Positions 1 through 64,000 of a stretch of 64,000 nt of DNA are shown here, piece after piece. Position 1 is the first letter of the stretch. Each line of letters begins with the position of its first letter. Position numbers and translations under genes: made by a program. Origin of the DNA: Thermaerobacter sp. FW80 (lineage in GTDB: Bacteria; Bacillota; Sulfobacillia; Thermaerobacterales; Thermaerobacteraceae). The notes below the pieces were generated by a model. It worked only from the letters and a program-made list of their open reading frames with translations. It ran no database searches and was not told the DNA's origin. Location of the stretch: positions 1,711,245 through 1,775,244 of the forward strand of contig NZ_CP037895.1 of the NCBI RefSeq assembly GCF_004634385.1, given 5' to 3'.

Positions 1-906
1 GACCCCCTTGGGTGGCAGGGGCGACTGCCCGCCTACGTCTCGATTCGCCATGCGCTGACGCCGGCTGACTTCCTCAAGACGCCACCGGCGACCGACCGTG
101 TGGTCCTTGCCTCCGATGTCCCAATGGAGTACCGGGAACGCATCGTGAGTTGGGCGCTTCGAAATCAGGTGGACCTCTACGTCGTGCCCAATACGTATGA
201 GATTCTGATGGCTTCTGGGCGGCTGACTCACATCGGTGACATACCGTTGATGACCGTATATCGCTTGGCATTGTCAATTGAACTCAGAGCGGTAAAGCGG
301 GCCCTGGATCTGGCTGGAGCGCTATCGCTTTTAATCGCGTTCCTTCCCGTCTTCCTGATCGTGCCGCTATTAATCTGGCTGGAGGACCGGGGGCCCGTAT
401 TCTACCGCCAGCGGCGGGTGGGCCGTGACGGGAAGATCTTCGAACTGATTAAATTCCGTACCATGGTGCCGGAAGCCGAAAAACTCACGGGTCCCGTCTG
501 GGCCCGAGAGGACGACCCGCGGGTAACTCGCGTCGGAAAGTGGTTGCGAGCGACTCGGCTCGACGAATTGCCTCAGGTCTTCAATGTGTTGCGGGGAGAA
601 ATGAGCTTGGTGGGTCCGAGGCCGGAGCGTCCCGAACTGGTTATGGAGTTCGCAGGGCGTAATGCGATGTTCCGGGCCCGGGAGGCCGTCAAACCGGGTA
701 TTACGGGACTGGCCCAGGTGTTGGGCAGGTATGACACGGAGCCGGATTCCAAACTGCGATTTGATTTGTTCTACATTACTCGCTGGGGGCTTGGTCTGGA
801 TCTACTTATCCTTCTTTGGACAATTCCAGTAGTGCTATTTCCGCGCAGTGTTGGTATAGCCGCAAGAAAAATTAGGCAACGAATAGGTCTCGAGTTTCGG
901 ATCTGA
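1..906 (+). CDS. Polyprenyl-phosphate sugar phosphotransferase (C-terminal part, truncated by window edge)
   Basis: The reading frame is open from base 1, so the true start lies outside the window. The visible 301 residues hold the end of the regulatory region, one hydrophobic helix near residues 100-125, and then the bacterial sugar transferase domain. Visible family motifs are PVFYRQRRVGRDG, KFRTM, TRLDELPQ, LVGPRPE and PGITGLAQV. This family (WbaP/CpsE type) moves a sugar-1-phosphate from a nucleotide sugar to undecaprenyl phosphate on the cytoplasmic membrane face, the first step of repeat-unit assembly. It opens the exopolysaccharide island. The next gene starts about 50 bases downstream on the same strand. 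The sugar cannot be read from sequence. Confidence 0.93.
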   Translation, partial: DPLGWQGRLPAYVSIRHALTPADFLKTPPATDRVVLASDVPMEYRERIVSWALRNQVDLYVVPNTYEILMASGRLTHIGDIPLMTVYRLALSIELRAVKRALDLAGALSLLIAFLPVFLIVPLLIWLEDRGPVFYRQRRVGRDGKIFELIKFRTMVPEAEKLTGPVWAREDDPRVTRVGKWLRATRLDELPQVFNVLRGEMSLVGPRPERPELVMEFAGRNAMFRAREAVKPGITGLAQVLGRYDTEPDSKLRFDLFYITRWGLGLDLLILLWTIPVVLFPRSVGIAARKIRQRIGLEFRI

Positions 907-959
907 CACTGGGACGCAGACGTTTGCCTCCTTCGTTGCACGTCCGGAGGATGATTAGA

Positions 960-2093
960 ATGAACGAACGTGTAGCTTTGTTGTTGCCTTCCTTTGAACT
1001 CGGCGGAGTAGAACGTATGATGTTAAGGTTAGCGGACGGTTTTATCCAACGAGGGTTGGCTGTTGACCTAGTTGTGGTTAGAAAAGACGGACCACTAGCG
1101 ACAGAAGTTCCCGCTGGAGCTCGGATCATCGATCTTGGAGGGACAAGGGCACTTGCCAGCACATTCGCGCTAGTTCGTTATCTCCGTCAGGTCCGTCCTA
1201 GAGCCCTACTCACCGCGAAGGACTACATCAATATAGTTGCCTTGTGGGCGCGCCAACTATCGGGTGTGCCCGTGCGGATCGTGGTTAGCGTACGCATTAA
1301 TCCAATTTTGCACTTTCAGCATGTCACAAAGCTGCGGGAGAAGATAATTCCCATGCTGATGCGTGTCACGTACCCACGAGCTGACAGCGTCGTTGCTGTC
1401 TCACATGGAGTTGCTGTCGACCTCATAAGGTTCATTGGCATTCGCAAGGACAAGGTCCACGTGGTCTATAATCCGGTCGTGTCGGATGCCATTTTCATAA
1501 GAGCCGCGGAGCCAGTGCACCATCCGTGGTTTGCGCCTGGCGAACCTCCAGTGGTACTGGCAGTGGGAAGACTTACTGCACAGAAGGACTTTGGTACTCT
1601 GATCAAGGCATTTTCGTTGGTGCGTAAGGAGCGTATAGCGCGCCTGATGATTTTGGGGGAAGGCAAAGAGCGTCCAACTCTGGAACGTATGGTGCACGAC
1701 CTTGGACTCGATGAGGTCGTGTCCCTGCCAGGATTTGAAGTCAATCCATACAAGTACATGAAACGGGCTGCAGTCTTTGTTCTCTCCTCTCGTTGGGAGG
1801 GATTTGGGAACGTACTGGCTGAGGCCATGGCACTTGGAACTCCCGTCGTTTCTACAGACTGTCCCAGTGGGCCAGCGGAAATATTGGAATATGGCCGGTG
1901 GGGGGATTTGGTACCCGTTGCAGACCCGCAGGCATTGGCCCGTGCCATCCTAAAGCGGTTGGACGAACGGGACGAAACCAAGACTAGAGGAGCAGCTGCG
2001 AGGGCGCAGGAGTTCTCGTTACGGAGGTCAGTCGATCGCTACGCCCGGTTGTTACTCGGGGAGCGTGAACGGGATTTGGCTATGTTCACTTAG
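960..2093 (+). CDS. Glycosyltransferase family 4 (GT-B fold)
   Basis: This 377-residue protein has GT4 features. An N-terminal Rossmann half has the glycine-rich acceptor loop ELGGVERMMLRLADGF. The C-terminal half has AVGRLTAQKDF and the nucleotide-sugar binding E-x7-E motif in EGFGNVLAEAMALGTPV. It is expected to add one sugar from a nucleotide sugar to the lipid-linked repeat unit at the inner membrane face. The ATG at 960 is chosen because GGAGG at 946-950 lies nine bases upstream; an in-frame ATG at 951 is too close to that site. Codon use is more AT-rich than in genes after 10 kb, fitting horizontal acquisition of the island. Confidence 0.93.
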   Translation: MNERVALLLPSFELGGVERMMLRLADGFIQRGLAVDLVVVRKDGPLATEVPAGARIIDLGGTRALASTFALVRYLRQVRPRALLTAKDYINIVALWARQLSGVPVRIVVSVRINPILHFQHVTKLREKIIPMLMRVTYPRADSVVAVSHGVAVDLIRFIGIRKDKVHVVYNPVVSDAIFIRAAEPVHHPWFAPGEPPVVLAVGRLTAQKDFGTLIKAFSLVRKERIARLMILGEGKERPTLERMVHDLGLDEVVSLPGFEVNPYKYMKRAAVFVLSSRWEGFGNVLAEAMALGTPVVSTDCPSGPAEILEYGRWGDLVPVADPQALARAILKRLDERDETKTRGAAARAQEFSLRRSVDRYARLLLGERERDLAMFT

Positions 2094-2212
2094 TTCGTTC
2101 TTGGCAAGGTGTGGTTGAGGGCATGCGGCTTGTGCGGGAATGGATTTGGAGCGATAAGGTTTGAACTGGGATTAATCTCTGATATACGCAAGCATCATAG
2201 GAGGCTCTGGTA

Positions 2213-3460
2213 TTGATTGACTTGGCGTTAGCGTATCTTGCACTTGCCTTTTTGGCGCTGTTTTATAACGGTGTTATACTATTTGATGGCCCCGTTAAAA
2301 TTGTTCCGTATGACGTCGTATTTATTCTCGGTGCTTTCTTGTTTGCCCCTAAAGTTCTCCTGGATAAAAGAGCCGTGATCACCAGGGAACTAAGGGGCGG
2401 AATGGGTCTTTCTATGATTTTGTTGACTTGGGTACTTCTACAAGCGTTCCGGTCGCCCGACCTCGGACGTGCGGTGACATTGGTGGGCATCCTGATTCGC
2501 GACATCGGGACGATGGTGCTTGTGGGAATGGGAATGTCGCAGTGGCAGGTGGGGCGGCAGCGGTTGTCCAAGTTGCTGTTTTCTGTAGCTGCAATCGCAA
2601 CCGCAATTGCGTTACTAGTGTATGTTTGGACTATCAGTGATCCTGCTAAGGTTAGTGCGAATCCGAGGCCTGGGCTCATATATCGGGCTGGCGAAGGCTT
2701 CTTTCCACACCTCCAGGGATTCACGAACAATCCGATCTATCTTGCTGTGCTAATTTTGATCGCAATTGCTTCGGGTTTGGTATCGCATCCGGCTACGATT
2801 GTCGGGCGGGTGTGGCGCTGGGCGGGGTTGGGTGTGTTGTTTCTAGGTATGATAATGACCTTCTCGCGCGGCGCTCTCATAACGATGGTGCTCGCGGCAT
2901 TCATGGTGGTGGTTATTGTAGGAGCTGTTTCAAAGTCGGCGCGGAGCATTAGCAAGCGTCTAGTTGGCGGTATTGCGTTGGGGGGTCTAATAGGCGTCCC
3001 GGTGCTGGGTATGATCGAGTTACCCGGCCAAGATGTTTCCGTGCTTGGTAGAATTGTGTTTCGCTTCACAGAGGCGCGATGGGCTTCTCGAGCGGACAAT
3101 TACTGGTGGAGTTTGTTGCCTGATGTTTATGAGAGGCCAGTACTTGGGCATGGGCTAAGGGCGGCTGAGTTGAAATTGTTTGGACAGGCGGTCGAGAATT
3201 CGTATTTGGACCTCGTTTATGACCAAGGGCTTGTTGGCCTGATGTTATGGAGTGCGTTGATATGTTATATTTACAGTGTCGCTATGCGACAGGCGAGGAA
3301 TGATGGGAACGGTGTCTTATTTGTATACATGTGGTCAATAGTAGTCCTGTCTATGGCTTATGTTTCCATGCACTACGATCCTATTACATGGATAATTGCG
3401 GGTTGGATCTTGAGCGGTGTACAGAGGAGCGATGGGCACAAGAGGACGCCAAGTGCCTGA
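2213..3460 (+). CDS. O-antigen polymerase/ligase-like membrane protein (Wzy-like)
   Basis: A 415-residue protein made almost entirely of hydrophobic helices (about 10-12), with a soluble loop near residues 270-320. This layout and its place between glycosyltransferases and the chain-length regulator fit the Wzy/WaaL family, which polymerises lipid-linked repeat units on the outer face of the membrane. Sequence is poorly conserved in this family, so the call rests on topology and context. The TTG at 2213 is preceded by AGGAGG at 2199-2204. A 120-base spacer separates it from the GT4 gene. A flippase (Wzx) is not seen in the window. Confidence 0.8.
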   Translation: MIDLALAYLALAFLALFYNGVILFDGPVKIVPYDVVFILGAFLFAPKVLLDKRAVITRELRGGMGLSMILLTWVLLQAFRSPDLGRAVTLVGILIRDIGTMVLVGMGMSQWQVGRQRLSKLLFSVAAIATAIALLVYVWTISDPAKVSANPRPGLIYRAGEGFFPHLQGFTNNPIYLAVLILIAIASGLVSHPATIVGRVWRWAGLGVLFLGMIMTFSRGALITMVLAAFMVVVIVGAVSKSARSISKRLVGGIALGGLIGVPVLGMIELPGQDVSVLGRIVFRFTEARWASRADNYWWSLLPDVYERPVLGHGLRAAELKLFGQAVENSYLDLVYDQGLVGLMLWSALICYIYSVAMRQARNDGNGVLFVYMWSIVVLSMAYVSMHYDPITWIIAGWILSGVQRSDGHKRTPSA

Positions 3461-4142
3461 GCTCGATTTTGGTGAATGATTATTGGGTCTTGCAAGTTGA
3501 GGTTAGTGTGGTCGGTGGGGCAGTACCGAGCGTTCGAAGAGGGTTGTTGGGCAATGCGCTGACTGATAGCGAGTTATTAGGTCCAAGGCGATTTGTCTCG
3601 TCGTCGTTAAACCTAGGTATTCAAATGGTGAGAGATGAAATCGTACTTGGTAGGGACGCAGAGGCCTCGTATCCCCGCGACGGTATTAGGGAATGTGTCA
3701 TCGAATGCCCTGAGCAAGAAACGCTGCAAATGCCGGTGGTGTCATGGAAGCCGGTGAACAGGGCTATATTTGAGAAGCAATAGCTAGTGCGGTGATTATG
3801 TCGTTGGGTGGGGGCGATGCGTAGTTTCGTTTCTCAGAAAAGGAACGCAGAAAGAGAACGCATGGTGGATACGGTGTTTCCTGGCGCTTGGAGGAGGTCG
3901 GCATTGGATATCCGAAGCGAATTCAATAGAAAGGGATTGGAAATGAAGATCGCGAATTGAATTTGTGGCTCCGAGAGTCTGGTGGAAAGATTCTATTATG
4001 CCATCCGTTTCGCTGCCGGTATTTCGTGCGGCCTGTACTGAAGGTTCTTGCTCGACAGTATTTTCGGCCACAGGTTTTGATAGTCGGTCGTTGTGATGAC
4101 GGATGACGTGCGGTTGTGAGTACATGAAAGGGAGCGGTTGCG
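3461..4142 (+). other. 680-base AT-richer stretch without a supportable gene
   Basis: One frame stays open from inside the polymerase gene to 3783. Its product matches no family I recognise, and the only candidate start there (TTG 3469) lacks a ribosome binding site. No terminator with a T-run was found. The base composition is that of the island, so this may be decayed coding sequence or an untranslated leader of cpsC. Confidence 0.4.
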
Positions 4143-4820
4143 ATGGGTAATGCAGTGGATCACGAGGAGTTAGCATTGGAAGAATGGCTGCTGGTTGTGG
4201 CCAGGCGATGGCGAATCATTGCATTGATGATAGTGGTTTCAATATGTCTTGTTGGGATTAGGATGGCCATGGTGCCGCCAACGTTTGAGGCGCGGGCACG
4301 ACTGTTGGTTCTTCCCCCCGATCAGGCTGTTAACGATGTCGAGACCTTAGAACTGTATCGTAATTTGGTCCCTACGTATAAAGAGTTGCTGGCGAGTAGG
4401 CGTGTCATGGATGCCGTCCTAAGGGACCTCGGTCTGAGTTGGTCTTCAGACGAGTATCGCCGGCGGGTGCGTATTAGGGCCTATGAGGAAAGCCAAGTGC
4501 TCGATGTGTTTGTTCGGGATAGCTCTCCCTCCGAGGCGGCGCGAATAGCGAATCGTGCCGCTGAGATCATGACGGGCATAGCGGCTGAGGTCATGCGCGA
4601 AAACAGGCTTGTGTTGCTTGATTCTGCCGTGCCACCAGAGGAACCGGTCAGTCCTCGGCCGGCGTTGGAACTATCGCTAGCTGTGTTATTGGGGCTACTC
4701 GTTGGAACCAGTATTGGGCTAGCGCTCGAGGTGTTGGATCGGCGAATCTGTGACGAGGCTGCCGTAGAGCGTCGTCTCGGGTTGCCTGTTCTGGGTGTAA
4801 TCCCCCATATTGACCTGTAG
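4143..4820 (+). CDS. cpsC: Wzz/CpsC-type chain-length regulator and tyrosine kinase activator
   Basis: This 225-residue protein has the Wzz topology. A membrane helix at about 23-42 is followed by an extracytoplasmic domain and a proline-rich PPEEPVSPRPALE segment directly before the second helix at about 176-198. A short cytoplasmic tail follows. In Bacillota such proteins set polysaccharide chain length, and the tail activates the separate CpsD kinase. The cpsD gene begins 15 bases downstream, giving the usual split two-gene arrangement. The start ATG at 4143 follows GGGAGCGG at about 4131. Confidence 0.92.
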   Translation: MGNAVDHEELALEEWLLVVARRWRIIALMIVVSICLVGIRMAMVPPTFEARARLLVLPPDQAVNDVETLELYRNLVPTYKELLASRRVMDAVLRDLGLSWSSDEYRRRVRIRAYEESQVLDVFVRDSSPSEAARIANRAAEIMTGIAAEVMRENRLVLLDSAVPPEEPVSPRPALELSLAVLLGLLVGTSIGLALEVLDRRICDEAAVERRLGLPVLGVIPHIDL

Positions 4821-4835
4821 AAGGGAGGCACCTCG

Positions 4836-5597
4836 TTGACGGAGGCTTTCCACACCCAGGGTCAGGAGGTTGTAGCACGTTACCAGTCCCGGCGGTCTAG
4901 GGCGGTTCGGGATGCGGAGAAGGATTACGATATCGGTATTCTTGGCGGTCTGGAATCACATTCACCAGCCGTGGAAGCCTACCGGCTCGTCCGCACGAAC
5001 TTGCAGTACTTGGCGGTAGATAAGCCACTACGCAGTATCATGATCACCAGCGGCTTGCCGGGTGAGGGTAAGTCGCTGACCGCGGCCAACCTGGCCTTGA
5101 GCTTTGCCAACGCGGGTAAGACTACCGTGCTTGTTGAAGCTGACATGCGGCGGCCAGTACAATCGGCACTGTTTGGGCTTGCGAATGTGTATGGCCTGTC
5201 CGCGGTCCTGGCTGGTTCTTGTACCCTTAATGAAGCGCTCCAATTGGTCCCGCGTGCTAAGAACCTATGGGTCCTACCCGCCGGCCCAACGCCGCCCAAC
5301 CCGGCAGAACTACTTGGGTCGCGCCGTGCTCATGAGCTCTTTGCCGGCTTGGTTAATGACTATGAGGTCGTAATCTACGACACCCCACCAGCAGTTATGG
5401 TTGCAGATCCCCTGGTGCTGGCACCAAAGGTGGATGGCGTGATCCTGGTGGTTAGCGCCGAGAACTCCGACCACGTGCAGTCCCAGAAGGCAAAGGAGGC
5501 CTTGGAGAAGGTAGGTGCTCGCATTCTGGGCGTTATCCTTAACGACGTGCCGCTCAAACGGATGGGCTACTACGCGCGTTATTACCGGCGGCGGTGA
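4836..5597 (+). CDS. cpsD: Bacterial tyrosine (BY) kinase CpsD/YwqD
   Basis: A 253-residue cytoplasmic BY-kinase. Walker A is SGLPGEGKS near residues 72-80, the second Walker motif is VEADMRRP near 101-108, and Walker B is VVIYDTPP. The C-terminus has a tyrosine cluster, GYYARYYRRR, the usual autophosphorylation site. Together with CpsC it controls polysaccharide polymerisation and export; the matching phosphatase is probably the PHP protein at 54758-55534. The TTG start at 4836 has GAAGGGAGG upstream. The last 120 bases of this gene and its terminator recur in altered form at 8493-8716. Confidence 0.94.
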   Translation: MTEAFHTQGQEVVARYQSRRSRAVRDAEKDYDIGILGGLESHSPAVEAYRLVRTNLQYLAVDKPLRSIMITSGLPGEGKSLTAANLALSFANAGKTTVLVEADMRRPVQSALFGLANVYGLSAVLAGSCTLNEALQLVPRAKNLWVLPAGPTPPNPAELLGSRRAHELFAGLVNDYEVVIYDTPPAVMVADPLVLAPKVDGVILVVSAENSDHVQSQKAKEALEKVGARILGVILNDVPLKRMGYYARYYRRR

Positions 5598-5664
5598 TAT
5601 GAGCAGCCAAGGCATACGCCTTCGAGCCACTACGCGAGAGGGGGCAGGGGCGAGTGATATAAGG

Positions 5665-5697
5665 AAATGCCGGTCCTGCATTCGACCGGCACTTTTC
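5665..5697 (+). terminator. Intrinsic terminator of cpsC-cpsD
   Basis: Stem TGCCGGTC (5668-5675) pairs with GACCGGCA (5684-5691) around an eight-base loop, followed by CTTTTC. A near-identical copy lies at 8683-8716. Confidence 0.85.
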
Positions 5698-5700
5698 TAG

Positions 5701-6096
5701 TCGTCAATCGCGCCCCCAATAGGTTTCCCGTAATGCGGGTTGACAGCCGATGCCCCGGCCGGGGGCCGTAAGAGGGAGCAGGCACGCATCAGCTATGGAA
5801 TGTGCGTGACGAGCCTACATCCTACAGAGGCCTAGCAAACGTACAACTTCTCCCCCATAGAAACCGAGCAACGGTGGGAAGACGGTTACTCGATTCGGTA
5901 CGTGATGTGATGGCCTTCAAGGGAAATGTGAGGGCTCATTCTATGGGTGCAAATATGGGGGTACGGAGACTTTTGAGACGCTGCCGTTAAATAGTCGAGT
6001 ATGGTATGAACGCCTTGCCCAACCTTAGATTTTTCCCCTATTTCTGCGGACGAGAGGCCTCATACCACGGATGGCTTACCACCTAGGGGCTTTCGT
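5701..6096 (+). other. Intergenic stretch after the cps terminator
   Basis: Nearly 400 bases without a coding frame that has a ribosome binding site and family resemblance. The promoter of the following glycosyltransferase should lie here because a terminator precedes it, but no convincing -35/-10 pair was identified. Confidence 0.4.
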
Positions 6097-6954
6097 TTGC
6101 ACGCGATCGAGGCCATGGAGATGATGCACAAGATGCCCACTGTGAGTGTACTCATGACTGTTTTTAATGGCGAAAGGTATTTGGCGGAGGCCCTTGAGTC
6201 GTTGAGGAATCAGACCTTTCGTGACTTTGAAGTGGTAATCGTCGACGATGGATCGACGGACCGGTCCAGAGAAATCATCCGGTACTATATCGAAAGGGAC
6301 AAACGTTTCAGGGTGATATACGCTCAGCGCGTGGGGCGGGCCGCTGCGTTGAATCTGGGGCTGCGACAGTGTCGTGGGTGTTTTGTTGCCGTTAACGACG
6401 CGGATGACATATCTGTGAACAATCGCCTCGCAGTGCAGGTGGAGTTTTTGCGTAGAAATCCCAATGTTGTACTGGTAGGTGGATGGGCTGAAGTGATTGA
6501 CGAAAATGGACGTATTCTTGGAAGACGGTGTCCACCGGAAGGGGGTTGGCGGATTAAGAGCTTGCTTTCACTGGGCAATCCTATTGTTCACTCCACAGTA
6601 ATGTATCGACGGGATGTATTGTCATTGATTGGTGGTTTTGATGAGACGTTAAGCTGTGCAATTGATTACGACGCCATCGAGCGGTGTATGCGATACGGGC
6701 CAGTGTCATGTTTGCCTGTAATCGTAGCGCGGCACCGTCGCCACATGGGTCAATACTTCCGCGGCAATATTTCTGCACGAACGCGTTTTCGGACAGCGGC
6801 TAAGACTGCTGTTCGAATTGCGTGGAATCATGCCATATGGATGCTGCCGTTGTCCATCATGGTATATGTTGGGGCCTTCGCACCCTTGAGTTCTCCGTTC
6901 ATGCGTATTGCGCAGTTGATTCATACACGTATGGTACACGGACGGCACGCATGA
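6097..6954 (+). CDS. Glycosyltransferase family 2 (GT-A fold)
   Basis: 285 residues. The GT2 start VSVLMTVFNGERYLAEAL is followed by the nucleotide-binding aspartates in VDDGSTD and the metal-binding NDADD. A C-terminal hydrophobic segment near residues 245-262 may anchor it to the membrane. It is expected to add a sugar to the lipid-linked intermediate. The start is uncertain: TTG at 6097 has a moderate AGGGGC site, while ATGs at 6115, 6121 and 6133 are also in frame and closer to the usual family start. It lies after the cps terminator, between the two copies of the cpsD tail, so it is probably its own transcription unit. Confidence 0.9.
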   Translation: MHAIEAMEMMHKMPTVSVLMTVFNGERYLAEALESLRNQTFRDFEVVIVDDGSTDRSREIIRYYIERDKRFRVIYAQRVGRAAALNLGLRQCRGCFVAVNDADDISVNNRLAVQVEFLRRNPNVVLVGGWAEVIDENGRILGRRCPPEGGWRIKSLLSLGNPIVHSTVMYRRDVLSLIGGFDETLSCAIDYDAIERCMRYGPVSCLPVIVARHRRHMGQYFRGNISARTRFRTAAKTAVRIAWNHAIWMLPLSIMVYVGAFAPLSSPFMRIAQLIHTRMVHGRHA

Positions 6955-7311
6955 TGGTCGGCCACGATTTGATGGCAGTTATAAGTGTGGGTTATCCGCA
7001 GCGAAGTTGACTACGGCCACGGGGTCGTCGCACGATAAGATATTCGACGGGTATTGGATTTTGCTCATTTTTCTGTGGCAGCGAGAAGCCATAAGGTTAG
7101 ACGACGTAATAGAGCGCAAGCTCCGCCTGGAGCGGAGAATTTATGGTGGGCTGTGCCTTAATATTTGTGGCAAGGGACTGCAAGGAAAGCCGTTCGTGTG
7201 AGGATAACGGCGTCCACGGTGGGACATTATCGTCTGCTGCCACCGGCATTGAGCGTGGCGTTTGGAGTACTGTGCGGAAGTCGGGTTTGGGCGGAGGAAG
7301 GGTGGGAAGGA
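6955..7311 (+). other. Intergenic stretch between two glycosyltransferase genes
   Basis: About 360 AT-richer bases. The downstream frame is open upstream to 7165, but that extension does not resemble a GT2 N-terminus and is not counted. No terminator was seen. Confidence 0.4.
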
Positions 7312-8226
7312 ATGGGTCGAACGGTAAGGATATTGTCGGTGTTAATCGCTACGAGGAATCGTCCCGAGGCGCTAAGGTACTGTCTTTCTAGTGTTGCTCG
7401 GCAGGCACGTCCGCCAGGTTGGAGTGTAGAGGTAGTGGTACTAGATGACGCGCCGGAAATTAGTGCTCGTGAGGTCGCTGAAAGTTTGTCGGAGAGCTTA
7501 CCGATACGATATGTGCGTACGGATGCTCGTTTGGGCGTTACTGGGGCTCGTAATCGTCTGGCTGAGGTATCGCAAGGCTCTATATTGGTCGTGCTAGACG
7601 ATGACGCAGCATTTGTCGATAGTGATGCGCTCGTTCAGGTTGTTAAGGCGCTTGACCGCGATAACTCTATTGGTCTTATTGCGTTTTGCATTTACGACGA
7701 TCCTGGTGGCACGTTACACGTACCGTTTTCGAGGAAAGCGATACGGCGGAATCCGAATATCGTTAGTGAGGAAGGGTATGTTTCCTATTTCAACGGTGGA
7801 GGTTATGCCGTTCGGCGTGCAGCTTTGAATGCTGTCGGTTTGTACGATGCGGACATGAAGTATGGATGCGAAGAGTTGGACTTAGCATTTCGGCTAATCG
7901 AAAGCGGATGGACTATCCTTTATAATCCTAGAGTCAAGGTTCAGCATCGCGTGGCCACGAGCAGCTATTCAAGAGAATGGAAAGCATTCTATGCCTTGCG
8001 TAATCATCTGTGGGTTGGTAGAAGGTACCTACCGCTTCCTTATAGAGTAATGTACCTGGTATCATGGATACTCTATATGGGTTCCGAATTGATGATTCGG
8101 TACCGACGACCAGACATGGTTTGGGCAGCAATTAAAGAGGGGATTTGTGCGCCGCAGCCCAGGCGTATTCTGTCTAGAAGGGCAGTGAAATACCTAAAGA
8201 TGCATTATGGAAGGTTGTGGTGGTAA
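7312..8226 (+). CDS. Glycosyltransferase family 2, rhamnosyltransferase-like
   Basis: 304 residues. Motifs in order are SVLIATRNRPEALRYCL, VVVLDDAP, the metal-binding VVLDDDA, and GCEELDLAFRLIESGW, the catalytic-base region of GT2 enzymes. The C-terminus is basic. The ATG at 7312 is chosen because the GT2 fold begins four residues later and GGAGGAAG lies at 7293-7300. It is expected to act at the cytoplasmic membrane face on the polysaccharide repeat unit. Donor and acceptor are unknown. Confidence 0.9.
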   Translation: MGRTVRILSVLIATRNRPEALRYCLSSVARQARPPGWSVEVVVLDDAPEISAREVAESLSESLPIRYVRTDARLGVTGARNRLAEVSQGSILVVLDDDAAFVDSDALVQVVKALDRDNSIGLIAFCIYDDPGGTLHVPFSRKAIRRNPNIVSEEGYVSYFNGGGYAVRRAALNAVGLYDADMKYGCEELDLAFRLIESGWTILYNPRVKVQHRVATSSYSREWKAFYALRNHLWVGRRYLPLPYRVMYLVSWILYMGSELMIRYRRPDMVWAAIKEGICAPQPRRILSRRAVKYLKMHYGRLWW

Positions 8227-8492
8227 CATGACTACTAAGTAGTGGATTTGTGGTGGAAGTAGAAGTAGGGCCTATATGCAATGTTTGCGGTCCGGCCGCG
8301 GGTGCTGTGGTAGTGAGAACTTGTTCACGACAGGATGTTCGCATATTGGGAAGGAGCGAGGGCGAAAGAAGAAGGTTCGAGGTTGAAAGGAATAGGCCTA
8401 GTACCGGTATTATAGAGTACCGCAGGTGAGTCTGTTTAGAAGGTTGTCGAGTTGAGTTGGCGGGAAGTTTGGGAAGCAGGTGTTTCGGTTTG
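8227..8492 (+). other. Short AT-rich stretch with no recognisable gene
   Basis: No frame with a start site and family resemblance was found. It lies directly before the cpsD-tail remnant and may be decayed island sequence. Confidence 0.35.
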
Positions 8493-8612
8493 CAGTCGCA
8501 GAAGGCCAGAGAGGCTCTGGAGAAGGTTGGTGCCCGGATTTTGGAGGTTAACGTCAACGACGTGCAGCTTAAGCAGGTGGGGTATTATGCCTGCTATTAC
8601 CGGTGGGGATGA
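8493..8612 (+). pseudogene. Remnant: second copy of the cpsD 3' end
   Basis: The last 40 codons of a BY-kinase, in frame and ending in a stop. It parallels the end of cpsD at 5478-5597: QKAREALEKVGARIL against QKAKEALEKVGARIL, then VNDVQLKQVGYYACYYRWG against LNDVPLKRMGYYARYYRRR. No start codon, Walker motifs or cpsC partner precede it, so it cannot encode a kinase. The downstream terminator is also shared with cpsD, so the homology covers gene end plus terminator. Confidence 0.85.
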
Positions 8613-8682
8613 TGTCTAGACGAAGGCGTACAAAAGGAGCCAGTATGGGGTAACGGAATGCTGTAGTGATAGATAAGATAAA

Positions 8683-8716
8683 AAATGCCGGTCCTGCGTT
8701 CGACCGGCACTTTTCT
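8683..8716. terminator. Bidirectional intrinsic terminator, copy of the cpsD terminator
   Basis: Stem TGCCGGTC (8686-8693) and GACCGGCA (8702-8709). CTTTTC follows on the plus strand and T6 follows on the minus strand, so it can end transcription from the island and from the convergent small gene at 8732-8929. Confidence 0.8.
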
Positions 8717-8731
8717 AGGGTCGTGGCACCT

Positions 8732-8929
8732 TCAACGGAACCCGAGCGACTCCACCAGCCACCAGATGGCAATTATGCCGCCCACGGCCGTGATTCCCGC
8801 GAACACCAGCATAGCTTCCCTCAGGAGGGCTCTCTCAGAACTGGAGAGAACCTCTTCCGGCGTGGGGCGGTCGTACCGGTGTTGCCGTAGAGCTTTGACC
8901 ACAACGCGGAACAACTTAGCCAACGCCAA
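8732..8929 (-). CDS. Small single-span membrane protein; leader displaced by the IS element
   Basis: 65 residues: an amphipathic basic N-terminus (KLFRVVVKALRQ), a polar linker, then LLREAMLVFAGITAVGG and a tryptophan-rich membrane helix to the C-terminus. It resembles the 64-residue protein at 15363-15557 (LLRE, F-x-G, WL at equivalent places). The start is TTG at 8929 or TTG at 8923. An IS256 element inserted at 8931, so the original GGAGGA site (reverse strand, about 10366-10371) is now 1.4 kb away. Translation is therefore probably impaired unless the IS end supplies a new site. Function unknown. Confidence 0.6.
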   Translation of the reverse strand: MALAKLFRVVVKALRQHRYDRPTPEEVLSSSERALLREAMLVFAGITAVGGIIAIWWLVESLGFR

Positions 8930-8930
8930 T

Positions 8931-10356
8931 GGTGACGTCCTAAACTGTCTGTAAACGCGAAGCGGTCTGGGCTACCATCGGTGGCGTCGGAAAACTCGCC
9001 CCAGCTGGGGCACACCGAGGAGGACCCAGACCTATGTCCAGGATACCACCCAGCCAGCAGTTGGCGGAGCTGGCCCGGCAGCTGGCCGCGCAGGCCCGGG
9101 AGGGTACTGAGGTCGAGGACCTGACCCATGCCCTCGTCCGCCTGGGCGCCCGCAAGCTCATCCAGGAGCTGCTGGAGGCAGAGGTCACGGAGCTTTTGGG
9201 GCGCGGACGCTACGAGCGGCGCGAGCCTGGCCAGGAAGGCGCCCGCAACGGCTACAAGCCGCGGACGCTGCGTTGCGCCGAGGGGCGGCTCGAGATCGAC
9301 GTCCCCCAGGTGCGGGGCATGGAGGGACTGTGCCAGCCCACGCTGTGGAGGGCCCTCAAGCGGCGGACGGACGTGCTGGAGCGCCTGGTGGTGGAGATGT
9401 ACGCCCGGGGCCTCTCTACCCGGGACATCGAGGATGCGCTGGCGGAGCTGGCGGGCAGCGAAGCGCCGCTTTTGAGCCGGTCCACCGTGAGCCGGATCAC
9501 CGAGGCGCTCCACGAGGAGTTCGAGGCCTTTGCCCAGCGGGACCTGTCAGGCCTCGACGTGGTGTACCTGTTCGCCGACGCCATCTACGAGTCGCTGCGC
9601 CGGCAGGCGGGCTGCCGTGAGGGCATCCTGGTCACCTGGGCCATCTTGAGCGACGGCAGCAAGGTGCTGGTGCACCTGAGCCTGGGCAACAAGGAGCGCT
9701 ACGAGGACTGGCTGGAGCACTTCCGGGATCTGGTGCGCCGGGGGCTGAAGACGCCGCTGACGGTGACGACGGACGGGGCGCCGGGGCTGATCCAGGCGGT
9801 GGAAGCCATGTGGCCGGAGGCGGAGCGCATCCGCTGCTGGGTGCACAAGATGCGGAACGTGCTGGACAAGGTGCCGGAGGAGGCGCGGCCCGTGCTCAAG
9901 CCCTACCTGGAGGCGATCCGGGACGCACCGGATATCGAGCAGGGCCGGCGGCTGGTGGCCGAGGTGGTGGAGCGGTTCGGGCGGGAGTATCCCTCGGCCA
10001 TGCGGAGCCTGCAGGAGGACCTGGAAGCGAGCCTGGCGCACCTGCGGCTACCCGCCGCCCACCGCAAGCATGTCCGGACCACCAACCTGGTGGAGCGCAG
10101 CTTCGAGGAGGAGCGGCGGCGCGCCAAGGTGATCCCGCGGTTTCGGAGCGAGCGGGAGTGCCTGAAGCTAGTCTTCGCCGTGCTGTGGCGGGCGAGTGAG
10201 CGCTGGCGGCGGGTGCAGTTCAGCGAGCACGAACGAAAGCAGCTGGAGCGCTACATCGAGGAGCGGCAACGGCAAAGAGCGGCGCAGAAAGAGGTTTCAC
10301 CCGCTGCCACCGTGGCATGACCCAGACCGCTTTTACAGACAGTTCGGGACTTGACC
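8931..10356 (+). mobile_element. IS256-family insertion sequence, complete, 1426 bp
   Basis: The left end GGTGACGTCCTAAACTGTCT (8931-8950) and the reverse complement of the right end (10356 backwards, GGTCAAGTCCCGAACTGTCT) match at 21 of the first 25 bases, forming terminal inverted repeats. The 9-bp target duplication AACGCCAAT flanks it at 8922-8930 and 10357-10365. One intact transposase lies inside. Size, duplication length and transposase family all agree with IS256. The undecayed target duplication suggests a recent insertion. Confidence 0.95.
9034..10320 (+). CDS. IS256-family (Mutator-like) transposase
   Basis: 428 residues, full length for the family. Catalytic acidic residues fit the DDE pattern: D in YLFADAIYESL, D in TVTTDGAPGLIQA, and E in TNLVERSFEEERRR. 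The C-x2-H-like CWVHKMRNVLDK region follows the second aspartate. The ATG at 9034 is preceded by GAGGAGGACCC. It catalyses copy-out/paste-in movement through a circular intermediate in studied members. No frameshift or stop is visible, so it is probably active. Confidence 0.96.
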   Translation: MSRIPPSQQLAELARQLAAQAREGTEVEDLTHALVRLGARKLIQELLEAEVTELLGRGRYERREPGQEGARNGYKPRTLRCAEGRLEIDVPQVRGMEGLCQPTLWRALKRRTDVLERLVVEMYARGLSTRDIEDALAELAGSEAPLLSRSTVSRITEALHEEFEAFAQRDLSGLDVVYLFADAIYESLRRQAGCREGILVTWAILSDGSKVLVHLSLGNKERYEDWLEHFRDLVRRGLKTPLTVTTDGAPGLIQAVEAMWPEAERIRCWVHKMRNVLDKVPEEARPVLKPYLEAIRDAPDIEQGRRLVAEVVERFGREYPSAMRSLQEDLEASLAHLRLPAAHRKHVRTTNLVERSFEEERRRAKVIPRFRSERECLKLVFAVLWRASERWRRVQFSEHERKQLERYIEERQRQRAAQKEVSPAATVA

Positions 10357-10365
10357 AACGCCAAT

Positions 10366-10566
10366 TCCTCCGTGTATCTAGACTAGTGTGGAAATTGCTG
10401 GGCCCTGTCGAAAATTGGCTATCTGTTGGTTGTTTATACCGTTCCTTTCTGGTCCGTTCCTGTTGCCGGATTGGCTACCTCCCCAATGCTGGACTGAGTC
10501 CCGGAAACGTGGCTCTGCCGGGAGGATGCCGGTCCTACCACCGGAAGGCAGAGAGGAGGAGGCGCC
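10366..10566 (+). other. Spacer between the IS element and the CocE pseudogene
   Basis: Holds the original upstream region of the small membrane gene on the minus strand (TCCTCC at 10366-10371 is its ribosome binding site read backwards) and, on the plus strand, GAGAGGAGGAGG just before 10567. No other gene seen. Confidence 0.5.
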
Positions 10567-12305
10567 TTGGCCTGGCTTGGCGATACCCCGGAACCCTCCG
10601 TAGTTCCCAGTGGCGTGCCTTCGTCCCGGTCATCCCTCTTCGGTAATCGGGATTCATCCTGGCCTGTTTACCCCGTTCGCCACGAGTTCAACGTCCGTGT
10701 CCCCATGCGGGACGGGATCACCCTCTCGGCGGACATCTACCGCCCCGACGCCCCGGGGAGGTTGCCCGGACGCCCTACAACAAGAACACCGAACGGGCGT
10801 GGAAGTACGGGAACTTCTTCGCCCGGCACGGCTACGTCTTCGTGTGGATGGACGTGCGGGGGCGCGGGGACTCTGACGGGGAGTTCGTCCCCTACCGCAA
10901 CGACGCCAAGGACGGCTACGACGCCATCGAGTGGCTGGCCCGGCAGCCCTGGTCCACCGGCGACGTGGCCACCTGGGGCGGGTCCTATCTCGGGCGCATC
11001 CAGTGGCTCACCGCCCTGGAGAAGCCGCCCCACCTCAAGGCCATGATCGTCCACGTGACGCCGTCGGACCCCTACGTGGAGTGGCCCACGGGCACGCCCG
11101 GGCCCATGCACGTGTGCTGGAACCGCATGACCGACGGCCGGGTTCTTCAGTACGTGGACAAGATCGACTGGATGAAGGTCTACGAGCACCTGCCGCTTCT
11201 AACCATGGACAAGGCGGCGGGGTTCGTGAGCCGGCACTGGCGGGAAGACTGCGCCCACCCCACCCTGGACGAATGGTGGGAGCCCCTGCGCTACCAGCAC
11301 CGCTTCCACGAGATCGACCTGCCGGTGCTGCACGTCTCGGGCTGGTACGACGACGAGCAGATCGGCACGCCCTTGAACTTCGCCGGCATGGTGCGGCACG
11401 CCCCCAGCGAGCGGGCCCGGCGGGGCCAGAAGCTGATCATGGGGCCCTGGGGGCACCGGGTCAACGAGAGCCGTAAGCTGGGCGAGGTGGACTTCGGGCC
11501 GGAGGCCGTGATCGACCTGGACGGGTACGAGGTGCGCTGGCTCGACTACTGGCTCAAGGGCATCGACAACGGCATCGGCGAGGAGCCGCCGGTGCGCCTG
11601 TTCATCATGGGGGCGAACCGCTGGCGGGACGAGCACGAGTGGCCCCTGGCCCGCACCCAGTGGACCAAGTTCTACCTGCGCAGCGGCGGCCGCGCCAACA
11701 GCCGCTTCGGCGACGGCGTGCTGTCCACCGAGCCGCCGGCGACGGACGAGCCTCCGGACGTCTACCTCTATGACCCGGCCCGGCCGGTGCCCTTCATCAC
11801 CGATCCGCTCTCGAGCCAGATCGGCGGCCCCGATGACTACTCCGCCGTCGAGACCCGGGGCGACGTGCTGGTCTACTCGACCCCGCCCCTGGACCGGGAC
11901 GTGGAGGTGACGGGGCCGGTGAAGCTGGTGCTGTACGCCTCGTCGTCGGCGGTGGACACCGACTTCATGGCCAAGCTGGTGGACGTGCACCCCAATGGCT
12001 TCTGCCAGCGGCTGTGCGATGGCATGGTCCGGGCCCGGTTCCGGGAGGGCATGCACAAGGAGGTCTTGATGGAGCCAGGCAAGGTGTACCGGTTCGAGAT
12101 CGACCTCTGGAACACGGCCAACGTGTTCAGGCGAGGGCACCGGATTCGCCTCGAGATCGCCTCCAGCGCCTTCCCCAAGTACGACCGGAACCTCAACACC
12201 GGCGAGCCCCTGGCCACCTCCACGCGCATGGTGGTGGCGGAGAACCGGGTCTGGCACACGCCGGCGTGGCCGTCGCACCTGATCTTGCCCATCATCCCGG
12301 AGTAG
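10567..12305 (+). pseudogene. CocE/NonD-type hydrolase (X-Pro dipeptidyl-peptidase family), frameshifted
   Basis: The N-terminal frame gives RHEFNVRVPMRDGITLSADI and ends its homology at RPDAPGRLP (about 10767). Homology resumes in another frame at ARTPYNKNTERAW (10764 onward), then MDVRGRGDSDGEF, the nucleophile motif WGGSYLG, and the C-terminal jelly-roll domain to 12305. About three family residues are missing at the join, which fits a roughly 10-base deletion at 10761-10770. Family members are serine esterases or peptidases acting on acyl esters or proline peptides. The start TTG 10567 has AGAGGAGGAGG upstream. It is either a genuine pseudogene or a sequencing error; the rest is well preserved, so inactivation would be recent. 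Confidence 0.85.
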
Positions 12306-12354
12306 GGGCCTGGGCGGCTCGCGGCGCCGAACTGGGAGAGGACCATGACGCCCG

Positions 12355-12383
12355 TTGTCATCCTGCTCGCGGGACCCTATGGT
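12355..12383 (+). promoter_or_regulatory. Sigma-A type promoter for the UDP-glucose dehydrogenase gene
   Basis: TTGTCA (12355-12360) and TATGGT (12378-12383) are separated by exactly 17 bases, about 70 bases before the GTG at 12455. Confidence 0.6.
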
Positions 12384-12454
12384 ATCATGTTTCCAGCTGC
12401 CGAGGGCTGGTCCATTTGGATGGATTGAACGATTTCTCAGGGGGCGAGATCTTC

Positions 12455-14011
12455 GTGCGCATCACCGTGCTGGGGCTCGGTTATGTCGGCGCCGTCGCCG
12501 CCGCGGCGCTGGCGCGGGACGGTCACCAGGTGGTGGGGGTCGACGTGGACCCCGCCAAGGTCGAACGATACCGCCGGGCGGAGGTGCCCTTCTACGAGCC
12601 CGGGTTGGACGAGCTGGTGCGCGAAGGGGTGGCGGCCGGCCGGCTGCGGTTTGCCCTGGCCGGGGAGGTCGAACCCGGCCAGCTGGGCGATTTCGTGTTC
12701 GTCGCCGTGGGGACGCCGTCCCGGGCCACCGGGGCGGCGGACTTGAGTCAGGTGGAGGCGGCCCTGGCCTGGGTGGCCGAACGGGTGCGCCGAGGGCGCC
12801 CGGCAGGGGCGGGCGTTCTTCCGGCCGGCGAGGCCGTCGATCCGCAGGGCGGTGCCGGTTCGTCCGACGGGATCGCAGGGGCCGGCCGCGTCGCCATGGC
12901 CGGGGCCGAAGCGACGGCCGGGACGGTGTGGCCTGCCGCGGCCGACGGGCTGCGGGCGCCCATCGTGGTGGTGAAGAGCACCGTGCCGCCCGGGACCGGC
13001 CGGCGGCTGGCCCGGCGCTACCTGGCGCCCCTGGGCCTCGCCTACGTCGCCAACCCCGAGTTCCTGCGCGAGGGCAGCGCCGTCCACGACTGGTTCCATC
13101 CCGACCGGGTGGTGGTGGGCAGCGAGGAGCGCGCGGCGGCGGAGCGGGTGGCGGCGCTCTTCGCGGGGTACGGGGCGCCCGTGCTGGTCACCGACACCAC
13201 GACGGCGGAGATGGTCAAGTACGGGGCCAACGCCTTCCTGGCCACCAAGATCTCCTTCATCAACGAGCTCGCCAACATGTGCGACCGCGTCGGGGCCGAC
13301 GTGGACGAAGTCGCCCGGGGCATCGGGCTCGATCCGCGCATCGGGAGCCAGTTCCTCCGCGCCGGCCTCGGCTACGGCGGTTCCTGCTTCCCCAAGGACG
13401 TGGCGGCCCTGGACCATTTGGCCCGGGTCTACGACTACCCCTTCGAGCTGCTGCGGGCGGTGATCGCGGTCAACGCGCGGCAGCGGCTGCTGCCCCTCTA
13501 CGCGCTGCGGGAGGTCTTCGGCTCGCTGGCCGGGGTGCCCGTGGCCGTGCTGGGCCTGGCCTTCAAGCCCAACACCGACGACGTCCGCGAGGCGCCGGCC
13601 CTCGACCTCATCCCGCTCCTGGTGGAGGAGGGGGCCGAGGTGCGGGCGGCGGATCCGCAGGCCGTGGAGCGGGCGCGGGCGGTGCTGCCCGGCGAGGTGC
13701 GGTTGACCCCGTCGGCCCTCGAGGCGCTGGACGGCGCGCGGGCTGTGGTGCTCGCCACGGAGTGGGACGCTTTCGTCCGCCTGGACTGGGAGGAGGCGGC
13801 GCGGCGGATGGACGAGCCGCGGTTCGTGTTCGACGGCCGCAACGCGCTGGATCCGGCGCGGATGGCGGCGCTGGGGTTCCGGTACCGCGGCGTGGGGCGG
13901 GGCCGGCAGCGGCTCGCCGGGGGACGTGACGCGGTCGCCTCCTCGACGCCCGACCTCCCGCGCGGCGAGGTGGTGGCGGCGCGGAACGCGGCGGTGGGCG
14001 GAGGCGCGTGA
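12455..14011 (+). CDS. UDP-glucose/GDP-mannose 6-dehydrogenase
   Basis: 518 residues. N-terminal NAD-binding ITVLGLGYVGAVAAA, VAVGTPS, substrate-loop NPEFLREGSAVHDW, helix EMVKYGANAFLATKISF, the catalytic cysteine in GYGGSCFPKD, and the C-terminal UDP-binding domain (GLAFKPNTDDVREAPAL). It oxidises a nucleotide hexose to the uronic acid with two NAD+, supplying acidic sugars for surface polysaccharides. Residues about 115-162 are an Ala/Gly-rich insertion absent from typical family members, and it carries a near-copy of the dispersed 13-mer at 12853-12865. The C-terminus has a 40-residue low-complexity tail. The GTG at 12455 is chosen as the residue just before the Rossmann strand. Confidence 0.93.
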   Translation: MRITVLGLGYVGAVAAAALARDGHQVVGVDVDPAKVERYRRAEVPFYEPGLDELVREGVAAGRLRFALAGEVEPGQLGDFVFVAVGTPSRATGAADLSQVEAALAWVAERVRRGRPAGAGVLPAGEAVDPQGGAGSSDGIAGAGRVAMAGAEATAGTVWPAAADGLRAPIVVVKSTVPPGTGRRLARRYLAPLGLAYVANPEFLREGSAVHDWFHPDRVVVGSEERAAAERVAALFAGYGAPVLVTDTTTAEMVKYGANAFLATKISFINELANMCDRVGADVDEVARGIGLDPRIGSQFLRAGLGYGGSCFPKDVAALDHLARVYDYPFELLRAVIAVNARQRLLPLYALREVFGSLAGVPVAVLGLAFKPNTDDVREAPALDLIPLLVEEGAEVRAADPQAVERARAVLPGEVRLTPSALEALDGARAVVLATEWDAFVRLDWEEAARRMDEPRFVFDGRNALDPARMAALGFRYRGVGRGRQRLAGGRDAVASSTPDLPRGEVVAARNAAVGGGA

Positions 14012-14156
14012 TGCGGCCGGGCGGGTCTCGGGTTCCTCCTCGGTTGAGTTCTACCTTTATTCGAATCCATCGAGCGTGTAAGCGAGCGTGGTCCCGGTGG
14101 GCGGCGCCGCTGGCGGGGCCGGACGCGGGCCGGGGCACCGAGGGGGCGGGCGGGTC

Positions 14157-15146
14157 TTGCGCGTGTTGGTGACGGGCGCGGCGGGTTTCATCGGTTCCCA
14201 CGTGGTGCAGCATCTGCTCGAGGGGAGGGAGGAACACGGCCGGGCGGGTGACGCCGGGCCTGCGCGCAGCGCGGTCGCGGCCCGCGAGATCGCCGCCATC
14301 GACGACTTCTCGGCCGGCCGCGTCGACCGCATCGGGGAGGTGGTGGTGCAGCGCGTCGACGTCACCGAGCCCGAGGCGGTCGAGGCGGTGTTCCGCGCCT
14401 TCCGGCCTGAGGCCGTGATCCACCTGGCCGCCCAGGTCAGCGTGGAGCGGTCGCTGCAGCGGCCGGACCGGGATGTGGAGGTCAACGTCTACGGGACCCT
14501 CAACGTCCTGCGGGCGGCGGTGGCGGTGGGGACGCGCCGGGTGGTGTTCGCCTCGTCGGCGGCGGTGTACGGGAACCCCCGCCGGCTGCCGGTGGACGAA
14601 GACCACCCGCTCGAGCCGCTCTCGGTGTACGGCCGTTCGAAGCAGACGGCGGAGTGGCTGATCCAGCAGTACGCCCGGGGCGCGGGCCTGGAGGCGGTGA
14701 TCCTCCGCCTGGGGAACGTGTACGGCCCGGGGCAGCGGCCCGAGACGGGGCCCGTGGTGGCCCGGTTCTTCCTCGACGCGTTGCGCGGCCAGGGGCCGGT
14801 GATCCACGGCGATGGCCGGCAGACCCGGGACTTCGTGTTCGTGACCGACGTGGCGCGGGCCTTCGCCCGGGCGCTGGTGGGGCCGGCCGGCCTCGTGGCC
14901 AACGTCGCCGGCGGGTCGGCGACGACCATCGGGGATCTGGCCGAGCGGATCGGCCGGTTGGTGGAGGGGGCGCCCTCGCCGCGGCATGGGCCGCCTCGAC
15001 CCGGCGACATCCGCCACAGCGTCCTGGACAACCGGCGGGCGCGGGAGCGGCTGGGCTGGGCTCCCCAGGTGAGCCTCGACGAGGGGCTCGCGCTGACCTA
15101 TCGCTGGTACCGCCAGCGGGTGGTGCAGCCGGCGCCGGCCGGGTAG
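14157..15146 (+). CDS. NAD-dependent sugar epimerase (GalE-like extended SDR)
   Basis: 329 residues. The NAD motif VTGAAGFIGSHVV starts at residue 5. The catalytic set is ASSAAVYG and YGRSK (Y-x3-K). Family signatures RLGNVYGPGQ and GDGRQTRDFVFVTDVA follow. It probably interconverts UDP-glucose/UDP-galactose or the matching uronic acids; with the dehydrogenase just upstream, UDP-glucuronate 4-epimerase activity is possible. A short Ala/Arg-rich insertion sits near residues 25-40. The TTG at 14157 is favoured because it falls directly before the Rossmann strand. The 145-base spacer from the dehydrogenase suggests cotranscription. Confidence 0.9.
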   Translation: MRVLVTGAAGFIGSHVVQHLLEGREEHGRAGDAGPARSAVAAREIAAIDDFSAGRVDRIGEVVVQRVDVTEPEAVEAVFRAFRPEAVIHLAAQVSVERSLQRPDRDVEVNVYGTLNVLRAAVAVGTRRVVFASSAAVYGNPRRLPVDEDHPLEPLSVYGRSKQTAEWLIQQYARGAGLEAVILRLGNVYGPGQRPETGPVVARFFLDALRGQGPVIHGDGRQTRDFVFVTDVARAFARALVGPAGLVANVAGGSATTIGDLAERIGRLVEGAPSPRHGPPRPGDIRHSVLDNRRARERLGWAPQVSLDEGLALTYRWYRQRVVQPAPAG

Positions 15147-15360
15147 GGCGCGGGCGGGCGGTGCAGCCCGCGACAGGCGGGTAGGGTGCGGCCAGGTAGG
15201 ACGCGGGCGGGCGGGGCAGCCAGCGCCGGCCGGCTAGGGCGCGGGTGGGGGCGCCGGCCAGACCGCGGCCGGGGGGTCGCCGGTTGGGGTGGGGCCGGGA
15301 GGCCGCCGGGTAGGGCGCGGCCGGGATGCAGCCGGCCAGGGTGGGGCCGGGAGGCCTCCC
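15120..15360. repeat. Imperfect tandem copies of the epimerase gene end
   Basis: The unit around GGGTAGGGCGCGG plus GCAGCC recurs four to five times with spacing of about 36-75 bases. The first unit includes the epimerase stop codon. No gene lies inside. Confidence 0.7.
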
Positions 15361-15362
15361 GT

Positions 15363-15557
15363 TCACCCCTGGCCGGTCAGCCATGCCACCACCAGCAGCC
15401 CCAGCACCAGGGCCAGCCCCAGGAACAGCGTCAGCGTCTCGCGAAGCAGTTCCCAGGCGGCGGGGTTGATGGTGGCCTCCCGGGGGGAGTCGGGGGGTTC
15501 GCCCATGAGGAAGACCTTCTTCAGCGAATCCATGACGAGGCGCCAGATCCTTCGCAC
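15363..15557 (-). CDS. Small single-span membrane protein
   Basis: 64 residues: basic amphipathic start RRIWRLVMDSLKKVF, a polar linker, then ELLRETLTLFLGLALVLGLL and a membrane helix ending in WLTGQG. The order and spacing match the protein at 8732-8929, so the two look like paralogues. The GTG at 15557 has AAAGGGG eight bases upstream. It sits convergent to the nucleotide-sugar genes. Function unknown. Confidence 0.65.
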   Translation of the reverse strand: MRRIWRLVMDSLKKVFLMGEPPDSPREATINPAAWELLRETLTLFLGLALVLGLLVVAWLTGQG

Positions 15558-15601
15558 GTTCCAATCCCCTTTGGCCGGCCGCCACCGTCGCAGCCGCCGG
15601 G

Positions 15602-15658
15602 GCCGGGCGCATCCTCACCCGCCGGGCGCATCCTCGCCCGCCGGGCGCATCCTCGCCC
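15602..15658. repeat. 19-bp tandem repeat, three units
   Basis: The unit GCCGGGCGCATCCTCGCCC occurs three times head to tail with one base change, in the spacer before the DinB gene. Confidence 0.85.
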
Positions 15659-15837
15659 CTGGCGTCCTGGTGTCGCCGCGGCGCCGCCGGCGCGGGAGCC
15701 AGCGTCGAACCGGAGTCGAGCGGTGTCAACTTTTGTTGGTCCGTCGCCGGAAGAACCGGCTTCGCCATGGGGCAGGGAATCCCTGTAGCCGATCCGGCTA
15801 CAGTCGCGAACCGATGCCGAACGAGGGAGGGGTGGTC

Positions 15838-16410
15838 ATGGCCAACGAGCGGAAGACCCCGGCAGCGGGCGGCGCGGGGACCGGCGGGCAGGGAGGCACC
15901 GTGGCCCAGCCGCCGTTCCTCCGGGGGCGGGTCCAGGGCGCGGGGCTGCTCCCGTCGGCCTGGTGGCGCGGCCTCGAGGAAGTGCGGGAGATGGCGGACC
16001 GGTGGGCCGGCGACCTCGGCCGCGAGGCCTTCTGGTGGGTGCCCGGGCCGGAGATGAACCCGATCGGCGGGCTGCTGCGCCACATCGCGGGGTCCAGCCT
16101 GCGGCTGCTCTGCTACGCGGTGGGCGAGCCCATCCCCGACGAGCTGCGCGCCCGCGCCCGGGAGGAGCTCAAGCCCTCGCCGGAGGTGGAGCCGGCGCAG
16201 GTGCTGCGTCAGTTCCACGAAGAGGTGGCCCGGGTCCAGGAGCGGATCCGGGGCCTGAGCGACGCCGACCTGGCGGCGCAGCGGGTGGTGGGCCGTCAGC
16301 AGGTGCCGGCGGAGGCCGCGTTCATCCTGCACCACCTGGTGGAACACGCCCAGCACCACATGGGGCAGGTCATCGTGTTGCGGAAGCTGTGGAACGCGAC
16401 CCACATGTAG
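15838..16410 (+). CDS. DinB/YfiT-superfamily protein
   Basis: 190 residues with a low-complexity first 30 and then a four-helix DinB-like bundle. Metal-ligand histidines are visible in LLRHIAGSS and in HHLVEHAQHHMGQV near the C-terminus. Many Bacillota members are bacillithiol-dependent transferases or uncharacterised metalloproteins; the substrate cannot be told here. The ATG at 15838 follows GAGGGAGGGGTGG. A bacillithiol-associated ytxJ occurs at 34 kb, so a thiol-transferase role is plausible but is inference. Confidence 0.85.
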   Translation: MANERKTPAAGGAGTGGQGGTVAQPPFLRGRVQGAGLLPSAWWRGLEEVREMADRWAGDLGREAFWWVPGPEMNPIGGLLRHIAGSSLRLLCYAVGEPIPDELRARAREELKPSPEVEPAQVLRQFHEEVARVQERIRGLSDADLAAQRVVGRQQVPAEAAFILHHLVEHAQHHMGQVIVLRKLWNATHM

Positions 16411-16431
16411 GGCGCGGACCTACATCCCGAT

Positions 16432-16887
16432 CTACATGTAGATGCGAAAATAGAGGCCCTCGTCCCGCATGCCGGCGGAGCGGTACAGCTCGTGCGCCAC
16501 CTGGCGGTGGTAGCCCGACTCCAGGGTCACACTCCAGCAGTTCCGCTCCCGCGCGAGCTCGAAGCCCCGCTGGAGGAGGGCCTTGCCGATGCCGAGGCCG
16601 CGGGCGGAGGCGGTGACGATCAGGTCGGGGATCCACGCCTGCGGTCGCAGGTGGTTGAGCCGGTCGCGGAACTCCAACGACATGAAGCCGACGATGCGGC
16701 CGTCCAGCTCGGCCACCAGGGAGGCGGTGTCGGGGCGCTGGATGTGCCGGAGGTACACGGCCCGGGCGGCCGCTTCCGCCTCCGCCGGGACGGCGGGGCG
16801 CCCGAGTTCTTCCAGGAGACGGGTGATGGCCTCGAAATCGCCGGGCTCGGCCAACCGGATGGTCACGGCGGGACGACCGGTGGTCAC
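16432..16887 (-). CDS. GNAT-family N-acetyltransferase
   Basis: 151 residues with the GNAT fold: VTIRLAEPGDFEAITRLLEE at the N-terminus, WIPDLIVTASARGLGIG holding the acetyl-CoA pyrophosphate loop R-G-L-G-I-G, and HELYRSAGMRDEGLYF at the end. The GTG at 16887 has GGAGGG nine bases upstream. The acceptor is unknown. It lies directly downstream of the aminotransferase on the same strand, so the two may be cotranscribed. Confidence 0.9.
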   Translation of the reverse strand: MTTGRPAVTIRLAEPGDFEAITRLLEELGRPAVPAEAEAAARAVYLRHIQRPDTASLVAELDGRIVGFMSLEFRDRLNHLRPQAWIPDLIVTASARGLGIGKALLQRGFELARERNCWSVTLESGYHRQVAHELYRSAGMRDEGLYFRIYM

Positions 16888-17012
16888 GGCGAAAGCCCCC
16901 TCCGAAACCAGACCTGGCCTTGCGTTCGTCCCGTTCGGGTGGCGGGATTCGCCGGGGGGCCGGTGGGCTCCTCTGGGCTCTTCCGGCGGGTTGCCGGGCG
17001 CGGCCCGGCCGT

Positions 17013-18233
17013 CTAGCCGCCGCTCCCCGCCCCCGGTGCGCCGCCCGACCCCAACGCTTCTCGGTACGCCGCCACCGGGTCGCCCGGCAGCTGCCACCCG
17101 AAGTGACGCAGCGTCGCGGCCAACGCCCGGACGAACCGCTCGCCCTTCTCGGGGCGGGCGTTCTCGCCCATGTGGCCGGCCCGCCAGACGCGGCCGGCGG
17201 CGTCCCCCCAGCTGCCGGCCATGAGGACGCCGTGTTCTTCCCACATGAAGCGGCGGATCTCCTGCTCGCGGGGGCGCAGGTCGTTCGGGATGAGCCAGGC
17301 GGTCACCGCCCGGGCGGCCGCCCGCGGCTCGGGGTACAGCTCCAGACCGGCCGCCTCGCCGGCCGCGCGGATCGCCCGCGCCAGCCGCTCGTGGCGGGCC
17401 AGGCGCGCCGCCTCGCCCTCGGCCAGGGCGTCGGCGACGGCCGCATACAGGGCGTAGACGTCCGAGGTCGACGGGGTGTAGGGGAACTCGCCCTTCTCCA
17501 GCCAGAGGTCCTTCCACAGCCGCAGGTTCAGGTAGACCCCGCGGATCGGGGTGCGGCGCCGGGCCATGGCCTCCCAGGCCGCGCGGCTGACGCTGAGGAG
17601 GGCCAGGCCGGGCGGGGCGGAGAGCGCCTTCTGCGAGCCGCCCAGGACCACGTCGGCGTGCCAGGCGTCGGCCTCCAGGGGCTCGGCGGCGATGGCGGAG
17701 ACGCTGTCCATCACCGTCAGGATGCCGTGCTCGTGGAGGACGGGCAGGATCCGGTCCACGGGGTTGGTCAGGCCGGTGGGCGTCTCGCAGTGGACCAGGG
17801 TCGCCAGTTTGAAGGGCTTCTGGTCCCGGAGGAACCGGCGCAGGGCGTCCGGATCCAGGGGCTGGCGGTCGGGGGCCTCGAAGACGGTGACCTCGGCGCC
17901 GTAGTCCCGGGCGAAGTCGGCGAACCCGTGGCCGTACAGGCCGTTGGCCAGGGCGAGGACGCGGTCGCCGGGTTCGACCAGCGAGGCGATGGCGGCCTCG
18001 AGGCCCAACAGGCCCTCGCCGGCCAGGATCAGGACGTCGCTCTGGGTATGCAGCAGTTCCTGCAGCCCGGCGCAGGTGGCGCGGTAGAGGGCGGCGAAGT
18101 CCGGGTCGAGGTCCGAGTTGGCCACGGGGAGGGCCATGGCCTCCCGGACGCGGGGCGAGACCTCCGTGGGGCCGGGGGTGAAGACGAGCCGCTCTTCCAG
18201 GCGGCGGGCGAAGGCGAGAAGGTTCGGATCCAT
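17013..18233 (-). CDS. Class V aminotransferase (alanine-glyoxylate / serine-pyruvate type)
   Basis: 406 residues, PLP-dependent. N-terminal FTPGPTEVSPRVREA is typical of the family. The aspartate contacting PLP lies in VMDSVSAIAAEP, and the Schiff-base lysine in GGSQKALSAPPGL. The C-terminal domain contains VWRAGHMGENA. Homologues move an amino group between alanine or serine and glyoxylate or pyruvate; the exact substrate is open. The ATG at 18233 has AAGGAGG seven bases upstream. The GNAT gene follows after 125 bases. Confidence 0.92.
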   Translation of the reverse strand: MDPNLLAFARRLEERLVFTPGPTEVSPRVREAMALPVANSDLDPDFAALYRATCAGLQELLHTQSDVLILAGEGLLGLEAAIASLVEPGDRVLALANGLYGHGFADFARDYGAEVTVFEAPDRQPLDPDALRRFLRDQKPFKLATLVHCETPTGLTNPVDRILPVLHEHGILTVMDSVSAIAAEPLEADAWHADVVLGGSQKALSAPPGLALLSVSRAAWEAMARRRTPIRGVYLNLRLWKDLWLEKGEFPYTPSTSDVYALYAAVADALAEGEAARLARHERLARAIRAAGEAAGLELYPEPRAAARAVTAWLIPNDLRPREQEIRRFMWEEHGVLMAGSWGDAAGRVWRAGHMGENARPEKGERFVRALAATLRHFGWQLPGDPVAAYREALGSGGAPGAGSGG

Positions 18234-18583
18234 GGCGAATCCTCCTTGTCCTGGACCCGGGAGGGTGGTCCTGGCCCCGATAGGGCGGAAGAGGATCCGG
18301 CCCCCGGGGCCGGTCCGGTGGTCCCCATCGAACCCATGGTAGCGCACAAGAAGCGTTGCGAGGGGCATGGACGCCAGAGCGCGGGGGACTGGCCGCGCGG
18401 GGGCTTGGGGGCGGCGACTCGCCGGGCCCGTTCCAGGACGCGCCCGGTCCCATCAGGAGGTGCCGGGCCGGCCCAAGGACATATCTGGTCTGCGCAGGGA
18501 CGTGTCCGATCAAGGTCCCGTCCGACCCGCCCGGTCGCTGCGGCTGGATCGGCTCGTTCGGCGTCGCGGGGGAGGTGAGGCGG
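18234..18583. other. 350-base spacer between divergent genes
   Basis: It should contain the aminotransferase promoter on the minus strand and that of the plus-strand genes. No clear promoter or structured element was identified. Confidence 0.4.
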
Positions 18584-18667
18584 ATGCGTCGCTGGCTGGC
18601 GTGCGGGAGCGGGTGGTACTGGCTATACGCGGCCGCGGGGGCGGCGGTCCTGCTGCTGCTTTCCTAA
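18584..18667 (+). CDS. Putative 27-residue hydrophobic microprotein
   Basis: MRRWLACGSGWYW leads into a run of Ala, Val and Leu to the C-terminus, giving one membrane span with a positive N-terminus. The ATG at 18584 follows GGAGGTGAGG with ideal spacing. The stop at 18665-18667 lies 37 bases before the next gene, so it may be cotranscribed with the hydrolase. No family is recognised; the ribosome binding site and topology are the only support. Confidence 0.4.
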   Translation: MRRWLACGSGWYWLYAAAGAAVLLLLS

Positions 18668-18704
18668 CATGCGGCGTTTCTCCGGTGAGAGGAGTGGTGC
18701 CGCG

Positions 18705-19712
18705 GTGACAACCTTCGACCGGCTGGCATCCCGGGTCTTCGATCTCTACGAGCGCCAGCAATACCGGCAGGCCCTGGATCTCCTTGACAGGGAGGGGGTC
18801 GGTCACCCGGAACAGGCCTGGCACATCGGGTATTGGCGGGTTTGTTTGCTAACGCGCCTGGGCGACGCGGAGGCCGCGTTGACCCATTTGGAGCAACTGC
18901 TCGACCAGGGCCTGTGGATTCCCGTGACATGGTTGCGCAACGACCCCGACCTGGCCGGGCTTCGGGGCCACCCGCGCTTCGAGCGGGCGGTCGCGGTGTG
19001 CGAACAACGTCAGAGCGAAGCGCAACGAATGGTCGTGCCGCGGCGCGTCCTCCTGTTCCCCGAGGGAACCGCTCTACGTCCCGAAGATACCGCGCTGAGC
19101 CAGGGCAGCGGGTCCGCCCCGCCGGGCCGGAGTTCCGCTCCGGTCCTCATCGCGCTTCACGGCAACGCCGAGAACGCCGCCAGGGCGGCGGGTTGCTGGC
19201 GCTTCGTGGCTTCCCACGGATGGGCCCTTCTGGTCCCCCAGTCGACCCAGGTCATGGGTCCGGATGCCTACCACTGGGACGATCTCGACCGGGGTGCCCA
19301 GGATGTCCGGTACCATTACCGGTCGATGCTCGACGATGCGGCTGCCCCGGGGGCTTCCCTCGATCCCAAGCGGGTGGTGCTGGCGGGGTTCTCCCGAGGT
19401 GCAGCCCTTGCCCTCCACCTCGCCCTGTCGGGGGTTCTACTTGCCCGGGGTGTCATCGCCCTTGCGCCTCACCTGACGGATTGGAGCTACATGGAAGGAC
19501 TTCTGGAGCCAAGCCCTCGCAACCCAGGCCTCCGGGCCTACTTCTGGGCCGGGTCTCGGGACGAACGGGCCGTCCGCATGATTGAGGACGTGGCCAGGTG
19601 GATGGAGGCGGCGGGCCTCACGGTACAGGTCGAGATCGTCCAGGGGGCCGGGCACTTCTACCCACCCGACCTCGAGGCGCGCATCGCACCGCTGCTCGCC
19701 ACATGGCGGTGA
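18705..19712 (+). CDS. Alpha/beta hydrolase with helical N-terminal region
   Basis: 335 residues. The first 110 look helical and TPR-like (YERQQYRQALDLLDREG; LTRLGDAEAALTHLEQLLDQ). An alpha/beta hydrolase of the phospholipase/carboxylesterase kind follows: VLIALHGNAENAA (oxyanion HGN), nucleophile GFSRGAALAL (G-x-S-x-G), and a C-terminal histidine in GAGHFYPPDL. It is predicted to be a cytoplasmic serine esterase of unknown substrate. The GTG at 18705 is chosen for GAGAGGAG upstream; an ATG at 18669 is also possible. A GGACGAACGGGCC word lies at 19559-19571. Confidence 0.82.
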   Translation: MTTFDRLASRVFDLYERQQYRQALDLLDREGVGHPEQAWHIGYWRVCLLTRLGDAEAALTHLEQLLDQGLWIPVTWLRNDPDLAGLRGHPRFERAVAVCEQRQSEAQRMVVPRRVLLFPEGTALRPEDTALSQGSGSAPPGRSSAPVLIALHGNAENAARAAGCWRFVASHGWALLVPQSTQVMGPDAYHWDDLDRGAQDVRYHYRSMLDDAAAPGASLDPKRVVLAGFSRGAALALHLALSGVLLARGVIALAPHLTDWSYMEGLLEPSPRNPGLRAYFWAGSRDERAVRMIEDVARWMEAAGLTVQVEIVQGAGHFYPPDLEARIAPLLATWR

Positions 19713-19825
19713 TCCCCTGCGGGGCAATCTAGGAAAGGCCTGCATTTTTTGTCGAGCTGTCGGCCGCAGGTACGTCGACCGGCCCCGGGTCCCGGGTAGC
19801 CGCAGCAAGTCGAAAGGACGCCCCC

Positions 19826-21148
19826 ATGACGGAAGGATCACCGCGCCCAACCCCTCAGGCATCGCCCGCAGCGCCCCGGAGCAGGGGGCGCCGTACGGCA
19901 CCGTCGCCCCAGGCGCCGGCGGAGGCAGGGCCGGACCCGGCCGGCGGGACGCATTCCAACTCCCCGGAGGACCGCAGGGGGGCGCCGGAGGTGTCCGGTT
20001 CGGGCATCTCGGCGGCGGTGCCTGGCGCCGCCATCGCGGCGGAGGGTCCTGACGCCGGCGTCACGGGGGCGGGTCCTCGTTCCGGCATTCTTCGGGGTGC
20101 GACCATCCAGGTGGGCGGCGTGCAGCTTCACCTGGGCTTCGTTGCCATTTGCCTTTCGGAACGGGACTGCTCGCCCGCCGGGTCCATGACGGTGACGGCG
20201 GCGTCGCGCCTCGACCCCGAAGCGCGGCGCTACCGGTTGCGGGAGATCGCCCGCCGCAACCTGGAGAACACCCTGCGGATCCTGTTCTTCGCCCGGGCCC
20301 ACGGAATCCGCCTCTACAGGATCTCTGCCAACATGATTCCCCTGACAACCCACCCCCTGACCGCCGACTGGCGGTGGTGGGACGAGCCGGACCTGCAGGC
20401 CACGGGCGCCCGGGTCGGCCGGGTGGCCCGGGAGGCGGGCATCCGGCTCAGTTCCCACCTGCCCGAAATCTGTGGCCTGGGCAGTGAGAGCCAGTTTCGC
20501 TGGCTTGGCGCGTACCTGGCCTACCACCGCCGCCTGTTCGACCTCCTGGATCTGGACGAACGGGCCAGGATCGTGATCCACGTGGGCGGGCGCCGGGGTC
20601 GGAGCCAGGGTCCGGGCGAGAACCGCGGGCGCGAGCGGCACCAGCGGGCTGCGGCCGGGGATGGAGCGCGGGCGATCCTTGAGAAAGCGGGGCGTCATCT
20701 GGAGCAACTGGACGGGTGGGCCCGGTCCCGGCTGGTCCTGGAGAACGACGACCGGACCGTGGACATCGCCACCACCCTGGAACTGGCGGAACGGTTCGGC
20801 CTGCCCGTGGCCTTCGATTGGCACCACCACGTCTGCTGCCCGCCGGCAGCCTTTCCGGAGCCCCGGAGCGCGGAGGGCCTGGCCGCCCTGGAGCCGCTCC
20901 TGGTCAGGACCTTTCGCCTGTGGCGGGACCGGCCGCCCAAGATCCACCTCTCCAGTCCCCGGGACGGCGCCAGCCTGCGGGCCCATGCCGACTACGTGGA
21001 CCCGGCCTTCGTCAAGCCGCTGCTGGCGATCCTCCCCCGGCTGGGCGTCCCGGAGGTCGACGGGATGGTGGAGGCGAAGAAGAAAGACCTGGCCCTATTC
21101 CGGCTGGCACGGGTTCTGGGAGCAGGGACCGCGTCCCCAGGCCCGTAA
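19826..21148 (+). CDS. uvsE: UV DNA damage endonuclease UvsE/UVDE
   Basis: 440 residues. The first 95 are low-complexity. The TIM-barrel UVDE domain follows: LGFVAICLSE, RNLENTLRILFFARAHGIRLYRISAN, SSHLPE, VIHVGG, LENDD, FDWHHHVCC, KIHLSSPRDG and VDGMVEAKKKD. These carry the histidine, aspartate and glutamate ligands of the metal centre. The enzyme nicks DNA 5' of UV photoproducts, starting an alternative excision repair. The ATG at 19826 has GAAAGGA upstream. A 30-residue Arg/Gly-rich insertion follows HVGG. A tnpB element with an SOS-like operator starts about 290 bases downstream. Confidence 0.93.
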   Translation: MTEGSPRPTPQASPAAPRSRGRRTAPSPQAPAEAGPDPAGGTHSNSPEDRRGAPEVSGSGISAAVPGAAIAAEGPDAGVTGAGPRSGILRGATIQVGGVQLHLGFVAICLSERDCSPAGSMTVTAASRLDPEARRYRLREIARRNLENTLRILFFARAHGIRLYRISANMIPLTTHPLTADWRWWDEPDLQATGARVGRVAREAGIRLSSHLPEICGLGSESQFRWLGAYLAYHRRLFDLLDLDERARIVIHVGGRRGRSQGPGENRGRERHQRAAAGDGARAILEKAGRHLEQLDGWARSRLVLENDDRTVDIATTLELAERFGLPVAFDWHHHVCCPPAAFPEPRSAEGLAALEPLLVRTFRLWRDRPPKIHLSSPRDGASLRAHADYVDPAFVKPLLAILPRLGVPEVDGMVEAKKKDLALFRLARVLGAGTASPGP

Positions 21149-21527
21149 TCCGGCCACGTCAAGGAGTGCACCCGCAACCGAGCATGGACAGGAACCGCAA
21201 CGGGAACCCGAACCGGGATGACCTTCCGGCCGAGCGCCCCGCCGGCCCGCCGATCGCTACGCCCAGCCCGGTGGAGATCCTTCCCCTGGTTCGCTCTCTG
21301 GCCGAGGCCGGCTGCCCGGTGGTGCTGGGCGGTAGCGGGCTTCTGGCCAGCCTGGGGCTGATCGACCGGGTCCGCGACTGGGACCTGGTCACCGACGCGC
21401 CGGTGGAACGGGTGATGGCCGCGGCGCCCACGTTACGGGGCTGAGAACAGCTAACGCGCTTCTTATCATTTCTGCCCCAACGTCATCAAATCTTCGCATT
21501 CCCTCCCCTCAGCTCCTCGGCCGAGCT

Positions 21528-21556
21528 TTGACACGGAACATATGTTCTGGTATGTT
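21528..21556 (+). promoter_or_regulatory. tnpB promoter with LexA/SOS-like box in the spacer
   Basis: A perfect -35 TTGACA (21528-21533) and -10 TATGTT (21551-21556) are 17 bases apart. The palindrome GAACATATGTTC (21536-21547) fills the spacer and fits the Bacillus LexA consensus GAAC-N4-GTTC. The predicted transcript starts near 21563, just before the GGGGGG site and GTG 21586. Confidence 0.65.
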
Positions 21557-21585
21557 CTCCTTGGATGGTTTTGGGGGGCCTGCCC

Positions 21586-22854
21586 GTGCGTGTGTTGCAG
21601 GCGTACCGTTTCGCCCTCGACGCCACACCCCGCCAGGAACGGGCGTTGGCCTCCCACGTGGGCGCCCGCCGCTTCGCCTTCAACTGGGGTCTGGCGCTGG
21701 TGAAGGAGCGCCTGGAAGCCCGCGCCCGGGGTGAAGACGTGGAAGTGCCATGGACCCTCGCCGCCTTGCGGCGGGAGTGGAACCGGCAAAAGCACCTCGT
21801 CGCCCCCTGGTGGCGGGAGAACTCGAAGGAAGCCTACTCCTCCGGTCTGGACGGACTCGCCCGGGCCCTGCAGAACTGGTCGAAGAGCCGCCAGGGCGAA
21901 CGCAAGGGGCGCCGGGTGGGGTTTCCCCGGTTCCGGAAAAAGGGCCGTGGCCGGGAGTCGGTGCGGTTCACCACCGGCGCGATCCGGGTGGATGACAAGA
22001 GCCACGTCGTCCTGCCCCGGATCGGGCGGGTGAAGACCCACGAGCCCACCACGGCCCTGCGCCGGCGCGTCGAAGCAGGGACGGCCCGCATCCTCTCGGC
22101 CACGGTGTCGCGGGAGGGGGGCCGGTGGTTCGTCAGCTTCACCTGCGAGGTGGAGCGGCCGCCGGGCCGCCCCCGGTTCCCCGGGCGGGTGGTGGGCGTG
22201 GACGCGGGGGTGAAGCACCTGGCGGTCCTTTCGACGGGCGTGGTGTGGCCGAACCCGCGACCCCTTGAAAAAGTCCTCCGGAAGATCGCCCGGTCCAGTC
22301 GCGCCCTGGCCCGCCGCCAAAAGGGCAGCCGAAGGTGGCAACAGGCCCGCCGCCGGCTGGCCCGGTTCCATGCGCGGGTCCGGAACCTCCGCCAGGATGC
22401 CCTTCACAAGCTAACCCACCACCTGGCGAGCACCTACGGCGTGGTGGTGGTTGAGCAGCTGCACGTGGCGGGCATGTTGAAGAACCGCCGGCTCGCCCGG
22501 GCGTTGGCGGATGCGGCCCTGGCGCAAATCCGCCGCCAGCTCAACTACAAGTGCCCCTGGCACGGGGCGGTCCTGGTCGAAGCGCCGCCCTTCTACCCCA
22601 GCAGCAAGCGTTGTTCCCGGTGCGGCGCGGTCAAGTCGTCGCTGCCGCTTTCGCAGCGCATCTTCCGCTGCGAGGAATGCGGGCTCGTGCTCGACCGGGA
22701 CGAAAACGCGGCGCGGAATCTCGCGGCCCTGGTGGCCGCCGTCGCCGGGAGTGGCCCGGAGACGGAAAACGCCCGTGGACGGGATGGAAGACCTGCCACA
22801 AGGCAGGCGATCCCGGAGGAAGCGGGAAGCCGGCACCGGCGCATGGCCGGGTAA
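21586..22854 (+). CDS. tnpB: TnpB RNA-guided nuclease
   Basis: 422 residues. N-terminal VLQAYRFALDATPRQ and FAFNWGLALV are typical. The RuvC-like nuclease is complete: D in VVGVDAGVKHLAVL, E in VVVVEQLHVAGML, and D in LVLDRDENAARNL. The four-cysteine zinc finger CSRCGAVKSS...RCEECG lies between the last two. Studied TnpBs cut DNA next to a short motif using an omega-RNA made from the element's right end. The GTG at 21586 is preceded by GGGGGG eight bases upstream. No frameshift is visible. The C-terminal tail overlaps the presumed omega-RNA region. Confidence 0.95.
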   Translation: MRVLQAYRFALDATPRQERALASHVGARRFAFNWGLALVKERLEARARGEDVEVPWTLAALRREWNRQKHLVAPWWRENSKEAYSSGLDGLARALQNWSKSRQGERKGRRVGFPRFRKKGRGRESVRFTTGAIRVDDKSHVVLPRIGRVKTHEPTTALRRRVEAGTARILSATVSREGGRWFVSFTCEVERPPGRPRFPGRVVGVDAGVKHLAVLSTGVVWPNPRPLEKVLRKIARSSRALARRQKGSRRWQQARRRLARFHARVRNLRQDALHKLTHHLASTYGVVVVEQLHVAGMLKNRRLARALADAALAQIRRQLNYKCPWHGAVLVEAPPFYPSSKRCSRCGAVKSSLPLSQRIFRCEECGLVLDRDENAARNLAALVAAVAGSGPETENARGRDGRPATRQAIPEEAGSRHRRMAG

Positions 22855-22912
22855 GACCGGCACCGCCGATCCGCAAGGATCGGCTGCCTGAAACAGATGA
22901 CGATGTTTCAGG
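22855..22912 (+). ncRNA. Presumed 3' scaffold of the TnpB omega-RNA
   Basis: Two strong hairpins (22865-22884, 22887-22912) at the right end sit where omega-RNA scaffolds end in characterised elements. The guide would start in the flanking gene sequence beginning about 22909-22913. The 5' limit is unknown and probably lies inside tnpB. Confidence 0.5.
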
Positions 22913-23409
22913 TAACGGATGGAGCGGCTCGTTTCGGCTGCGGGCGCCGAGACTCTACGCCAGCCGGTTCTTCCTCCGATTGACGCCGGTCCCGGGCTCT
23001 GAACCCCGCCGCCCTGTGGATCTGATCGGCGGGTTCGCCATCCGCACCGACGGCGGGATCTGCCGTCTGCCGGCGCTGGAGGGCGGGACCCGGCAGGGCG
23101 TCCCCACCGCCAGCCCCGAAGTGTGGCTGGTCGCCTACCGGCTGATGAACCGCCACGACCGGGCGGACCTTCTGGCCGGCTACCTTCGCCGCCACGGGGC
23201 CGCACCAGACCGGGTGCGCCGGCTGCTGCTCGAGCCGTTGCCCGCGGCGGTGCGCCGGGAGCTGGAGGCCTTGCTGGATCGGCGGAAACGCTTGGGGGGA
23301 GGGTCGCCCGGTGCCGGCAACGAATCGTAACGGAGGCCGCGACCTTCGATGCGCGTAGCGGGCCGCGGGGCGCCGCCCGCCCCCTCCGGCCCGTGAGGAG
23401 GTATTCCCC

Positions 23410-24570
<1,161 letters not shown>

Positions 24571-24602
24571 GACCAGGCTCGGGGAGGGGGTCGACCCCGA
24601 TC

Positions 24603-24743
24603 TTACCCCTCCACGTTCGTCAAGAGGTGGACGCCGTTCTCCTGGCAGCGGCAGGCGAGGTAGGCGTCGGGAAACGGTGCCGCTCCGGAGGCTTGGCGCT
24701 CGAGTGCGAACACGGCAGGAGGCAGGAGGTACTTGCCGGGAGT
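24603..24743 (-). pseudogene. Possible C-terminal fragment of a PIN-domain (VapC-like) protein
   Basis: An open minus-strand frame without a start codon reads PFPDAYLACRCQENGVHLLT and then NVEG before a stop. The D-A-Y-L-A and LLT pattern resembles the last strands of PIN ribonucleases, including their conserved aspartate. No N-terminal domain or antitoxin is present, so at best this is a remnant. The similarity is short and may be chance in GC-rich DNA. Confidence 0.25.
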
Positions 24744-24744
24744 G

Positions 24745-25836
24745 TCATTCGTCCCCGAGCAGGCCGAAGGCGCCCTCCCAACGCCGGATGAGCCCCACAG
24801 GACAGCGCCGTGCGCCCTGTCCCAGGGGATTGTCCCGCAAGATGGCCAGCAGCAGGCGCGGGGGGAAGGGGTGCGAACTGGCCCGGATGGTGCCCCCGTT
24901 GTCGTTGATGTCGACGATGTGCACCGGCACGCCCAACGCCTGGGCCAGCTCCCGGGCGATGGCCACCGCCTCGGCCCGGCGCAGGGGCGGGAGCACCCAC
25001 CCCTCGTAGGGGCTTCCGGCCCGCATCCCGTCCAGGCAACGCGCCCCGTCGCCCGCCACGTGGTAGAACACGCCGCGGATGCCCAGCGGCCGCGTCAGGG
25101 CTGCGGCGGCGGCCGCCGCCAGGATCCGCAGCCGGCCCGTCTCCGCGATGGCTACCTGCATCTTCTCCGGGACGGACAGCCCCTGCCCCCACCCCGTGGG
25201 CCGGACGTGGCGGGCCAGCAGCCGGGCGAGACGACCCGGCCGCACCTGGTGGGCGGGAATCATCCGCCCGCGGGCGGCGATCACCGCCGTCTCGCTGATG
25301 ATGGCGTGGTCGCCGGGTCGCAGGTGGGGCCCGAGGTACCGGCGCAGGGCGGCGGCCAGGTCTTCCCCCCGCTGGAACCAGTGGGTGCGCACCACCACGC
25401 GCTCGAAGGCGTGCGGCCCCACCTTGACCCGGCTGATGAAGACCCCCGCGGCTTCGCCGCCGACGGTCCACGCCCCGCCGCGTCCGGCCGTCCACCGCTC
25501 GTCTTCGCGCCCGGTCGACCGCTCCCCGTCGCCGTGGTCGTCGCGGCCGTCGTCCCGGTCCGTGTCGGGATAGGGGTCGACGGGCGTGGCCGGCTCCGGC
25601 TTCGGGTAGACCGCCGGTTCCACCACCTCGGTCGGCGCCACCACCGTCTCGGGTTCTTCCCGCGGCCACCGGTCCGGCCCGACCTCCCGGCGCGGCAGGG
25701 TCGCCGGCTCGTGGCCCGGGAAGGGGAAGGGCTCGCCGGGCAGGCGCGCGGCCGGGTCGGCGCGGCGCGGGGCCGCACGGCTGCCGGCGGGGTGTCGGAG
25801 GATCCGGCCGGTGCCGCCCCGGGGTTCGGCTGCCAC
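24745..25836 (-). CDS. CofE-like protein (coenzyme F420-0:L-glutamate ligase domain)
   Basis: 363 residues. The first 150 are acidic and Pro/Arg-rich. The conserved part starts at FERVVVRTHWFQRGEDLAA and has the nucleotide-loop-like GDHAIISETAVIAARGRMIP, which parallels the GD-x-x-VISEK-x-V-x-x-A-GR core of CofE, then HVAGDGARCLDGMRAGS and VHIVDINDNGG. In methanogens and actinobacteria CofE adds glutamates to F420. Bacillota carry many relatives without F420 synthesis genes, of unknown role. The GTG at 25836 has AGGAGG eight bases upstream. An LLM-type protein is encoded at 51.8 kb, but such enzymes can use FMN. Confidence 0.7.
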   Translation of the reverse strand: MAAEPRGGTGRILRHPAGSRAAPRRADPAARLPGEPFPFPGHEPATLPRREVGPDRWPREEPETVVAPTEVVEPAVYPKPEPATPVDPYPDTDRDDGRDDHGDGERSTGREDERWTAGRGGAWTVGGEAAGVFISRVKVGPHAFERVVVRTHWFQRGEDLAAALRRYLGPHLRPGDHAIISETAVIAARGRMIPAHQVRPGRLARLLARHVRPTGWGQGLSVPEKMQVAIAETGRLRILAAAAAAALTRPLGIRGVFYHVAGDGARCLDGMRAGSPYEGWVLPPLRRAEAVAIARELAQALGVPVHIVDINDNGGTIRASSHPFPPRLLLAILRDNPLGQGARRCPVGLIRRWEGAFGLLGDE

Positions 25837-26274
25837 GGACTCCACCTCCTGCGCCGCGGCCCGTCCGGCGATGCAGGCTCCGGCCGATGCAGCCTCCGGC
25901 GGGCGCGGGTCTTACCCCTGCGGTGCGGATCGTCTTGGCTCCTGGGGTCGCCGGTCTTGCCCAGGATAGTCTGGGTTGCGCAGGAGGGTGTCATGCGCGC
26001 GGCGCGGTGCGAAAGGGGAGCCAAGGCGTCGTGGGGGGCCCGGCGCGAGGAGGCGTGACGGCGCGATTTCGCCGCAGCGGTACCATCGCAGCGGTACAAT
26101 CCTTGGAAAGAAGCGGTTCGGTGTTGCGTCAGGGTTCGTGTTGGTCCGTCGCGTCCGTGCACCGGGATGCCGTCGCCGGCCGAGCCCCTCCGGCGCGGCA
26201 GGGGCGGCGGGCGTCCCGGCACGCAAGGGGCGCGGAAACGGGCGAGGAAACGGGGGAAAGGGGGAGGCTGGCCG

Positions 26275-27129
26275 TTGGCGGACGTGCGGCCGGCGGGCAC
26301 CGAGACGGCGATCCCGAGCGGGCCGGGAGGCCCCGTGGAGGCCGTGCTCTTCGATCTCGACGGGACACTGCTCGAGCTGGACATGGACCGCTTCCTGCCG
26401 GTGTACCTGCGGCGGCTGGCGGCGTGGGTGGCGGACCTGTTCGACCCGGAGGACTTCGTGCGCCAGCTGATCCGCGCCACGACGGCGGTGATGGAGAACC
26501 GCGATCGCTCCCGCACCAACGCGGCGCTGCTCTACGAGACGCTGTGGGCGGGGCTCGACCCGGCGCGCCACCCCGGCGCGCGCCCCGATCGCCGTGAGCA
26601 GGCGCTGGCGCGCTTCGAGCGGTTCTACCGAGAGGAGTTCCCCAAACTGCAGTTCATGGCCCGACGGCGACCGGAGGCGGCCGCGCTGGTCGAGGCGGCC
26701 CGCGCCCGGGGATGGAAGGTGGTGCTGGCGACGAACCCGATCTTCCCCATGGCGGCCATCGCCGAGCGCCTGCGCTGGGCCGGGCTCGATGTCGGCCAGT
26801 TCGACCTGGTTACGGTGCTGGAGAACATGCACAGCTGCAAGCCCCAGCCCGACTACTACCTGGAGGTGGCCGACCGCATCGGGGTCGAACCCGGCCGGTG
26901 CCTGATGGTCGGCAACGACCTGCGCCAGGACATCGCCCCGGCGCGGGCCGTGGGCATGGCCGTGTACGTCGCGGAGGGACTGGTGCTCCACGAGGGGGAG
27001 CCGGGCGCGGTCGACGCGCCCCGCGGGACGCTGGGTCAGCTGCTGCAATGGATTGTCAAGAGCGACGGGAACCGTAACACTTTTGCAAACCGGCCGACCT
27101 TGCCCGGCAACAACGCCCCCCTAGAGTAG
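26275..27129 (+). CDS. HAD-superfamily hydrolase
   Basis: 284 residues. HAD motif I is LFDLDGTLLE (both catalytic aspartates), motif II threonine lies in VVLATNP, the motif III lysine in SCKPQPDYY, and motif IV is MVGNDLRQDIAPA. The helical cap between motifs I and II is C1 type. It is a predicted phosphatase of a small phosphorylated metabolite. The TTG at 26275 has GGGGGAGG eight bases upstream; upstream open sequence is low-complexity and is not included. The C-terminal 30 residues after LLQWIV are probably disordered. Confidence 0.88.
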   Translation: MADVRPAGTETAIPSGPGGPVEAVLFDLDGTLLELDMDRFLPVYLRRLAAWVADLFDPEDFVRQLIRATTAVMENRDRSRTNAALLYETLWAGLDPARHPGARPDRREQALARFERFYREEFPKLQFMARRRPEAAALVEAARARGWKVVLATNPIFPMAAIAERLRWAGLDVGQFDLVTVLENMHSCKPQPDYYLEVADRIGVEPGRCLMVGNDLRQDIAPARAVGMAVYVAEGLVLHEGEPGAVDAPRGTLGQLLQWIVKSDGNRNTFANRPTLPGNNAPLE

Positions 27130-27854
27130 GAAGTGGCCGGAGCGGCGGGACATCCCGACGGATTGATCGGCTTGATGCGGTCCATCCCCGCCGATGCAGC
27201 CGGCCACGATCCTGACCAGGTGATCGCCACGGTGCGGCGGTCGGAACCCCCGCCGCGCGGCGCCCCGGGCCGGATGCAAGCGGAACTGCCCATCCGCTGC
27301 CCTCCCCGGGAACCCAACCGGCCCGGCTGCACACCCGCCCTCCCCGGAACCCAATCGGTGTGCGGCGCCGCGAAAGACCGTCGGCACCTGGTACGGAGCC
27401 CCGCGGGAGAACCGCGGGGTTTCTTTCTTTTTCTCGCCTTTTTCCTCGCTTGGAGGTGCATCCTAAGCCGTGCCCCGGTCCCGCCTGGGAGCCGTGGCCG
27501 GACAGGGAGCCGTGGCCGGACCGGCGAACCCGGGTGCCTCACCGAAGCCCGGCGCGGGTCGGAGGGGCGGGGGACCGGTGCGTCCGCCTGGCCGGGGACT
27601 CGGCCGCCGGGCGAGGGCCCGGTCCGGGATCCGGCGGCGGCACAGGGCCGCACGGGGCCGGTGCGGACGGGACCCGAGGCTTGGCGGCCGCCGGGAGGGC
27701 GACCGGGCCAATGGACCCGACCGTTGCCGGACCGGGCCCCGGGCGGCATCCGATGGCCCTGGGCCCGATGGTGGAGACCGCGCCCCCGGTTTAGTCTGGG
27801 GACCAGGGCAGGGGATCCGGTCGACGTCGCCGGGGGCGCAAAGGAGGCGGAGCG
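27130..27854 (+). other. 725-base GC-rich spacer before cydA
   Basis: No credible gene. It contains the terminator at 27399-27427 and a repeated GGGAGCCGTGGCCGGAC pair at 27487-27522. The cydA promoter should lie after the terminator but was not recognised. Confidence 0.5.
27399..27427 (+). terminator. Intrinsic terminator downstream of the HAD gene
   Basis: CCCCGCGG (27399-27406) pairs with CCGCGGGG (27412-27419) around GAGAA, followed by TTTCTTTCTTTTTC. Confidence 0.85.
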
Positions 27855-29522
27855 GTGGACTCGCTTTTGGCGGCGCGCCTGCAGATGGCCATCTCGCTGG
27901 GCTTTCACATGATCTTCGCGTCGCTGGCCGTGGGCATGCCCGTCTTGATGTTGATGGCGGAGGGGCTCTACCTGCGGCGGCGCGATCCCCGGTACCTCGA
28001 GCTGGCCCGCACGTGGGGCAAGGTCACAGCCATCACCTTCGCCATCGGCGCGGTCAGCGGCACGGCCCTCTCCTTCGAGCTCGGCCTGCTGTGGCCCGCC
28101 TTCATGGAACTGGCCGGCCCGGCGACGGGTCCCGCCTTCACGATGGAGGGCTTCGCCTTCTTCACGGAGGCCATCTTCCTCGGCCTCTACCTCTACGGGT
28201 GGAACCGGCTGTCGCCGTGGGCGCACTGGTTGACGGGCATCCCCGTGGCGGTGAGCAGCGCCGCCTCCAGCGTCATGGTGGTTGCGGCCAACGCCTGGAT
28301 GCAGAACCCCGTGGCGGTGGAGACGCTGCTGGCCGAGCCCCACCGGTTCGACCCCGTGCGGGCTCTGTTCGGCAACCCCGCGTGGCCCGTGATGGCGATC
28401 CACTCGACCCTGGCCTGTTATGCGGCCACGGCGTTCATGGTGGCGGCGGTCTACGCCTGGGCCGCCCTCCGCGGTCACCGGGATCCCATGCGGCGCAGCG
28501 CCCTGCGCATGGCCATGGCCCTGGGCACGGTCGCCGCCTTGCTGATGCCCGTCACCGGCGACGCCAGCGCCAAGTTCGTGGCGACCAACCAGCCCGTCAA
28601 GCTGGCCGCCATGGAGGCCCAGTTCGAGACGGAGGCCGGCGCCCCCCTGCGCCTGGGCGGCCTGCCCGACCCGGAGACGGGCGCGGTGCCGTATGCCATC
28701 GAGATCCCCGGCATGCTGAGCTGGCTCGCCTACGGCGACACCCGGGCGGTGGTCCCCGGCCTCGACCGCGTGCCCCGCGACCTCTGGCCCAACGTGCCGG
28801 TGACCCACGTGGCCTTCCAGGTCATGGTCATCGCCGGCGTGCTGATGGTGCTGGCGGCCGCCTGGTACTGGTGGATCGCCTGGCGCCGGCGGGGGGCGGT
28901 GATGGACCACCGCGCCCTCATGCGCGGGCTCGTGGCGGCGGGGCCGCTGGGGATCGTCGCCCTCGAGGCGGGGTGGATCGTCACCGAGGTCGGACGGCAG
29001 CCGTGGATCATCCGCGGGGTGATGCGGACGGCGGAGGCGGTGACACCGGCGCCCGGGGTGGTGACCACGCTGGTGGCGTTCACGCTGCTCTACCTCCTCT
29101 TGAGCGCGACCCTGGTGTGGCTGCTCCGGCGCATCGGTCACGGTCCGGTGCCGGGGGTGACGGCGCCGCCCGGGGCGGGCGGCGATGGCGGGTCCGGATC
29201 GGCCGTGGCCACGGAGGCGTTGGCGTCGGCAAGCCCGGCCCGGTCCGGGGCCGCACCCTCGTCGGCGTCGGCCGCGCAGGCCACTACCGGCCGGGCGGGG
29301 ACACCGGCGGTCCCGGATGCCACGACCATCGAGGCGGGGTTGCGCCGGCCAGGCGCCGGCACCGGTCGGTCAGCGTGCCCGGCGGTGCCGGGTGCCATGA
29401 CCGCGGGTGCGGGGTTGCACCAGCGGGCCGCGGTTGCGCCCGACGGCCCCGGGCCGGGCGGCCCGTCGGGTTCCCTCGGGGCGAGGGGGGCCGGGCGGGC
29501 CGCCACGCCCGGCGTGGAGTGA
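27855..29522 (+). CDS. cydA: Cytochrome bd-type quinol oxidase subunit I
   Basis: 555 residues; family members are about 440-470, the excess being a low-complexity tail after LVWLLRRIGHG (about residue 430). Haem-ligand regions are visible: H18 in SLGFHMIFASLAVGMP, H in WPVMAIHSTLACYAATAF, and M in VTHVAFQVMV. GRQPW, conserved near the quinol site, is in VGRQPWIIRG. The membrane enzyme oxidises quinol and reduces O2 to water with high affinity. The GTG at 27855 follows AAAGGAGG. The cydB gene follows after 107 bases. No cydCD genes are nearby. Confidence 0.95.
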   Translation: MDSLLAARLQMAISLGFHMIFASLAVGMPVLMLMAEGLYLRRRDPRYLELARTWGKVTAITFAIGAVSGTALSFELGLLWPAFMELAGPATGPAFTMEGFAFFTEAIFLGLYLYGWNRLSPWAHWLTGIPVAVSSAASSVMVVAANAWMQNPVAVETLLAEPHRFDPVRALFGNPAWPVMAIHSTLACYAATAFMVAAVYAWAALRGHRDPMRRSALRMAMALGTVAALLMPVTGDASAKFVATNQPVKLAAMEAQFETEAGAPLRLGGLPDPETGAVPYAIEIPGMLSWLAYGDTRAVVPGLDRVPRDLWPNVPVTHVAFQVMVIAGVLMVLAAAWYWWIAWRRRGAVMDHRALMRGLVAAGPLGIVALEAGWIVTEVGRQPWIIRGVMRTAEAVTPAPGVVTTLVAFTLLYLLLSATLVWLLRRIGHGPVPGVTAPPGAGGDGGSGSAVATEALASASPARSGAAPSSASAAQATTGRAGTPAVPDATTIEAGLRRPGAGTGRSACPAVPGAMTAGAGLHQRAAVAPDGPGPGGPSGSLGARGAGRAATPGVE

Positions 29523-29629
29523 GTTCGACGGGGCGCTGGGCGAGCGACGCGTTGCGCACCGGCGGGCCGGGTCGCATGCCCGGCGTGGAGTGACAGCCGG
29601 TCGGCTGCGCCTGGAGGCCGAGCAGGCAG

Positions 29630-30844
29630 GTGGTCTTCGTGCCGGTGGGAGTGGGCGATCCCCTGCCCGAGACGGTGGTGGCGGTGGTCCTGATGCTGGC
29701 GCTGACGGCCTACGCCGTGCTGGGCGGCGCCGACTTCGGCGGCGGCGTGTGGGACCTGCTGGCCCGCGGGCCCCGGGCCGAGGCCCAGCGGCAGGCCATC
29801 GCCCGGGCCATGGGCCCGGTCTGGGAGGCGAACCACGTCTGGCTGATCTTCGCCCTGGTGCTGCTCTTCACGGCCTTCCCGCGCGCCTACAGCAGCCTCG
29901 GGGTGGCGCTGTTCGTCCCGTTCCACCTGGTGCTGGCGGGCATCGTCCTGCGCGGCGCCGCCTTCGTGTTCCGCGCCCCGGCGGCCACGGCGGCGGGCCC
30001 GCAGCGGGCCTGGGCCAGCGTCTTCGGCGCGGCCAGCACCATCACGCCCTTCCTGTTGGGGGCCACCCTGGCCGCCGTCTCGTCCGGCGGCATCCGGGTC
30101 GATGCCGACGGCACGGTGACGGTGGACGCCGTCAACGCCTGGTTCAGCCCCTTCTCCCTGCTGGTGGGGGCGCTGACGGTGGCGCTCTTCGCCTACCTGG
30201 CCGCCGTGTACCTGACGGTGGAGACGCGGGGCGCCCTGCAGGAAGACTTCCGCCGCCGCGCCCTGGGGGCGGGCCTGGCGGTGGCGGTGCTGGCGGCGGT
30301 GCTGCTCCCGCTGGCGCCGCGCACGGCACCCCACCTGTGGGAGCTCCTGTCGGAGCGCGGTCGGCCGCTGGTAGCGGCGGGGGCGGCGCTGGCTGCGCTG
30401 TCGGCGTGGCTGGTTTGGCGACGCCGCTTCCTGCTGGCGCGGGTGGCCGCGGTGGCCGAGGTGGTGGTGCTGCTGTGGGGCTGGGCCCTGGGCCAGTGGC
30501 CGTACCTGATCTACCCCGATGTGACGGTGTTCAACGCCGCCGCCCCCGACCCGATCCTGCGCTTCGCCCTCTGGGTGACGCCCGTGGGCCTGCTGATCTT
30601 GATCCCCTCGCTGTGGCTGCTCTTCGCCGTCTTCAAGGGCGACAACCCCCAGGCGGACGAACCGGTCGGGAGCCCCCGTGCGCAGGCGGACGAAGCGGCC
30701 GCGCGTCCCGCCCTGCGGCGAGACGCAGCAGCCGCGAGCCCCGCGCCCCATGCGGACGAACCGGCCGTGGATCCCGCGTTCCAGGGGGAGCCCCAGGCGG
30801 AGCGCGCCCGAGGCGGAGCCCCCAGCGGACGAACCGGCCGCTGA
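29630..30844 (+). CDS. cydB: Cytochrome bd-type quinol oxidase subunit II
   Basis: 404 residues, about 60 more than usual. GGADFGGGVWDLLARGP and MGPVWEANHVWLIFALVLLFTAFP are strong CydB signatures, with eight or nine membrane helices to about residue 340. The tail after FKGDNPQADEP is hydrophilic and holds three ADE-rich segments encoded by copies of the dispersed 13-mer (30655, 30754, 30827). The GTG at 29630 is the tentative start; GTG 29639 is an alternative. It forms the heterodimer with CydA. Confidence 0.94.
   Translation: MVFVPVGVGDPLPETVVAVVLMLALTAYAVLGGADFGGGVWDLLARGPRAEAQRQAIARAMGPVWEANHVWLIFALVLLFTAFPRAYSSLGVALFVPFHLVLAGIVLRGAAFVFRAPAATAAGPQRAWASVFGAASTITPFLLGATLAAVSSGGIRVDADGTVTVDAVNAWFSPFSLLVGALTVALFAYLAAVYLTVETRGALQEDFRRRALGAGLAVAVLAAVLLPLAPRTAPHLWELLSERGRPLVAAGAALAALSAWLVWRRRFLLARVAAVAEVVVLLWGWALGQWPYLIYPDVTVFNAAAPDPILRFALWVTPVGLLILIPSLWLLFAVFKGDNPQADEPVGSPRAQADEAAARPALRRDAAAASPAPHADEPAVDPAFQGEPQAERARGGAPSGRTGR
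30655..30839. repeat. Cluster of the dispersed 13-mer GGACGAAC[C/G]GGCC; coordinates of the whole set
   Basis: Three copies in the cydB tail start at 30655 (one mismatch), 30754 and 30827. Exact GGACGAACCGGCC elsewhere, plus strand: 35638, 46717, 54464; minus strand: 39743, 53199, 56605. Exact GGACGAACGGGCC: 19559, 20554, 43402, 63054. Copies with an intact 10-base core and one or two mismatches: 12853 (minus), 46678, 51497, 53091. Most lie in low-complexity insertions, tails or spacers. Confidence 0.85.
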
Positions 30845-30889
30845 TCCTGCGGCCCGGGCGAACCGCACCCCAGGCGGGGGAGCCGGTGG

Positions 30890-31891
30890 CTACTCCCCGG
30901 CCGCCGGAGCCGGGGCGAAGCCGGGGGCGGCCGCGGCCGCGGCCGCGTTCGTCCCGGCCCGGGAATCGGCCTTGATGCCCAGATCCGCCAGCACCCGCCG
31001 GGTGGCCGGCCAGTCGATGGCGTAGTAGTAGATCCCGTTCCGCATGATCCCGTGCCCCTGCACCATGCCCCGCCGGATGCCGTCCAGGTCGGTGGCCCAG
31101 GCGAGGCGCGCCAGGGCGACGGCGTCGCGCAGGCCCATGTCCGTCTCCACGTACCGGCTGACGATGGCCAGGGTCCGGGGCACGTCCAGCAACGTCAGGT
31201 TGGCCTTGAGCTGCTTGGCCACGTCGATCAGGAACTGCTGCTGCCGGTCGGCCCGGCCGAAGTCGCCGTCGGGGTCGTTGTAGCGCTCCCGCAGGTACGC
31301 CAGGGCCAGCTGGCTGTCCATGGTGTGCCGGCCCGCCTCCAGGAAGCGGCCGTCCTGGAGCCGGAGGTCATAGGGGACGTTGACCTCGACGGGCCCGAGG
31401 ACGTCGATCAGCTCGAGGAAGCCCGGCATGTCGACCCGCGCCCAGTGGTGGATGGGGATGCCGAAGTTCTGCGCCACGGTGCGGGTGGCCAGCTCGGGAC
31501 CGCCGAAGGCGTGGGCGTGGGTGATCTTGTCCATGCCGTGCCCCGGGATCTCCACCAGGCTGTCCCGCGGGATGGAGAGCATCGCCACCGCCTTCGTGGC
31601 CGGATCGATGGAGAGCAGGATCATCGTGTCGGACCGCGTCTGGGCGCCCTCCTGGCGGGCGTCGATGCCGAGCAGCAGGATGTTGACCCGTTGCGCGCCG
31701 CCCGGTCCCGGCCCGGCGGGCGAACCGGACCCCGCTTCGCTCGGGACCGGGGCCACGGGTTCCGGTGGCACCGTCAGCTCGGACCCCGCGAAGTAGGCGA
31801 CCGCGAGGCCGCAGACCATGGCGGTCAGGCCGACCACCCACAGCACGGTGCGGTGCAGACGGCGGCGCCGCGTTCTTCCAAAACCAACCAT
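30890..31891 (-). CDS. LytR-CpsA-Psr (LCP) family glycopolymer transferase
   Basis: 333 residues. A basic cytoplasmic start, one membrane helix at about 17-38, a Pro/Ser linker, and the extracytoplasmic LCP domain: VNILLLGIDARQEGAQTRSDTM, the phosphate-binding SIPRDSLVEIPGHGMDKITH, VDMPGFLELIDVLG, YLRERYNDPDGDFGRADRQQ. LCP enzymes move undecaprenyl-linked polysaccharide or teichoic acid to peptidoglycan, so this could attach the polymer made by the island. The ATG at 31891 has GAGGGA seven bases upstream. It converges on cydB with a 45-base gap and diverges from the diguanylate cyclase. Confidence 0.93.
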   Translation of the reverse strand: MVGFGRTRRRRLHRTVLWVVGLTAMVCGLAVAYFAGSELTVPPEPVAPVPSEAGSGSPAGPGPGGAQRVNILLLGIDARQEGAQTRSDTMILLSIDPATKAVAMLSIPRDSLVEIPGHGMDKITHAHAFGGPELATRTVAQNFGIPIHHWARVDMPGFLELIDVLGPVEVNVPYDLRLQDGRFLEAGRHTMDSQLALAYLRERYNDPDGDFGRADRQQQFLIDVAKQLKANLTLLDVPRTLAIVSRYVETDMGLRDAVALARLAWATDLDGIRRGMVQGHGIMRNGIYYYAIDWPATRRVLADLGIKADSRAGTNAAAAAAAPGFAPAPAAGE

Positions 31892-32285
31892 TTCGCAATC
31901 CCTCGCCTTGGGCCCGGCAGGAGCCGGGGCCACCATCACGAATTCCCCTGTATCGAGTGGAAAAACTTCCCCTCTCCCTGACACGCACAGAACCCGCGGT
32001 TCACACGGTGGATGGAATGGGACCCCGTCCTCCCGGGGTCGTCGGACATCACCCCGATTGTATCGCACGGGCTTCGGCGTGAACGGGTCAGCGGCAGGAA
32101 GGGCGTCCAGGGCCCGCCGGCCGCCCCGTCGTGGGCCGGGGGGACGGCGTGGGGCCGCCGGCCCGAGGCGCTCGGGGACCCCGGTGGCGTGGTCCACCGG
32201 GGCGGGTCGGTGGCGCCGTTCGTCCCGGCGCGGGGTGCGGGGCGTCCTGCCCGGGGAAGCGGCCGTGGGGTGGGGAGTTGGGGGC
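31892..32285. other. Divergent spacer between the LCP and diguanylate cyclase genes
   Basis: 394 bases that should hold two divergent promoters. TACAAT on the minus strand (about 32057-32062) is a candidate -10 for the LCP gene without a clear -35. Confidence 0.4.
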
Positions 32286-34025
32286 ATGAGGCCAGAGGCA
32301 GGGGGAGCGGCAGCCAAGGGGGGACGGGGGACCGGGCATCCGCCAGCGGTCCCCGCGGAAGGGGGCGCGGGAGCCCGCGGGGCGGGTCCCGGGCGCGCCG
32401 GCCGGAGGGGCACCGGGACGCGCGGCTGGGTGGCTGCCGAGGCGGTGGGCCTGGTGGGGCTGGTCCTGGCGCTGGCAGCGGTCCATCGGCTCGCCGGATG
32501 GGTCGAGGTCTGGGTCCTGGCGTTGCCGGTTGCGGCCCTGGTCCAGCGTCGCTGCGGAGGCCGGTGGGGCGTCGCCGCGGCCGCCGTGGTGCTGGCGGCC
32601 ATGGCGGTGGGGCTGGCGCTCGATCCGGGCGGCGGAGCCGGTTGGCGGCTGTGGTTGGCGGAGGCGGCGGCCATGGCGGGCACGGCGGCGCTCGCCAGAG
32701 GATCCCGCGCGCCGGGGCCGACGGTGCCACCGGCGGCGCGGGAGTCGGGAGAGGGATCCGGCGGGCCGGCGCCGGGGCAGGGGCAGGGGCGGGCGGTGGC
32801 CGTCGCGGCGGGGCAGGGGCAGGGGCGGATGGTGGCCGTGGCGCCGGGGCGGGGCGGACCTGCCAGGGCGGGGCCGGGCGGGGGAGCCGCGACCGCCGGA
32901 GCAGCGGGCGCGGCCGTGGCGGGGCCGACGCCGCCGGTGGCGTCGGGGGGACCGGATCGCGAGCCGTTACCGGAACGCGACCCCTTGGACGAATCCGAGT
33001 TGCAGGTGCTCTACGCCTGCACCCATGCGTTGAACAAGGTCACCAGCCTCGACGACCTGATCCGCGAGTTCAACGACCTGCTCTCGGCCCGGCTCGGCTA
33101 CCCCTATCTGGCCCTCCTGCTGGTCCAGCCCGACGGGTCGCTGCGGATGGCGTCGGCGCCCCTCTATCCGCCGGAGGTGCAGGGGCTGGTGCTCCGCAAG
33201 GGCCAGGGCATCTGCAGCGCGGTGGTGGAGACCGGCCAGCCGGTGATCGTCGACGACGTGACCCGGGATCCCCGCTACTACCCCGGCCTGGCGGGGGCGC
33301 GTTCGCAGATCGCCGTGCCGGTGACGCGACACGGGCGGGTGGTCGGCGTCCTGAGCGTGGAGTCGCCGCAGCCCGCCGCCTTCAGCCGGCGCGACCTGCG
33401 CCTGCTGGGGGCCATCGCCGACGAGGTGGCCGTGGCCCTGGAGCGGGCGTCGCTCCTGGAACGCATCGAGCAGCAGGCGATCACCGACCCGCTGACCGGG
33501 CTCTACAACCGGACGTACCTGATGGCGCGGCTGCGGGAGGAGGGGGAACGGGCCGCCCGTTACGGCCGGCCGCTGGCGCTGCTGTTCATCGACCTCGACG
33601 ACCTCAAGGCGATCAACGACCGGCTGGGTCACGAGGCCGGCGACCGGGTGCTGGTCCGGGTGGCCCGCGTGCTGCGGGAGGCCTGCCGGTCGGTGGACTA
33701 CGCCGCCCGGTACGGAGGCGACGAGTTCGTCGTCGTCCTGCCGGAGACGGGACCCGAGGGGGCCATGGCGGTGGCCACCCGGATCCAGCAGCGGCTGGCG
33801 GACGAACCCAACCCCCTCGCCGCGGGCACCGGCGGGCGGGGACTGGGGGCGAGCATCGGCGTGGCCGCGTATCCTGCCGATGCCCGGGACTGGACCGAGC
33901 TGCTGCGCCTGGCTGACGAGGCCATGTACGGCGCGAAGCGCCGCGGCAAGCGACGGGTGGCGCGGTCCGGTGGCCGGGGCAAGCCGGGCGCCTCCGCGCC
34001 CGTCGCCGAGGAGGGAGGACCGTGA
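32286..34025 (+). CDS. Membrane GAF-GGDEF diguanylate cyclase
   Basis: 579 residues. Low-complexity start, three or four membrane helices (about 45-130), an Ala/Gly/Pro linker with two GQGQGR-type repeats, a GAF domain (about 235-400; YACTHALNKVTSLDDLI, VPVTRHGRVVGVLSVES), and a GGDEF domain from about 405. The active site GGDEF is intact. R-S-V-D five residues before it is the inhibitory I-site, so product inhibition is likely. It should make cyclic-di-GMP in response to a membrane or GAF-sensed signal. The ATG at 32286 is the likely start. Its stop overlaps the start of ytxJ by four bases. Confidence 0.9.
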   Translation: MRPEAGGAAAKGGRGTGHPPAVPAEGGAGARGAGPGRAGRRGTGTRGWVAAEAVGLVGLVLALAAVHRLAGWVEVWVLALPVAALVQRRCGGRWGVAAAAVVLAAMAVGLALDPGGGAGWRLWLAEAAAMAGTAALARGSRAPGPTVPPAARESGEGSGGPAPGQGQGRAVAVAAGQGQGRMVAVAPGRGGPARAGPGGGAATAGAAGAAVAGPTPPVASGGPDREPLPERDPLDESELQVLYACTHALNKVTSLDDLIREFNDLLSARLGYPYLALLLVQPDGSLRMASAPLYPPEVQGLVLRKGQGICSAVVETGQPVIVDDVTRDPRYYPGLAGARSQIAVPVTRHGRVVGVLSVESPQPAAFSRRDLRLLGAIADEVAVALERASLLERIEQQAITDPLTGLYNRTYLMARLREEGERAARYGRPLALLFIDLDDLKAINDRLGHEAGDRVLVRVARVLREACRSVDYAARYGGDEFVVVLPETGPEGAMAVATRIQQRLADEPNPLAAGTGGRGLGASIGVAAYPADARDWTELLRLADEAMYGAKRRGKRRVARSGGRGKPGASAPVAEEGGP

Positions 34026-34393
34026 TCGTCCCCTTGCGGACGGAGGCCGACCTGGACCGCATGCTGACGGGTTCGCAGCCGGTGCTGATCTTCAAGCACA
34101 GCACGCGGTGCCCCATCAGCGCCGCCGCCTATCGCGCCTTCCGGCGCTTCGCCGCCAGCCGGCCGGGGGCGGCCCGCTTCGGCGTGGTGCACGTGATCGA
34201 ACAGCGCGCCCTGTCCGATGCCATCGCCCGGCGCCTGGGGGTCCAGCACGCCTCGCCCCAGGTGCTGCTCTGGCACCGCGGCACGGTGCGCTGGCACGCA
34301 TCCCACGGCGCCATCCACGAAGCCGCCCTGGCCGCGGCCCTGGCGGGGATCACCGCGGCCGAGCGCCGGGGTCGGGCCCGGCCACGGCCCTAG
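34022..34393 (+). CDS. ytxJ: Bacillithiol system oxidoreductase-like protein YtxJ
   Basis: 123 residues with a thioredoxin-like fold. The signature is VLIFKHSTRCPISAAAYRAF, in which a single cysteine replaces the CxxC pair, followed by the cis-proline region HASPQVLLWHRG. YtxJ proteins occur with bacillithiol and are proposed monothiol bacilliredoxin-type enzymes that reduce protein-bacillithiol disulfides. The GTG start overlaps the cyclase stop (GTGA), implying translational coupling. The C-terminal RRGRARPRP tail is probably disordered. Confidence 0.88.
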   Translation: MIVPLRTEADLDRMLTGSQPVLIFKHSTRCPISAAAYRAFRRFAASRPGAARFGVVHVIEQRALSDAIARRLGVQHASPQVLLWHRGTVRWHASHGAIHEAALAAALAGITAAERRGRARPRP

Positions 34394-34763
34394 GCGCCGC
34401 CTGATCGCCCGCGGGGCTCCGCCGCGGGGCCGCCCGGGGGGCGCGGGGGCCGGGGGCAGGCGGGCCGATCCGCCGAGGCTGGGGAGTCGCCACGGCGATG
34501 GCGTGCAGGGCCCGCGGCCGGGCCATCGCCGCCGCGATGCCGTGCAGGGGTGCCAGGAGGACCTGAGCCCGCCCAGGGCGAAGGCGGGCTCAGGGGTTGA
34601 CCACGCGGCGGGCGAAGGGGCCGGTGCGGTGCACCAAGAGGGGCGTGGCCGCCTTCGGTCCATCCGCGTGGTGGGGCAGTCGCTGAGAGGAATTGGACGC
34701 GGGACGGACGGTCCCTGCCGTCCCGCGCAACTTTTTGCCATCCGCGGATCGGGGGTGCGAGCT
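34394..34763 (+). other. 370-base spacer with two strong hairpins upstream of the SDR gene
   Basis: A 12-bp perfect stem CCTGAGCCCGCC/GGCGGGCTCAGG (34562-34594) lacks a T-run. The second hairpin (34698-34736) is a terminator lying 28 bases before the SDR start. It could end the cyclase-ytxJ transcript or form an attenuated leader. No gene seen. Confidence 0.5.
34698..34736 (+). terminator. Intrinsic terminator or leader attenuator before the SDR gene
   Basis: CGCGGGACGG (34698-34707) pairs with CCGTCCCGCG (34718-34727), followed by CAAC and TTTTT. Confidence 0.8.
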
Positions 34764-35558
34764 GTGGAGCTGGGCTTGCAGGGCAAGGTGGCCCTGGTCA
34801 CGGCGGCCAGCCAGGGGCTGGGGCGCGCCATCGCCGGCCGCCTCGCGGAAGAGGGCATGCACGTGGCGATGTGCAGCCGATCGGCGGAGCGGATCCGCGA
34901 GGCGGCGGCCGAGGTGAGTCGGCGGGCCGGCCCCGGGTCGCGAGTCGAGGCCTGGCCGGCGGACGTGGCGGTGCCGGAGCAGGTGGAGGCCCTGGCCCGG
35001 CGGGTCGAACAGGCCTTCGGCCGGCTGGACGTGCTGGTCTGCAACGCGGGGGGCCCGCCGCCGGGCGACTTCTTCGACGTCACCGACGCGGACTGGGAGA
35101 GGGCGTTCCAGCAGAACCTGATGTCGGTGGTGCGGCTGGTCCGCGCGTGCGTGCCGCTGATGGAGCGGTCGGGCGGCGGCACCATCGTCGCCATCACCTC
35201 GACCTCCATCAAGGTCCCCCTGCCGCGACTGATCCTCTCCAACGTGATGCGGGCCGGCGTCTACGCGCTGGTCAAGAGCCTGGTGCCCGATCTGGCGGCG
35301 CGGAACATCCGCATTCACACCGTGGCGCCCGGGCGCATCGACACCGCTCGCGTCCGGAGCCTGGACGAGGACCTGGCGCGCCACTCCGGCCGGACCGTGG
35401 AGGAGGTGCGCCGGAGCTACTGCCAGCAGATCCCCCTCGGTCGCTACGGGGAGCCCGACGAGTTCGCCCGCGTGGTGGCCTTCCTGGTTTCCGACGCGGC
35501 GCGCTACCTGACCGGGCAGGCGGTGTTCGTCGACGGAGGCATGATGCGGGCGCTGTAG
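34764..35558 (+). CDS. Atypical short-chain dehydrogenase/reductase lacking the Tyr-Lys pair
   Basis: 264 residues, FabG-like overall: KVALVTAASQGLGRAIAGRL (cofactor loop TAASQGLG), VCNAGGPPPGDFF (NAG), and a C-terminal TGQAVFVDGGMMRAL. At the catalytic site the usual Y-x3-K is replaced: the segment reads STSIKVPLPRLILSNVMRAG, so the equivalents are Ser (or Leu) and Arg. Related SDRs with LSN-x2-R at this place are known. The activity may differ from a normal oxidoreductase. The GTG at 34764 has GGGGGTG upstream and follows the hairpin spacer. Confidence 0.85.
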   Translation: MELGLQGKVALVTAASQGLGRAIAGRLAEEGMHVAMCSRSAERIREAAAEVSRRAGPGSRVEAWPADVAVPEQVEALARRVEQAFGRLDVLVCNAGGPPPGDFFDVTDADWERAFQQNLMSVVRLVRACVPLMERSGGGTIVAITSTSIKVPLPRLILSNVMRAGVYALVKSLVPDLAARNIRIHTVAPGRIDTARVRSLDEDLARHSGRTVEEVRRSYCQQIPLGRYGEPDEFARVVAFLVSDAARYLTGQAVFVDGGMMRAL

Positions 35559-35957
35559 TTGCGGTTGCCGCCGCTGGCCCGGGGAAGCCCCGAGAAGCCG
35601 TCGGGGGAGTCCCTGTCGCGCTCGTTCCCGCGGTTCGGGACGAACCGGCCCGCCCGGCTCGCCGCGCGCCGCGGCGAGCCGGGCGCCAGGGCCAGCCGCT
35701 CCCCCCGCCAGGGCTTGCTGCCGGCAGGGGGACGGGGGTGCAGGACCCGCGGAGGGGGAGGCGACGCCGGGCAGCCCGCAGGGGACTCCTCATGCAGGCC
35801 AGCCGGTTGCCGTAGGCGACCACGGAAGGGGGCCGACGACGGGTATCCCGCAGCGGGCGGCCGCGCCGCGGCGCCTGGGCCATCCTGTTGGCCATCCTGT
35901 GGATGTCAGGGCGTCGATGGGTGTTGATGTCGGCACGCGCCCTGAAGGGGTGGGACG
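35559..35957 (+). other. Spacer between the SDR and ZIP genes
   Basis: About 400 bases with no supported gene. One exact dispersed 13-mer lies at 35638-35650. Confidence 0.5.
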
Positions 35958-36818
35958 GTGGGGTGGCCCGGATGGGGCGAAGCCGCCCTGTGGGCGCTGG
36001 TCGCGGCCAGCAGCGGGCTCTGGGGTTGTCTCGCCGGCCTGTTCATCCCCCTGGGACGCGAGGTGCTGGCCGCCGTCATGGCCTTCGGCGCCGGGGCCCT
36101 GCTGGGTGCCGTGACCTTCGACGTGCTGCCCGCGGCCCACGACCGGGGCGGGCCGGGTCCGGCGGTGGCCGGGTTCCTGGCGGGGGCGCTCCTCTTCACC
36201 CTGGTCGACTTCGCCCTCGATCGCCGCGGGGCGGCGGGCCGCAAGCGCAGCGGCGTCGAGCCGGCGGCGCCGCGGGCGCCGGCGTCGACGGGTCCACGCC
36301 AGCGGGCGATGGGGCGCGGCCTGGGGCCGACCCCAGCCGGGACCGGCGGCGCCCCAGGGGCGGGGGCTGGCGATGCCCCGGGGCCGCGGGCCGGCGCGGC
36401 CTGGGCGATCCTGGCCGGCGCGGTGCTCGACGGCATCCCCGAGGCCTTCGCCCTGGGCGTCGACCTGTACGCCGGCCGGGGGGTGAGCCTCGCGCTGGTC
36501 GCCGGCATCTTCCTCAGCACCCTGCCCGAGGGCCTGTTCGGGTCCGTGGGGCTGCGGCGCGCCGGTTACAACCCCGGGTTCATCGCGTCGATCTGGGCCG
36601 CTGTGGCCCTGGTGGCGGCGCCCGCCGCAGCGGCCGGCTTCGTCCTCGCCGAGCGGCTAGCCGGCGTCACGGAGGCGTTGATCCTCTCCCTGGCGGCCGG
36701 CGGGGTGGTGGCGATGGCCGCCGACACGCTGACCCCCGAGGCATACCGGGAGGGGGGCAACGTGGTCGGCCTGGTCACCGCCGTGGGGATGATCCTCAGC
36801 TTCATCCTGGCCGGGTAG
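35958..36818 (+). CDS. ZIP-family divalent metal transporter
   Basis: 286 residues, about eight membrane helices. Helix pairs carry the ZIP signatures: VMAFGAGALLGAVTFDVLP, DGIPEAFALGVDLY and FLSTLPEGLFGSVGL. The intracellular loop (about 95-145) is low-complexity and lacks the usual histidines. ZIP proteins bring Zn2+, Fe2+ or Mn2+ into the cytoplasm. The common HxxPEG is changed to DGIPEA, so metal preference is unclear. The GTG at 35958 has AAGGGGTGGG upstream. Confidence 0.87.
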   Translation: MGWPGWGEAALWALVAASSGLWGCLAGLFIPLGREVLAAVMAFGAGALLGAVTFDVLPAAHDRGGPGPAVAGFLAGALLFTLVDFALDRRGAAGRKRSGVEPAAPRAPASTGPRQRAMGRGLGPTPAGTGGAPGAGAGDAPGPRAGAAWAILAGAVLDGIPEAFALGVDLYAGRGVSLALVAGIFLSTLPEGLFGSVGLRRAGYNPGFIASIWAAVALVAAPAAAAGFVLAERLAGVTEALILSLAAGGVVAMAADTLTPEAYREGGNVVGLVTAVGMILSFILAG

Positions 36819-37398
36819 CCCGGCCAGCGGATACGGACCGGATGCCGCCGCGACCGGCTCGGGAGGTTCCTGCCTGCGCCTGATGTCCCATGCTCCCGTG
36901 CCCATGCCTGGGCATCCGTCCAGCCGCCCACCGTCACCACCACCTGCCCCACCGGCAGGTTGTCCATCGCATCCGTCATCATGTCTGCCCGCCGGGGTTC
37001 GGGCGGTTCCGTGCGACGTCGACCCGTTCCTGCGGGGTTCGCGTGAGCGGCTCGCCCGCTGGTGGGCGGACCGCCCGGTCGTGCACGAGTCCCCCTCCCC
37101 TTCGCGAGTCGCCGGTCGCGGGTGGTGCGGCGGCGCACCCGCGTCGGCGGCGGCGCACCCGCGTCGGCGGCGGCGCGTGCCTGGCCGCGGTGGCCCTCGT
37201 TCCCGCCGGGGGAGCGCCGGGTTCGCCCTGGGCAGGATTCGTGCTCCTTTCGACCGAACCTGTCTGTTGACTCGTGTCGCTCGCCTGTATCGCCGGCGGT
37301 ATCGATCGGATGGCCCCGCAGCACGCCGGGCTCCTCCGGATGATTCCGGGGCCGGGTGAAGGCGATCCGAGACCATGCCGGTACGAGGGGGGATCCGG
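36819..37398 (+). other. Spacer before the AGCS symporter gene
   Basis: 580 bases without a supported gene. It contains the 20-bp tandem repeat at 37131-37172. Confidence 0.5.
37131..37172. repeat. 20-bp tandem repeat, two units plus a partial
   Basis: CGGCGCACCCGCGTCGGCGG occurs at 37131-37150 and 37151-37170. Confidence 0.85.
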
Positions 37399-38814
37399 GT
37401 GCAAGGGTTCGTGGACGGGCTGGCTGCGTTCCTCGACGCGGCCAGCGACCTGGTGTGGGGGCCGCCCATGCTGGTCCTCATCGTCGGCACGGGCCTGTTC
37501 CTCACCATCCGCCTGCGCGGGCTGCAGTTCCGCGAGCTGGGGTATGCGTTGCGTCTCGCCTTCAGCCGGCGGCAGGACCATCGGTCCGAGGGCGACATCA
37601 ACCACTTCCAAGCGCTGACGACGGCTCTGGCCGCCACCGTGGGAACGGGCAACATCGCCGGCGTCGCGACGGCGGTGACGCTGGGCGGGCCCGGGGCGGT
37701 GTTCTGGATGTGGGTGACGGCCCTGGTCGGCATGGCCACCAAGTATGCCGAGGCGATCCTGGCCGTCGCCTACCGGGTGCGCAACGCCCGTGGCGAGATG
37801 GCCGGCGGGCCGATGTACGTCCTCGAGCGCGGGCTCGGGCAGCGGTGGCTGGCGGTGTTGTTCGCCCTCTTCGGGGCGCTCGCCGGTTTCGGCATCGGTA
37901 ACACGGTCCAGGCGTACGAGGTCACCAACAACATCCAGCAGTATTGGGGCGTACCCTCCTGGATCACGGGGGTCGTGCTGGCCGGCATGACCGGGCTGGT
38001 GGTGATCGGCGGGATCAAGGCCATCGGGCGGGTGACGGCGTTCCTGGTGCCCTTCATGGCGCTGTTCTACGTCATCGGGGGGCTGGTCATCCTCGTCCGG
38101 CACATCGAGGCGGTGCCGGGCGCCATCGCCCTGATCCTCGGCCACGCCTTGACCGGGGAGGCCGTGGGCGGCGGCGTGGTGGGGGCCGGCGTGCGCGAGG
38201 CCATCCGCTGGGGCGTGGCCCGCGGCGTGTTCTCCAACGAAGCGGGCCTGGGCAGTGCGCCCATCGCCGCCGCCGCGGCCAAGACGGACATCCCCGCGCG
38301 GCAGGCCCTGGTGTCCATGACGGGGACGTTCATCGACACCATCGTGGTCTGCTCCATCACCGGCCTCGTGATCGTGGCGACGGGGATGTGGCAGCAGGCC
38401 GACCCCGCGACGCTGACGGGCGCCCAGCTGACTACCCGGGCCTTCGAGATGGGCCTGCCGGGACCGGGTGGGCTGATCGTGGTCATCGGGCTGATCCTCT
38501 TCGCGTACTCGACCATCCTCGGCTGGGCGTACTATGGGGAGAAGTGCTTCGAGTACCTGTTCGGGACCCGCGCCATCACCGTCTACCGCGTCCTGTGGAC
38601 GGTCGGGGTGTTCGCCGGCTCGGTGGCCACCTTCGGGCTGGTGTGGGACTTCGCCGACGTGATGAACGGGCTCATGGCGGTGCCGAACCTGATCAGCCTC
38701 CTCGCCCTGAGCGGAGTGGTGGTCCGTGAGACCCGGCGCTTCTTCGAGGTGGGCCGGGAGCCGGTGGTCCCCGGCAGCGGGCAGCCCGTGACCACCGGGG
38801 CGTCCGGCGATTGA
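37399..38814 (+). CDS. Sodium:alanine/glycine symporter (AGCS family)
   Basis: 471 residues, about eleven membrane helices. Family signatures include [41 protein letters not shown], and [20 protein letters not shown]. These carry the substrate and Na+ site residues of AgcS/AlsT proteins. It imports alanine or glycine with Na+. The GTG at 37399 is favoured by GAGGGGGGA just upstream; an ATG at 37375 is the alternative. It stands alone between repeat-rich spacers. Confidence 0.93.
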
Positions 38815-39548
38815 GGGGGCGTAGCCCCCGGCGCATCCCGCGATGGCGAGGGGACGGCCGCGCGGGGCGGGCCCAGCGCCCCGCGCGGCCGCTCTGGACT
38901 GCATCCCCGTCCATGGGCCCCGTGCCCGCCGCCGCACGGGGCGGGCCCAGCGCCCGGGGCGGCCGCCGCTGCCATCTCCTCTTGCGCGGAGCCTGCGATG
39001 CCCTTAGATTCGGGGCGGGGAAGCCTTCGTCCCCCAGGGGTCCCGAACCGGATCGAACCGCCCTGCGGCGACCCATCGGAATCCCGGACGCGGTGCCCAG
39101 CGTGACGCCCGCACCGCGATGCGCAGTGCGCGCATCAGCTCGTGCACCCCGACTCCCGCGGTCCCTGTGACCCGCTGGCTTTTTCCCACCGCCATGCCTC
39201 CGGTCGGTGCGTTGGCCTGCCTGGGAGGGATGGGTGCGTGCCAGGCGACCGGGCCGGCGCCGCGCCGCGGCGCCCGCGCTGACCCGGTGCGACGCCGCGG
39301 CGCCCGCGCTGACCCGGCGCGACGCCGGGGCGCCCGCGTCGACGAGCGCCGGCGACGGGGAGCGGTCCGTCTCCTCTCCGGTCCCGGGGGCGCCGGGACC
39401 GCGGCCCGGTCGGGACCCGCGGAAGCGCGGCCGGGACGCCCGCAAGATGCGGAAGGGTTCGAGGGCTCGAAGGCCGGTGGGGTGACGGAGACCTTCTGGA
39501 CTGCGACCGGGCGCGGGGGCGCCGGTCGCCGGCGAAAGGGGGAGACGC
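38815..39548 (+). other. 730-base spacer before the permuted binding-protein gene
   Basis: No gene supported. It contains the 30-bp repeat at 39260-39347 and GC-rich low-complexity sequence. Confidence 0.5.
39260..39347. repeat. 30-bp tandem repeat, nearly three units
   Basis: The unit core GCCGCGGCGCCCGCGCTGAC recurs at 30-base spacing, with the third unit diverging at its end. Confidence 0.8.
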
Positions 39549-41222
39549 ATGGTCGGTCGGACGAGGTGGTTCGGGCCCCGGGCGGTTCGCGAAGAAGGCT
39601 GTGGAGCCGGGACCGGGTGCCCGCCGTCATGGAACGCGCGGCGGCCTGGCGCCCGGCCACGGTTGTGCTGGCTGGTGGTCGTCCTGCTCGGCTTCGCGGT
39701 GGCCGGCTGCACCGGTGGCGGGCAGGAGACGGCCGGCGGGGAGGCCGGTTCGTCCGAGGGGAAGGTGCTGACCCTGACCCTGGACGGGGCGAAGAATCGG
39801 GAGGCGGAGCTGCAGGTCATCGCCCAGTACCTGAAGCAGGTGGGCATCGACGCCCAGGTGCGGGTGTGGGAGTACCAGACCCTGGTGGCCGAGGCCCAGA
39901 AGGGGACGCGGCAGGCGTACGCCACGGACTGGGGCAGCTCCACGTTCAGTCCCGTGGACCTCGCGGTGCCCAAGCTGGAGACCGGCGGGCGCGGCAACTA
40001 CTCCTTCTACTCCAACCCCGAGGTCGACGCCCTGTTCCGGCAGGCGGCCGCCACCACCGACGAGGGCGAGGCCCTCGAGGCCTACAAGAAGGCGCAGGAG
40101 ATCATCTACCGGGATGCGCCGTGGATCTTCGGCTACTACCTGGACGCCATCGAGGCGGCGTCGACCCGGGTGAAGAACTGGCAACCCTCCATGGACAGTC
40201 GCGTCAATCTCCACGACGTGGAGCTGGAGGACGGGGACACGCTGGTGGTGGGCCTGCGCGCCGACCGCATCCTCTCCCTGGATCCGGCGGCCTACCGGGA
40301 CCGAGACACCGAGACGGTGATCCGCAACATCTACGACGGTCTGGTGACCCGGACGCCCGACGGCGAGGTGGTGCCGGAGATCGCCGAGTCGTGGGAGCAG
40401 CCCGACCCGACCACCTACATCTTCAAGCTGCGCCGGGGCATCAAGTTCCACAACGGTGAGGAGCTGACGGCCGACGACGTGGTGTTCACCTTCGAGCGGA
40501 TCCTGGCCGACGACGGGCTGGACGGCCAGCCCTCGCCGCGGAAGGGGCTGGTGGAGCCGCTCCAGTCCGTCGAGAAGGTGGACGACTACACCGTGCGGAT
40601 GAAGCTGGCGAAGCCGTCGGCCGCGTTCCTCCAGCTCCTGGTGCACACCCAGATCGTCCCCAAGGACTACGTGGAGGAAGTGGGTAGCCGGGGGCTGTCG
40701 GAGCACCCCGTGGGGGCGGGTCCCTTCAAGTTCGTCGAGGGGAGCCTCGACGGCCAGATCGTGCTGGAGCGGTTCGACGGGTACTACGGCGGTTCGCCGG
40801 AGCTGCCGCCTGTGGGCCCGGCCAAGGTGCGGCGCGTGGTCTTCCGCATGATGCCGGAGCCAGCCACCCGCATCGCGGCGCTGAAGAGCGGGGAGGTCCA
40901 CATCGTCCAGGAGGTGCCGCCGGACATGGTGGCCGACCTGGAGCGAGACCCCAACGTGCAGGTCAAGGTCACCCAGGGGACCCGGCTCTACATGATCGAG
41001 CTCAACAACAAGGTGCTCTCCGACCCCCGGGTGCGACAGGCGCTGAACTACGCCATCGACTGGGACGCGATCCTCCAGGAGCTGTACCAGGGCCACGCCC
41101 ACCGCGTGGCGACGGCGATGCTGCCCAGCGGCTTCGGCTACCACGAGGGCCTCGAGCCGTACCCCTACGACCCGGAGAAGGCGAAGCAGCTGCTGCGCGA
41201 GGCGGGCTACAGGGTCGACTGA
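39549..41222 (+). CDS. Circularly permuted peptide-type solute-binding lipoprotein (SBP family 5)
   Basis: 557 residues with a lipobox at VAGC (Cys54) after a long basic start. Segment order is reversed. Residues about 73-227 are what normally ends a DppA/OppA-type protein: LTLDGAKNREAELQVIAQYL, GNYSFYSNPEVDALFRQA, EIIYRDAPWIF, VNLHDVEL. Residues about 228-557 are what normally begins one: TLVVGLRADRILSLDPAAYR, NIYDGLVTR, FKLRRGIKFHNGEELTADDV, VGAGPFKFVEG, RQALNYAIDWDAI, ending at DPEKAKQLLREAGYRVD. That end would normally continue straight into the segment found at residue 73. Both halves look intact. It should bind peptides or nickel/sugar-like ligands outside the membrane and feed the two permeases downstream. 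The ATG at 39549 has GGGGGAGACGC upstream. Confidence 0.9.
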   Translation: MVGRTRWFGPRAVREEGCGAGTGCPPSWNARRPGARPRLCWLVVVLLGFAVAGCTGGGQETAGGEAGSSEGKVLTLTLDGAKNREAELQVIAQYLKQVGIDAQVRVWEYQTLVAEAQKGTRQAYATDWGSSTFSPVDLAVPKLETGGRGNYSFYSNPEVDALFRQAAATTDEGEALEAYKKAQEIIYRDAPWIFGYYLDAIEAASTRVKNWQPSMDSRVNLHDVELEDGDTLVVGLRADRILSLDPAAYRDRDTETVIRNIYDGLVTRTPDGEVVPEIAESWEQPDPTTYIFKLRRGIKFHNGEELTADDVVFTFERILADDGLDGQPSPRKGLVEPLQSVEKVDDYTVRMKLAKPSAAFLQLLVHTQIVPKDYVEEVGSRGLSEHPVGAGPFKFVEGSLDGQIVLERFDGYYGGSPELPPVGPAKVRRVVFRMMPEPATRIAALKSGEVHIVQEVPPDMVADLERDPNVQVKVTQGTRLYMIELNNKVLSDPRVRQALNYAIDWDAILQELYQGHAHRVATAMLPSGFGYHEGLEPYPYDPEKAKQLLREAGYRVD

Positions 41223-41642
41223 GGGACGAACCCGGCCATCGCCGGGCGGACGAATGGGACCCTCCCCGGCACCCGCGCGGCAGGTGAGCCCACCCTCGCC
41301 CGGCGGACCGACGCGCGGCGGCCGCGCCGGGGCGCGCGGCGGGCGAGGGCGGCGGGCGGCGGCGGGCGGTAACGGCGGGCGGTAACGGCGGGCGGTGACG
41401 GCGGGTGGTGGCGGCGCCCGGGCCGCGGGTGTGGCCGCCGTGGAGCGGTGGCGCTCCCGGAGGTGGCTTCGGCATGGCTTCGTCCGCGCCGCCGGCGGGC
41501 GTGGCCGCCCTGCGGCCGGGGCCGCTGCCCCCCGGCGGCCGGCTCCAATGCCAGCCGGGGACGGGGCGACCGTCGGCGCCCTTTGGGCGCGCCGGCCCGG
41601 GGACCCGCGCGGCGCGGGCCGCAGGGGACGGGAGGTGACGGG
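41223..41642 (+). other. Spacer between binding-protein and permease genes with 13-bp repeats
   Basis: No gene supported. It includes a run of TAACGGCGGGCGG-like units (about 41343-41412). Confidence 0.6.
41343..41412. repeat. 13-bp tandem repeat
   Basis: GGCGGGCGGTAAC recurs three to four times with drift to GGCGGGCGGTGAC. Confidence 0.8.
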
Positions 41643-42662
41643 ATGCGGGGCGCGTGGATCGTGCGTCGTCTGGCCATGGCGCTTCCCCTGGCGGTGGGGA
41701 TCGTGCTGGTGAGCTTCATCCTCCTGCGGGTGATGCCGGGCGACCCCGTGGACATCATGCTGCGCGGCGGCGGCATGTCCAGCGAGGAGGAGGCGCGGGC
41801 CCTGGCCCGGGAGCTGGGCCTGGACCAGCCGCTGCACGTCCAGCTGGGCCGGTTCGTCGCCGATCTGGCCCATGGCGACCTGGGCGAGTCCATCCGCAGC
41901 CGCCAACCGGTGGGGCAGGTGCTGCTGGCGACCCTGCCGGCCACGGTGGAGCTGGCCGTGGCGGCGCTCGGCTTCGCCGTGGTGGCGGGGGTGGCGCTGG
42001 GCGTGCTGGCGGCGGTGCGCCGCGGCTCGTGGCTCGACCGGCTGGTCATGGCGACGGCCTCCCTCGGCATCTCCATGCCCGCCTTCTGGTTCGGCATCGT
42101 GCTGATGCTGGTGCTGGCGGTGGGCACCGGCTGGTTGCCCACCTCCGGCCGCATCGCCTCCGAGTACGCCGGCGCCGTGCCTTGGCGGACCGGGTTCCTC
42201 CTGATCGACACGCTGCTGGCGGGCAACGGGGCCGCCTTCCGGTCCGCCCTCGCCCACCTGGTGCTGCCGGCCGTGACCCTGGGCGCGGAGCTGGCGGCGG
42301 TGGTGGCCCGGGTGACCCGCTCCAGCATGCTGGAGGTGCTGGGGGCCGAGTTCATCCGCACGGCCCGGGCCAAGGGCCTCCACGAGCGGCGGGTGGTCCT
42401 GGTCCATGCCCTGCGCAACGCCCTGATCCCCACCGCCAGCGTGGTGGGGTTGCAGGCGGGGGTGCTGCTGGGCGGCAACATGATCGTCGAGACGGTGTTC
42501 GGCTGGCCGGGCCTAGGAAGGCTGGTGGTCGAGGCCATCTTCGCCCGGGACTACCCGGTGGTCCAGGGGGCGGTGATGGTCTACGCGCTGACCTTCCTGG
42601 TGATGAACCTGCTGGTCGACCTGGCCTACACGTGGCTCGATCCGCGCATCCGGGAGGCGTAG
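41643..42662 (+). CDS. Peptide-type ABC transporter permease (DppB/OppB-like)
   Basis: 339 residues, six membrane helices. N-terminal LPLAVGIVLVSFILLRVMPGDPVD is characteristic, as is the EAA coupling loop EFIRTARAKGLHERRVVLVHALRNALIPT and the final FGWPGLGRLVVEAIFARDYP. It forms half the membrane channel of an importer for peptides or related ligands. The ATG at 41643 has GGAGGTGACGG directly upstream. No ATPase gene (DppD/DppF) lies in the window, so ATPases must be supplied elsewhere. Confidence 0.94.
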   Translation: MRGAWIVRRLAMALPLAVGIVLVSFILLRVMPGDPVDIMLRGGGMSSEEEARALARELGLDQPLHVQLGRFVADLAHGDLGESIRSRQPVGQVLLATLPATVELAVAALGFAVVAGVALGVLAAVRRGSWLDRLVMATASLGISMPAFWFGIVLMLVLAVGTGWLPTSGRIASEYAGAVPWRTGFLLIDTLLAGNGAAFRSALAHLVLPAVTLGAELAAVVARVTRSSMLEVLGAEFIRTARAKGLHERRVVLVHALRNALIPTASVVGLQAGVLLGGNMIVETVFGWPGLGRLVVEAIFARDYPVVQGAVMVYALTFLVMNLLVDLAYTWLDPRIREA

Positions 42663-43360
42663 CCGGGCGGCCTGGGGCGTGCCGACGGCGGGGGTGCGGA
42701 CGGCGCGGCAGGTACGGACCCCGCACGAGGGGGCGGACGAGGTCGGGGACGCTGCGCGGGGCGGTTGGCGAGGGCGACCGGCTCCCGGTCCTGGGCCAAT
42801 CGAGGCCCAATCGCGCGGCCAGGGGAGGTGCCGACCGAGGCTCCTTCCTGCGGCAAGCCGGGGTCCCACCCGCGACCATCCGTGGTCCGTGCGTGCGGTC
42901 ACGCCGGCGCCCGCGTCCGCGGACACCCAGCGGTCCCTGCCCGCGGCCAGGCGAAGTCCCCGCGCCCCGGCACGCCGGGGCCCGTTCCCGCGGGCCCGCG
43001 GCGGCCGCCGCCCGGGCCAGGCGAGGTCCCTGCGTGCTGGCACACCGGGGCCGTCCCCACGGGCCCGCGGTGGCCGCTGCCCGGGCCAGGCGAGGTCCCT
43101 GCCCGCAGGCGCGCCGAGGCGGCCCGGGCGGTCCGTCAAACCGGACATCCGCCGGGCCGACCTGGGGAGGGATGCGGCGCACGGGGCCATCCCAGGCGAA
43201 GACGGGACCATCACGGCCGGAGGACGACGGGCGCAGGGTGGTGGCGGGCGAGCACCGCGAACCCATGGGCGAAACCGGGGACGAGGGCTACCGGGGGCGG
43301 CAGCGACGTCGGCTGGCTGCGAGCGGCGGGAGCGGGACCGGTTGGAGAGGAGGGTCGGCC
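42663..43360 (+). other. 700-base repeat-rich spacer between the two permease genes
   Basis: No gene supported. It contains 69-70-bp repeats at 42951-43128. Permease genes of this family usually lie only a few bases apart. Confidence 0.6.
42951..43128. repeat. 69-70-bp tandem repeat, about 2.5 units
   Basis: Units begin GCGARGTCCC at 42951, 43021 and 43090 and share CCCGCGG and CCGGGCCAG blocks. Confidence 0.8.
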
Positions 43361-44530
43361 ATGCCATACGGGAGGCAGGATCCGGTGCGGGGCGGGCGAC
43401 GGGACGAACGGGCCTGGCACCTCCGGCCGGAGGGTGGCGTCGGGGGCGATCTGGGCGATGCGATCCGGGGGACCGGGGCGTCCGGCGGGGCGACCGTCGT
43501 CGCCGCGGCCGCCGGATTCGTCGCCGCCCCTTCCTCCGGCCCGACCGCTGCCTACCGGGTGGGAGCGGTGGCCAGGCCGGACGCGGCGCCCCAGGGGGCT
43601 CGCCCGATCGCCGACCGCCCGGCCTCCACCGTCGTCGCGCCAGGCCGGGTCCCCGGTGGCGCTCCCGCGCCCGGTGGGACCCCTGGCGCCTGGCGCCGGC
43701 TGTGGCGGCGGCATCCCCAGATGGTGGTCGGCCTGCTGGTGGTGGCGCTCTACGTGGCGGCGGCGGTGGCGGCGCCGTGGCTCGCGCCCTACGACCCCGA
43801 CGACTTCACCCTAAGCGCGCGGCTGGCACCGCCGGCCTTCCTCCCCGGCGGCCACCCGGAGCACTTGCTGGGCACCGACCGGCTGGGGCGCGACCTCTTG
43901 ACCCAGCTGCTCTACGGGGCCCGCGTCTCCTTGCTGGTGGGGGCGGTGGGGGTCATGGTGGCCGGCCTCTTCGGGTCGGTGCTCGGCGCGGTGGCCGGAT
44001 ACTTCGGGGGCCTGGTCGATCAGGTGCTCTCCCGCGCGGCCGACCTGCTGATGGCCTTTCCGTATCTGCTCTTCACCATCCTGATGATGGGGATCCTGGG
44101 GCCGGGCATCGGCAACCTGATCCTGGCCCTGACCTTCAAGGCCTGGGTCGAGTTCTTCCGGGTGGCGCGGGGCCAGGTGCTGGCGGAGAAGGCCAAGCCC
44201 TACGTCGAGGCGGCCCGGGCCATCGGGCGCGGCCACGCCGGCATCCTGGCGCGGGAGATCCTGCCCAACATCGTGCACGCGCTCCTGGTGGTGGCCACCC
44301 TGCGGGCCGGTCACATGATCCTGATGGAGGCGTCCCTGAGCTTCCTGGGCATCGGCGTCCCGCCCGACGTGCCGGCGTGGGGCTCCATGGTGGCCGAGGG
44401 GCGCGACTATCTCGGCACCGCGTGGTGGGTCTCCACCCTGCCGGGGTTGGCCGTGCTGGTGCTGGTCCTGGCGGTGAACACCCTGGGCGACGGGCTGCGG
44501 GAGATGCTGGATCCGCGGCTGCGGGTGTGA
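43361..44530 (+). CDS. Peptide-type ABC transporter permease (DppC/OppC-like)
   Basis: 389 residues; the first 105 are a low-complexity extension. Conserved part: HPQMVVGLLVVALYVAAAVA, LAPYDPDDF, HLLGTDRLGRDLLTQLLYGAR, the coupling loop EAARAIGRGHAGILAREILPN, and EASLSFLGIGVPPDVPAWGSM. It pairs with the DppB-like permease. The ATG at 43361 follows GGAGAGGAGGG. The extension carries an exact GGACGAACGGGCC at 43402-43414. Confidence 0.93.
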   Translation: MPYGRQDPVRGGRRDERAWHLRPEGGVGGDLGDAIRGTGASGGATVVAAAAGFVAAPSSGPTAAYRVGAVARPDAAPQGARPIADRPASTVVAPGRVPGGAPAPGGTPGAWRRLWRRHPQMVVGLLVVALYVAAAVAAPWLAPYDPDDFTLSARLAPPAFLPGGHPEHLLGTDRLGRDLLTQLLYGARVSLLVGAVGVMVAGLFGSVLGAVAGYFGGLVDQVLSRAADLLMAFPYLLFTILMMGILGPGIGNLILALTFKAWVEFFRVARGQVLAEKAKPYVEAARAIGRGHAGILAREILPNIVHALLVVATLRAGHMILMEASLSFLGIGVPPDVPAWGSMVAEGRDYLGTAWWVSTLPGLAVLVLVLAVNTLGDGLREMLDPRLRV

Positions 44531-44670
44531 GGGGGGCGGGGACGCTGGGTCCTGTGGGGGTCGAGGACGATCCTTCCGGGCGCTCATGCGCGGTGAAGCG
44601 TCCGGTCGGCCGGCTCCGCGCCCGGGCCGCATCCGCAGAGACGCCGGTGGGCCGAAGGCGCGACGCCGGC

Positions 44671-46791
44671 TCACGGCGTCGACGGACCGGGCGACGGCCC
44701 GGCGGGCCCGTCACCCCGACTCCGTCGGCGGGCCAGGGCGGTGAGCAGTCCGGGCGCGGCCGTGCCGGCCACCGCCGCCAGCAGCGCCGTCGTCCACGTC
44801 AGACCCGCCGCGGCCTGCGCGTCGCCGGCCTTGGCGGTGGCCGCGGCGGCGCCTGCCTCGGAGGCCGTCCACGGCCATCGGCCCGTCCCGCTGGCCGGCG
44901 GCGGTCCCGGCGGTCCCTGGAACCACCAGACGCTGGGGACGCGCTCGATTCCATCGCCGCCGGCCACCGGCCCGGGCGGTCCGCCGGCACCGGGTCCCCC
45001 GACACCCGATGGGTCGGCGGCGCCGGGCGTCCCGGCACCGCCGGACGGTGCGCCCCCAGCCGGATCGACGGAGCCGGCGTCCGTGGGCCGGGGGGCGGCC
45101 GGCGCCCCGCTGCCGCTGCCGGCGTCGCCCCCCAGCCACGCCCCGGCAGCGGACCCGGTGGTCGCCAGCCACAGGCTGCCGAGACCGAACTCCAGCAGGA
45201 AGGCGATGGCCGCCGCGGCCAGGCTCGTGCGGGCCCCGGCGCCAAGGACCGCCGCCCAGCCCAGCCGGTCCGCCACCGCGCCGATCAGGGCGAGACCGGT
45301 GCCCGCGGCGAGCCAGAGGCCCAGTTCGGGCACGCTCGAGCCCGTGGCCGTGCCACCGGTCACGTGGGCGCCGCCCCACAGCACCCCGGCCGCGGCCGCC
45401 GCCCGGGCCAGGGCACGGCCGAGGGCCGGGACGGGCACGGGTGCCGGGCGGCGTCCCCCCAGGGGACGGGGCGCGGGCGCCTCCGCGGGCCTGCGCTCCG
45501 GCCCCCGCCATTCCGGCGCCCCTGCCGGGACGCCACCGGGTTCCCGCCGTCCCGGTGCTCCCGCCGGGACGCGGTCCGGCCCCTCCGCCCGCCGCAGAAC
45601 CTGGGCCGACTCGCGTCCCGTCAGAAGAAGGGGCACGGCCCGCCAGGCCACGGCGGCCATCACCAGCAGGCCCAGGTACCCCACCAGCGGGTAGACCCGC
45701 GTCACCAGGTTGGCGAAGCCGACGAAGCTGCCGGCGAAGGCGACGCCTCCCAGGGCCAGGACCGTGGTGGCGTAGCCCGCCCGCTCGGGGGAGCGCAGGC
45801 GCGCCGCCACCCCGTACAGGGAGGTGACGGCGGTGGTGAACACCTCGAGCCACAGGATGACCGCGTAGGCCGTGCCCAGGACGGGGCCGAAGCCGCGGGC
45901 GAGGGCGAGCATGGGGACCTCGACGCGGGCGGTGGCCGGCAGGCCGGCCCACACGGCGAGGTGCAGGGCCAGGGCGGCGAGCCCCAACCCCGCGCCCCCC
46001 AGCAGCCCGCCGGCATGCAGGGTGGCCGGACGCTGCACCTGGGCGCCCAGCGGGGCCAGCACCGGCATGGCCAGCAACAGGTTGAAGCTGGCGTAGAGCA
46101 CGGCCGCCAGCGGCCAGAAGGGCGCGGCCCCGGCCACGCCGGTGCCGCCGGGCGGGGTGGCCGGCCAGCCCTCGCGCACGAGCACCCCGGCGCTGACGCC
46201 GAGCGCCCCCACCATCAGGACGGGCGCCACCAGGGAGGTGACGGCCGTCACCCCCCGCAGCCGGAAGAGCACCGTCACCGTGGCCGCCGCCGCCATGACC
46301 AGCCCGCCCAGCCACCCGGGCCACCCGAACTGCTCCCGGAAGATGGCGTTGGACCCGGCGATCATCACGGCGGTGCCGGCAAACAAGAACCCGGTGATCA
46401 CCCAGTCGGCCAGGGCGCCCAGCCATCGACCGCCCGCCGCCCGGACCAGCTCCTGGTGGGATTCGGCGCCCGTGGCCGCGCCGAGCCGCATGATGGCCAC
46501 TCCGAAGGCGGCGAGCAGCGCGGCGACCCCCAGGAGGCCCAGCGTGCCCCACCCGTCGTAGGCGGTGAAGAACCGCAAGATCTCCTGGCCCGAGGCGAAT
46601 CCCGCTCCCACCACGGTGCCGATATAGGTGGCGGCCACCCGCAAGGGACCGAGGGCCGTCCGCGGCCGCGTTCGTCCGGACGAACCGGCTGCGCCCTTCG
46701 GTCCGCCCATGCCGGGGGACGAACCGGCCCCGCCTCCCGGCGCACCGGCCGGGTCGCCGGCCTCACCGGTCCAGCCGCGCTGCCTTGGCAA
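44671..46791 (-). CDS. YkvI-like membrane transporter with a long C-terminal extension
   Basis: 706 residues. The first 400 resemble the YkvI family (LeuT/APC-fold, about ten helices): VAATYIGTVVGAGFASGQEILRFF at helix 1 is diagnostic. After about residue 410 comes Pro/Ala/Arg-rich sequence, two or three more hydrophobic helices (VLWGGAHVTGG; LAAAAIAFLLEFGLGSLWL), a low-complexity linker, and a last helix with a basic end. The substrate is unknown. SD GGAGGA abuts ATG 46800, so TTG 46791 with nine-base spacing is preferred. Two 13-mer copies (46678, 46717) lie in the N-terminal extension. It diverges from the M20 gene. Confidence 0.75.
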   Translation of the reverse strand: MPRQRGWTGEAGDPAGAPGGGAGSSPGMGGPKGAAGSSGRTRPRTALGPLRVAATYIGTVVGAGFASGQEILRFFTAYDGWGTLGLLGVAALLAAFGVAIMRLGAATGAESHQELVRAAGGRWLGALADWVITGFLFAGTAVMIAGSNAIFREQFGWPGWLGGLVMAAAATVTVLFRLRGVTAVTSLVAPVLMVGALGVSAGVLVREGWPATPPGGTGVAGAAPFWPLAAVLYASFNLLLAMPVLAPLGAQVQRPATLHAGGLLGGAGLGLAALALHLAVWAGLPATARVEVPMLALARGFGPVLGTAYAVILWLEVFTTAVTSLYGVAARLRSPERAGYATTVLALGGVAFAGSFVGFANLVTRVYPLVGYLGLLVMAAVAWRAVPLLLTGRESAQVLRRAEGPDRVPAGAPGRREPGGVPAGAPEWRGPERRPAEAPAPRPLGGRRPAPVPVPALGRALARAAAAAGVLWGGAHVTGGTATGSSVPELGLWLAAGTGLALIGAVADRLGWAAVLGAGARTSLAAAAIAFLLEFGLGSLWLATTGSAAGAWLGGDAGSGSGAPAAPRPTDAGSVDPAGGAPSGGAGTPGAADPSGVGGPGAGGPPGPVAGGDGIERVPSVWWFQGPPGPPPASGTGRWPWTASEAGAAAATAKAGDAQAAAGLTWTTALLAAVAGTAAPGLLTALARRRSRGDGPAGPSPGPSTP

Positions 46792-46901
46792 GGCTTCCAT
46801 TCCTCCGATCCGTGCCAGGATGACCGCCCGTCGGCGGTGAAATCCAGGGAACCGAGTCGTGGGACGGAGCACCCGTCCTGGAACCCGAGGAGGGAGGTCC
46901 G

Positions 46902-48119
46902 TTGGCCGTGCTCCCTGCCCCCTGGGGTCCGCGCCTGGAGGCCCTGTTCGGCACTATGGTGGCCTGGCGGCGCCATCTCCATCAGCATCCCGAGCTGTCC
47001 TTCCAGGAAGTCGAGACGCCGCGCTTCATCGCGGAGCGGCTGCGGGAGGCGGGCATCCCCGTCCGCACCGGCGTCGGCGGGCGGGGGGTGGTGGGGGTGA
47101 TCGAGGGCGCCCGGCCGGGCCCGACGGTGGCCCTGCGGGCCGACTTCGACGCACTGCCGATCCAGGACGAGAAGGACGTGCCCTATCGCTCCCAGGTGCC
47201 CGGCGTCATGCACGCCTGCGGCCACGACGCCCACACGGCGACTTTGCTGGCGGTGGGACGGGTCTTGATGGAAGAACGCCGCCGCCTCCGGGGCCGCGTG
47301 GTGCTGATCCACCAGTTCGCCGAGGAGGTCGCGCCGGGCGGCGCCAAGCCCATGATCGAGGACGGGTGTCTGGACGGGGTCGATGTGATCTTCGGCACCC
47401 ACCTCTGGACCCCGCTGCCCGTGGGGCGGGTCGGCTACTGCCCGGGTTACGCCATGGCCGCCGCCGACCGCTTCGAGATCGAGATCCTGGGCCAGGGCTG
47501 CCACGCCGCTGCTCCCCACCAGGGGGTCGACCCCATCCTGGTGGCGGCCCAGGTGGTCACGCAGCTGCAGCAGGTGGTGGGGCGGATGGTCGACCCCCTG
47601 GAGCCGGCGGTGGTTTCGGTGGGGACGCTGCACGCCGGCACGGCCTTCAACGTGATCCCTGCCACCGCCACCCTGACGGGGACGGTGCGGACCTTGAGCC
47701 CCGCGGTGCGGGACCGGATGGAGACCCTGCTCGAGCGGCTGGTGCGCGGGACCTGCGAGGCCCACGGGGCCGGGTATCGTTTCAAGTACGAGCGGGGCTA
47801 TCCGGCCCTGTGCAACCACGAGGACATGACGGCCTTCGCGGCCGAAGCCATCCAGCGTTACGCCGGCGCGGAGGCGGTGGAGCGGGTGGCGCCGGTGATG
47901 GGCGGCGAGGACTTCGCCTACTACCTGCAGAAGGTGCCGGGCTGCTTCTTCTTCACCGGGGCAGGCAATCCCGAGGTGGGCGCCTCGTACCCCCACCATC
48001 ACCCGCGCTTCGACATCGACGAGCGGGCCATGCTGGTGGCGGGCCGCGCGCTCTTGGCGGTGACGCTGCGGTACCTCGTGGGGGATGAGGAGCTGGAGCG
48101 GGGGATGGCCACCGGCTAA
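46902..48119 (+). CDS. M20-family amidohydrolase (aminoacylase/N-acyl amino acid deacylase-like)
   Basis: 405 residues. Start WRRHLHQHPELSFQEVET; metal-ligand segments VALRADFDALPIQDE, HACGHDAHTATLL, IHQFAEEVAPGGAKPMIE (catalytic Glu pair), GTHLW and the final YPHHHPRFDIDERAM. This is the IAA-amino acid hydrolase/AmhX-like branch that splits acyl groups from amino acids or small peptides. The TTG at 46902 has GAGGGAGG upstream. It may process imported conjugates. It is divergent from the YkvI-like transporter, so a functional link is possible. Confidence 0.93.
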   Translation: MAVLPAPWGPRLEALFGTMVAWRRHLHQHPELSFQEVETPRFIAERLREAGIPVRTGVGGRGVVGVIEGARPGPTVALRADFDALPIQDEKDVPYRSQVPGVMHACGHDAHTATLLAVGRVLMEERRRLRGRVVLIHQFAEEVAPGGAKPMIEDGCLDGVDVIFGTHLWTPLPVGRVGYCPGYAMAAADRFEIEILGQGCHAAAPHQGVDPILVAAQVVTQLQQVVGRMVDPLEPAVVSVGTLHAGTAFNVIPATATLTGTVRTLSPAVRDRMETLLERLVRGTCEAHGAGYRFKYERGYPALCNHEDMTAFAAEAIQRYAGAEAVERVAPVMGGEDFAYYLQKVPGCFFFTGAGNPEVGASYPHHHPRFDIDERAMLVAGRALLAVTLRYLVGDEELERGMATG

Positions 48120-48263
48120 CCCCCCGGGGCCTGGAAGCGCCGCAGCCTCGCGCTCCAGCGGACCGGGACGGTGCCGTGATCGCTCCCTCCGCAAGGGGCG
48201 TTGCGCTTGCGCTCGGGTGATCGTGCAGTTCTGGGCTGCGCTCACCCCGCCGCCACGCGCCGA

Positions 48264-48404
48264 CTACGAGCCCTCGCGGATGACACGGAACATCCAGTGG
48301 ACGATGCCAACGGACAGCGGCAGCAGCACGAACACCATGGTGAATAGACCGATGACCAGAAAGTCACCGCCGTGAAGACGACAAACACAAGGCGATGTTT
48401 CACC
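48264..48404 (-). pseudogene. Small two-helix membrane protein, apparently frameshifted
   Basis: From GTG 48404 one frame gives MKHRLVFVVFTAV, and the neighbouring frame gives GDFLVIGLFTMVFVLLPLSV then GIVHWMFRVIREGS to the stop at 48264. A single-base shift near 48365-48370 would join them into a 46-residue protein with two spans. It may be a real frameshift, a sequence error, or only the second frame being used. No family recognised. Confidence 0.35.
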
Positions 48405-48643
48405 GACCTCACCACTTCCTGCGCCGCATGGGAGCGGGGTCCCGGTCCCTTTAAGGAAGCCCTTCGCTGGGCGAGCCTGGGCATCCTTCTTTGTGTGCAG
48501 CCTCCCAGCGCGCCTTGAGCTCAAGGGAGCCACACGGCCCGCTTACCAACACGCTTTCGGTCATCGCGGTCGGTCAGGTGAAGGCATCGCGTCGTGGCCG
48601 TACCCGGCCGGCTTGCCACTGCGGCTCGGTCTGAGGGCGGGGC
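48405..48643. other. Spacer with no identified gene
   Basis: Neither strand has a frame with both a ribosome binding site and a family resemblance. Confidence 0.4.
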
Positions 48644-49186
48644 TCAGGAGGGTCCCTGTGTGAGGACGAGGGCGTGGGGGCAGAGGCCTGCGTCCATCAC
48701 CGGGGCCGGGCCCGGTTCTACCCGCTTGAGGGTGCAGGTGCCCCGGCGGTTGTAGGGGCAGGCGCGGGCAGTGCAGAGGGGCTGGCGCGCCGCCGTTCGG
48801 GCCTGGCGGCTGCGGACGGACGCGGCCACGGAGCGCTGCCACGGAAGCCAAAGGCCGGGCAGCGGCGCAGGCGCCGGCTCGAGTCGGAGGGCAACTTCCA
48901 TGCCCTCCGGCGTGTCGTCCTCCGGCCTGCCGGTTCGCCGGGAAGGCGGCGCGACAGCCGGGTCATGGCCGGAAGCGGCAGCGGAGTCGAGGCGTCGGGT
49001 GGTCCCCCGCTTCAGCCCCGGGACGGTAGATTCGGCTTCCGGGGCGGCCTCCCGCTCGGGGGCGCGGGTGGCCGGGTTCGGCAACGCGATGGGTGGCGGG
49101 CCGGCGGGCGGGACCGGGCCCGGCGCCCCCGCCTCCACCTCAGGCCTCATGGTCCTGTCCATCGTCTTCGGATAGGAAAGGTGCAC
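48644..49186 (-). CDS. Cysteine-motif protein, DUF1540-like C-terminus (paralogue A)
   Basis: 180 residues. The first 100 are low-complexity. A conserved PWQRSV segment is followed, about 24 residues on, by the cysteine domain C-x4-C-x-YN-x5-C-x17-C-PHAL. The C-x4-C-x-YN core resembles DUF1540, short cysteine proteins of spore formers. A second protein with the same spacing is at 49973-50326. It probably binds a metal ion. The GTG at 49186 has GGAG upstream; the exact start is uncertain. Confidence 0.6.
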   Translation of the reverse strand: MHLSYPKTMDRTMRPEVEAGAPGPVPPAGPPPIALPNPATRAPEREAAPEAESTVPGLKRGTTRRLDSAAASGHDPAVAPPSRRTGRPEDDTPEGMEVALRLEPAPAPLPGLWLPWQRSVAASVRSRQARTAARQPLCTARACPYNRRGTCTLKRVEPGPAPVMDAGLCPHALVLTQGPS

Positions 49187-49419
49187 GGGGCTCCAATCCG
49201 GGGCGCCGACCGTCGCCGTTGGAAGAACGGGCAGCAGGAGTCCCCGTGGGACCGGTGTCCAGCCTCGGCGAGGGTCGCGACTCCCATTGGGGCCGGAGGC
49301 GGTACCGGATTAGGGACATGGGGTCGCAGGTCGGGATTGCCATAAAATGGCTGATATGTTACCCTACGCGTAGGCCCTTGCGGCCGGTTCCTCTCTATTC
49401 CTGTTCACCGTAGGGGGTG

Positions 49420-49689
49420 ATGGCGGTGACAGAGGTCGCGGCCACCCGGGATCCCGGGCCGCCATCGGAGTCCTGGCTCATCCTGCAGAGGCTCGAGGAC
49501 CTGAGCGCCCAGGTCAAAGACCTCCGGCAGGACATGAAGGAGCTTCGCCAGGACACGCGGCAGGAGCTCGATAAGATGTCCCGTAGCCTGGAGTTCTACC
49601 GCCGTGACCACCGCGTCGTTCTTCTGGCCATCCTGGGCACGTGGGTGACGCTCTTCAGCACCATTGTGGGGCTGTTCTTTCGCGTGTGA
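49420..49689 (+). CDS. Small coiled-coil plus membrane-anchor protein (XhlA-like)
   Basis: 89 residues. A heptad-rich stretch from LILQRLEDLSAQVKDLRQDM to about residue 60 is followed by one C-terminal span, VVLLAILGTWVTLFSTIVGL, and FFRV. This layout resembles XhlA/Bdr-like holin-accessory and related small proteins, but similar layouts arise often. The start may be ATG 49420 or the adjacent GTG 49417, after TAGGGG. No phage genes adjoin it. Confidence 0.55.
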   Translation: MAVTEVAATRDPGPPSESWLILQRLEDLSAQVKDLRQDMKELRQDTRQELDKMSRSLEFYRRDHRVVLLAILGTWVTLFSTIVGLFFRV

Positions 49690-49825
49690 GGTTTCCACCC
49701 GCGTGGCCGGCCCCGCGGGTGATCTTGCGCCGGTCACGTCGCGGCAGCTCATCCGCTCTAGCCAGTCTGCCGCCGCCGCAAACGGCACTTGCGTGCACAG
49801 CGGAAGCCCGAACACCCTCGGGTTT

Positions 49826-49957
49826 GCTGTGGATGGAACGCAAGCTGCGGACCCGGCGAGTGCAGGCGATCGACGCCCAGCGCAGCCAGACCGTGGAGCC
49901 CGGATTCGGGCAGATCAAGACCGTGGGAGGCGCCGACCGGTTCCTCCGCCGGGGTCC
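49826..49957 (+). pseudogene. Remnant of a transposase C-terminus (IS1182/IS4-like DDE)
   Basis: The reading MERKLRTRRVQAIDAQRSQT, VEPGFGQIKTVGGADRFLRR matches the conserved end of IS1182-type transposases, where R-x3-VEP-FG-IK and DRFLRRG precede the last helix. The homology breaks off near 49957, and no N-terminal part or inverted repeats remain. Confidence 0.7.
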
Positions 49958-49972
49958 TACGGGCGACCGGAG

Positions 49973-50326
49973 TCATTGGAGTTGCTCTTTCGGTCCAGGC
50001 CCGCCCTCCTGCAGGAACAGCGCGTGGGGGCAGACGGCAGCCTCCATGACCCCCACCGGAGCCGGTTCCACCCGGTCGAACTGGCAGACCCATTCCCGGT
50101 TGTAGTAGCAGGCCCGCGTGCGGCAGAGGGGGCGGTAGGGGCCGGCGGCCGCGGCTAGCCCGGGAGCAGCTTCCTCGGCGGCAGGTGGGAGCCGCCGCCG
50201 GAACAGCTCCACGTACCGCTGCCAGGGATGAACCCAGCCCACCGGCCATTCGGGTGTGGACCCCCCAAAAGGCCGGCCGGTCCGGGACCGGGGTCGCCGC
50301 GGGGAATCAGATTCCGGCCGGGACAT
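49973..50326 (-). CDS. Cysteine-motif protein, DUF1540-like C-terminus (paralogue B), overlapping nuoB
   Basis: 117 residues. [16 protein letters not shown] is followed by [15 protein letters not shown] and CPHALFL: C-x4-C-x-YN-x5-C-x17-C-PHAL, the same spacing as paralogue A at 48644-49186. The ATG at 50326 lies 20 bases inside the 3' end of nuoB, so translation is probably coupled to it. The cysteine set suggests metal or iron-sulfur binding; with nuoB, a redox or assembly role is a guess. Confidence 0.65.
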
Positions 50327-51248
50327 GGATCTTCCGCACCTTGTCCTGGAGCTTCAAGATGGCGTGGACCAGCGCCTCCGGCCGCGGCGGGCAGCCGGCC
50401 ACGTAGACGTCCACCGGGATGATCTTGTCCACGCCGTCGACCACGTTGTAGCCCTGGTAGTACGGCCCGCCGTTGGTGGCGCACGCGCCCATGGAGACCA
50501 CGAACTTCGGCTCAGCCATCTGGTCGTAGAGGGTCTTGACCACGGGGGCCATCTTCTCCGTCACGGTGCCGGAGACGATCATCAGGTCCGCCTGGCGGGG
50601 CGAGGCGCGGAAGACCGATCCGATCCGGTCCAGGTCGGTACGGGTGCCGCCGGCGGCCATCATCTCGATGGCGCAGCAGGCCAATCCGAAGAGCAGATAC
50701 CACAGGGAATTGGCCCGCCCCCAGTTGACCAGCTCCTGCAGGCGGGCGGTGACGATGCCGGGCAGCCACTGCCACACCCCCGGGATCCGCATGGAGGGGT
50801 GGGTGTCAAGGCGCCGGATCACGTCGGGTTCCAGCTCGTCCGCCTGGGAGAAGCGCGGCCCCTCGCCGGCCGGGGCGCCGGTCACCTCAGGCTCGGGGCT
50901 CTGGGCGGTGATGGCCCGCGCCCGCGCCTGGCGTTCCCGGGTTTCCTCCGAGGCGGCAGGCCGGGCACCCTGGCCGCTGACGGGGGTGGGGTAGGGCTTG
51001 GATTCGGCTCGGCGCACGGCGGCGCGGAGGTCACCGGAGCCGTCATCGGCGGTGGAACGGGTCGTGGGAGCGCGGCTGCCTTGACCAGCCGGGGAACCAG
51101 CCGTGGCGGCGCCGGGGCCGCCTTCGGCGCCGGCGCCCGCTGCGGTCCGGGTGCCGGGGCCCGTTGCCTTTGGGCCGTCACCATGGCGGTCCCTGCCGTC
51201 GCTCGCGTTGGTGGGAGGCGCGGAGGTACGGTCGCCGTCCTGGGGCAT
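50307..51248 (-). CDS. nuoB: NADH-quinone oxidoreductase subunit B-like protein with long N-terminal extension
   Basis: 313 residues; the last 170 are Nuo[21 protein letters not shown] with the tandem cysteines, then [36 protein letters not shown] and [17 protein letters not shown]. Together they give the four cysteines of cluster N2. The first 140 residues are low-complexity. NuoB carries electrons to quinone in complex I. No nuoA, C or D neighbours exist here, so it either joins a complex encoded elsewhere or is a paralogue. The ATG at 51248 has GGGGTGATCC upstream. Confidence 0.9.
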
Positions 51249-51819
51249 CGGATCACCCCGCAGTCCATCAGGGTGCTGACGAATTCGGCCCTGCGCCTGG
51301 TAATCTCCGGCGCTGCAGTCGGCGCTCGCGACCGCGGCTGCGGCCGCAGGTGCGGTCGCGAGAGGAGGTGGCGCGCCCGGCAGTCCCCGCCCTGGGCTCC
51401 TGGGAGCCCCGCGCGCAAGCGTGGGAGACCAGACCTGCCGTCCCTTCCGAGTATGGCCAGAATGGGACAATGCCTTGCGGGGACAGGTGCTCTACGGGAC
51501 GAACCGGAAGAACCGGCCGCACCGCCACGACGGTGCCTGTCGGCGCGGTGGCGAGAAGGGGGTCGACAGATCGCCTCTGGCGCGCTATCGCAAGGAAGAA
51601 GGCTTTGAGTAAGAAAATCCTGACGCCTCCTTACCCAAGGGGTTTGATCTTGCGGAGGTGACGACCTGGCTGCCGCCGCAATGACGCTCGCCCTCGATCC
51701 GGCGACGTACCGAGGCGCCAAGGGGGGTGGCTCGTCACCCCCCTGCAGCCAGACCGGGGTGTCCGGAGAGGCCTCCTGCCCCCGCCCCGAGCACCGGGCG
51801 GACGTCGACAGGGACCGCC
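51249..51819. other. 570-base spacer between nuoB and the LLM gene
   Basis: No gene supported. It has a near-copy of the 13-mer (51497) and a perfect hairpin AGGGGGGTG/CACCCCCCT (51721-51744) without a T-run, which may end the LLM transcript. Confidence 0.5.
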
Positions 51820-52926
51820 TCAACGGGAAGCGGGCCTGAGGTCCGGGTACCCCTCGGCGGCTCCCTCACCGCCACCGTGGCCTTCACCGGCTCCCTGGCC
51901 CTTCCCCAGCGCCTTGCGTACCGCCGGCGCCACCTTGGTGCCCAAGAGCTCGATGGCCCGCAGCACCTTCTTGTGGGGCAGGGTGCCCACCGTCAGCTGC
52001 AGCAGGAACCGGTCGTGGTGGAACAGCTCGTGCTGGTAGAGGATCTTCTCGATCACCTCCTCCGGGTTGCCGACGAAATCCGCGCCGTGCAGGGACCGGG
52101 AGAACTCGAACTGCTCCCGCGTCAGCGGCCCCCAGCCCCGCTCGCGCCCGAGCCGGTCCATGACCTCCTTGAAGGCAGGGAAGGCGGTGTCCGCCGCGTC
52201 CTTGGAGGTGTCCGCGATGAAGCCGTGGGAGTTGATGCTCAGCCGCGGCACGGGGTGGCCGGCCTCGCGCGCCGCCTGGCGGAACAGCTCCACCAGCGGC
52301 CGGAACCGCGCCGGGATGCCGCCGATGATGCCCAGGGCCATGGGCAGGCCCAGCCGCCCCGCGCGGACGGCCGACTCGGGGGTGCCGCCCACGGCGATCC
52401 ACACCGGGATGGGGTTCTGGATCGGCCGTGGGTACACGCCCCGGTCGCGGATGGGCGGCCGAAACCGCCCCGACCAGGTCACCCGTTCCGACTCCCGCAG
52501 CTTGAGCAGGAGGTCCAGCTTCTCCTCGAACAGGGCGTCGTAGTCCCTGAGGTCGTAGCCGAAGAGGGGGAAGGACTCGATGAAGGAGCCGCGCCCCACC
52601 ATGATCTCCGCCCGCCCGCCGGAGATCAGGTCCAGGGTGGCGAACTGCTGGAACACGCGCACCGGGTCGTCCGAGCTCAGCACGTTGACGGCGCTGGTCA
52701 GGCGGATGCGGCGAGTCCGGGCCGCCGCCGCGGCCAGCACCACGGCAGGGGCCGAGACCACATAGTCCGGGCGGTGGTGCTCGCCGACGCCGAAGACGTC
52801 GAGCCCCACCTGGTCGGCAAGCTCGATCTCCTCGAGGAGGCGCCGGATGCGCTCCGCCGGGCTGATCAGCTGCCCGGTCTCGGGGTCCACGTTGCGCTCG
52901 CCGAAGCTGTAGATGCCGATCTCCAA
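51820..52926 (-). CDS. LLM-class flavin-dependent oxidoreductase
   Basis: 368 residues, luciferase-like TIM barrel. The start [14 protein letters not shown] is followed by [20 protein letters not shown] (conserved EHH), [40 protein letters not shown] and [13 protein letters not shown]. These proteins use reduced FMN or F420 to oxidise small substrates; the cofactor and substrate are unknown. The TTG at 52926 has GAGGGAGGG upstream. An AT-rich palindrome at 52995-53011 marks its control region. Confidence 0.9.
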
Positions 52927-52994
52927 GGCTAGCCCTCCCTCGTGCGGGCTTCTGGCAGGAGGGTGATCCTCCGCCGGTCCTTTTGAACATCAAG

Positions 52995-53011
52995 TTACTT
53001 TAGAAAAGTAA
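52995..53011. promoter_or_regulatory. Palindromic operator candidate upstream of the LLM gene (YodB/HxlR-like box)
   Basis: TTACTTTAGAAAAGTAA is a perfect inverted repeat (7-3-7) and fits TTACT-N7-AGTAA, the known form of YodB/CatR (HxlR-family) quinone- and diamide-responsive operators. It sits about 70 bases upstream of the LLM start in a conspicuously AT-rich patch. Confidence 0.55.
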
Positions 53012-53300
53012 GGTAACGCAAGGCCCGACCGCCGGTGCCGTTCTCCGGCGGGCGACGCCATCGCCGGGTACGCCGGGGGGCCCCCTACCGCGACGAACCG
53101 GCGGCCGTGGCGCACCGCCCGCGCCGCGGGGCGGCGAGGGCAGGGGATCGGATGCGATCTGCGAACACTTGCAGCAGGTCGCCGTGCCCGGGGGCCCGGG
53201 CCGGTTCGTCCCGGCGGGTGGCGGAGACCGCCGTCAGGAGGCGCCGCCCCGAGGACGCCACCCCGGTGCCGCGAGGCCGCCGAGAGGAGGAGATGCCCCG

Positions 53301-54578
<1,278 letters not shown>

Positions 54579-54757
54579 GAACGGGTCCCACGGCCGCGGT
54601 GATGGCCCGGACCACCGGCCGGGGCCGGCCCAGGCCGACCCGGGCCTCGCCGCGAAGCGCGGTTCCCCGTGCGGCCGAGCCGTGGCGGTTGCCTCCCTGA
54701 GCCGCCATCGTCGGCGGCGGCATGCGGTGGGCAGACTGGGCATCCGGGAGGGAGAGG

Positions 54758-55534
54758 GTGACCGCAGCAGCCCGCGTCGACGTCCACAGCCATCTGCTGC
54801 CGGGCCTGGACGACGGCGCCGCCGATTGGGACGAGGCCCTGACCCTGGCCCGCACGGCCGTCGCCGACGGTACGGCGCAGTTGATCCTGACGCCCCACGT
54901 CTACCCCGAGGTCTACGACAACCGGCCCGAGACCATCCGCGGCCTGACCGCGGAGTTCCAGCGGCGCCTCGACGCGGCGGGCGTCCCGCTCCGGGTGCGG
55001 CCGGGCAGCGAGGTCTTCCTCGTGCCGGAGACGGCGCGGGCGTGGCGGCGGGGTGAGCTGGTGCCGCTGGGCGGCGAGGGGCCGTACGTGCTGGTGGAGT
55101 GGAACATGATCGCGTTGCCGCCCTACGTCGAGGGGGTGCTCTTCGAGCTGCAGGCGGCGGGGGCGGTTCCGGTCGTCGCCCATCCCGAGCGGTACCTTCC
55201 CGTGCAGCGACGGCCGGAGTGGCTGGTTCCGCTGGTGGAGCGGGGGGTGTGGCTCCAGATCACGGCGTCCGCCCTCCTGCGACCGCGGCGGGACCCGGTT
55301 CGACGGACGGCGGAGTGGCTGGTGCGGCGGGGGATGGTCCACCTCATCGGCTCGGACGCCCACAATGCCCATCGCCCGCCGCAGCTGGCCGAGGCCTACC
55401 GGGAGCTCGGGCGCCTGCCTGGCGGTATGGAGACCCTGGCGGTGGTCGAACGGGCCACGGCCGCGGTGCTGGCCGGCGAGCGGATCGACCTGCCCCGGCC
55501 CGCGGTGCGGCGGCGACGGCGGTTCTGGCTCTGA
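54758..55534 (+). CDS. PHP-domain protein-tyrosine phosphatase (YwqE/CpsB-like)
   Basis: 258 residues with the full metal-ligand set of this family: DVHSHLLPGLDDGA, LTPHVYPEVYDN, VLVEWNM, VAHPERY and LIGSDAHNAHRPPQL. These enzymes remove phosphate from tyrosine-phosphorylated BY-kinases and control capsule or EPS synthesis. The likely target is CpsD at 4836-5597; CpsB is normally next to CpsCD but here is about 49 kb away. The GTG at 54758 has GGGAGGGAG upstream. Confidence 0.92.
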   Translation: MTAAARVDVHSHLLPGLDDGAADWDEALTLARTAVADGTAQLILTPHVYPEVYDNRPETIRGLTAEFQRRLDAAGVPLRVRPGSEVFLVPETARAWRRGELVPLGGEGPYVLVEWNMIALPPYVEGVLFELQAAGAVPVVAHPERYLPVQRRPEWLVPLVERGVWLQITASALLRPRRDPVRRTAEWLVRRGMVHLIGSDAHNAHRPPQLAEAYRELGRLPGGMETLAVVERATAAVLAGERIDLPRPAVRRRRRFWL

Positions 55535-55549
55535 GGCCGCGACGGCCTG

Positions 55550-55924
55550 TCACAACGCAGCCGGTTGCTCCCGGACCTCGAGGACCCGGTTGCCCTCGCC
55601 CAGGACCACGACGCGGCCGCGGAAGCCGGGGATCTCGTCCGGCGTCAGGTGAGCATAGGCGATGACGATGACCCGGTCCCCCGGGTGGACGAGCCGGGCG
55701 GCGCCGCCGTTGGCCGCCATCACGCCGGAGCCGGCGGGACCGGGGATCACGTAGGTCTCCAGGCGGGCCCCGTTGGTCACGTCGATCACCTGGACCAGTT
55801 CCCCCGGCAGGATGTCCGCGGCGGCCAGCAGCTCCCGGTCGACGGTCAGGCTGCCCACGTAGTGCAGGTTCGCTTCGGTGATGGTGCCCCCGTGCAGCTT
55901 GGCCCGCATGAAGGTCCGGAGCAC
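55550..55924 (-). CDS. panD: Aspartate 1-decarboxylase
   Basis: 124 residues, normal length. MLRTFMRAKLHGGTITEANL, the self-cleavage site Gly-Ser in HYVGSLTVD (Ser becomes the pyruvoyl cofactor), NGARLETYVIPG and NGGAARLVHPGDRVI. It makes beta-alanine for pantothenate and coenzyme A. The GTG at 55924 has GGGAGGGGG upstream. panB and panC are not in the window. Confidence 0.96.
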   Translation of the reverse strand: MLRTFMRAKLHGGTITEANLHYVGSLTVDRELLAAADILPGELVQVIDVTNGARLETYVIPGPAGSGVMAANGGAARLVHPGDRVIVIAYAHLTPDEIPGFRGRVVVLGEGNRVLEVREQPAAL

Positions 55925-56163
55925 GGCCGGTTCCCCCTCCCGGGATGGCGTTCTCGCCCGCCGTGGCGGCGGGGATGCGCGGAGCGGCGGGAGGCCCGCG
56001 ACGGGGACGCCACGGCCGCCCGCGACGGCAGGCCCGGCCGGCGCGCGGCGCCAGGGCCGTTGCGGGGCGCGGTCGCCGCGCGGCGGCGCGGTTGCCGCTG
56101 GGCAACAATGTACCACGGGGCCGGGCCCATGGGGTCTGCGGAGGAAGGGGTGTCCGGTGCGCG

Positions 56164-56580
56164 ATGGCCTACTGGCTGGTCAAGACCGAGCCGGCGGTCT
56201 ACAGCTACGCCGACCTCGAGCGGGAGGGGACGGATTACTGGGACGGGGTGCGCAACAACCTGGCGCAGAGGTACATGAAGGCCATGCAGCCCGGGGACCT
56301 GGTGCTCGTGTACCACACGGGTGCGGAGAGACAGGCGGTGGGGGTCGCGGAGGTGGTGCGCGCGGCGTATCCGGATCCCACCGACCCCAGCGGGCGCTGG
56401 GTGGCCGTGGATCTCAAGGCGCGCCTGCGCCTGCCGCGGCCGGTGACCCTGGTGCAGATCAAGGCGGACCCGGCCTTCAAGGACTGGGAGCTGGTGCGAA
56501 ACCCGCGCCTCTCGGTCATGCCCGTCCCGGAACCGCTGTGGGAGCGCATCATGCGCATGGCGGGGCTGGGGTCGGTGTAG
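56164..56580 (+). CDS. EVE-domain (PUA-superfamily) protein
   Basis: 138 residues. YWLVKTEPAVYSYADLEREG and YWDGVRNNLAQRYMKAMQPG, then VLVYHTGAERQAVGVAEVV, are diagnostic EVE segments. EVE domains bind modified bases in DNA or RNA through an aromatic pocket related to YTH. It stands alone here, without a restriction partner. Conservation of such stand-alone forms suggests RNA modification or metabolism rather than defence. The ATG at 56164 has GAGGAAGGGG upstream. Confidence 0.92.
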   Translation: MAYWLVKTEPAVYSYADLEREGTDYWDGVRNNLAQRYMKAMQPGDLVLVYHTGAERQAVGVAEVVRAAYPDPTDPSGRWVAVDLKARLRLPRPVTLVQIKADPAFKDWELVRNPRLSVMPVPEPLWERIMRMAGLGSV

Positions 56581-56583
56581 GGG

Positions 56584-57492
56584 TCAACCGGAGGCGGTCA
56601 TCCCGGCCGGTTCGTCCGGCTCGTAGGCCTCGAGCCACTCGATCACCCGCCGCGTGATCTGGCTCGGGGTGGACGAACCCGCCGTGACGGCGACGCGGCG
56701 CGCGCCCTTCAGCCACGCGGGGTCGATCTGCTCCGCGCTGTCCACCAGGTAGGCCGGCTTGCCGGCGATCTCCCGCACCACCTGGACCAGGCGGTTGGAG
56801 TTGTTGCTGCGCGGGTCGCCCACGACGATCACCACGTCGGCGTCGCGGGCCTGGCGCACGGCGGCCTCCTGGCGCAGCTGGGTGGCCAGGCAGATCTCGT
56901 TGTGGACCTCGGCGTGGGGGTAGCGCTCCAGCACCGCGCGGATCAGCGCCTCGGTGTCCCACTTGCTCAGGGTGGTCTGGGTGACCACGGCGACCCGCGG
57001 CGTGGTCGCCGGGTCCAGGGGCAGGGCGTCGAGGTCGTCGACGGTCTCGATCAGGTGCACGTGGCCGGGCGCCTCGCCCATGGCGCCCTCGGGCTCGGGG
57101 TGGCCCTTCTTGCCGATGTAGATGATCTCGAACCCTTTGGCCACGCGGTCCTTGATCAGCTCGTGTGTGCGGGTGACGTCGGGGCAGGTGGCGTCGATCC
57201 AGGTCAGCCCCTTCTCGATGGCCCGCCGCCGGACCTGGGGCGCGATGCCGTGGGCGGTGAAGATCACCGTGCCGCGGTCCACCTGTTCCAGCAGCGACAG
57301 GCGGTCTTCGCCGTCGAGCGTGTGGACGCCCTCCCGGGCCAGCTCCTCCACCACGTGGCGGTTGTGGACGATCATGCCCAGGATGTAGATGGGCCGGGGC
57401 AGCGTGGGGTCGGCGGCGGCCCGCCGCGCCAGCGCGATGGCGTCGACCACGCCATAGCAGTAGCCGCGGGGCGAGATCTTGATGACTTCCAT
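56584..57492 (-). CDS. ispH: 4-hydroxy-3-methylbut-2-enyl diphosphate reductase
   Basis: 302 residues. The three cluster cysteines lie in [24 protein letters not shown] and [13 protein letters not shown]. The proton-donor glutamate lies in [13 protein letters not shown], and [13 protein letters not shown] completes the fold. It reduces HMBPP to IPP and DMAPP, the last step of the MEP pathway. The ATG at 57492 has GAGGAGG nine bases upstream. On the minus strand TATACT (57588-57583) is a probable -10. The extreme C-terminal tail [10 protein letters not shown] contains a 13-mer copy. Confidence 0.96.
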
Positions 57493-57935
57493 GGTGGGCG
57501 GCCTCCTCTTCGGCCCAAGCGAGCACCGTTGGGCTCCTGCCGTGGCGGTGGCGCGGCCCGGCGGTCCGAGGACCTCGCCCCCAGTATAGGGGAAAGGGGC
57601 GGGGAGAGAATACCGCCGAAATGCCGCGGAAATGCGGCGCACGACCGGGCGCCGCGGGGACGTCGCCGAGCAGGCCTTGCAGACCGGCGCGCTGTTGTGT
57701 TACCAAGGAGGAGGCTGCAGCCCATCGTTCCGGCGAGTGCCCACAACTGGAACCGGCAGGCTCCGCAGGCCGGTTTTTTGTTTCCCCCTGGAACCCCAGG
57801 GTCTCCGATGCGGGCCTTGAGGGGCCCGCTCCCAGTCGCCTCCTCTCCATGCGAGGTCGCGCCCCATCCGGCACTGCCCTGCCTTGCTCGCCGGAATGGC
57901 CCACCATGACAAGCCACGGGGAGGTGAGCCGACGC
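57493..57935 (+). other. Divergent ispH/opuAA spacer with a leader terminator
   Basis: Contains the ispH -10 and, on the plus strand, a possible structured leader (GTTGTG 57694-57699 with CACAAC 57742-57747) followed by a terminator that precedes opuAA by about 150 bases. Confidence 0.5.
57751..57779 (+). terminator. Terminator in the opuAA leader
   Basis: AACCGGC (57751-57757) pairs with GCCGGTT (57769-57775), running into TTTTTT (57774-57779). No plus-strand gene ends nearby (ispH intervenes on the minus strand), so attenuation of the transporter operon is possible. Confidence 0.6.
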
Positions 57936-59267
57936 GTGGCCCAGATCGTGGTGGACGACGTCTACAAGCTGTTCGGGCCACGCCCCCACGAAGCCCTCGC
58001 CCTGGCGCGCGCGGGCCGCTCCAAGGACGAGATCCTGCGGCGCACGGGCCACACCCTGGCGGTGGCGGGGGTCAGCCTGGCCATCGAGAAGGGCGAGATC
58101 TTCGTCATCATGGGGCTCTCCGGCAGCGGCAAGTCGACGCTGCTGCGTTGTCTCAACCGCCTCGTCGAGCCCACGGCGGGCCGCATCCTGCTGGACGGAG
58201 AGGATGTCACCGCGCTGCCGCCGCGCGCCCTCTTGCAGCTGCGGCGGGAGCGCTTCGCCATGGTGTTCCAGCACTTCGCCCTCCTCCCCCATCGCACCGT
58301 CCTCGGGAACGTGGAGTACGGCCTGGAGGTCCGCGGCGTCGACGCGAGGCGGCGCCGCCAACGCGCCCTGGAGGCGCTGGAGACGGTGGGCCTGGCCCAG
58401 TGGGCCGACAGCTACCCGGGGGAGCTGTCCGGCGGCATGCGACAACGGGTGGGCCTGGCCCGGGCACTGGCCACGGATGCGGACATCCTGCTCATGGACG
58501 AGGCGTTCAGCGCGCTGGATCCCCTGATCCGCCGCGAGATGCAGGACGAACTGCTCCAGTTGCAGGCGGAGCTGCAGCGCACCATCGTCTTCATCACCCA
58601 CGACCTCAGCGAGGCCCTCAAGCTGGGGGACCGCATCGCCATCATGCGAGACGGCCGCGTCGTCCAGGTCGACACGCCCGAGGGCGTGCTGGCGCGACCG
58701 GCCGACGATTACGTGGCCTCCTTCACCGAAGACGTGGACCGGAGCAAGGTGTTCACGGCGCGCACGGTCATGCGGCGGCCGGAGACGGTGCGGGAGAGCG
58801 ATGGCCCCCGGGTGGCGCTCCGCAAGATGGAGGAGCTGCAGCTCTCGTCGGTCTTCGTGGTGGACCGGGAGCGGCGCCTGCGGGGTCTGGTGACGGCGGA
58901 CGACGCGCTCGAGGCGGCCCGGCGAGGGGAGCGGACCCTGGCTGCGGTGGTCCGGCGCGACGTCCCCACGTGTTCCCCCGAGACCACCCTCAGGGACTTG
59001 ATCCCGGTCATCGCCCGCAGCGCGTGGCCCGTGGCCGTCGTCGACGAGCGGGGCCGGTTGGTCGGCCTGGTCGCCCGGGTGCAGGTCCTCGCGGGCATGG
59101 CCGGGGAGGTGGCGGTCAACCCGCCCGAGGGCTCCGGCGAGCCGGCGCAGGCCCACGGTCGCGACGACGGCGCCTCCACGGCCGGAGGGCGGAGCCAGTC
59201 CGCCGACGGCGGCGCCGGGCAGACGCGGGAAGGAGGGGATGTATCCGTTGCCGGTGGGGATCGGTGA
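57936..59267 (+). CDS. opuAA: Glycine betaine/proline-type ABC transporter ATP-binding protein
   Basis: 443 residues. [11 protein letters not shown] at the start, Walker [11 protein letters not shown]-loop [12 protein letters not shown], signature [15 protein letters not shown], Walker [13 protein letters not shown], and H-loop FITHD. Two CBS domains follow (about 275-390), as in OpuAA/ProV. It powers import of betaine-type osmolytes; the CBS pair normally senses ionic strength. The GTG at 57936 with GGGGAGGTGA seven bases upstream is preferred to the ATG at 57906. The low-complexity tail overlaps the permease start by 29 bases. Confidence 0.94.
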
Positions 59268-60135
59268 GATCGACGTGCCGCTGGGGGAGTGGGTGGAGGC
59301 CGGGATCTACTGGTTGCTCGACGCCCTGGACCCCGTCTGGGACGCCCTGGCGCAGGGTGTCAGCGGTCTGGTGGATGCGACCACCACGCTACTGGTCGGC
59401 AGCCCTCCACTGCTGGTGATCGCCGTGCTGGCCACCCTGGCCTGGTGGCTGCGGGGACGGGGCTTCGGGCTGTTCGCCGCGGCCGCGTTCGTCCTGGTCG
59501 CGGCGATGGGCGAGTGGGAGCCGGCGATGCAGACCCTGGCCTTGGTGCTGGCGGCCACCGTGATCGCCGTCGCGTTGGGCATCCCCCTGGGGATCGCCGC
59601 CAGCCGGTCCCCCTGGCTGCGGGCGGTCCTGCGGCCCGTGCTGGACCTCATGCAGACCCTGCCGGCCTTCGTCCACCTGCTGCCGGCGGTGCTGTTCTTC
59701 GGCGCGGGCGTGGTGCCGGGCTTGCTGGCCACGGTGGTCTTCGCGGTCCCGCCGGCGATTCGCCTGACGGACCTGGGGATCCGCCAGGTGCCGGCCGACG
59801 TGGTGGAGGCGGGTCGCGCCTTTGGATCCACCCCGAACCAGATCCTGCGCAAGATCCAGCTACCTCTGGCCCTGCCGACCATCATGGCCGGTGTCAACCA
59901 GGTGATCATGCTGGCGCTGTCGATGGTCGTGATCGCGGGCATGGCCGGTGCGCCAGGCCTCGGGGCCGAGGTGGTCCGCGGCCTGACGGCGCTGGACATC
60001 CCGTTGGGCGTGGAGTCCGGGCTGGCCGTGGTGTTGTTGGCGGTATACCTGGACCGGGTGACGGAGGGGTTGGCCGGCAGGGTGTCTCGACGCGCGGGCG
60101 GTCGGGCACGGGACGCCGGCGTCCGGGCGGCGTGA
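59239..60135 (+). CDS. opuAB: Glycine betaine-type ABC transporter permease
   Basis: 298 residues, six or seven membrane helices. The ProW/OpuAB coupling loop is clear: [20 protein letters not shown] then [20 protein letters not shown]. Also [20 protein letters not shown] and the end [20 protein letters not shown]. The ATG at 59239 directly abuts GGAGGGG and overlaps opuAA; TTG 59248 has better spacing. It forms the membrane channel of the osmolyte importer. Confidence 0.94.
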
Positions 60136-60266
60136 CGGTCCGGAGGCCGCGGCGCGCCAGCGGGCGGCCTGGCACCCGCGGGCGGGCTGGTCCTGTGGGA
60201 AGCCGCCGGTGGTCGCTCGCGGCGGGGACCGGCGGCGCGGGCCACGAAGGAGCGGGAGGTGGCACG

Positions 60267-61202
60267 ATGCATCGCGATCGGAATCACCGGATTCGTCCAC
60301 GACGGTGGCGCGGCGGGGGGTGGCGTCCATGGCTGGCCGGGCTGGTGGTCCTCGCCACGCTCCTGCTGGCGGCCTGCGGCGGGATGGGTCGCTCGGACGG
60401 GGCGGGGAACGAGGCCAAGGGGACCATCGAGATCGGCTACATCCCGTGGGACGAGGACATCGCCGTCTCCTACCTGTGGAAAGCGCTGCTGGAAGAGCAG
60501 GGATACCAGGTCAAACTGACGCAGGTCGAGGTGGCGCCGCTCTTCGCCGCGGTCGCCAACGGCAGCATCGACCTCTTCCTGGACGTGTGGATGCCCTCGA
60601 CCCACGGCCAGTACATGGAGCGGTTCGGCGATCGGGTGGAGGTCCTGGGCACCTGGTACGACCAGGCCGACCTGGGGCTGGCCGTTCCGGACTACGTGGA
60701 GGCGCGCAGCATCGCCGACCTGCCCCGTTACGCCGACCGGTTCGGCAAGGGCATCGTGGGCATCGAGGCCGGTGCCGGCCTCATGCGCGTGACGCGGGAG
60801 AGCGCCATGCCAGGATACGGCCTGGACGACTGGGAGCTGGTCCAGAGCAGCACGCCGACGATGCTGGCGGAGCTCGAGCGGGCCATCCAGAACCGGGAGT
60901 GGATCGTGGTCACCCTGTGGCGCCCCCACTGGGCGTTTGCGAAGTACGACATCCGCTACCTGGACGATCCCAAGGGGCTGATGAATCCCGAGGGGGCGGA
61001 GAAGATCCAGATCATCGCGCGCCAGGGCTTCCGGGACGACTTCCCCGAGGTCGCCCGTTGGCTGGAGCGGTTCGAGTTGACCCTCGACCAGCTGGCGGCG
61101 CTGGAGGCGGCCATCCAGGAGCACGGCGCGGACCAGCCGGCGAAGGGCGTGGCGGCTTGGCTCGAGGAAAACCGCGGGCTGGTGGAGACGTGGCTCCAGT
61201 GA
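60267..61202 (+). CDS. opuAC: Glycine betaine-type substrate-binding lipoprotein
   Basis: 311 residues. A signal peptide ends in the lipobox LLAAC. The mature part is OpuAC-like: TIEIGYIPWDEDIAVSYLWK, NGSIDLFLDVWMPSTHGQYM, VVTLWRPHWAFAKYDIRYLD. Aromatic residues (W in DVWMPS, W and H in LWRPHW) fit the cage that holds a quaternary amine. The ATG at 60267 has GGGAGGTGG upstream. It completes the opuAA-AB-AC operon, with a 130-base spacer after opuAB. Confidence 0.94.
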   Translation: MHRDRNHRIRPRRWRGGGWRPWLAGLVVLATLLLAACGGMGRSDGAGNEAKGTIEIGYIPWDEDIAVSYLWKALLEEQGYQVKLTQVEVAPLFAAVANGSIDLFLDVWMPSTHGQYMERFGDRVEVLGTWYDQADLGLAVPDYVEARSIADLPRYADRFGKGIVGIEAGAGLMRVTRESAMPGYGLDDWELVQSSTPTMLAELERAIQNREWIVVTLWRPHWAFAKYDIRYLDDPKGLMNPEGAEKIQIIARQGFRDDFPEVARWLERFELTLDQLAALEAAIQEHGADQPAKGVAAWLEENRGLVETWLQ

Positions 61203-61319
61203 GGCGGGGGCCCCTGGCAGGTCGCGGCTCCGGTCCATGCCCGTGGGCGTCCCCGGGCCTTGACCCGACGCCCACGCCGCGCTGCGTGTGCTAACGTGGC
61301 CTGGGAGGCGGGAGCAGCG

Positions 61320-62381
61320 ATGGACGGGAGGACGACCGACAACGCCCCCCGGCCCCCGGGGTCGCCGCCCTCCAGCGCGGCGGCCGAGGGGAGGGTGCGG
61401 GGCGAGGGCCTGCTGGGCCTGCTGGTCATGGCCTACGGGACGCCCCAGAGCCTGGACGAGGTGGAGCCCTACTACACCCACATCCGTCACGGGCGTCCGC
61501 CGACGCCCGAGCTGCTGCAGGAGCTGATCGACCGCTACAAGGCCATCGGCGGCCGGTCGCCGCTGCACGAGATCACGGAAGAACAGGCCCGCCGCGTGGC
61601 CGCGACGGTGGCCGAGCGCCTGGGCCGGCCGGTGTCGGCCTTCGTCGGCTACCTGCACGCTAAGCCCTTCATCGCCGAGGCCGTGGAGCGGCTGGTGGGG
61701 GCGCGGCCGCGCGAGGCGGTGGCGCTGGTCATGGCCCCCCAGTACTCGGCGGCCAGCGTGGCCCTCTACCAACAGGCGGCCCGCGAGGCGCTGGCGCGGC
61801 ACGCCGGCGCACCGCCGGTGCACTTCATCGACCACTTCCACGGACACCCCGGCTTCGTCGCCGCCCTGGCCCGGCGGGTCGAGGCGACGCTGGCCGCATT
61901 GCCGCCGGACCGACGGGACGGCGCGGTGGTGGTCTTCACCGCCCACAGCATCCCCCAGCCCGTGGTGGACCGGGGCGATCCCTACCCGCGCCACGTGGAG
62001 GAGACCGCGGCCAAGGTGGCGGCGGCAGCAGGGCTCCAGCGTTGGCGGGTGGCCTACCAGAGCGCGGGCCGGACGGCCGACCCCTGGCTGGGCCCGGACG
62101 TGACCGACGTGATCCGGGAACTGGCCCGGGAGGGGGCGCGGGCGGTGGTGGCCTGCCCGGTGGGCTTCGTGGCGGACCACCTCGAGGTGCTCTACGACCT
62201 GGACATCGAGGCGCGGCAGGTGGCGGAGGAGGCGGGCGTGGGCTTCGCGCGCACGCCGTCGCTCAACGCCGATCGCGACTTCATCGAGGTGCTGGCCGAC
62301 CTGGTCCTCGACCGCCTGGGCGCGACCCGGCACGAGGCCGCGGCGGCGGGAGCGCGCGCGGAAGACGGGGGGGAGCCGTGA
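61320..62381 (+). CDS. cpfC: Coproporphyrin III ferrochelatase
   Basis: 353 residues. VMAYGTPQSLDEVEPYYTHI, RYKAIGGRSPLHEIT, VFTAHSIPQPVVDRGDPYP (metal-binding His), YQSAGRTADPWLGPDV and PVGFVADHLEVLYDLDIEA are ferrochelatase signatures. In Bacillota the enzyme inserts Fe2+ into coproporphyrin III to make coproheme, later converted to haem by ChdC. The ATG at 61320 has GGGAGGCGGGAG upstream. Its stop overlaps the start of cgoX (GTGA). Confidence 0.95.
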   Translation: MDGRTTDNAPRPPGSPPSSAAAEGRVRGEGLLGLLVMAYGTPQSLDEVEPYYTHIRHGRPPTPELLQELIDRYKAIGGRSPLHEITEEQARRVAATVAERLGRPVSAFVGYLHAKPFIAEAVERLVGARPREAVALVMAPQYSAASVALYQQAAREALARHAGAPPVHFIDHFHGHPGFVAALARRVEATLAALPPDRRDGAVVVFTAHSIPQPVVDRGDPYPRHVEETAAKVAAAAGLQRWRVAYQSAGRTADPWLGPDVTDVIRELAREGARAVVACPVGFVADHLEVLYDLDIEARQVAEEAGVGFARTPSLNADRDFIEVLADLVLDRLGATRHEAAAAGARAEDGGEP

Positions 62382-63931
62382 CGCCCATGGCCTCGCCGCT
62401 GCGACCAGGGACCGCGGCACTTCGCGTCGTCGTGGTGGGGGGCGGCATCGCCGGACTGGCGGCCGCCCTCCGCTTGTTGGAGCTCGCCCGGTCCCACGGC
62501 GCGAGCCTGGACGTGCGGGTGATCGAGGCCGCGCGGCGGGTGGGCGGGAAGATCCAGACCGAGCGGGTCGGCGGCTTCGTCATCGAACAGGGGCCCGATT
62601 CCCTGGTCACGTCCAAGCCCCACGGCCTCCAGCTGGTGCGCCACCTCGGGCTCGAGGACGACCTGGTGGCGCCCGGTCCGGCGGCTGGGCGCACCTTCAT
62701 CGTCCACCGGGGACGGCTGCGGCCCATGCCGCAGGGGTTCTCCCTGGGCGTTCCCCAGAGCGTCCGGGCCCTCTGGGCGGCGTCGCTCTTCAGCCTGGGC
62801 GGCAAGGTGCGGGCCAGCCTGGAGCCCTGGCTGCCCCCACGGCGAGACGGGGCCGACGAGTCCATCGCCGCGTTCCTCCGGCGGCGCCTGGGCCGGGAGA
62901 TCGCGGATCGGCTGGCCGCTCCCCTCCTGGCCGGCGTGGCCAGCGGCGATCCGGAGTCTTTGAGCATCCAGGCGACGTTCCCGCAACTGGTCCGTCTGGA
63001 ACGCGAGTTCGGGAGCCTGATGCGGGGGATAGCCCGCCGGCAGCGCAGCGCGGGGACGAACGGGCCGGACCGGGACCCCGCGTCGCGCACGGCGCCGGAT
63101 GGGGAAGGGGGTCGTCGGCCTGCGGCTGCGCACCCTTCGCCGTTCGTCACCCTGCGCGGGGGACTCGGCCGGTTGCCCGTCGAGGTGGCGCGGCGCATCG
63201 TGGCGCTGGGGGGCCGGATCGTCCCCGCCACGCGCGTCGTCGCGATGGAAGCGGTGCCGGCCGGTGCGGCGGGCGGCCGTCCGGCCGCATACCGCGTGCA
63301 CGCCGCCGACGGCGGTCGGGAGACGGTGGACGGCGTCGTGCTGGCCGTCCCCGCCTGGGCGGCGGCCGCGCTGGTCGAGCCGTTCCTCCCCGCGGTGGCC
63401 GAGCGGCTGGCGGCGATCCCGTACAAGTCCACGGCGGTGGTGGCGCTGGCCTACCCGCAGGAGCGGGCCGGTCGGCTGGACGGAAGCGGCTTCATCGTGC
63501 CGCTGGACGAACAGCGGTTCGTCACGGCCTGCACCTGGGTCTCCAGCAAGTGGCCCGGCACGGCGCCGCCGGGGATGGCCTTGCTGCGGGCCTTCGTCGG
63601 CCGGCCGGGGGAGGACCCGCTGGTTCTTCCCGACGAGGAGCTGGTGGGGCGGGTGCGTGCCGACCTGGCCGAGCTGGCCGGGGTGGCGGGCGAGCCGGCG
63701 CTGGTGCGGGTCTACCGCTGGCCGCGGGCCATGCCGCAGTATCCCGTCGGGCACCTGGAGCGGATGGCGGCGGTGCGGGCGGCGCTGCAGGAGCACCCGC
63801 GGCTGGTCCTGGCCGGTGCGGGGTACTTCGGGGTCGGCGTCCCCGATTGCATCCGGCAGGGCGAGGCGGCGGCCGAGGCCTTGTGGCAGGCTCTCCAGGA
63901 CCGGTCCCGGGCGCCCCTCGCCGGGCGATGA
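62378..63931 (+). CDS. cgoX: Coproporphyrinogen III oxidase (HemY/CgoX type)
   Basis: 517 residues. The FAD motif VVVVGGGIAGLAAALRLLE is followed by VIEAARRVGGKIQTERVGG, FVIEQGPDSLVTSKPHG, and a C-terminal FAD segment GAGYFGVGVPDCIRQGEAAA. It oxidises coproporphyrinogen III to coproporphyrin III with O2, feeding CpfC. Residues about 223-250 form a low-complexity insertion between RGIARRQR and FVTLRGGLGRLP, with a GGACGAACGGGCC word at 63054-63066. The GTG at 62378 overlaps the cpfC stop. Confidence 0.95.
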   Translation: MTPMASPLRPGTAALRVVVVGGGIAGLAAALRLLELARSHGASLDVRVIEAARRVGGKIQTERVGGFVIEQGPDSLVTSKPHGLQLVRHLGLEDDLVAPGPAAGRTFIVHRGRLRPMPQGFSLGVPQSVRALWAASLFSLGGKVRASLEPWLPPRRDGADESIAAFLRRRLGREIADRLAAPLLAGVASGDPESLSIQATFPQLVRLEREFGSLMRGIARRQRSAGTNGPDRDPASRTAPDGEGGRRPAAAHPSPFVTLRGGLGRLPVEVARRIVALGGRIVPATRVVAMEAVPAGAAGGRPAAYRVHAADGGRETVDGVVLAVPAWAAAALVEPFLPAVAERLAAIPYKSTAVVALAYPQERAGRLDGSGFIVPLDEQRFVTACTWVSSKWPGTAPPGMALLRAFVGRPGEDPLVLPDEELVGRVRADLAELAGVAGEPALVRVYRWPRAMPQYPVGHLERMAAVRAALQEHPRLVLAGAGYFGVGVPDCIRQGEAAAEALWQALQDRSRAPLAGR

Positions 63932-64000
63932 GCCGGCCCCCGAAGGGCGGGGCCCCGAGCCACGTCCCGCACGACGGGCCTGCGGGCGGCCTTGCGGCGG
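63932..64000. other. Window end, no gene seen
   Basis: 69 GC-rich bases after cgoX with no supportable coding start. Confidence 0.4.

Follow-up and report, generated by a model that had tools for sequence, protein, structure and literature searches.

The exopolysaccharide locus of Thermaerobacter sp. FW80 most probably arose by the merging of two operons: an older operon was in place, a second block arrived in front of it, and the duplicate genes of the old operon were deleted. A 64,000 nt stretch of contig NZ_CP037895.1 (G000:C1:1711245-1775244, hereafter the window) was analysed within a set of four Thermaerobacter genomes, consisting of the window genome (G000) and the congeners G001, G002 and G003. 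As a codon-model gene caller tuned to high GC content overlooked almost all of the low-GC island, ORFs in the island were picked by length. A cpsD tail at the right of the locus would be the last piece of the older, once complete exopolysaccharide operon, in its original place beside a peptidase gene. The second block (Bac_transf end, GT4, wzy, wzz, cpsD and terminator) would have come from another Thermaerobacter-like lineage and entered ahead of the old operon; three deletions would then have taken from the latter the genes that the newcomer also brings, namely Bac_transf, GT4 with wzy, and wzz together with the bulk of cpsD. Two GT2 genes, a terminator and three scars would be left over. 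The merged locus would thus hold a single representative of every gene class and two transferases in addition and, as predicted from these genes, probably directs a hybrid polysaccharide. The collinearity, the scars, the mosaic structure of Bac_transf and the contrast in divergence are observed directly; we infer both the order of insertion and deletions and the expression of the GT2 genes.

Repeated cpsD tail and terminator

Self-comparison of the window revealed a cpsD-tail repeat (5476-5598 versus 8491-8613; 123 nt, 76% identity, spacing 3015) and a pair of 36 nt terminators (spacing 3018) with 35 of 36 bases equal (97%), both scored as a stem-loop with a T-rich tail.

5665..5700, + strand: left terminator (pairwise match to the right copy and stem-loop prediction)
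8491..8613, + strand: decayed remainder of the right cpsD (at 9 of its 39 residues it differs from each of the four intact Thermaerobacter tails)
8683..8718, + strand: right terminator, stem intact; now closes the GT2 pair

An earlier note on this DNA had described such a repeat on both sides of two GT2 genes, the second copy being devoid of a kinase body. The repeat was confirmed, its coordinates being correct within a few bases, and no kinase body is present 5′ of the right tail, of which only the last 39 codons are left, in an open frame to the stop and with 29 of the 39 identical to the left copy. A search of the own genome with a 251 nt query (5470-5720) returned the query itself and the right copy (E 5.9e-25, 72% over query positions 7-231), and no third copy of the cpsD tail or terminator. 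At the protein level the left kinase had six matches in its own genome, one to itself, one to the right tail (38 residues, 76%) and four to remote proteins at 25-35%. An Rfam scan of positions 1-24000 gave no match at the repeat, the sole match being a Transposase-2 RNA at 22819-22888.

Gene content and divergence of the left block

The genes to the left of the GT2 pair are as follows.

1..906, + strand: Bac_transf (initiating sugar-phosphate transferase), 3′ part; PF02397, 1.7e-64; a 515-aa ORF starting 641 bases before the window
700..5701, + strand: putative incoming block, Bac_transf 3′ end, GT4, wzy, wzz, cpsD and terminator; breakpoints approximate
924..2093, + strand: family-4 glycosyltransferase (GT4) by Pfam; 47% to G001 GT4 (blastp)
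2213..3460, + strand: Wzy-like polymerase or O-antigen ligase; PF04932 at 2.5e-6, below its cutoff, and hence a weak wzy assignment
4143..4820, + strand: wzz chain-length determinant; PF02706; 65% to G001 wzz
4836..5597, + strand: intact cpsD (BY-kinase), left copy, with C-terminal tyrosine cluster; TIGR01007, 182.7 bits (cutoff 108.05)

The initiating transferase, glycosyltransferases, wzy (weakly assigned), wzz and kinase, the five gene classes compared with a Wzy-type exopolysaccharide operon, are all represented. The left CpsD has the autokinase domain, P-loop (GLPGEGKS) and C-terminal tyrosine cluster (YYARYY) of BY-kinases of the CpsD/CapB kind, and its PDB relatives are CapA/CapB, Wzc and Etk; the right copy lacks the nucleotide-binding domain.

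Bac_transf was found to be a mosaic, G001-like to about position 700 and of a different allele beyond. Its sliding identity to G001 is 0.92-0.96 over most of 1-715 and then falls to 0.83, 0.72 and 0.65; the dS values of 0.19 for the 5′ piece and 0.64 for the 3′ piece alone are rough, G001's own gene being broken. Between about -780 and 8930, the stretch 700..5701 is the sole long one that is not collinear with G001. A left breakpoint within Bac_transf would suit homologous recombination, for which the position of the right breakpoint, past the terminator, offers no obvious basis.

Within this stretch divergence is high. The left cpsD has a dS of 1.13 to G001, and synonymous sites are saturated between the two wzz genes. 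The left-block wzy has no blastp match to G001 wzy at 1e-6 and shows 25% identity to a G003 ORF (blastp). The near relatives of the left cpsD are the two G001 copies (85-86% and 82%) and that of G003 (84%), the best match in G002 being 35%. Since kinases outside the genus reach at most 50%, the donor of the left block was probably a Thermaerobacter or near kin. A wider contig search gave one remote hit, in Puia (39%), and none in the genus.

Collinearity with G001 and three scars

Full cpsD genes number two in G001, one in G003 and none in G002. The G001 operon has the order Bac_transf-GT2a-GT4-wzy-GT2b-wzz-cpsD-terminator-peptidase, and the window follows it between 5702 and the peptidase gene (10842), three gaps and an added IS element apart. 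In G001 (g1 coordinates, the reverse complement of G001:C1:1740001-1780000) the genes are:

g1 23603-25169: Bac_transf2, frame broken
g1 25701-26537: GT2a
g1 26838-27980: GT4
g1 27973-29196: wzy-like ORF, no Pfam match, named by place and length only
g1 29150-30055: GT2b
g1 30302-30979: wzz
g1 30995-31756: cpsD1, then the same terminator and peptidase copy 1
g1 33705-34478: cpsD2, then peptidase copy 2

The collinear blocks are:

window 5702-5784 = g1 23241-23331
window 5790-7229 = g1 25379-26831
window 7236-8493 = g1 29065-30340
window 8491-8930 = g1 31635-32075, followed by the IS element and then the peptidase gene

The corresponding features of the window are:

5702..5784, + strand: segment X, resident; G001:C1:1756670-1756760, 80%, E 5e-17
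5785..5789, no strand: scar 1, about 2.05 kb absent relative to G001, with the whole of Bac_transf2 (5784 = g1 23331, 5790 = g1 25379)
6097..6954, + strand: GT2a, resident family-2 glycosyltransferase, 91% protein identity to G001
7230..7365, + strand: scar 2, about 2.23 kb absent by comparison with G001, GT4 and most of wzy
7312..8226, + strand: GT2b, resident family-2 glycosyltransferase, ATG at 7312, 90% protein identity to G001
8440..8493, + strand: scar 3, about 1.29 kb absent by comparison with G001, wzz and most of cpsD
8931..10356, + strand: IS256-family element (NF033543, 7.1e-90), absent from the G001 site
10842..12305, + strand: CocE/NonD (S15) peptidase-like gene, N-terminus frame-shifted in the window genome

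Segment X is homologous to the DNA directly 5′ of G001 Bac_transf2. Scar 2 retains about 43 codons of the wzy C-terminus; in scar 3 the cpsD tail is fused to a wzz N-terminus of about 13 codons. At this right-hand position G001 has a full wzz-cpsD-terminator-spacer-peptidase arrangement; the terminator and spacer 3′ of the right tail correspond, as far as 8930, to the DNA that follows G001 cpsD1, and the left copy ceases to match that DNA just past its terminator. The IS element is bounded by a 9-bp target duplication, AACGCCAAT, at 8922-8930 and 10357-10365, and the peptidase gene bounds the locus on the right in all four genomes.

Because gene order between 5702 and the peptidase gene is that of G001 and the scars are kept, the right copy is read as the remnant of an older cpsD in place and the two GT2 genes as the old operon's own. 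Partial genes survive at the edges of gaps 2 and 3, which argues that the window is the derived state and has lost genes, rather than G001 having gained them. G001 is the one genome with the old operon type, and the polarity is read from the scars. No copy of segment X was found 5′ of the left Bac_transf, so that a further deletion or some other way of entry has to be assumed.

The dS between window and G001 is 0.24 for GT2a, 0.22 for GT2b and 0.25 for the peptidase gene, against 0.51-0.57 for three core genes upstream and 0.78 for a fourth, a giant ORF. With GT2 distances smaller than those of the core genes, the resident block may itself have been passed from one lineage to another.

Decay of the right tail and putative use of the GT2 genes

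Nine of the 39 residues of the right tail are unique to it, the other four tails having 0, 0, 3 and 1. Its singleton changes number 5, 4 and 2 at codon positions 1, 2 and 3 (9 of 11 at positions 1-2), a spread that appears as expected without constraint. Relative to G001 cpsD1, changes are found at 15 of 28 synonymous sites and at 10 of the 89 remaining ones (Fisher p 1e-5), which argues that the tail was formerly part of a working gene. This synonymous divergence (15/28) exceeds the pS of the GT2 genes (0.19-0.20); the resident cpsD may therefore already have been another allele than that of G001, or have been converted.

Both GT2 genes are intact, with dN/dS to G001 of 0.18 (GT2a) and 0.24 (GT2b). 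Unique replacements in the tail amount to 9/89, against about 63/1330 changes in the GT2 genes, both branches together (one-sided p 0.03; 63 and 1330 are hand-derived from pN values and approximate numbers of sites, and the comparison involves a short tail). If the nine replacements clock the truncation, the GT2 genes would have changed less than free drift allows, a hint of continued use. Two of the seven old-operon genes were kept, exactly those that the newcomer is without, for which the chance is 1/21 if any two were kept; this match, noted after the fact, is suggestive only.

Because the terminator stem is nearly identical between the copies while identity to G001 is only 0.56-0.61 around the right stop codon-to-terminator stretch, we take the terminator to have been kept and the tail to be a passenger. 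A regulatory role for the tail itself was set aside; only the stem looks conserved.

Alternative explanations

The earlier note had read the repeat in two ways, as the mark of a displaced older cpsD or as the ends of a 3-kb cassette exchanged between homologous cpsD ends. The former stands: G001 has the full genes at the right-hand position, where the window has a wzz N-terminus joined to a cpsD tail. The latter, in which the cpsD ends act as recombination arms and exchange or loss of the GT2 piece switches polysaccharide composition, accords with a direct repeat and the same terminator flanking the GT2 pair, but is very improbable. The usual minimum for homologous recombination is about 25-30 bp, and the two tails, which are 76% identical and share no exact match longer than 20 bp, form a poor substrate rather than long, near-identical arms. 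The scars sit within the supposed cassette, whose GT2 genes belong to the old operon by their order in G001, protein identity and dS; the foreign part is instead the left block with the intact cpsD. In G001 the GT2 genes neighbour the right boundary and the left copy is absent there. The note had proposed a comparison across strains; across the congeners, a full cpsD stands at the right end in G001, and none of the three has glycosyltransferase genes between two such tails, G001 reading cpsD1-pep1-cpsD2-pep2. Nor is the right copy an unrelated kinase gene that decayed with the genes between unchanged, the case the note had named against itself: it is a related cpsD, and GT4, wzy and Bac_transf have been lost. 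On these three congeners, which are other species, the switching cassette is rejected for now, and the locus seems to be an informative scar and no switching device.

The low dS of the GT2 and peptidase genes relative to the core is as for recently exchanged DNA, and could mean that the left operon is native and a G001-like X-GT2a-GT2b-tail block was inserted behind it, before the peptidase gene. This is unlikely, as it requires two separate imports and the left block has G001-like DNA on either side (Bac_transf, for the most part at 92-96%, and all from 5702 on), which argues that this block interrupts the older sequence. The presence of both copies within 3 kb of one genome might also suggest a simple local duplication of the cpsD end or a misassembly, which is scarcely credible given that the right flank, the spacer and the wzz and wzy remnants match G001 at the orthologous place, that the copies are 24% diverged and that the contig is 2.95 Mb long. 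Arrival of a second operon in front of the old one, followed by pruning, thus remains our preferred reading.

Possible growth of the site by addition and pruning

G001 offers a second, mirror-image case: at this site it has cpsD1, a 3′-truncated peptidase gene, a wzz C-terminal stub, cpsD2 and a peptidase gene, and the spacer 3′ of cpsD2 resembles that of G003 (80%). Two cpsD ends thus occur at the site in two of the four genomes, having arisen by different events. Because of this we tentatively propose that the Thermaerobacter site may grow by a tandem second operon whose redundant genes are trimmed, "add, then prune", and not by allele replacement. If so, merging would yield hybrid polysaccharides, with a history legible from the scars. 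Literature queries, narrow in part, listed no paper on this locus in Thermaerobacter, and the proposal may already be in print.

Capsule loci that are mosaic and contain gene remnants have often been described, and the surprise here is modest. The three scars point to a polysaccharide locus that took up a whole second operon and was trimmed to a single working set, suggesting a route by which hybrid surface sugars arise; remnant tails mark the ends of old operons, from which the past of a locus can be reconstructed.

Comparison with known polysaccharide loci

In the CpsC/CpsD and CapA/CapB systems, wzz and the BY-kinase are encoded by separate genes of a Wzy-type exopolysaccharide operon. The Thermaerobacter locus resembles these systems in its wzz, cpsD, Bac_transf, glycosyltransferase and wzy content and in the C-terminal tyrosine cluster, but differs in combining two operons and in retaining the stub of a kinase.

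In the Neisseria meningitidis cps island, an intact galE1 (Region D) and a truncated galE2 remnant (Region D′) are present (PMC5349592). There, too, an intact gene and a 5′-truncated copy flank part of a polysaccharide locus, and the remnant is explained as the recipient's gene, cut by the arrival of the new block (PMC5349592). The meningococcal repeats are inverted and the intervening block inverts (PMC5349592), whereas in Thermaerobacter the copies lie in direct orientation, are short and have diverged, and appear to enclose genes of the old locus.

Pneumococcal cps loci include mosaics such as serotype 39X, formed by recombination between serogroups and with other streptococci, and wzd/wze are singled out as unusually diverse (PMC5850285). 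The likeness lies in new polysaccharide loci arising by recombination with relatives; unlike in the pneumococcal mosaics as described there (PMC5850285), the old operon of Thermaerobacter appears to have been kept beside the new one and then pruned.

The consecutive gene order in the first congener genome, G001 (L038, 7313-13007, minus strand), is the BY-kinase gene cpsD1, a 3′-truncated copy of the CocE/NonD (S15) peptidase-like gene, a C-terminal remnant of the chain-length determinant gene wzz, a second kinase gene, cpsD2, and then another copy of the peptidase gene, this one intact. In another congener, G003, wzz is apparently interrupted by a 1.3-kb repeat, of which a second, inverted copy (99%) is located close by (L039, 4614-5915 and 11607-12904); this repeat is probably an IS. 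An IS256-family element was found in the window itself at 8922-10365, a span that includes its 9-bp target duplication, AACGCCAAT, and the corresponding position in G001 is an empty site. Comparison with T. marianensis revealed indels and a frame change close to the start of the peptidase gene (10559-10842); therefore, either the N-terminus has been lost or the gene starts at 10842.

Two uninterrupted upstream ORFs, of 1594 aa (L074, 5319-10103) and 1706 aa (L078, 8452-13572), have a GT4-like central part and a Bac_transf (initiating sugar-phosphate transferase) C-terminus, and may represent fusions. The Bac_transf end is shortened in the Thermaerobacter sp. FW80 genome.

The G + C content is 0.49-0.57 over positions 1-9000, a low-GC island, versus 0.65-0.76 from 9001 on. 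Several overlapping copies of an imperfect GC-rich repeat, 52-53 nt each, are located at 15098-15352, and an Rfam search matched Transposase-2 RNA at 22819-22888 (79.4 bits).

Follow-up and report, generated by a model that had tools for sequence, protein, structure and literature searches.

The gene at positions 39549-41222 of the window, that is, of the whole stretch of 64,000 nucleotides analysed here, raises the question of whether its product is a solute-binding protein of family 5 (SBP5) with a circularly permuted chain, as put forward in the initial annotation, or whether the unusual order of its parts stems from gene fusion or from an assembly error. Natural circular permutation is uncommon, and the fusion of neighbouring genes is a common route to a new order of parts. 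The features needed for an answer are the following, all on the forward strand.

39549..41222, +, circularly permuted SBP family 5 lipoprotein of 557 amino acids (open reading frame; rotated PF00496 match; conserved in relatives; dN/dS 0.13-0.20)
39549..39710, +, lipoprotein signal peptide with the lipobox AVAG-C54 at its end (sequence)
39762..40229, +, C-terminal part of an ordinary SBP5, here in first place, from the C-lobe beta-alpha-beta unit to the normal C terminus (NWQPSMDSRVNLHDVELE) (PF00496 279-360; C-terminal parts of PDB chains; C-terminal ends of normal sisters)
40200..40260, +, head-to-tail junction (...RVNLHDVELEDGDTLVVGL...), where a linker of a few residues connects the ancestral C terminus to the ancestral N terminus (termini of the unpermuted sisters L104, L105, L107 and L110; dN/dS 0.03-0.11)
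40230..41219, +, N-terminal part of an ordinary SBP5, here in second place, with the helix PEKAKQLLREAGYRVD as its last element (PF00496 1-283; model residues 175-504 on 1uqw 3-323)
41643..42662, +, DppB-type permease gene (PF00528, 143 bits; PF19300; same place in related loci, whether the SBP gene is permuted or of normal order)
43574..44530, +, DppC-type permease gene with an uncertain start codon (PF00528, 96 bits; OppC_N; related loci)

The open reading frame is immediately preceded by GGGGGAG, a ribosome-binding site as good as had been claimed, and the lipobox AVAGC places Cys54 at position 39708. Homologues possess lipoboxes or signal-peptidase-I-like sites. A tandem repeat of a GC-rich 30-bp unit (2.8 copies) occupies positions 39254-39338, about 200 bases 5' of the gene. 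As a whole, the protein matches SBP_bac_5 (PF00496) with 305 bits at a curated cut-off of 32.4, but the collinear order expected of this family is not found when the profile matches are inspected. Profile positions 279-360 come first, on window positions 39741-39974 (residues 65-142; 32 bits, by themselves slightly below the cut-off), and profile positions 1-283 come second, on positions 40365-41225 (277 bits), which places the protein as a permuted branch of SBP_bac_5 and not as an ordinary member. The same rotation is evident from a phmmer comparison with PDB chains, in which residues 242-554 correspond to positions 55-359 and residues 75-226 to positions 366-520 of 5u4o. The three best alignments of the PDB sequence search were all of ordinary order and, among the matches listed, the query was hit in its second part; NCBIfam and Pfam matches included no model with the permuted order. 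The same genome contains six other SBP5 genes, each with one collinear PF00496 stretch; five of them have the normal order by both segments, and for the sixth, L007, only the N-part was matched.

The C-terminal part, which begins at K72 (39762) and covers residues 72-227, and the N-terminal part (D228-D557) together cover the family length exactly once, in agreement with the earlier statement that both look complete. The junction lies at about residues 223-228 (40215-40230), and its two sides, NWQPSMDSRVNLHDVELE-DGDTLVVGL, correspond to the C-terminal ends (NWxPSMDSRENMHRVKL) and the mature starts (GGTIVIAL) of the unpermuted Caldanaerobacter-type sisters. At the other end, the last residues of the protein are KAKQLLREAGYRVD, and ordinary members continue from this helix directly into the strand that is found at residue 73 of the window protein. 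This continuation had been stated in the initial annotation and is exemplified by the normal sister L104 (PEKAKQLLKEAGYEKGFNMVFDTTEE). Unpermuted sisters such as L110 from Caldanaerobacter subterraneus and L104 from Clostridiales PH28_bin88 share about 60% identity in the N-terminal part and 48-57% in the C-terminal part, the operon and the terminal motifs with the window protein, and differ from it in their ordinary chain order.

Since fusion of neighbours commonly yields a new order, the C-terminal remnant of one SBP gene could have been joined to the truncated N-terminal remnant of an unrelated one, perhaps as a decaying chimera. This origin is highly improbable. The nearest normal-order proteins are identical for both parts, namely the Caldanaerobacter-type proteins L107, L183 and L187 (59-61% identity in the N-terminal and 55-57% in the C-terminal part; 60% and 57% for L107), and it follows that one parent was rotated instead of two parents being joined. 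In all three groups of permuted proteins (A, B and C) described below, both parts share their closest normal-order relatives. Furthermore, the two parts add up to one whole family length and dN/dS is low. We therefore ruled out a two-parent chimera on the grounds that the nearest relatives of both parts coincide.

The initial annotation had also asked for the same order in related genomes. Full-length collinear homologues indeed occur in three congeneric genomes (86-88% identity), in another genus of this family (81%) and in other families (55-64%). Within the class, the permuted gene is carried by 22 of 154 genomes. Carriers on a single contig include G028 and CP062796 (Candidatus Fermentithermobacillus carboniphilus), and both CP062796 and Moorella mulderi DSM 14980 count among the complete or cultured ones, whereas the majority of the remaining carriers are metagenome-assembled genomes. 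Clustering of the permuted proteins at 92% identity yielded 41 distinct representatives. In one metagenome-assembled genome, of the Fermentithermobacillaceae, the permuted gene (L017 / L084) contains one in-frame TAG, which may denote a pseudogene, an error or readthrough. When the window gene is compared with those of its congeners, dN/dS amounts to 0.13-0.20 in both parts and to 0.03-0.11 across the 50 codons around the junction.

An erroneous join of two tandem SBP genes during assembly or scaffolding has next to no likelihood in the face of these data, even though tandem SBP5 genes do occur in related genomes (two in L038) and many of the other carriers are metagenome-assembled. Four close genomes (81-88% identity) and dozens more, some of the latter on one contig, repeat the order; the junction is in frame and under strong purifying selection, and export signals precede the rotated part. 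No remnant of a second SBP gene was found near the gene within the window. The same full-length order in four close genomes and in many families is neither due to chance nor to misassembly, and the latter was ruled out because the order is conserved in many independent genomes. The claim that the gene looks functional and not scrambled is supported by sequence comparison, and the permutation is old, shared and under purifying selection.

The two matching permease genes that had been noted downstream are of the cognate DppB and DppC types. In related loci, the slot before dppB-dppC is filled by permuted or unpermuted SBP genes alike, and in several relatives an ATPase gene follows the dpp genes. 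The gap between dppB and dppC is unusually long in the window (about 0.9 kb) and harbours a 69-bp tandem repeat of 3.4 copies (42884-43120). A gene for an M20-family peptidase/aminoacylase (46902-48119, +) is located 3' of the operon. The designation as a peptide-binding protein found no support. In an alignment to 1dpe, Ser131 of the window protein takes the position of Asp408 of DppA, the residue that holds the alpha-amino group of the peptide, and the protein thus lacks the aspartate characteristic of peptide-binding SBPs. Within group A, to which the window protein belongs, this position is mostly occupied by S or A; group B retains the Asp motif GDNGDPDNF. Most likely, the window protein serves a DppBC importer as an ordinary substrate-binding lipoprotein that is tethered by the other lobe.

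A role of the permuted protein as a sensor or receptor component instead of a transport SBP could be derived from L102, in which a permuted SBP5 is fused to SBP_bac_3, PAS, HisKA, HATPase and receiver domains. We consider this role very unlikely, because the other permuted loci examined place the SBP directly 5' of dppB and dppC, several of them together with ATPase genes. The L102 frame itself (7512-13244, +; 1911 residues) carries the permuted family 5 domain at its N terminus and apparently encodes a hybrid sensor kinase in which the permuted SBP is the first sensor domain.

Structural support comes from AlphaFold2 (AF2) predictions. The mature permuted protein was modelled with a mean pLDDT of 90.1 and a pTM of 0.84, close to the values for the unpermuted sister L110 (pLDDT 92.9, pTM 0.89). 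The L110 model aligns over its full length with crystal structures of family 5 (TM 0.90 to 1uqw), and only residues 175-504 of the permuted model align, to residues 3-323 of 1uqw (Z 27.3, rmsd 1.7, TM 0.57). Against SBP5 structures this stretch reaches Z scores of 24-27, and the first 170 residues are beyond the reach of order-dependent aligners. With such aligners, alignment of one part alone is the very signature that would be expected of a permutation. A search for a solved permuted relative with Foldseek and VIA-align, both order-dependent, likewise placed only residues 175-504 on ordinary chains, and a permuted structure may still exist.

The L110 model opens with the first N-lobe strand (15-20) and, after further elements, reaches a crossover strand (254-269). 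Helices (279-337) then lead to the initial strand of the C-lobe (344-349), after which come helix, strand, helix and strand (to 398), further helices, the second crossover strand (461-474) and the end of the chain. The permuted model starts with the C-lobe strand (22-28) and proceeds via a crossover (139-152), the N-lobe strand (178-183) and a second crossover (417-432) to the final helix (489-498). The initial annotation had expected the hinge connections of the ligand cleft to be moved, but both inter-lobe crossover strands (at about 139-152 and 417-432) are retained in the model and the hinge is predicted not to be rearranged. According to the sequence, the new termini arose within the C-lobe, where the helix KAKQLLREAGY would normally lead into the strand LTLTL. 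The models locate the natural termini at the passage from one crossover strand into the N-lobe's first strand, and the new termini at the passage from the other crossover into the first C-lobe strand. Judged by the order of secondary structure elements, the new cut is the apparent pseudo-symmetric counterpart of the natural termini, and we infer that the two lobes of a pseudo-symmetric fold trade places through the permutation. A cut at this site would shift the lipid anchor to the other lobe, and the models agree with the earlier prediction of a changed anchor position, from the N-lobe to the C-lobe. The lobes of binding proteins are symmetric and have been proposed to originate from duplication (PMC9815098, PMC10601554).

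In summary of these lines of evidence, we regard it as very likely that the gene encodes the SBP lipoprotein of a Dpp/Opp-type ABC importer with a circularly permuted chain. The sequence shows that the normal C and N termini have been joined by a short linker and that new termini have been opened in the C-lobe; in the model, the permuted chain keeps a confident fold with both crossover strands; and comparison with relatives shows that the protein takes the SBP slot in the operon of its unpermuted sisters (SBP-dppB-dppC) under purifying selection. It would close on its ligand and dock onto DppBC like an ordinary family 5 SBP, with the lipid tether on the C-lobe rather than on the N-lobe. The route may have been a head-to-tail duplication and fusion followed by loss of the outer parts, with the signal peptide being kept. 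Tolerance of the opening site would follow from its pseudo-symmetric correspondence to the natural termini, by which the permuted chain would again be a normal type II chain with exchanged lobes. This would explain why cuts fall into the same stretch in separate SBP5 lineages.

With SBP family 5 or cluster C (PF00496), comprising DppA, OppA, GsiB/YliB, HbpA and NikA, the window protein shares homology over its whole length, the lipoprotein export signal, the DppB/DppC partners and probably, according to the model, the fold. It differs by an order rotated by about 155 residues, by termini and a lipid anchor located in the C-lobe and, from DppA, by the serine in place of the aspartate for the peptide amino group. 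We found no description of circular permutation in SBP family 5 in the open-access literature, in keeping with the initial annotation, which knew of none. The closest precedent is Tp0684 (TpMglB-2) from Treponema pallidum, a type I glucose-binding lipoprotein with a circularly permuted N-lobe topology that also occurs in other treponemes and in Gram-positive bacteria, for which the authors proposed a 'cluster Bc' (type Ic) and asked whether tethering drives the permutation (PMC4990184). Both cases represent a natural, conserved permutation of a lipid-anchored binding protein of ABC transporters across several genera. Tp0684, however, has the type I cluster B sugar fold, its permutation adds a fourth crossover and one lineage is described, whereas the permuted proteins described here are of type II, keep both crossovers and represent several lineages. 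The window protein is not a member of the TpMglB-2-like type I/cluster B sequence family, as PF00496 is its sole match. Engineered, permuted halves of ribose-binding protein also make use of the two-lobe symmetry of the binding-protein fold, but are designed single lobes of a type I protein and not natural whole proteins (PMC9815098).

The permutation is real and does not stand alone: the same kind of permutation, as judged from sequences, probably arose in three or more SBP5 lineages, and in at least two, with two cut points. The sampling for recurrence covered part of the phylum and hardly touched other phyla. Group B consists of the DppA-like proteins L020, L021, L028 and L064-L066, which are cut in the same helix-strand loop as group A and lie in the midst of DppA-like proteins of normal order, for example L034 and L068; permuted L020 and normal L034 are 69/63% identical. 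Forcing groups A and B into one clade lowered lnL by 585 and was rejected (p-AU 5.9e-78).

Group C, from another class of the phylum, contains the normal order and two cut types among close relatives. In G509, the permuted L188 is cut in the same loop as group A, and the 12 normal-order proteins of its cluster are 59-79% identical to it, block by block. Six relatives (L194-L199, from G571, G569, G570, G567, G539 and G542) were opened at another site, which follows the crossover strand (GFN | PFEDVRVRQA) and lies upstream of the first by about 65 residues; these proteins start with HPFEDVRVRQALNYAID, end with GFNLQPQ and sit in complete dpp operons. Permuted L194 and normal L209 even have the signal peptide and an acidic linker in common (FLVLLLMTGLLxGGCAPDEEVVDEPVDE). 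Permuted and normal types alike precede dppB-dppC and ATPase genes in group C, and both cut sites fall within one interval, from the crossover strand to the first strand of the C-lobe beta-alpha-beta unit.

These data lead us to favour, with some reservation, a recurrent and still ongoing permutation in SBP5 of the Bacillota, with at least three independent lineages and two sites that always lie in the C-lobe interval between crossover and first strand, such that the type II pseudo-symmetry predicts the allowed sites and the anchored lobe is exchangeable. The converse history, a single ancient permutation with repeated reversion to the normal order, appears unlikely. One origin within group B is compatible with the trees (p-AU 0.207 for group B as one clade). 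Likewise, the Symbiobacterium MAG protein L101, whose linker resembles those of group A, may represent a further independent permutation, but a single origin shared with group A, later reverted in the L107 line, is equally parsimonious at two changes; its separation from the other members of group A is of borderline significance (p-AU 0.054 for the SBP alone and 0.005 with the permeases). On the other hand, a single ancient event is at odds with the rejected union of groups A and B, with the existence of two different cut points and with the combined tree including group C, which requires seven changes of order, six or more of which are imposed by well supported branches. For the third group with its two cut types, one clade receives a p-AU of 1.8e-6. 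Recombination may account for the scattered occurrence of the second cut type, given that most such proteins share the tail FNLQPQ, and recombination between normal and permuted genes could disturb the trees and hence the counts of origins. No intermediate tandem gene was seen.

Recurrent permutation would make this one large transporter family, with close unpermuted relatives in the same operon, amenable to direct comparison. One could test in this way whether chain order or the choice of the anchored lobe governs folding, export, tethering and docking, and whether the cut points that the fold permits follow from its duplicated two-lobe origin. Repeated swaps in one stretch of the fold constitute a natural experiment in re-cutting protein chains without loss of function. 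In profile-based annotation and family alignments, permuted SBP5 genes end up split or misaligned without any warning.

Two further genes deserve mention. L204 (994-2601, -) is a normal-order group C gene with one in-frame TGA inside. In L213, an SBP5 is encoded in two overlapping frames (1384-2301 and 2249-2956, +) that are split almost exactly at the second cut site. The cause could be a frameshift or an assembly error, or the protein may truly consist of two pieces.
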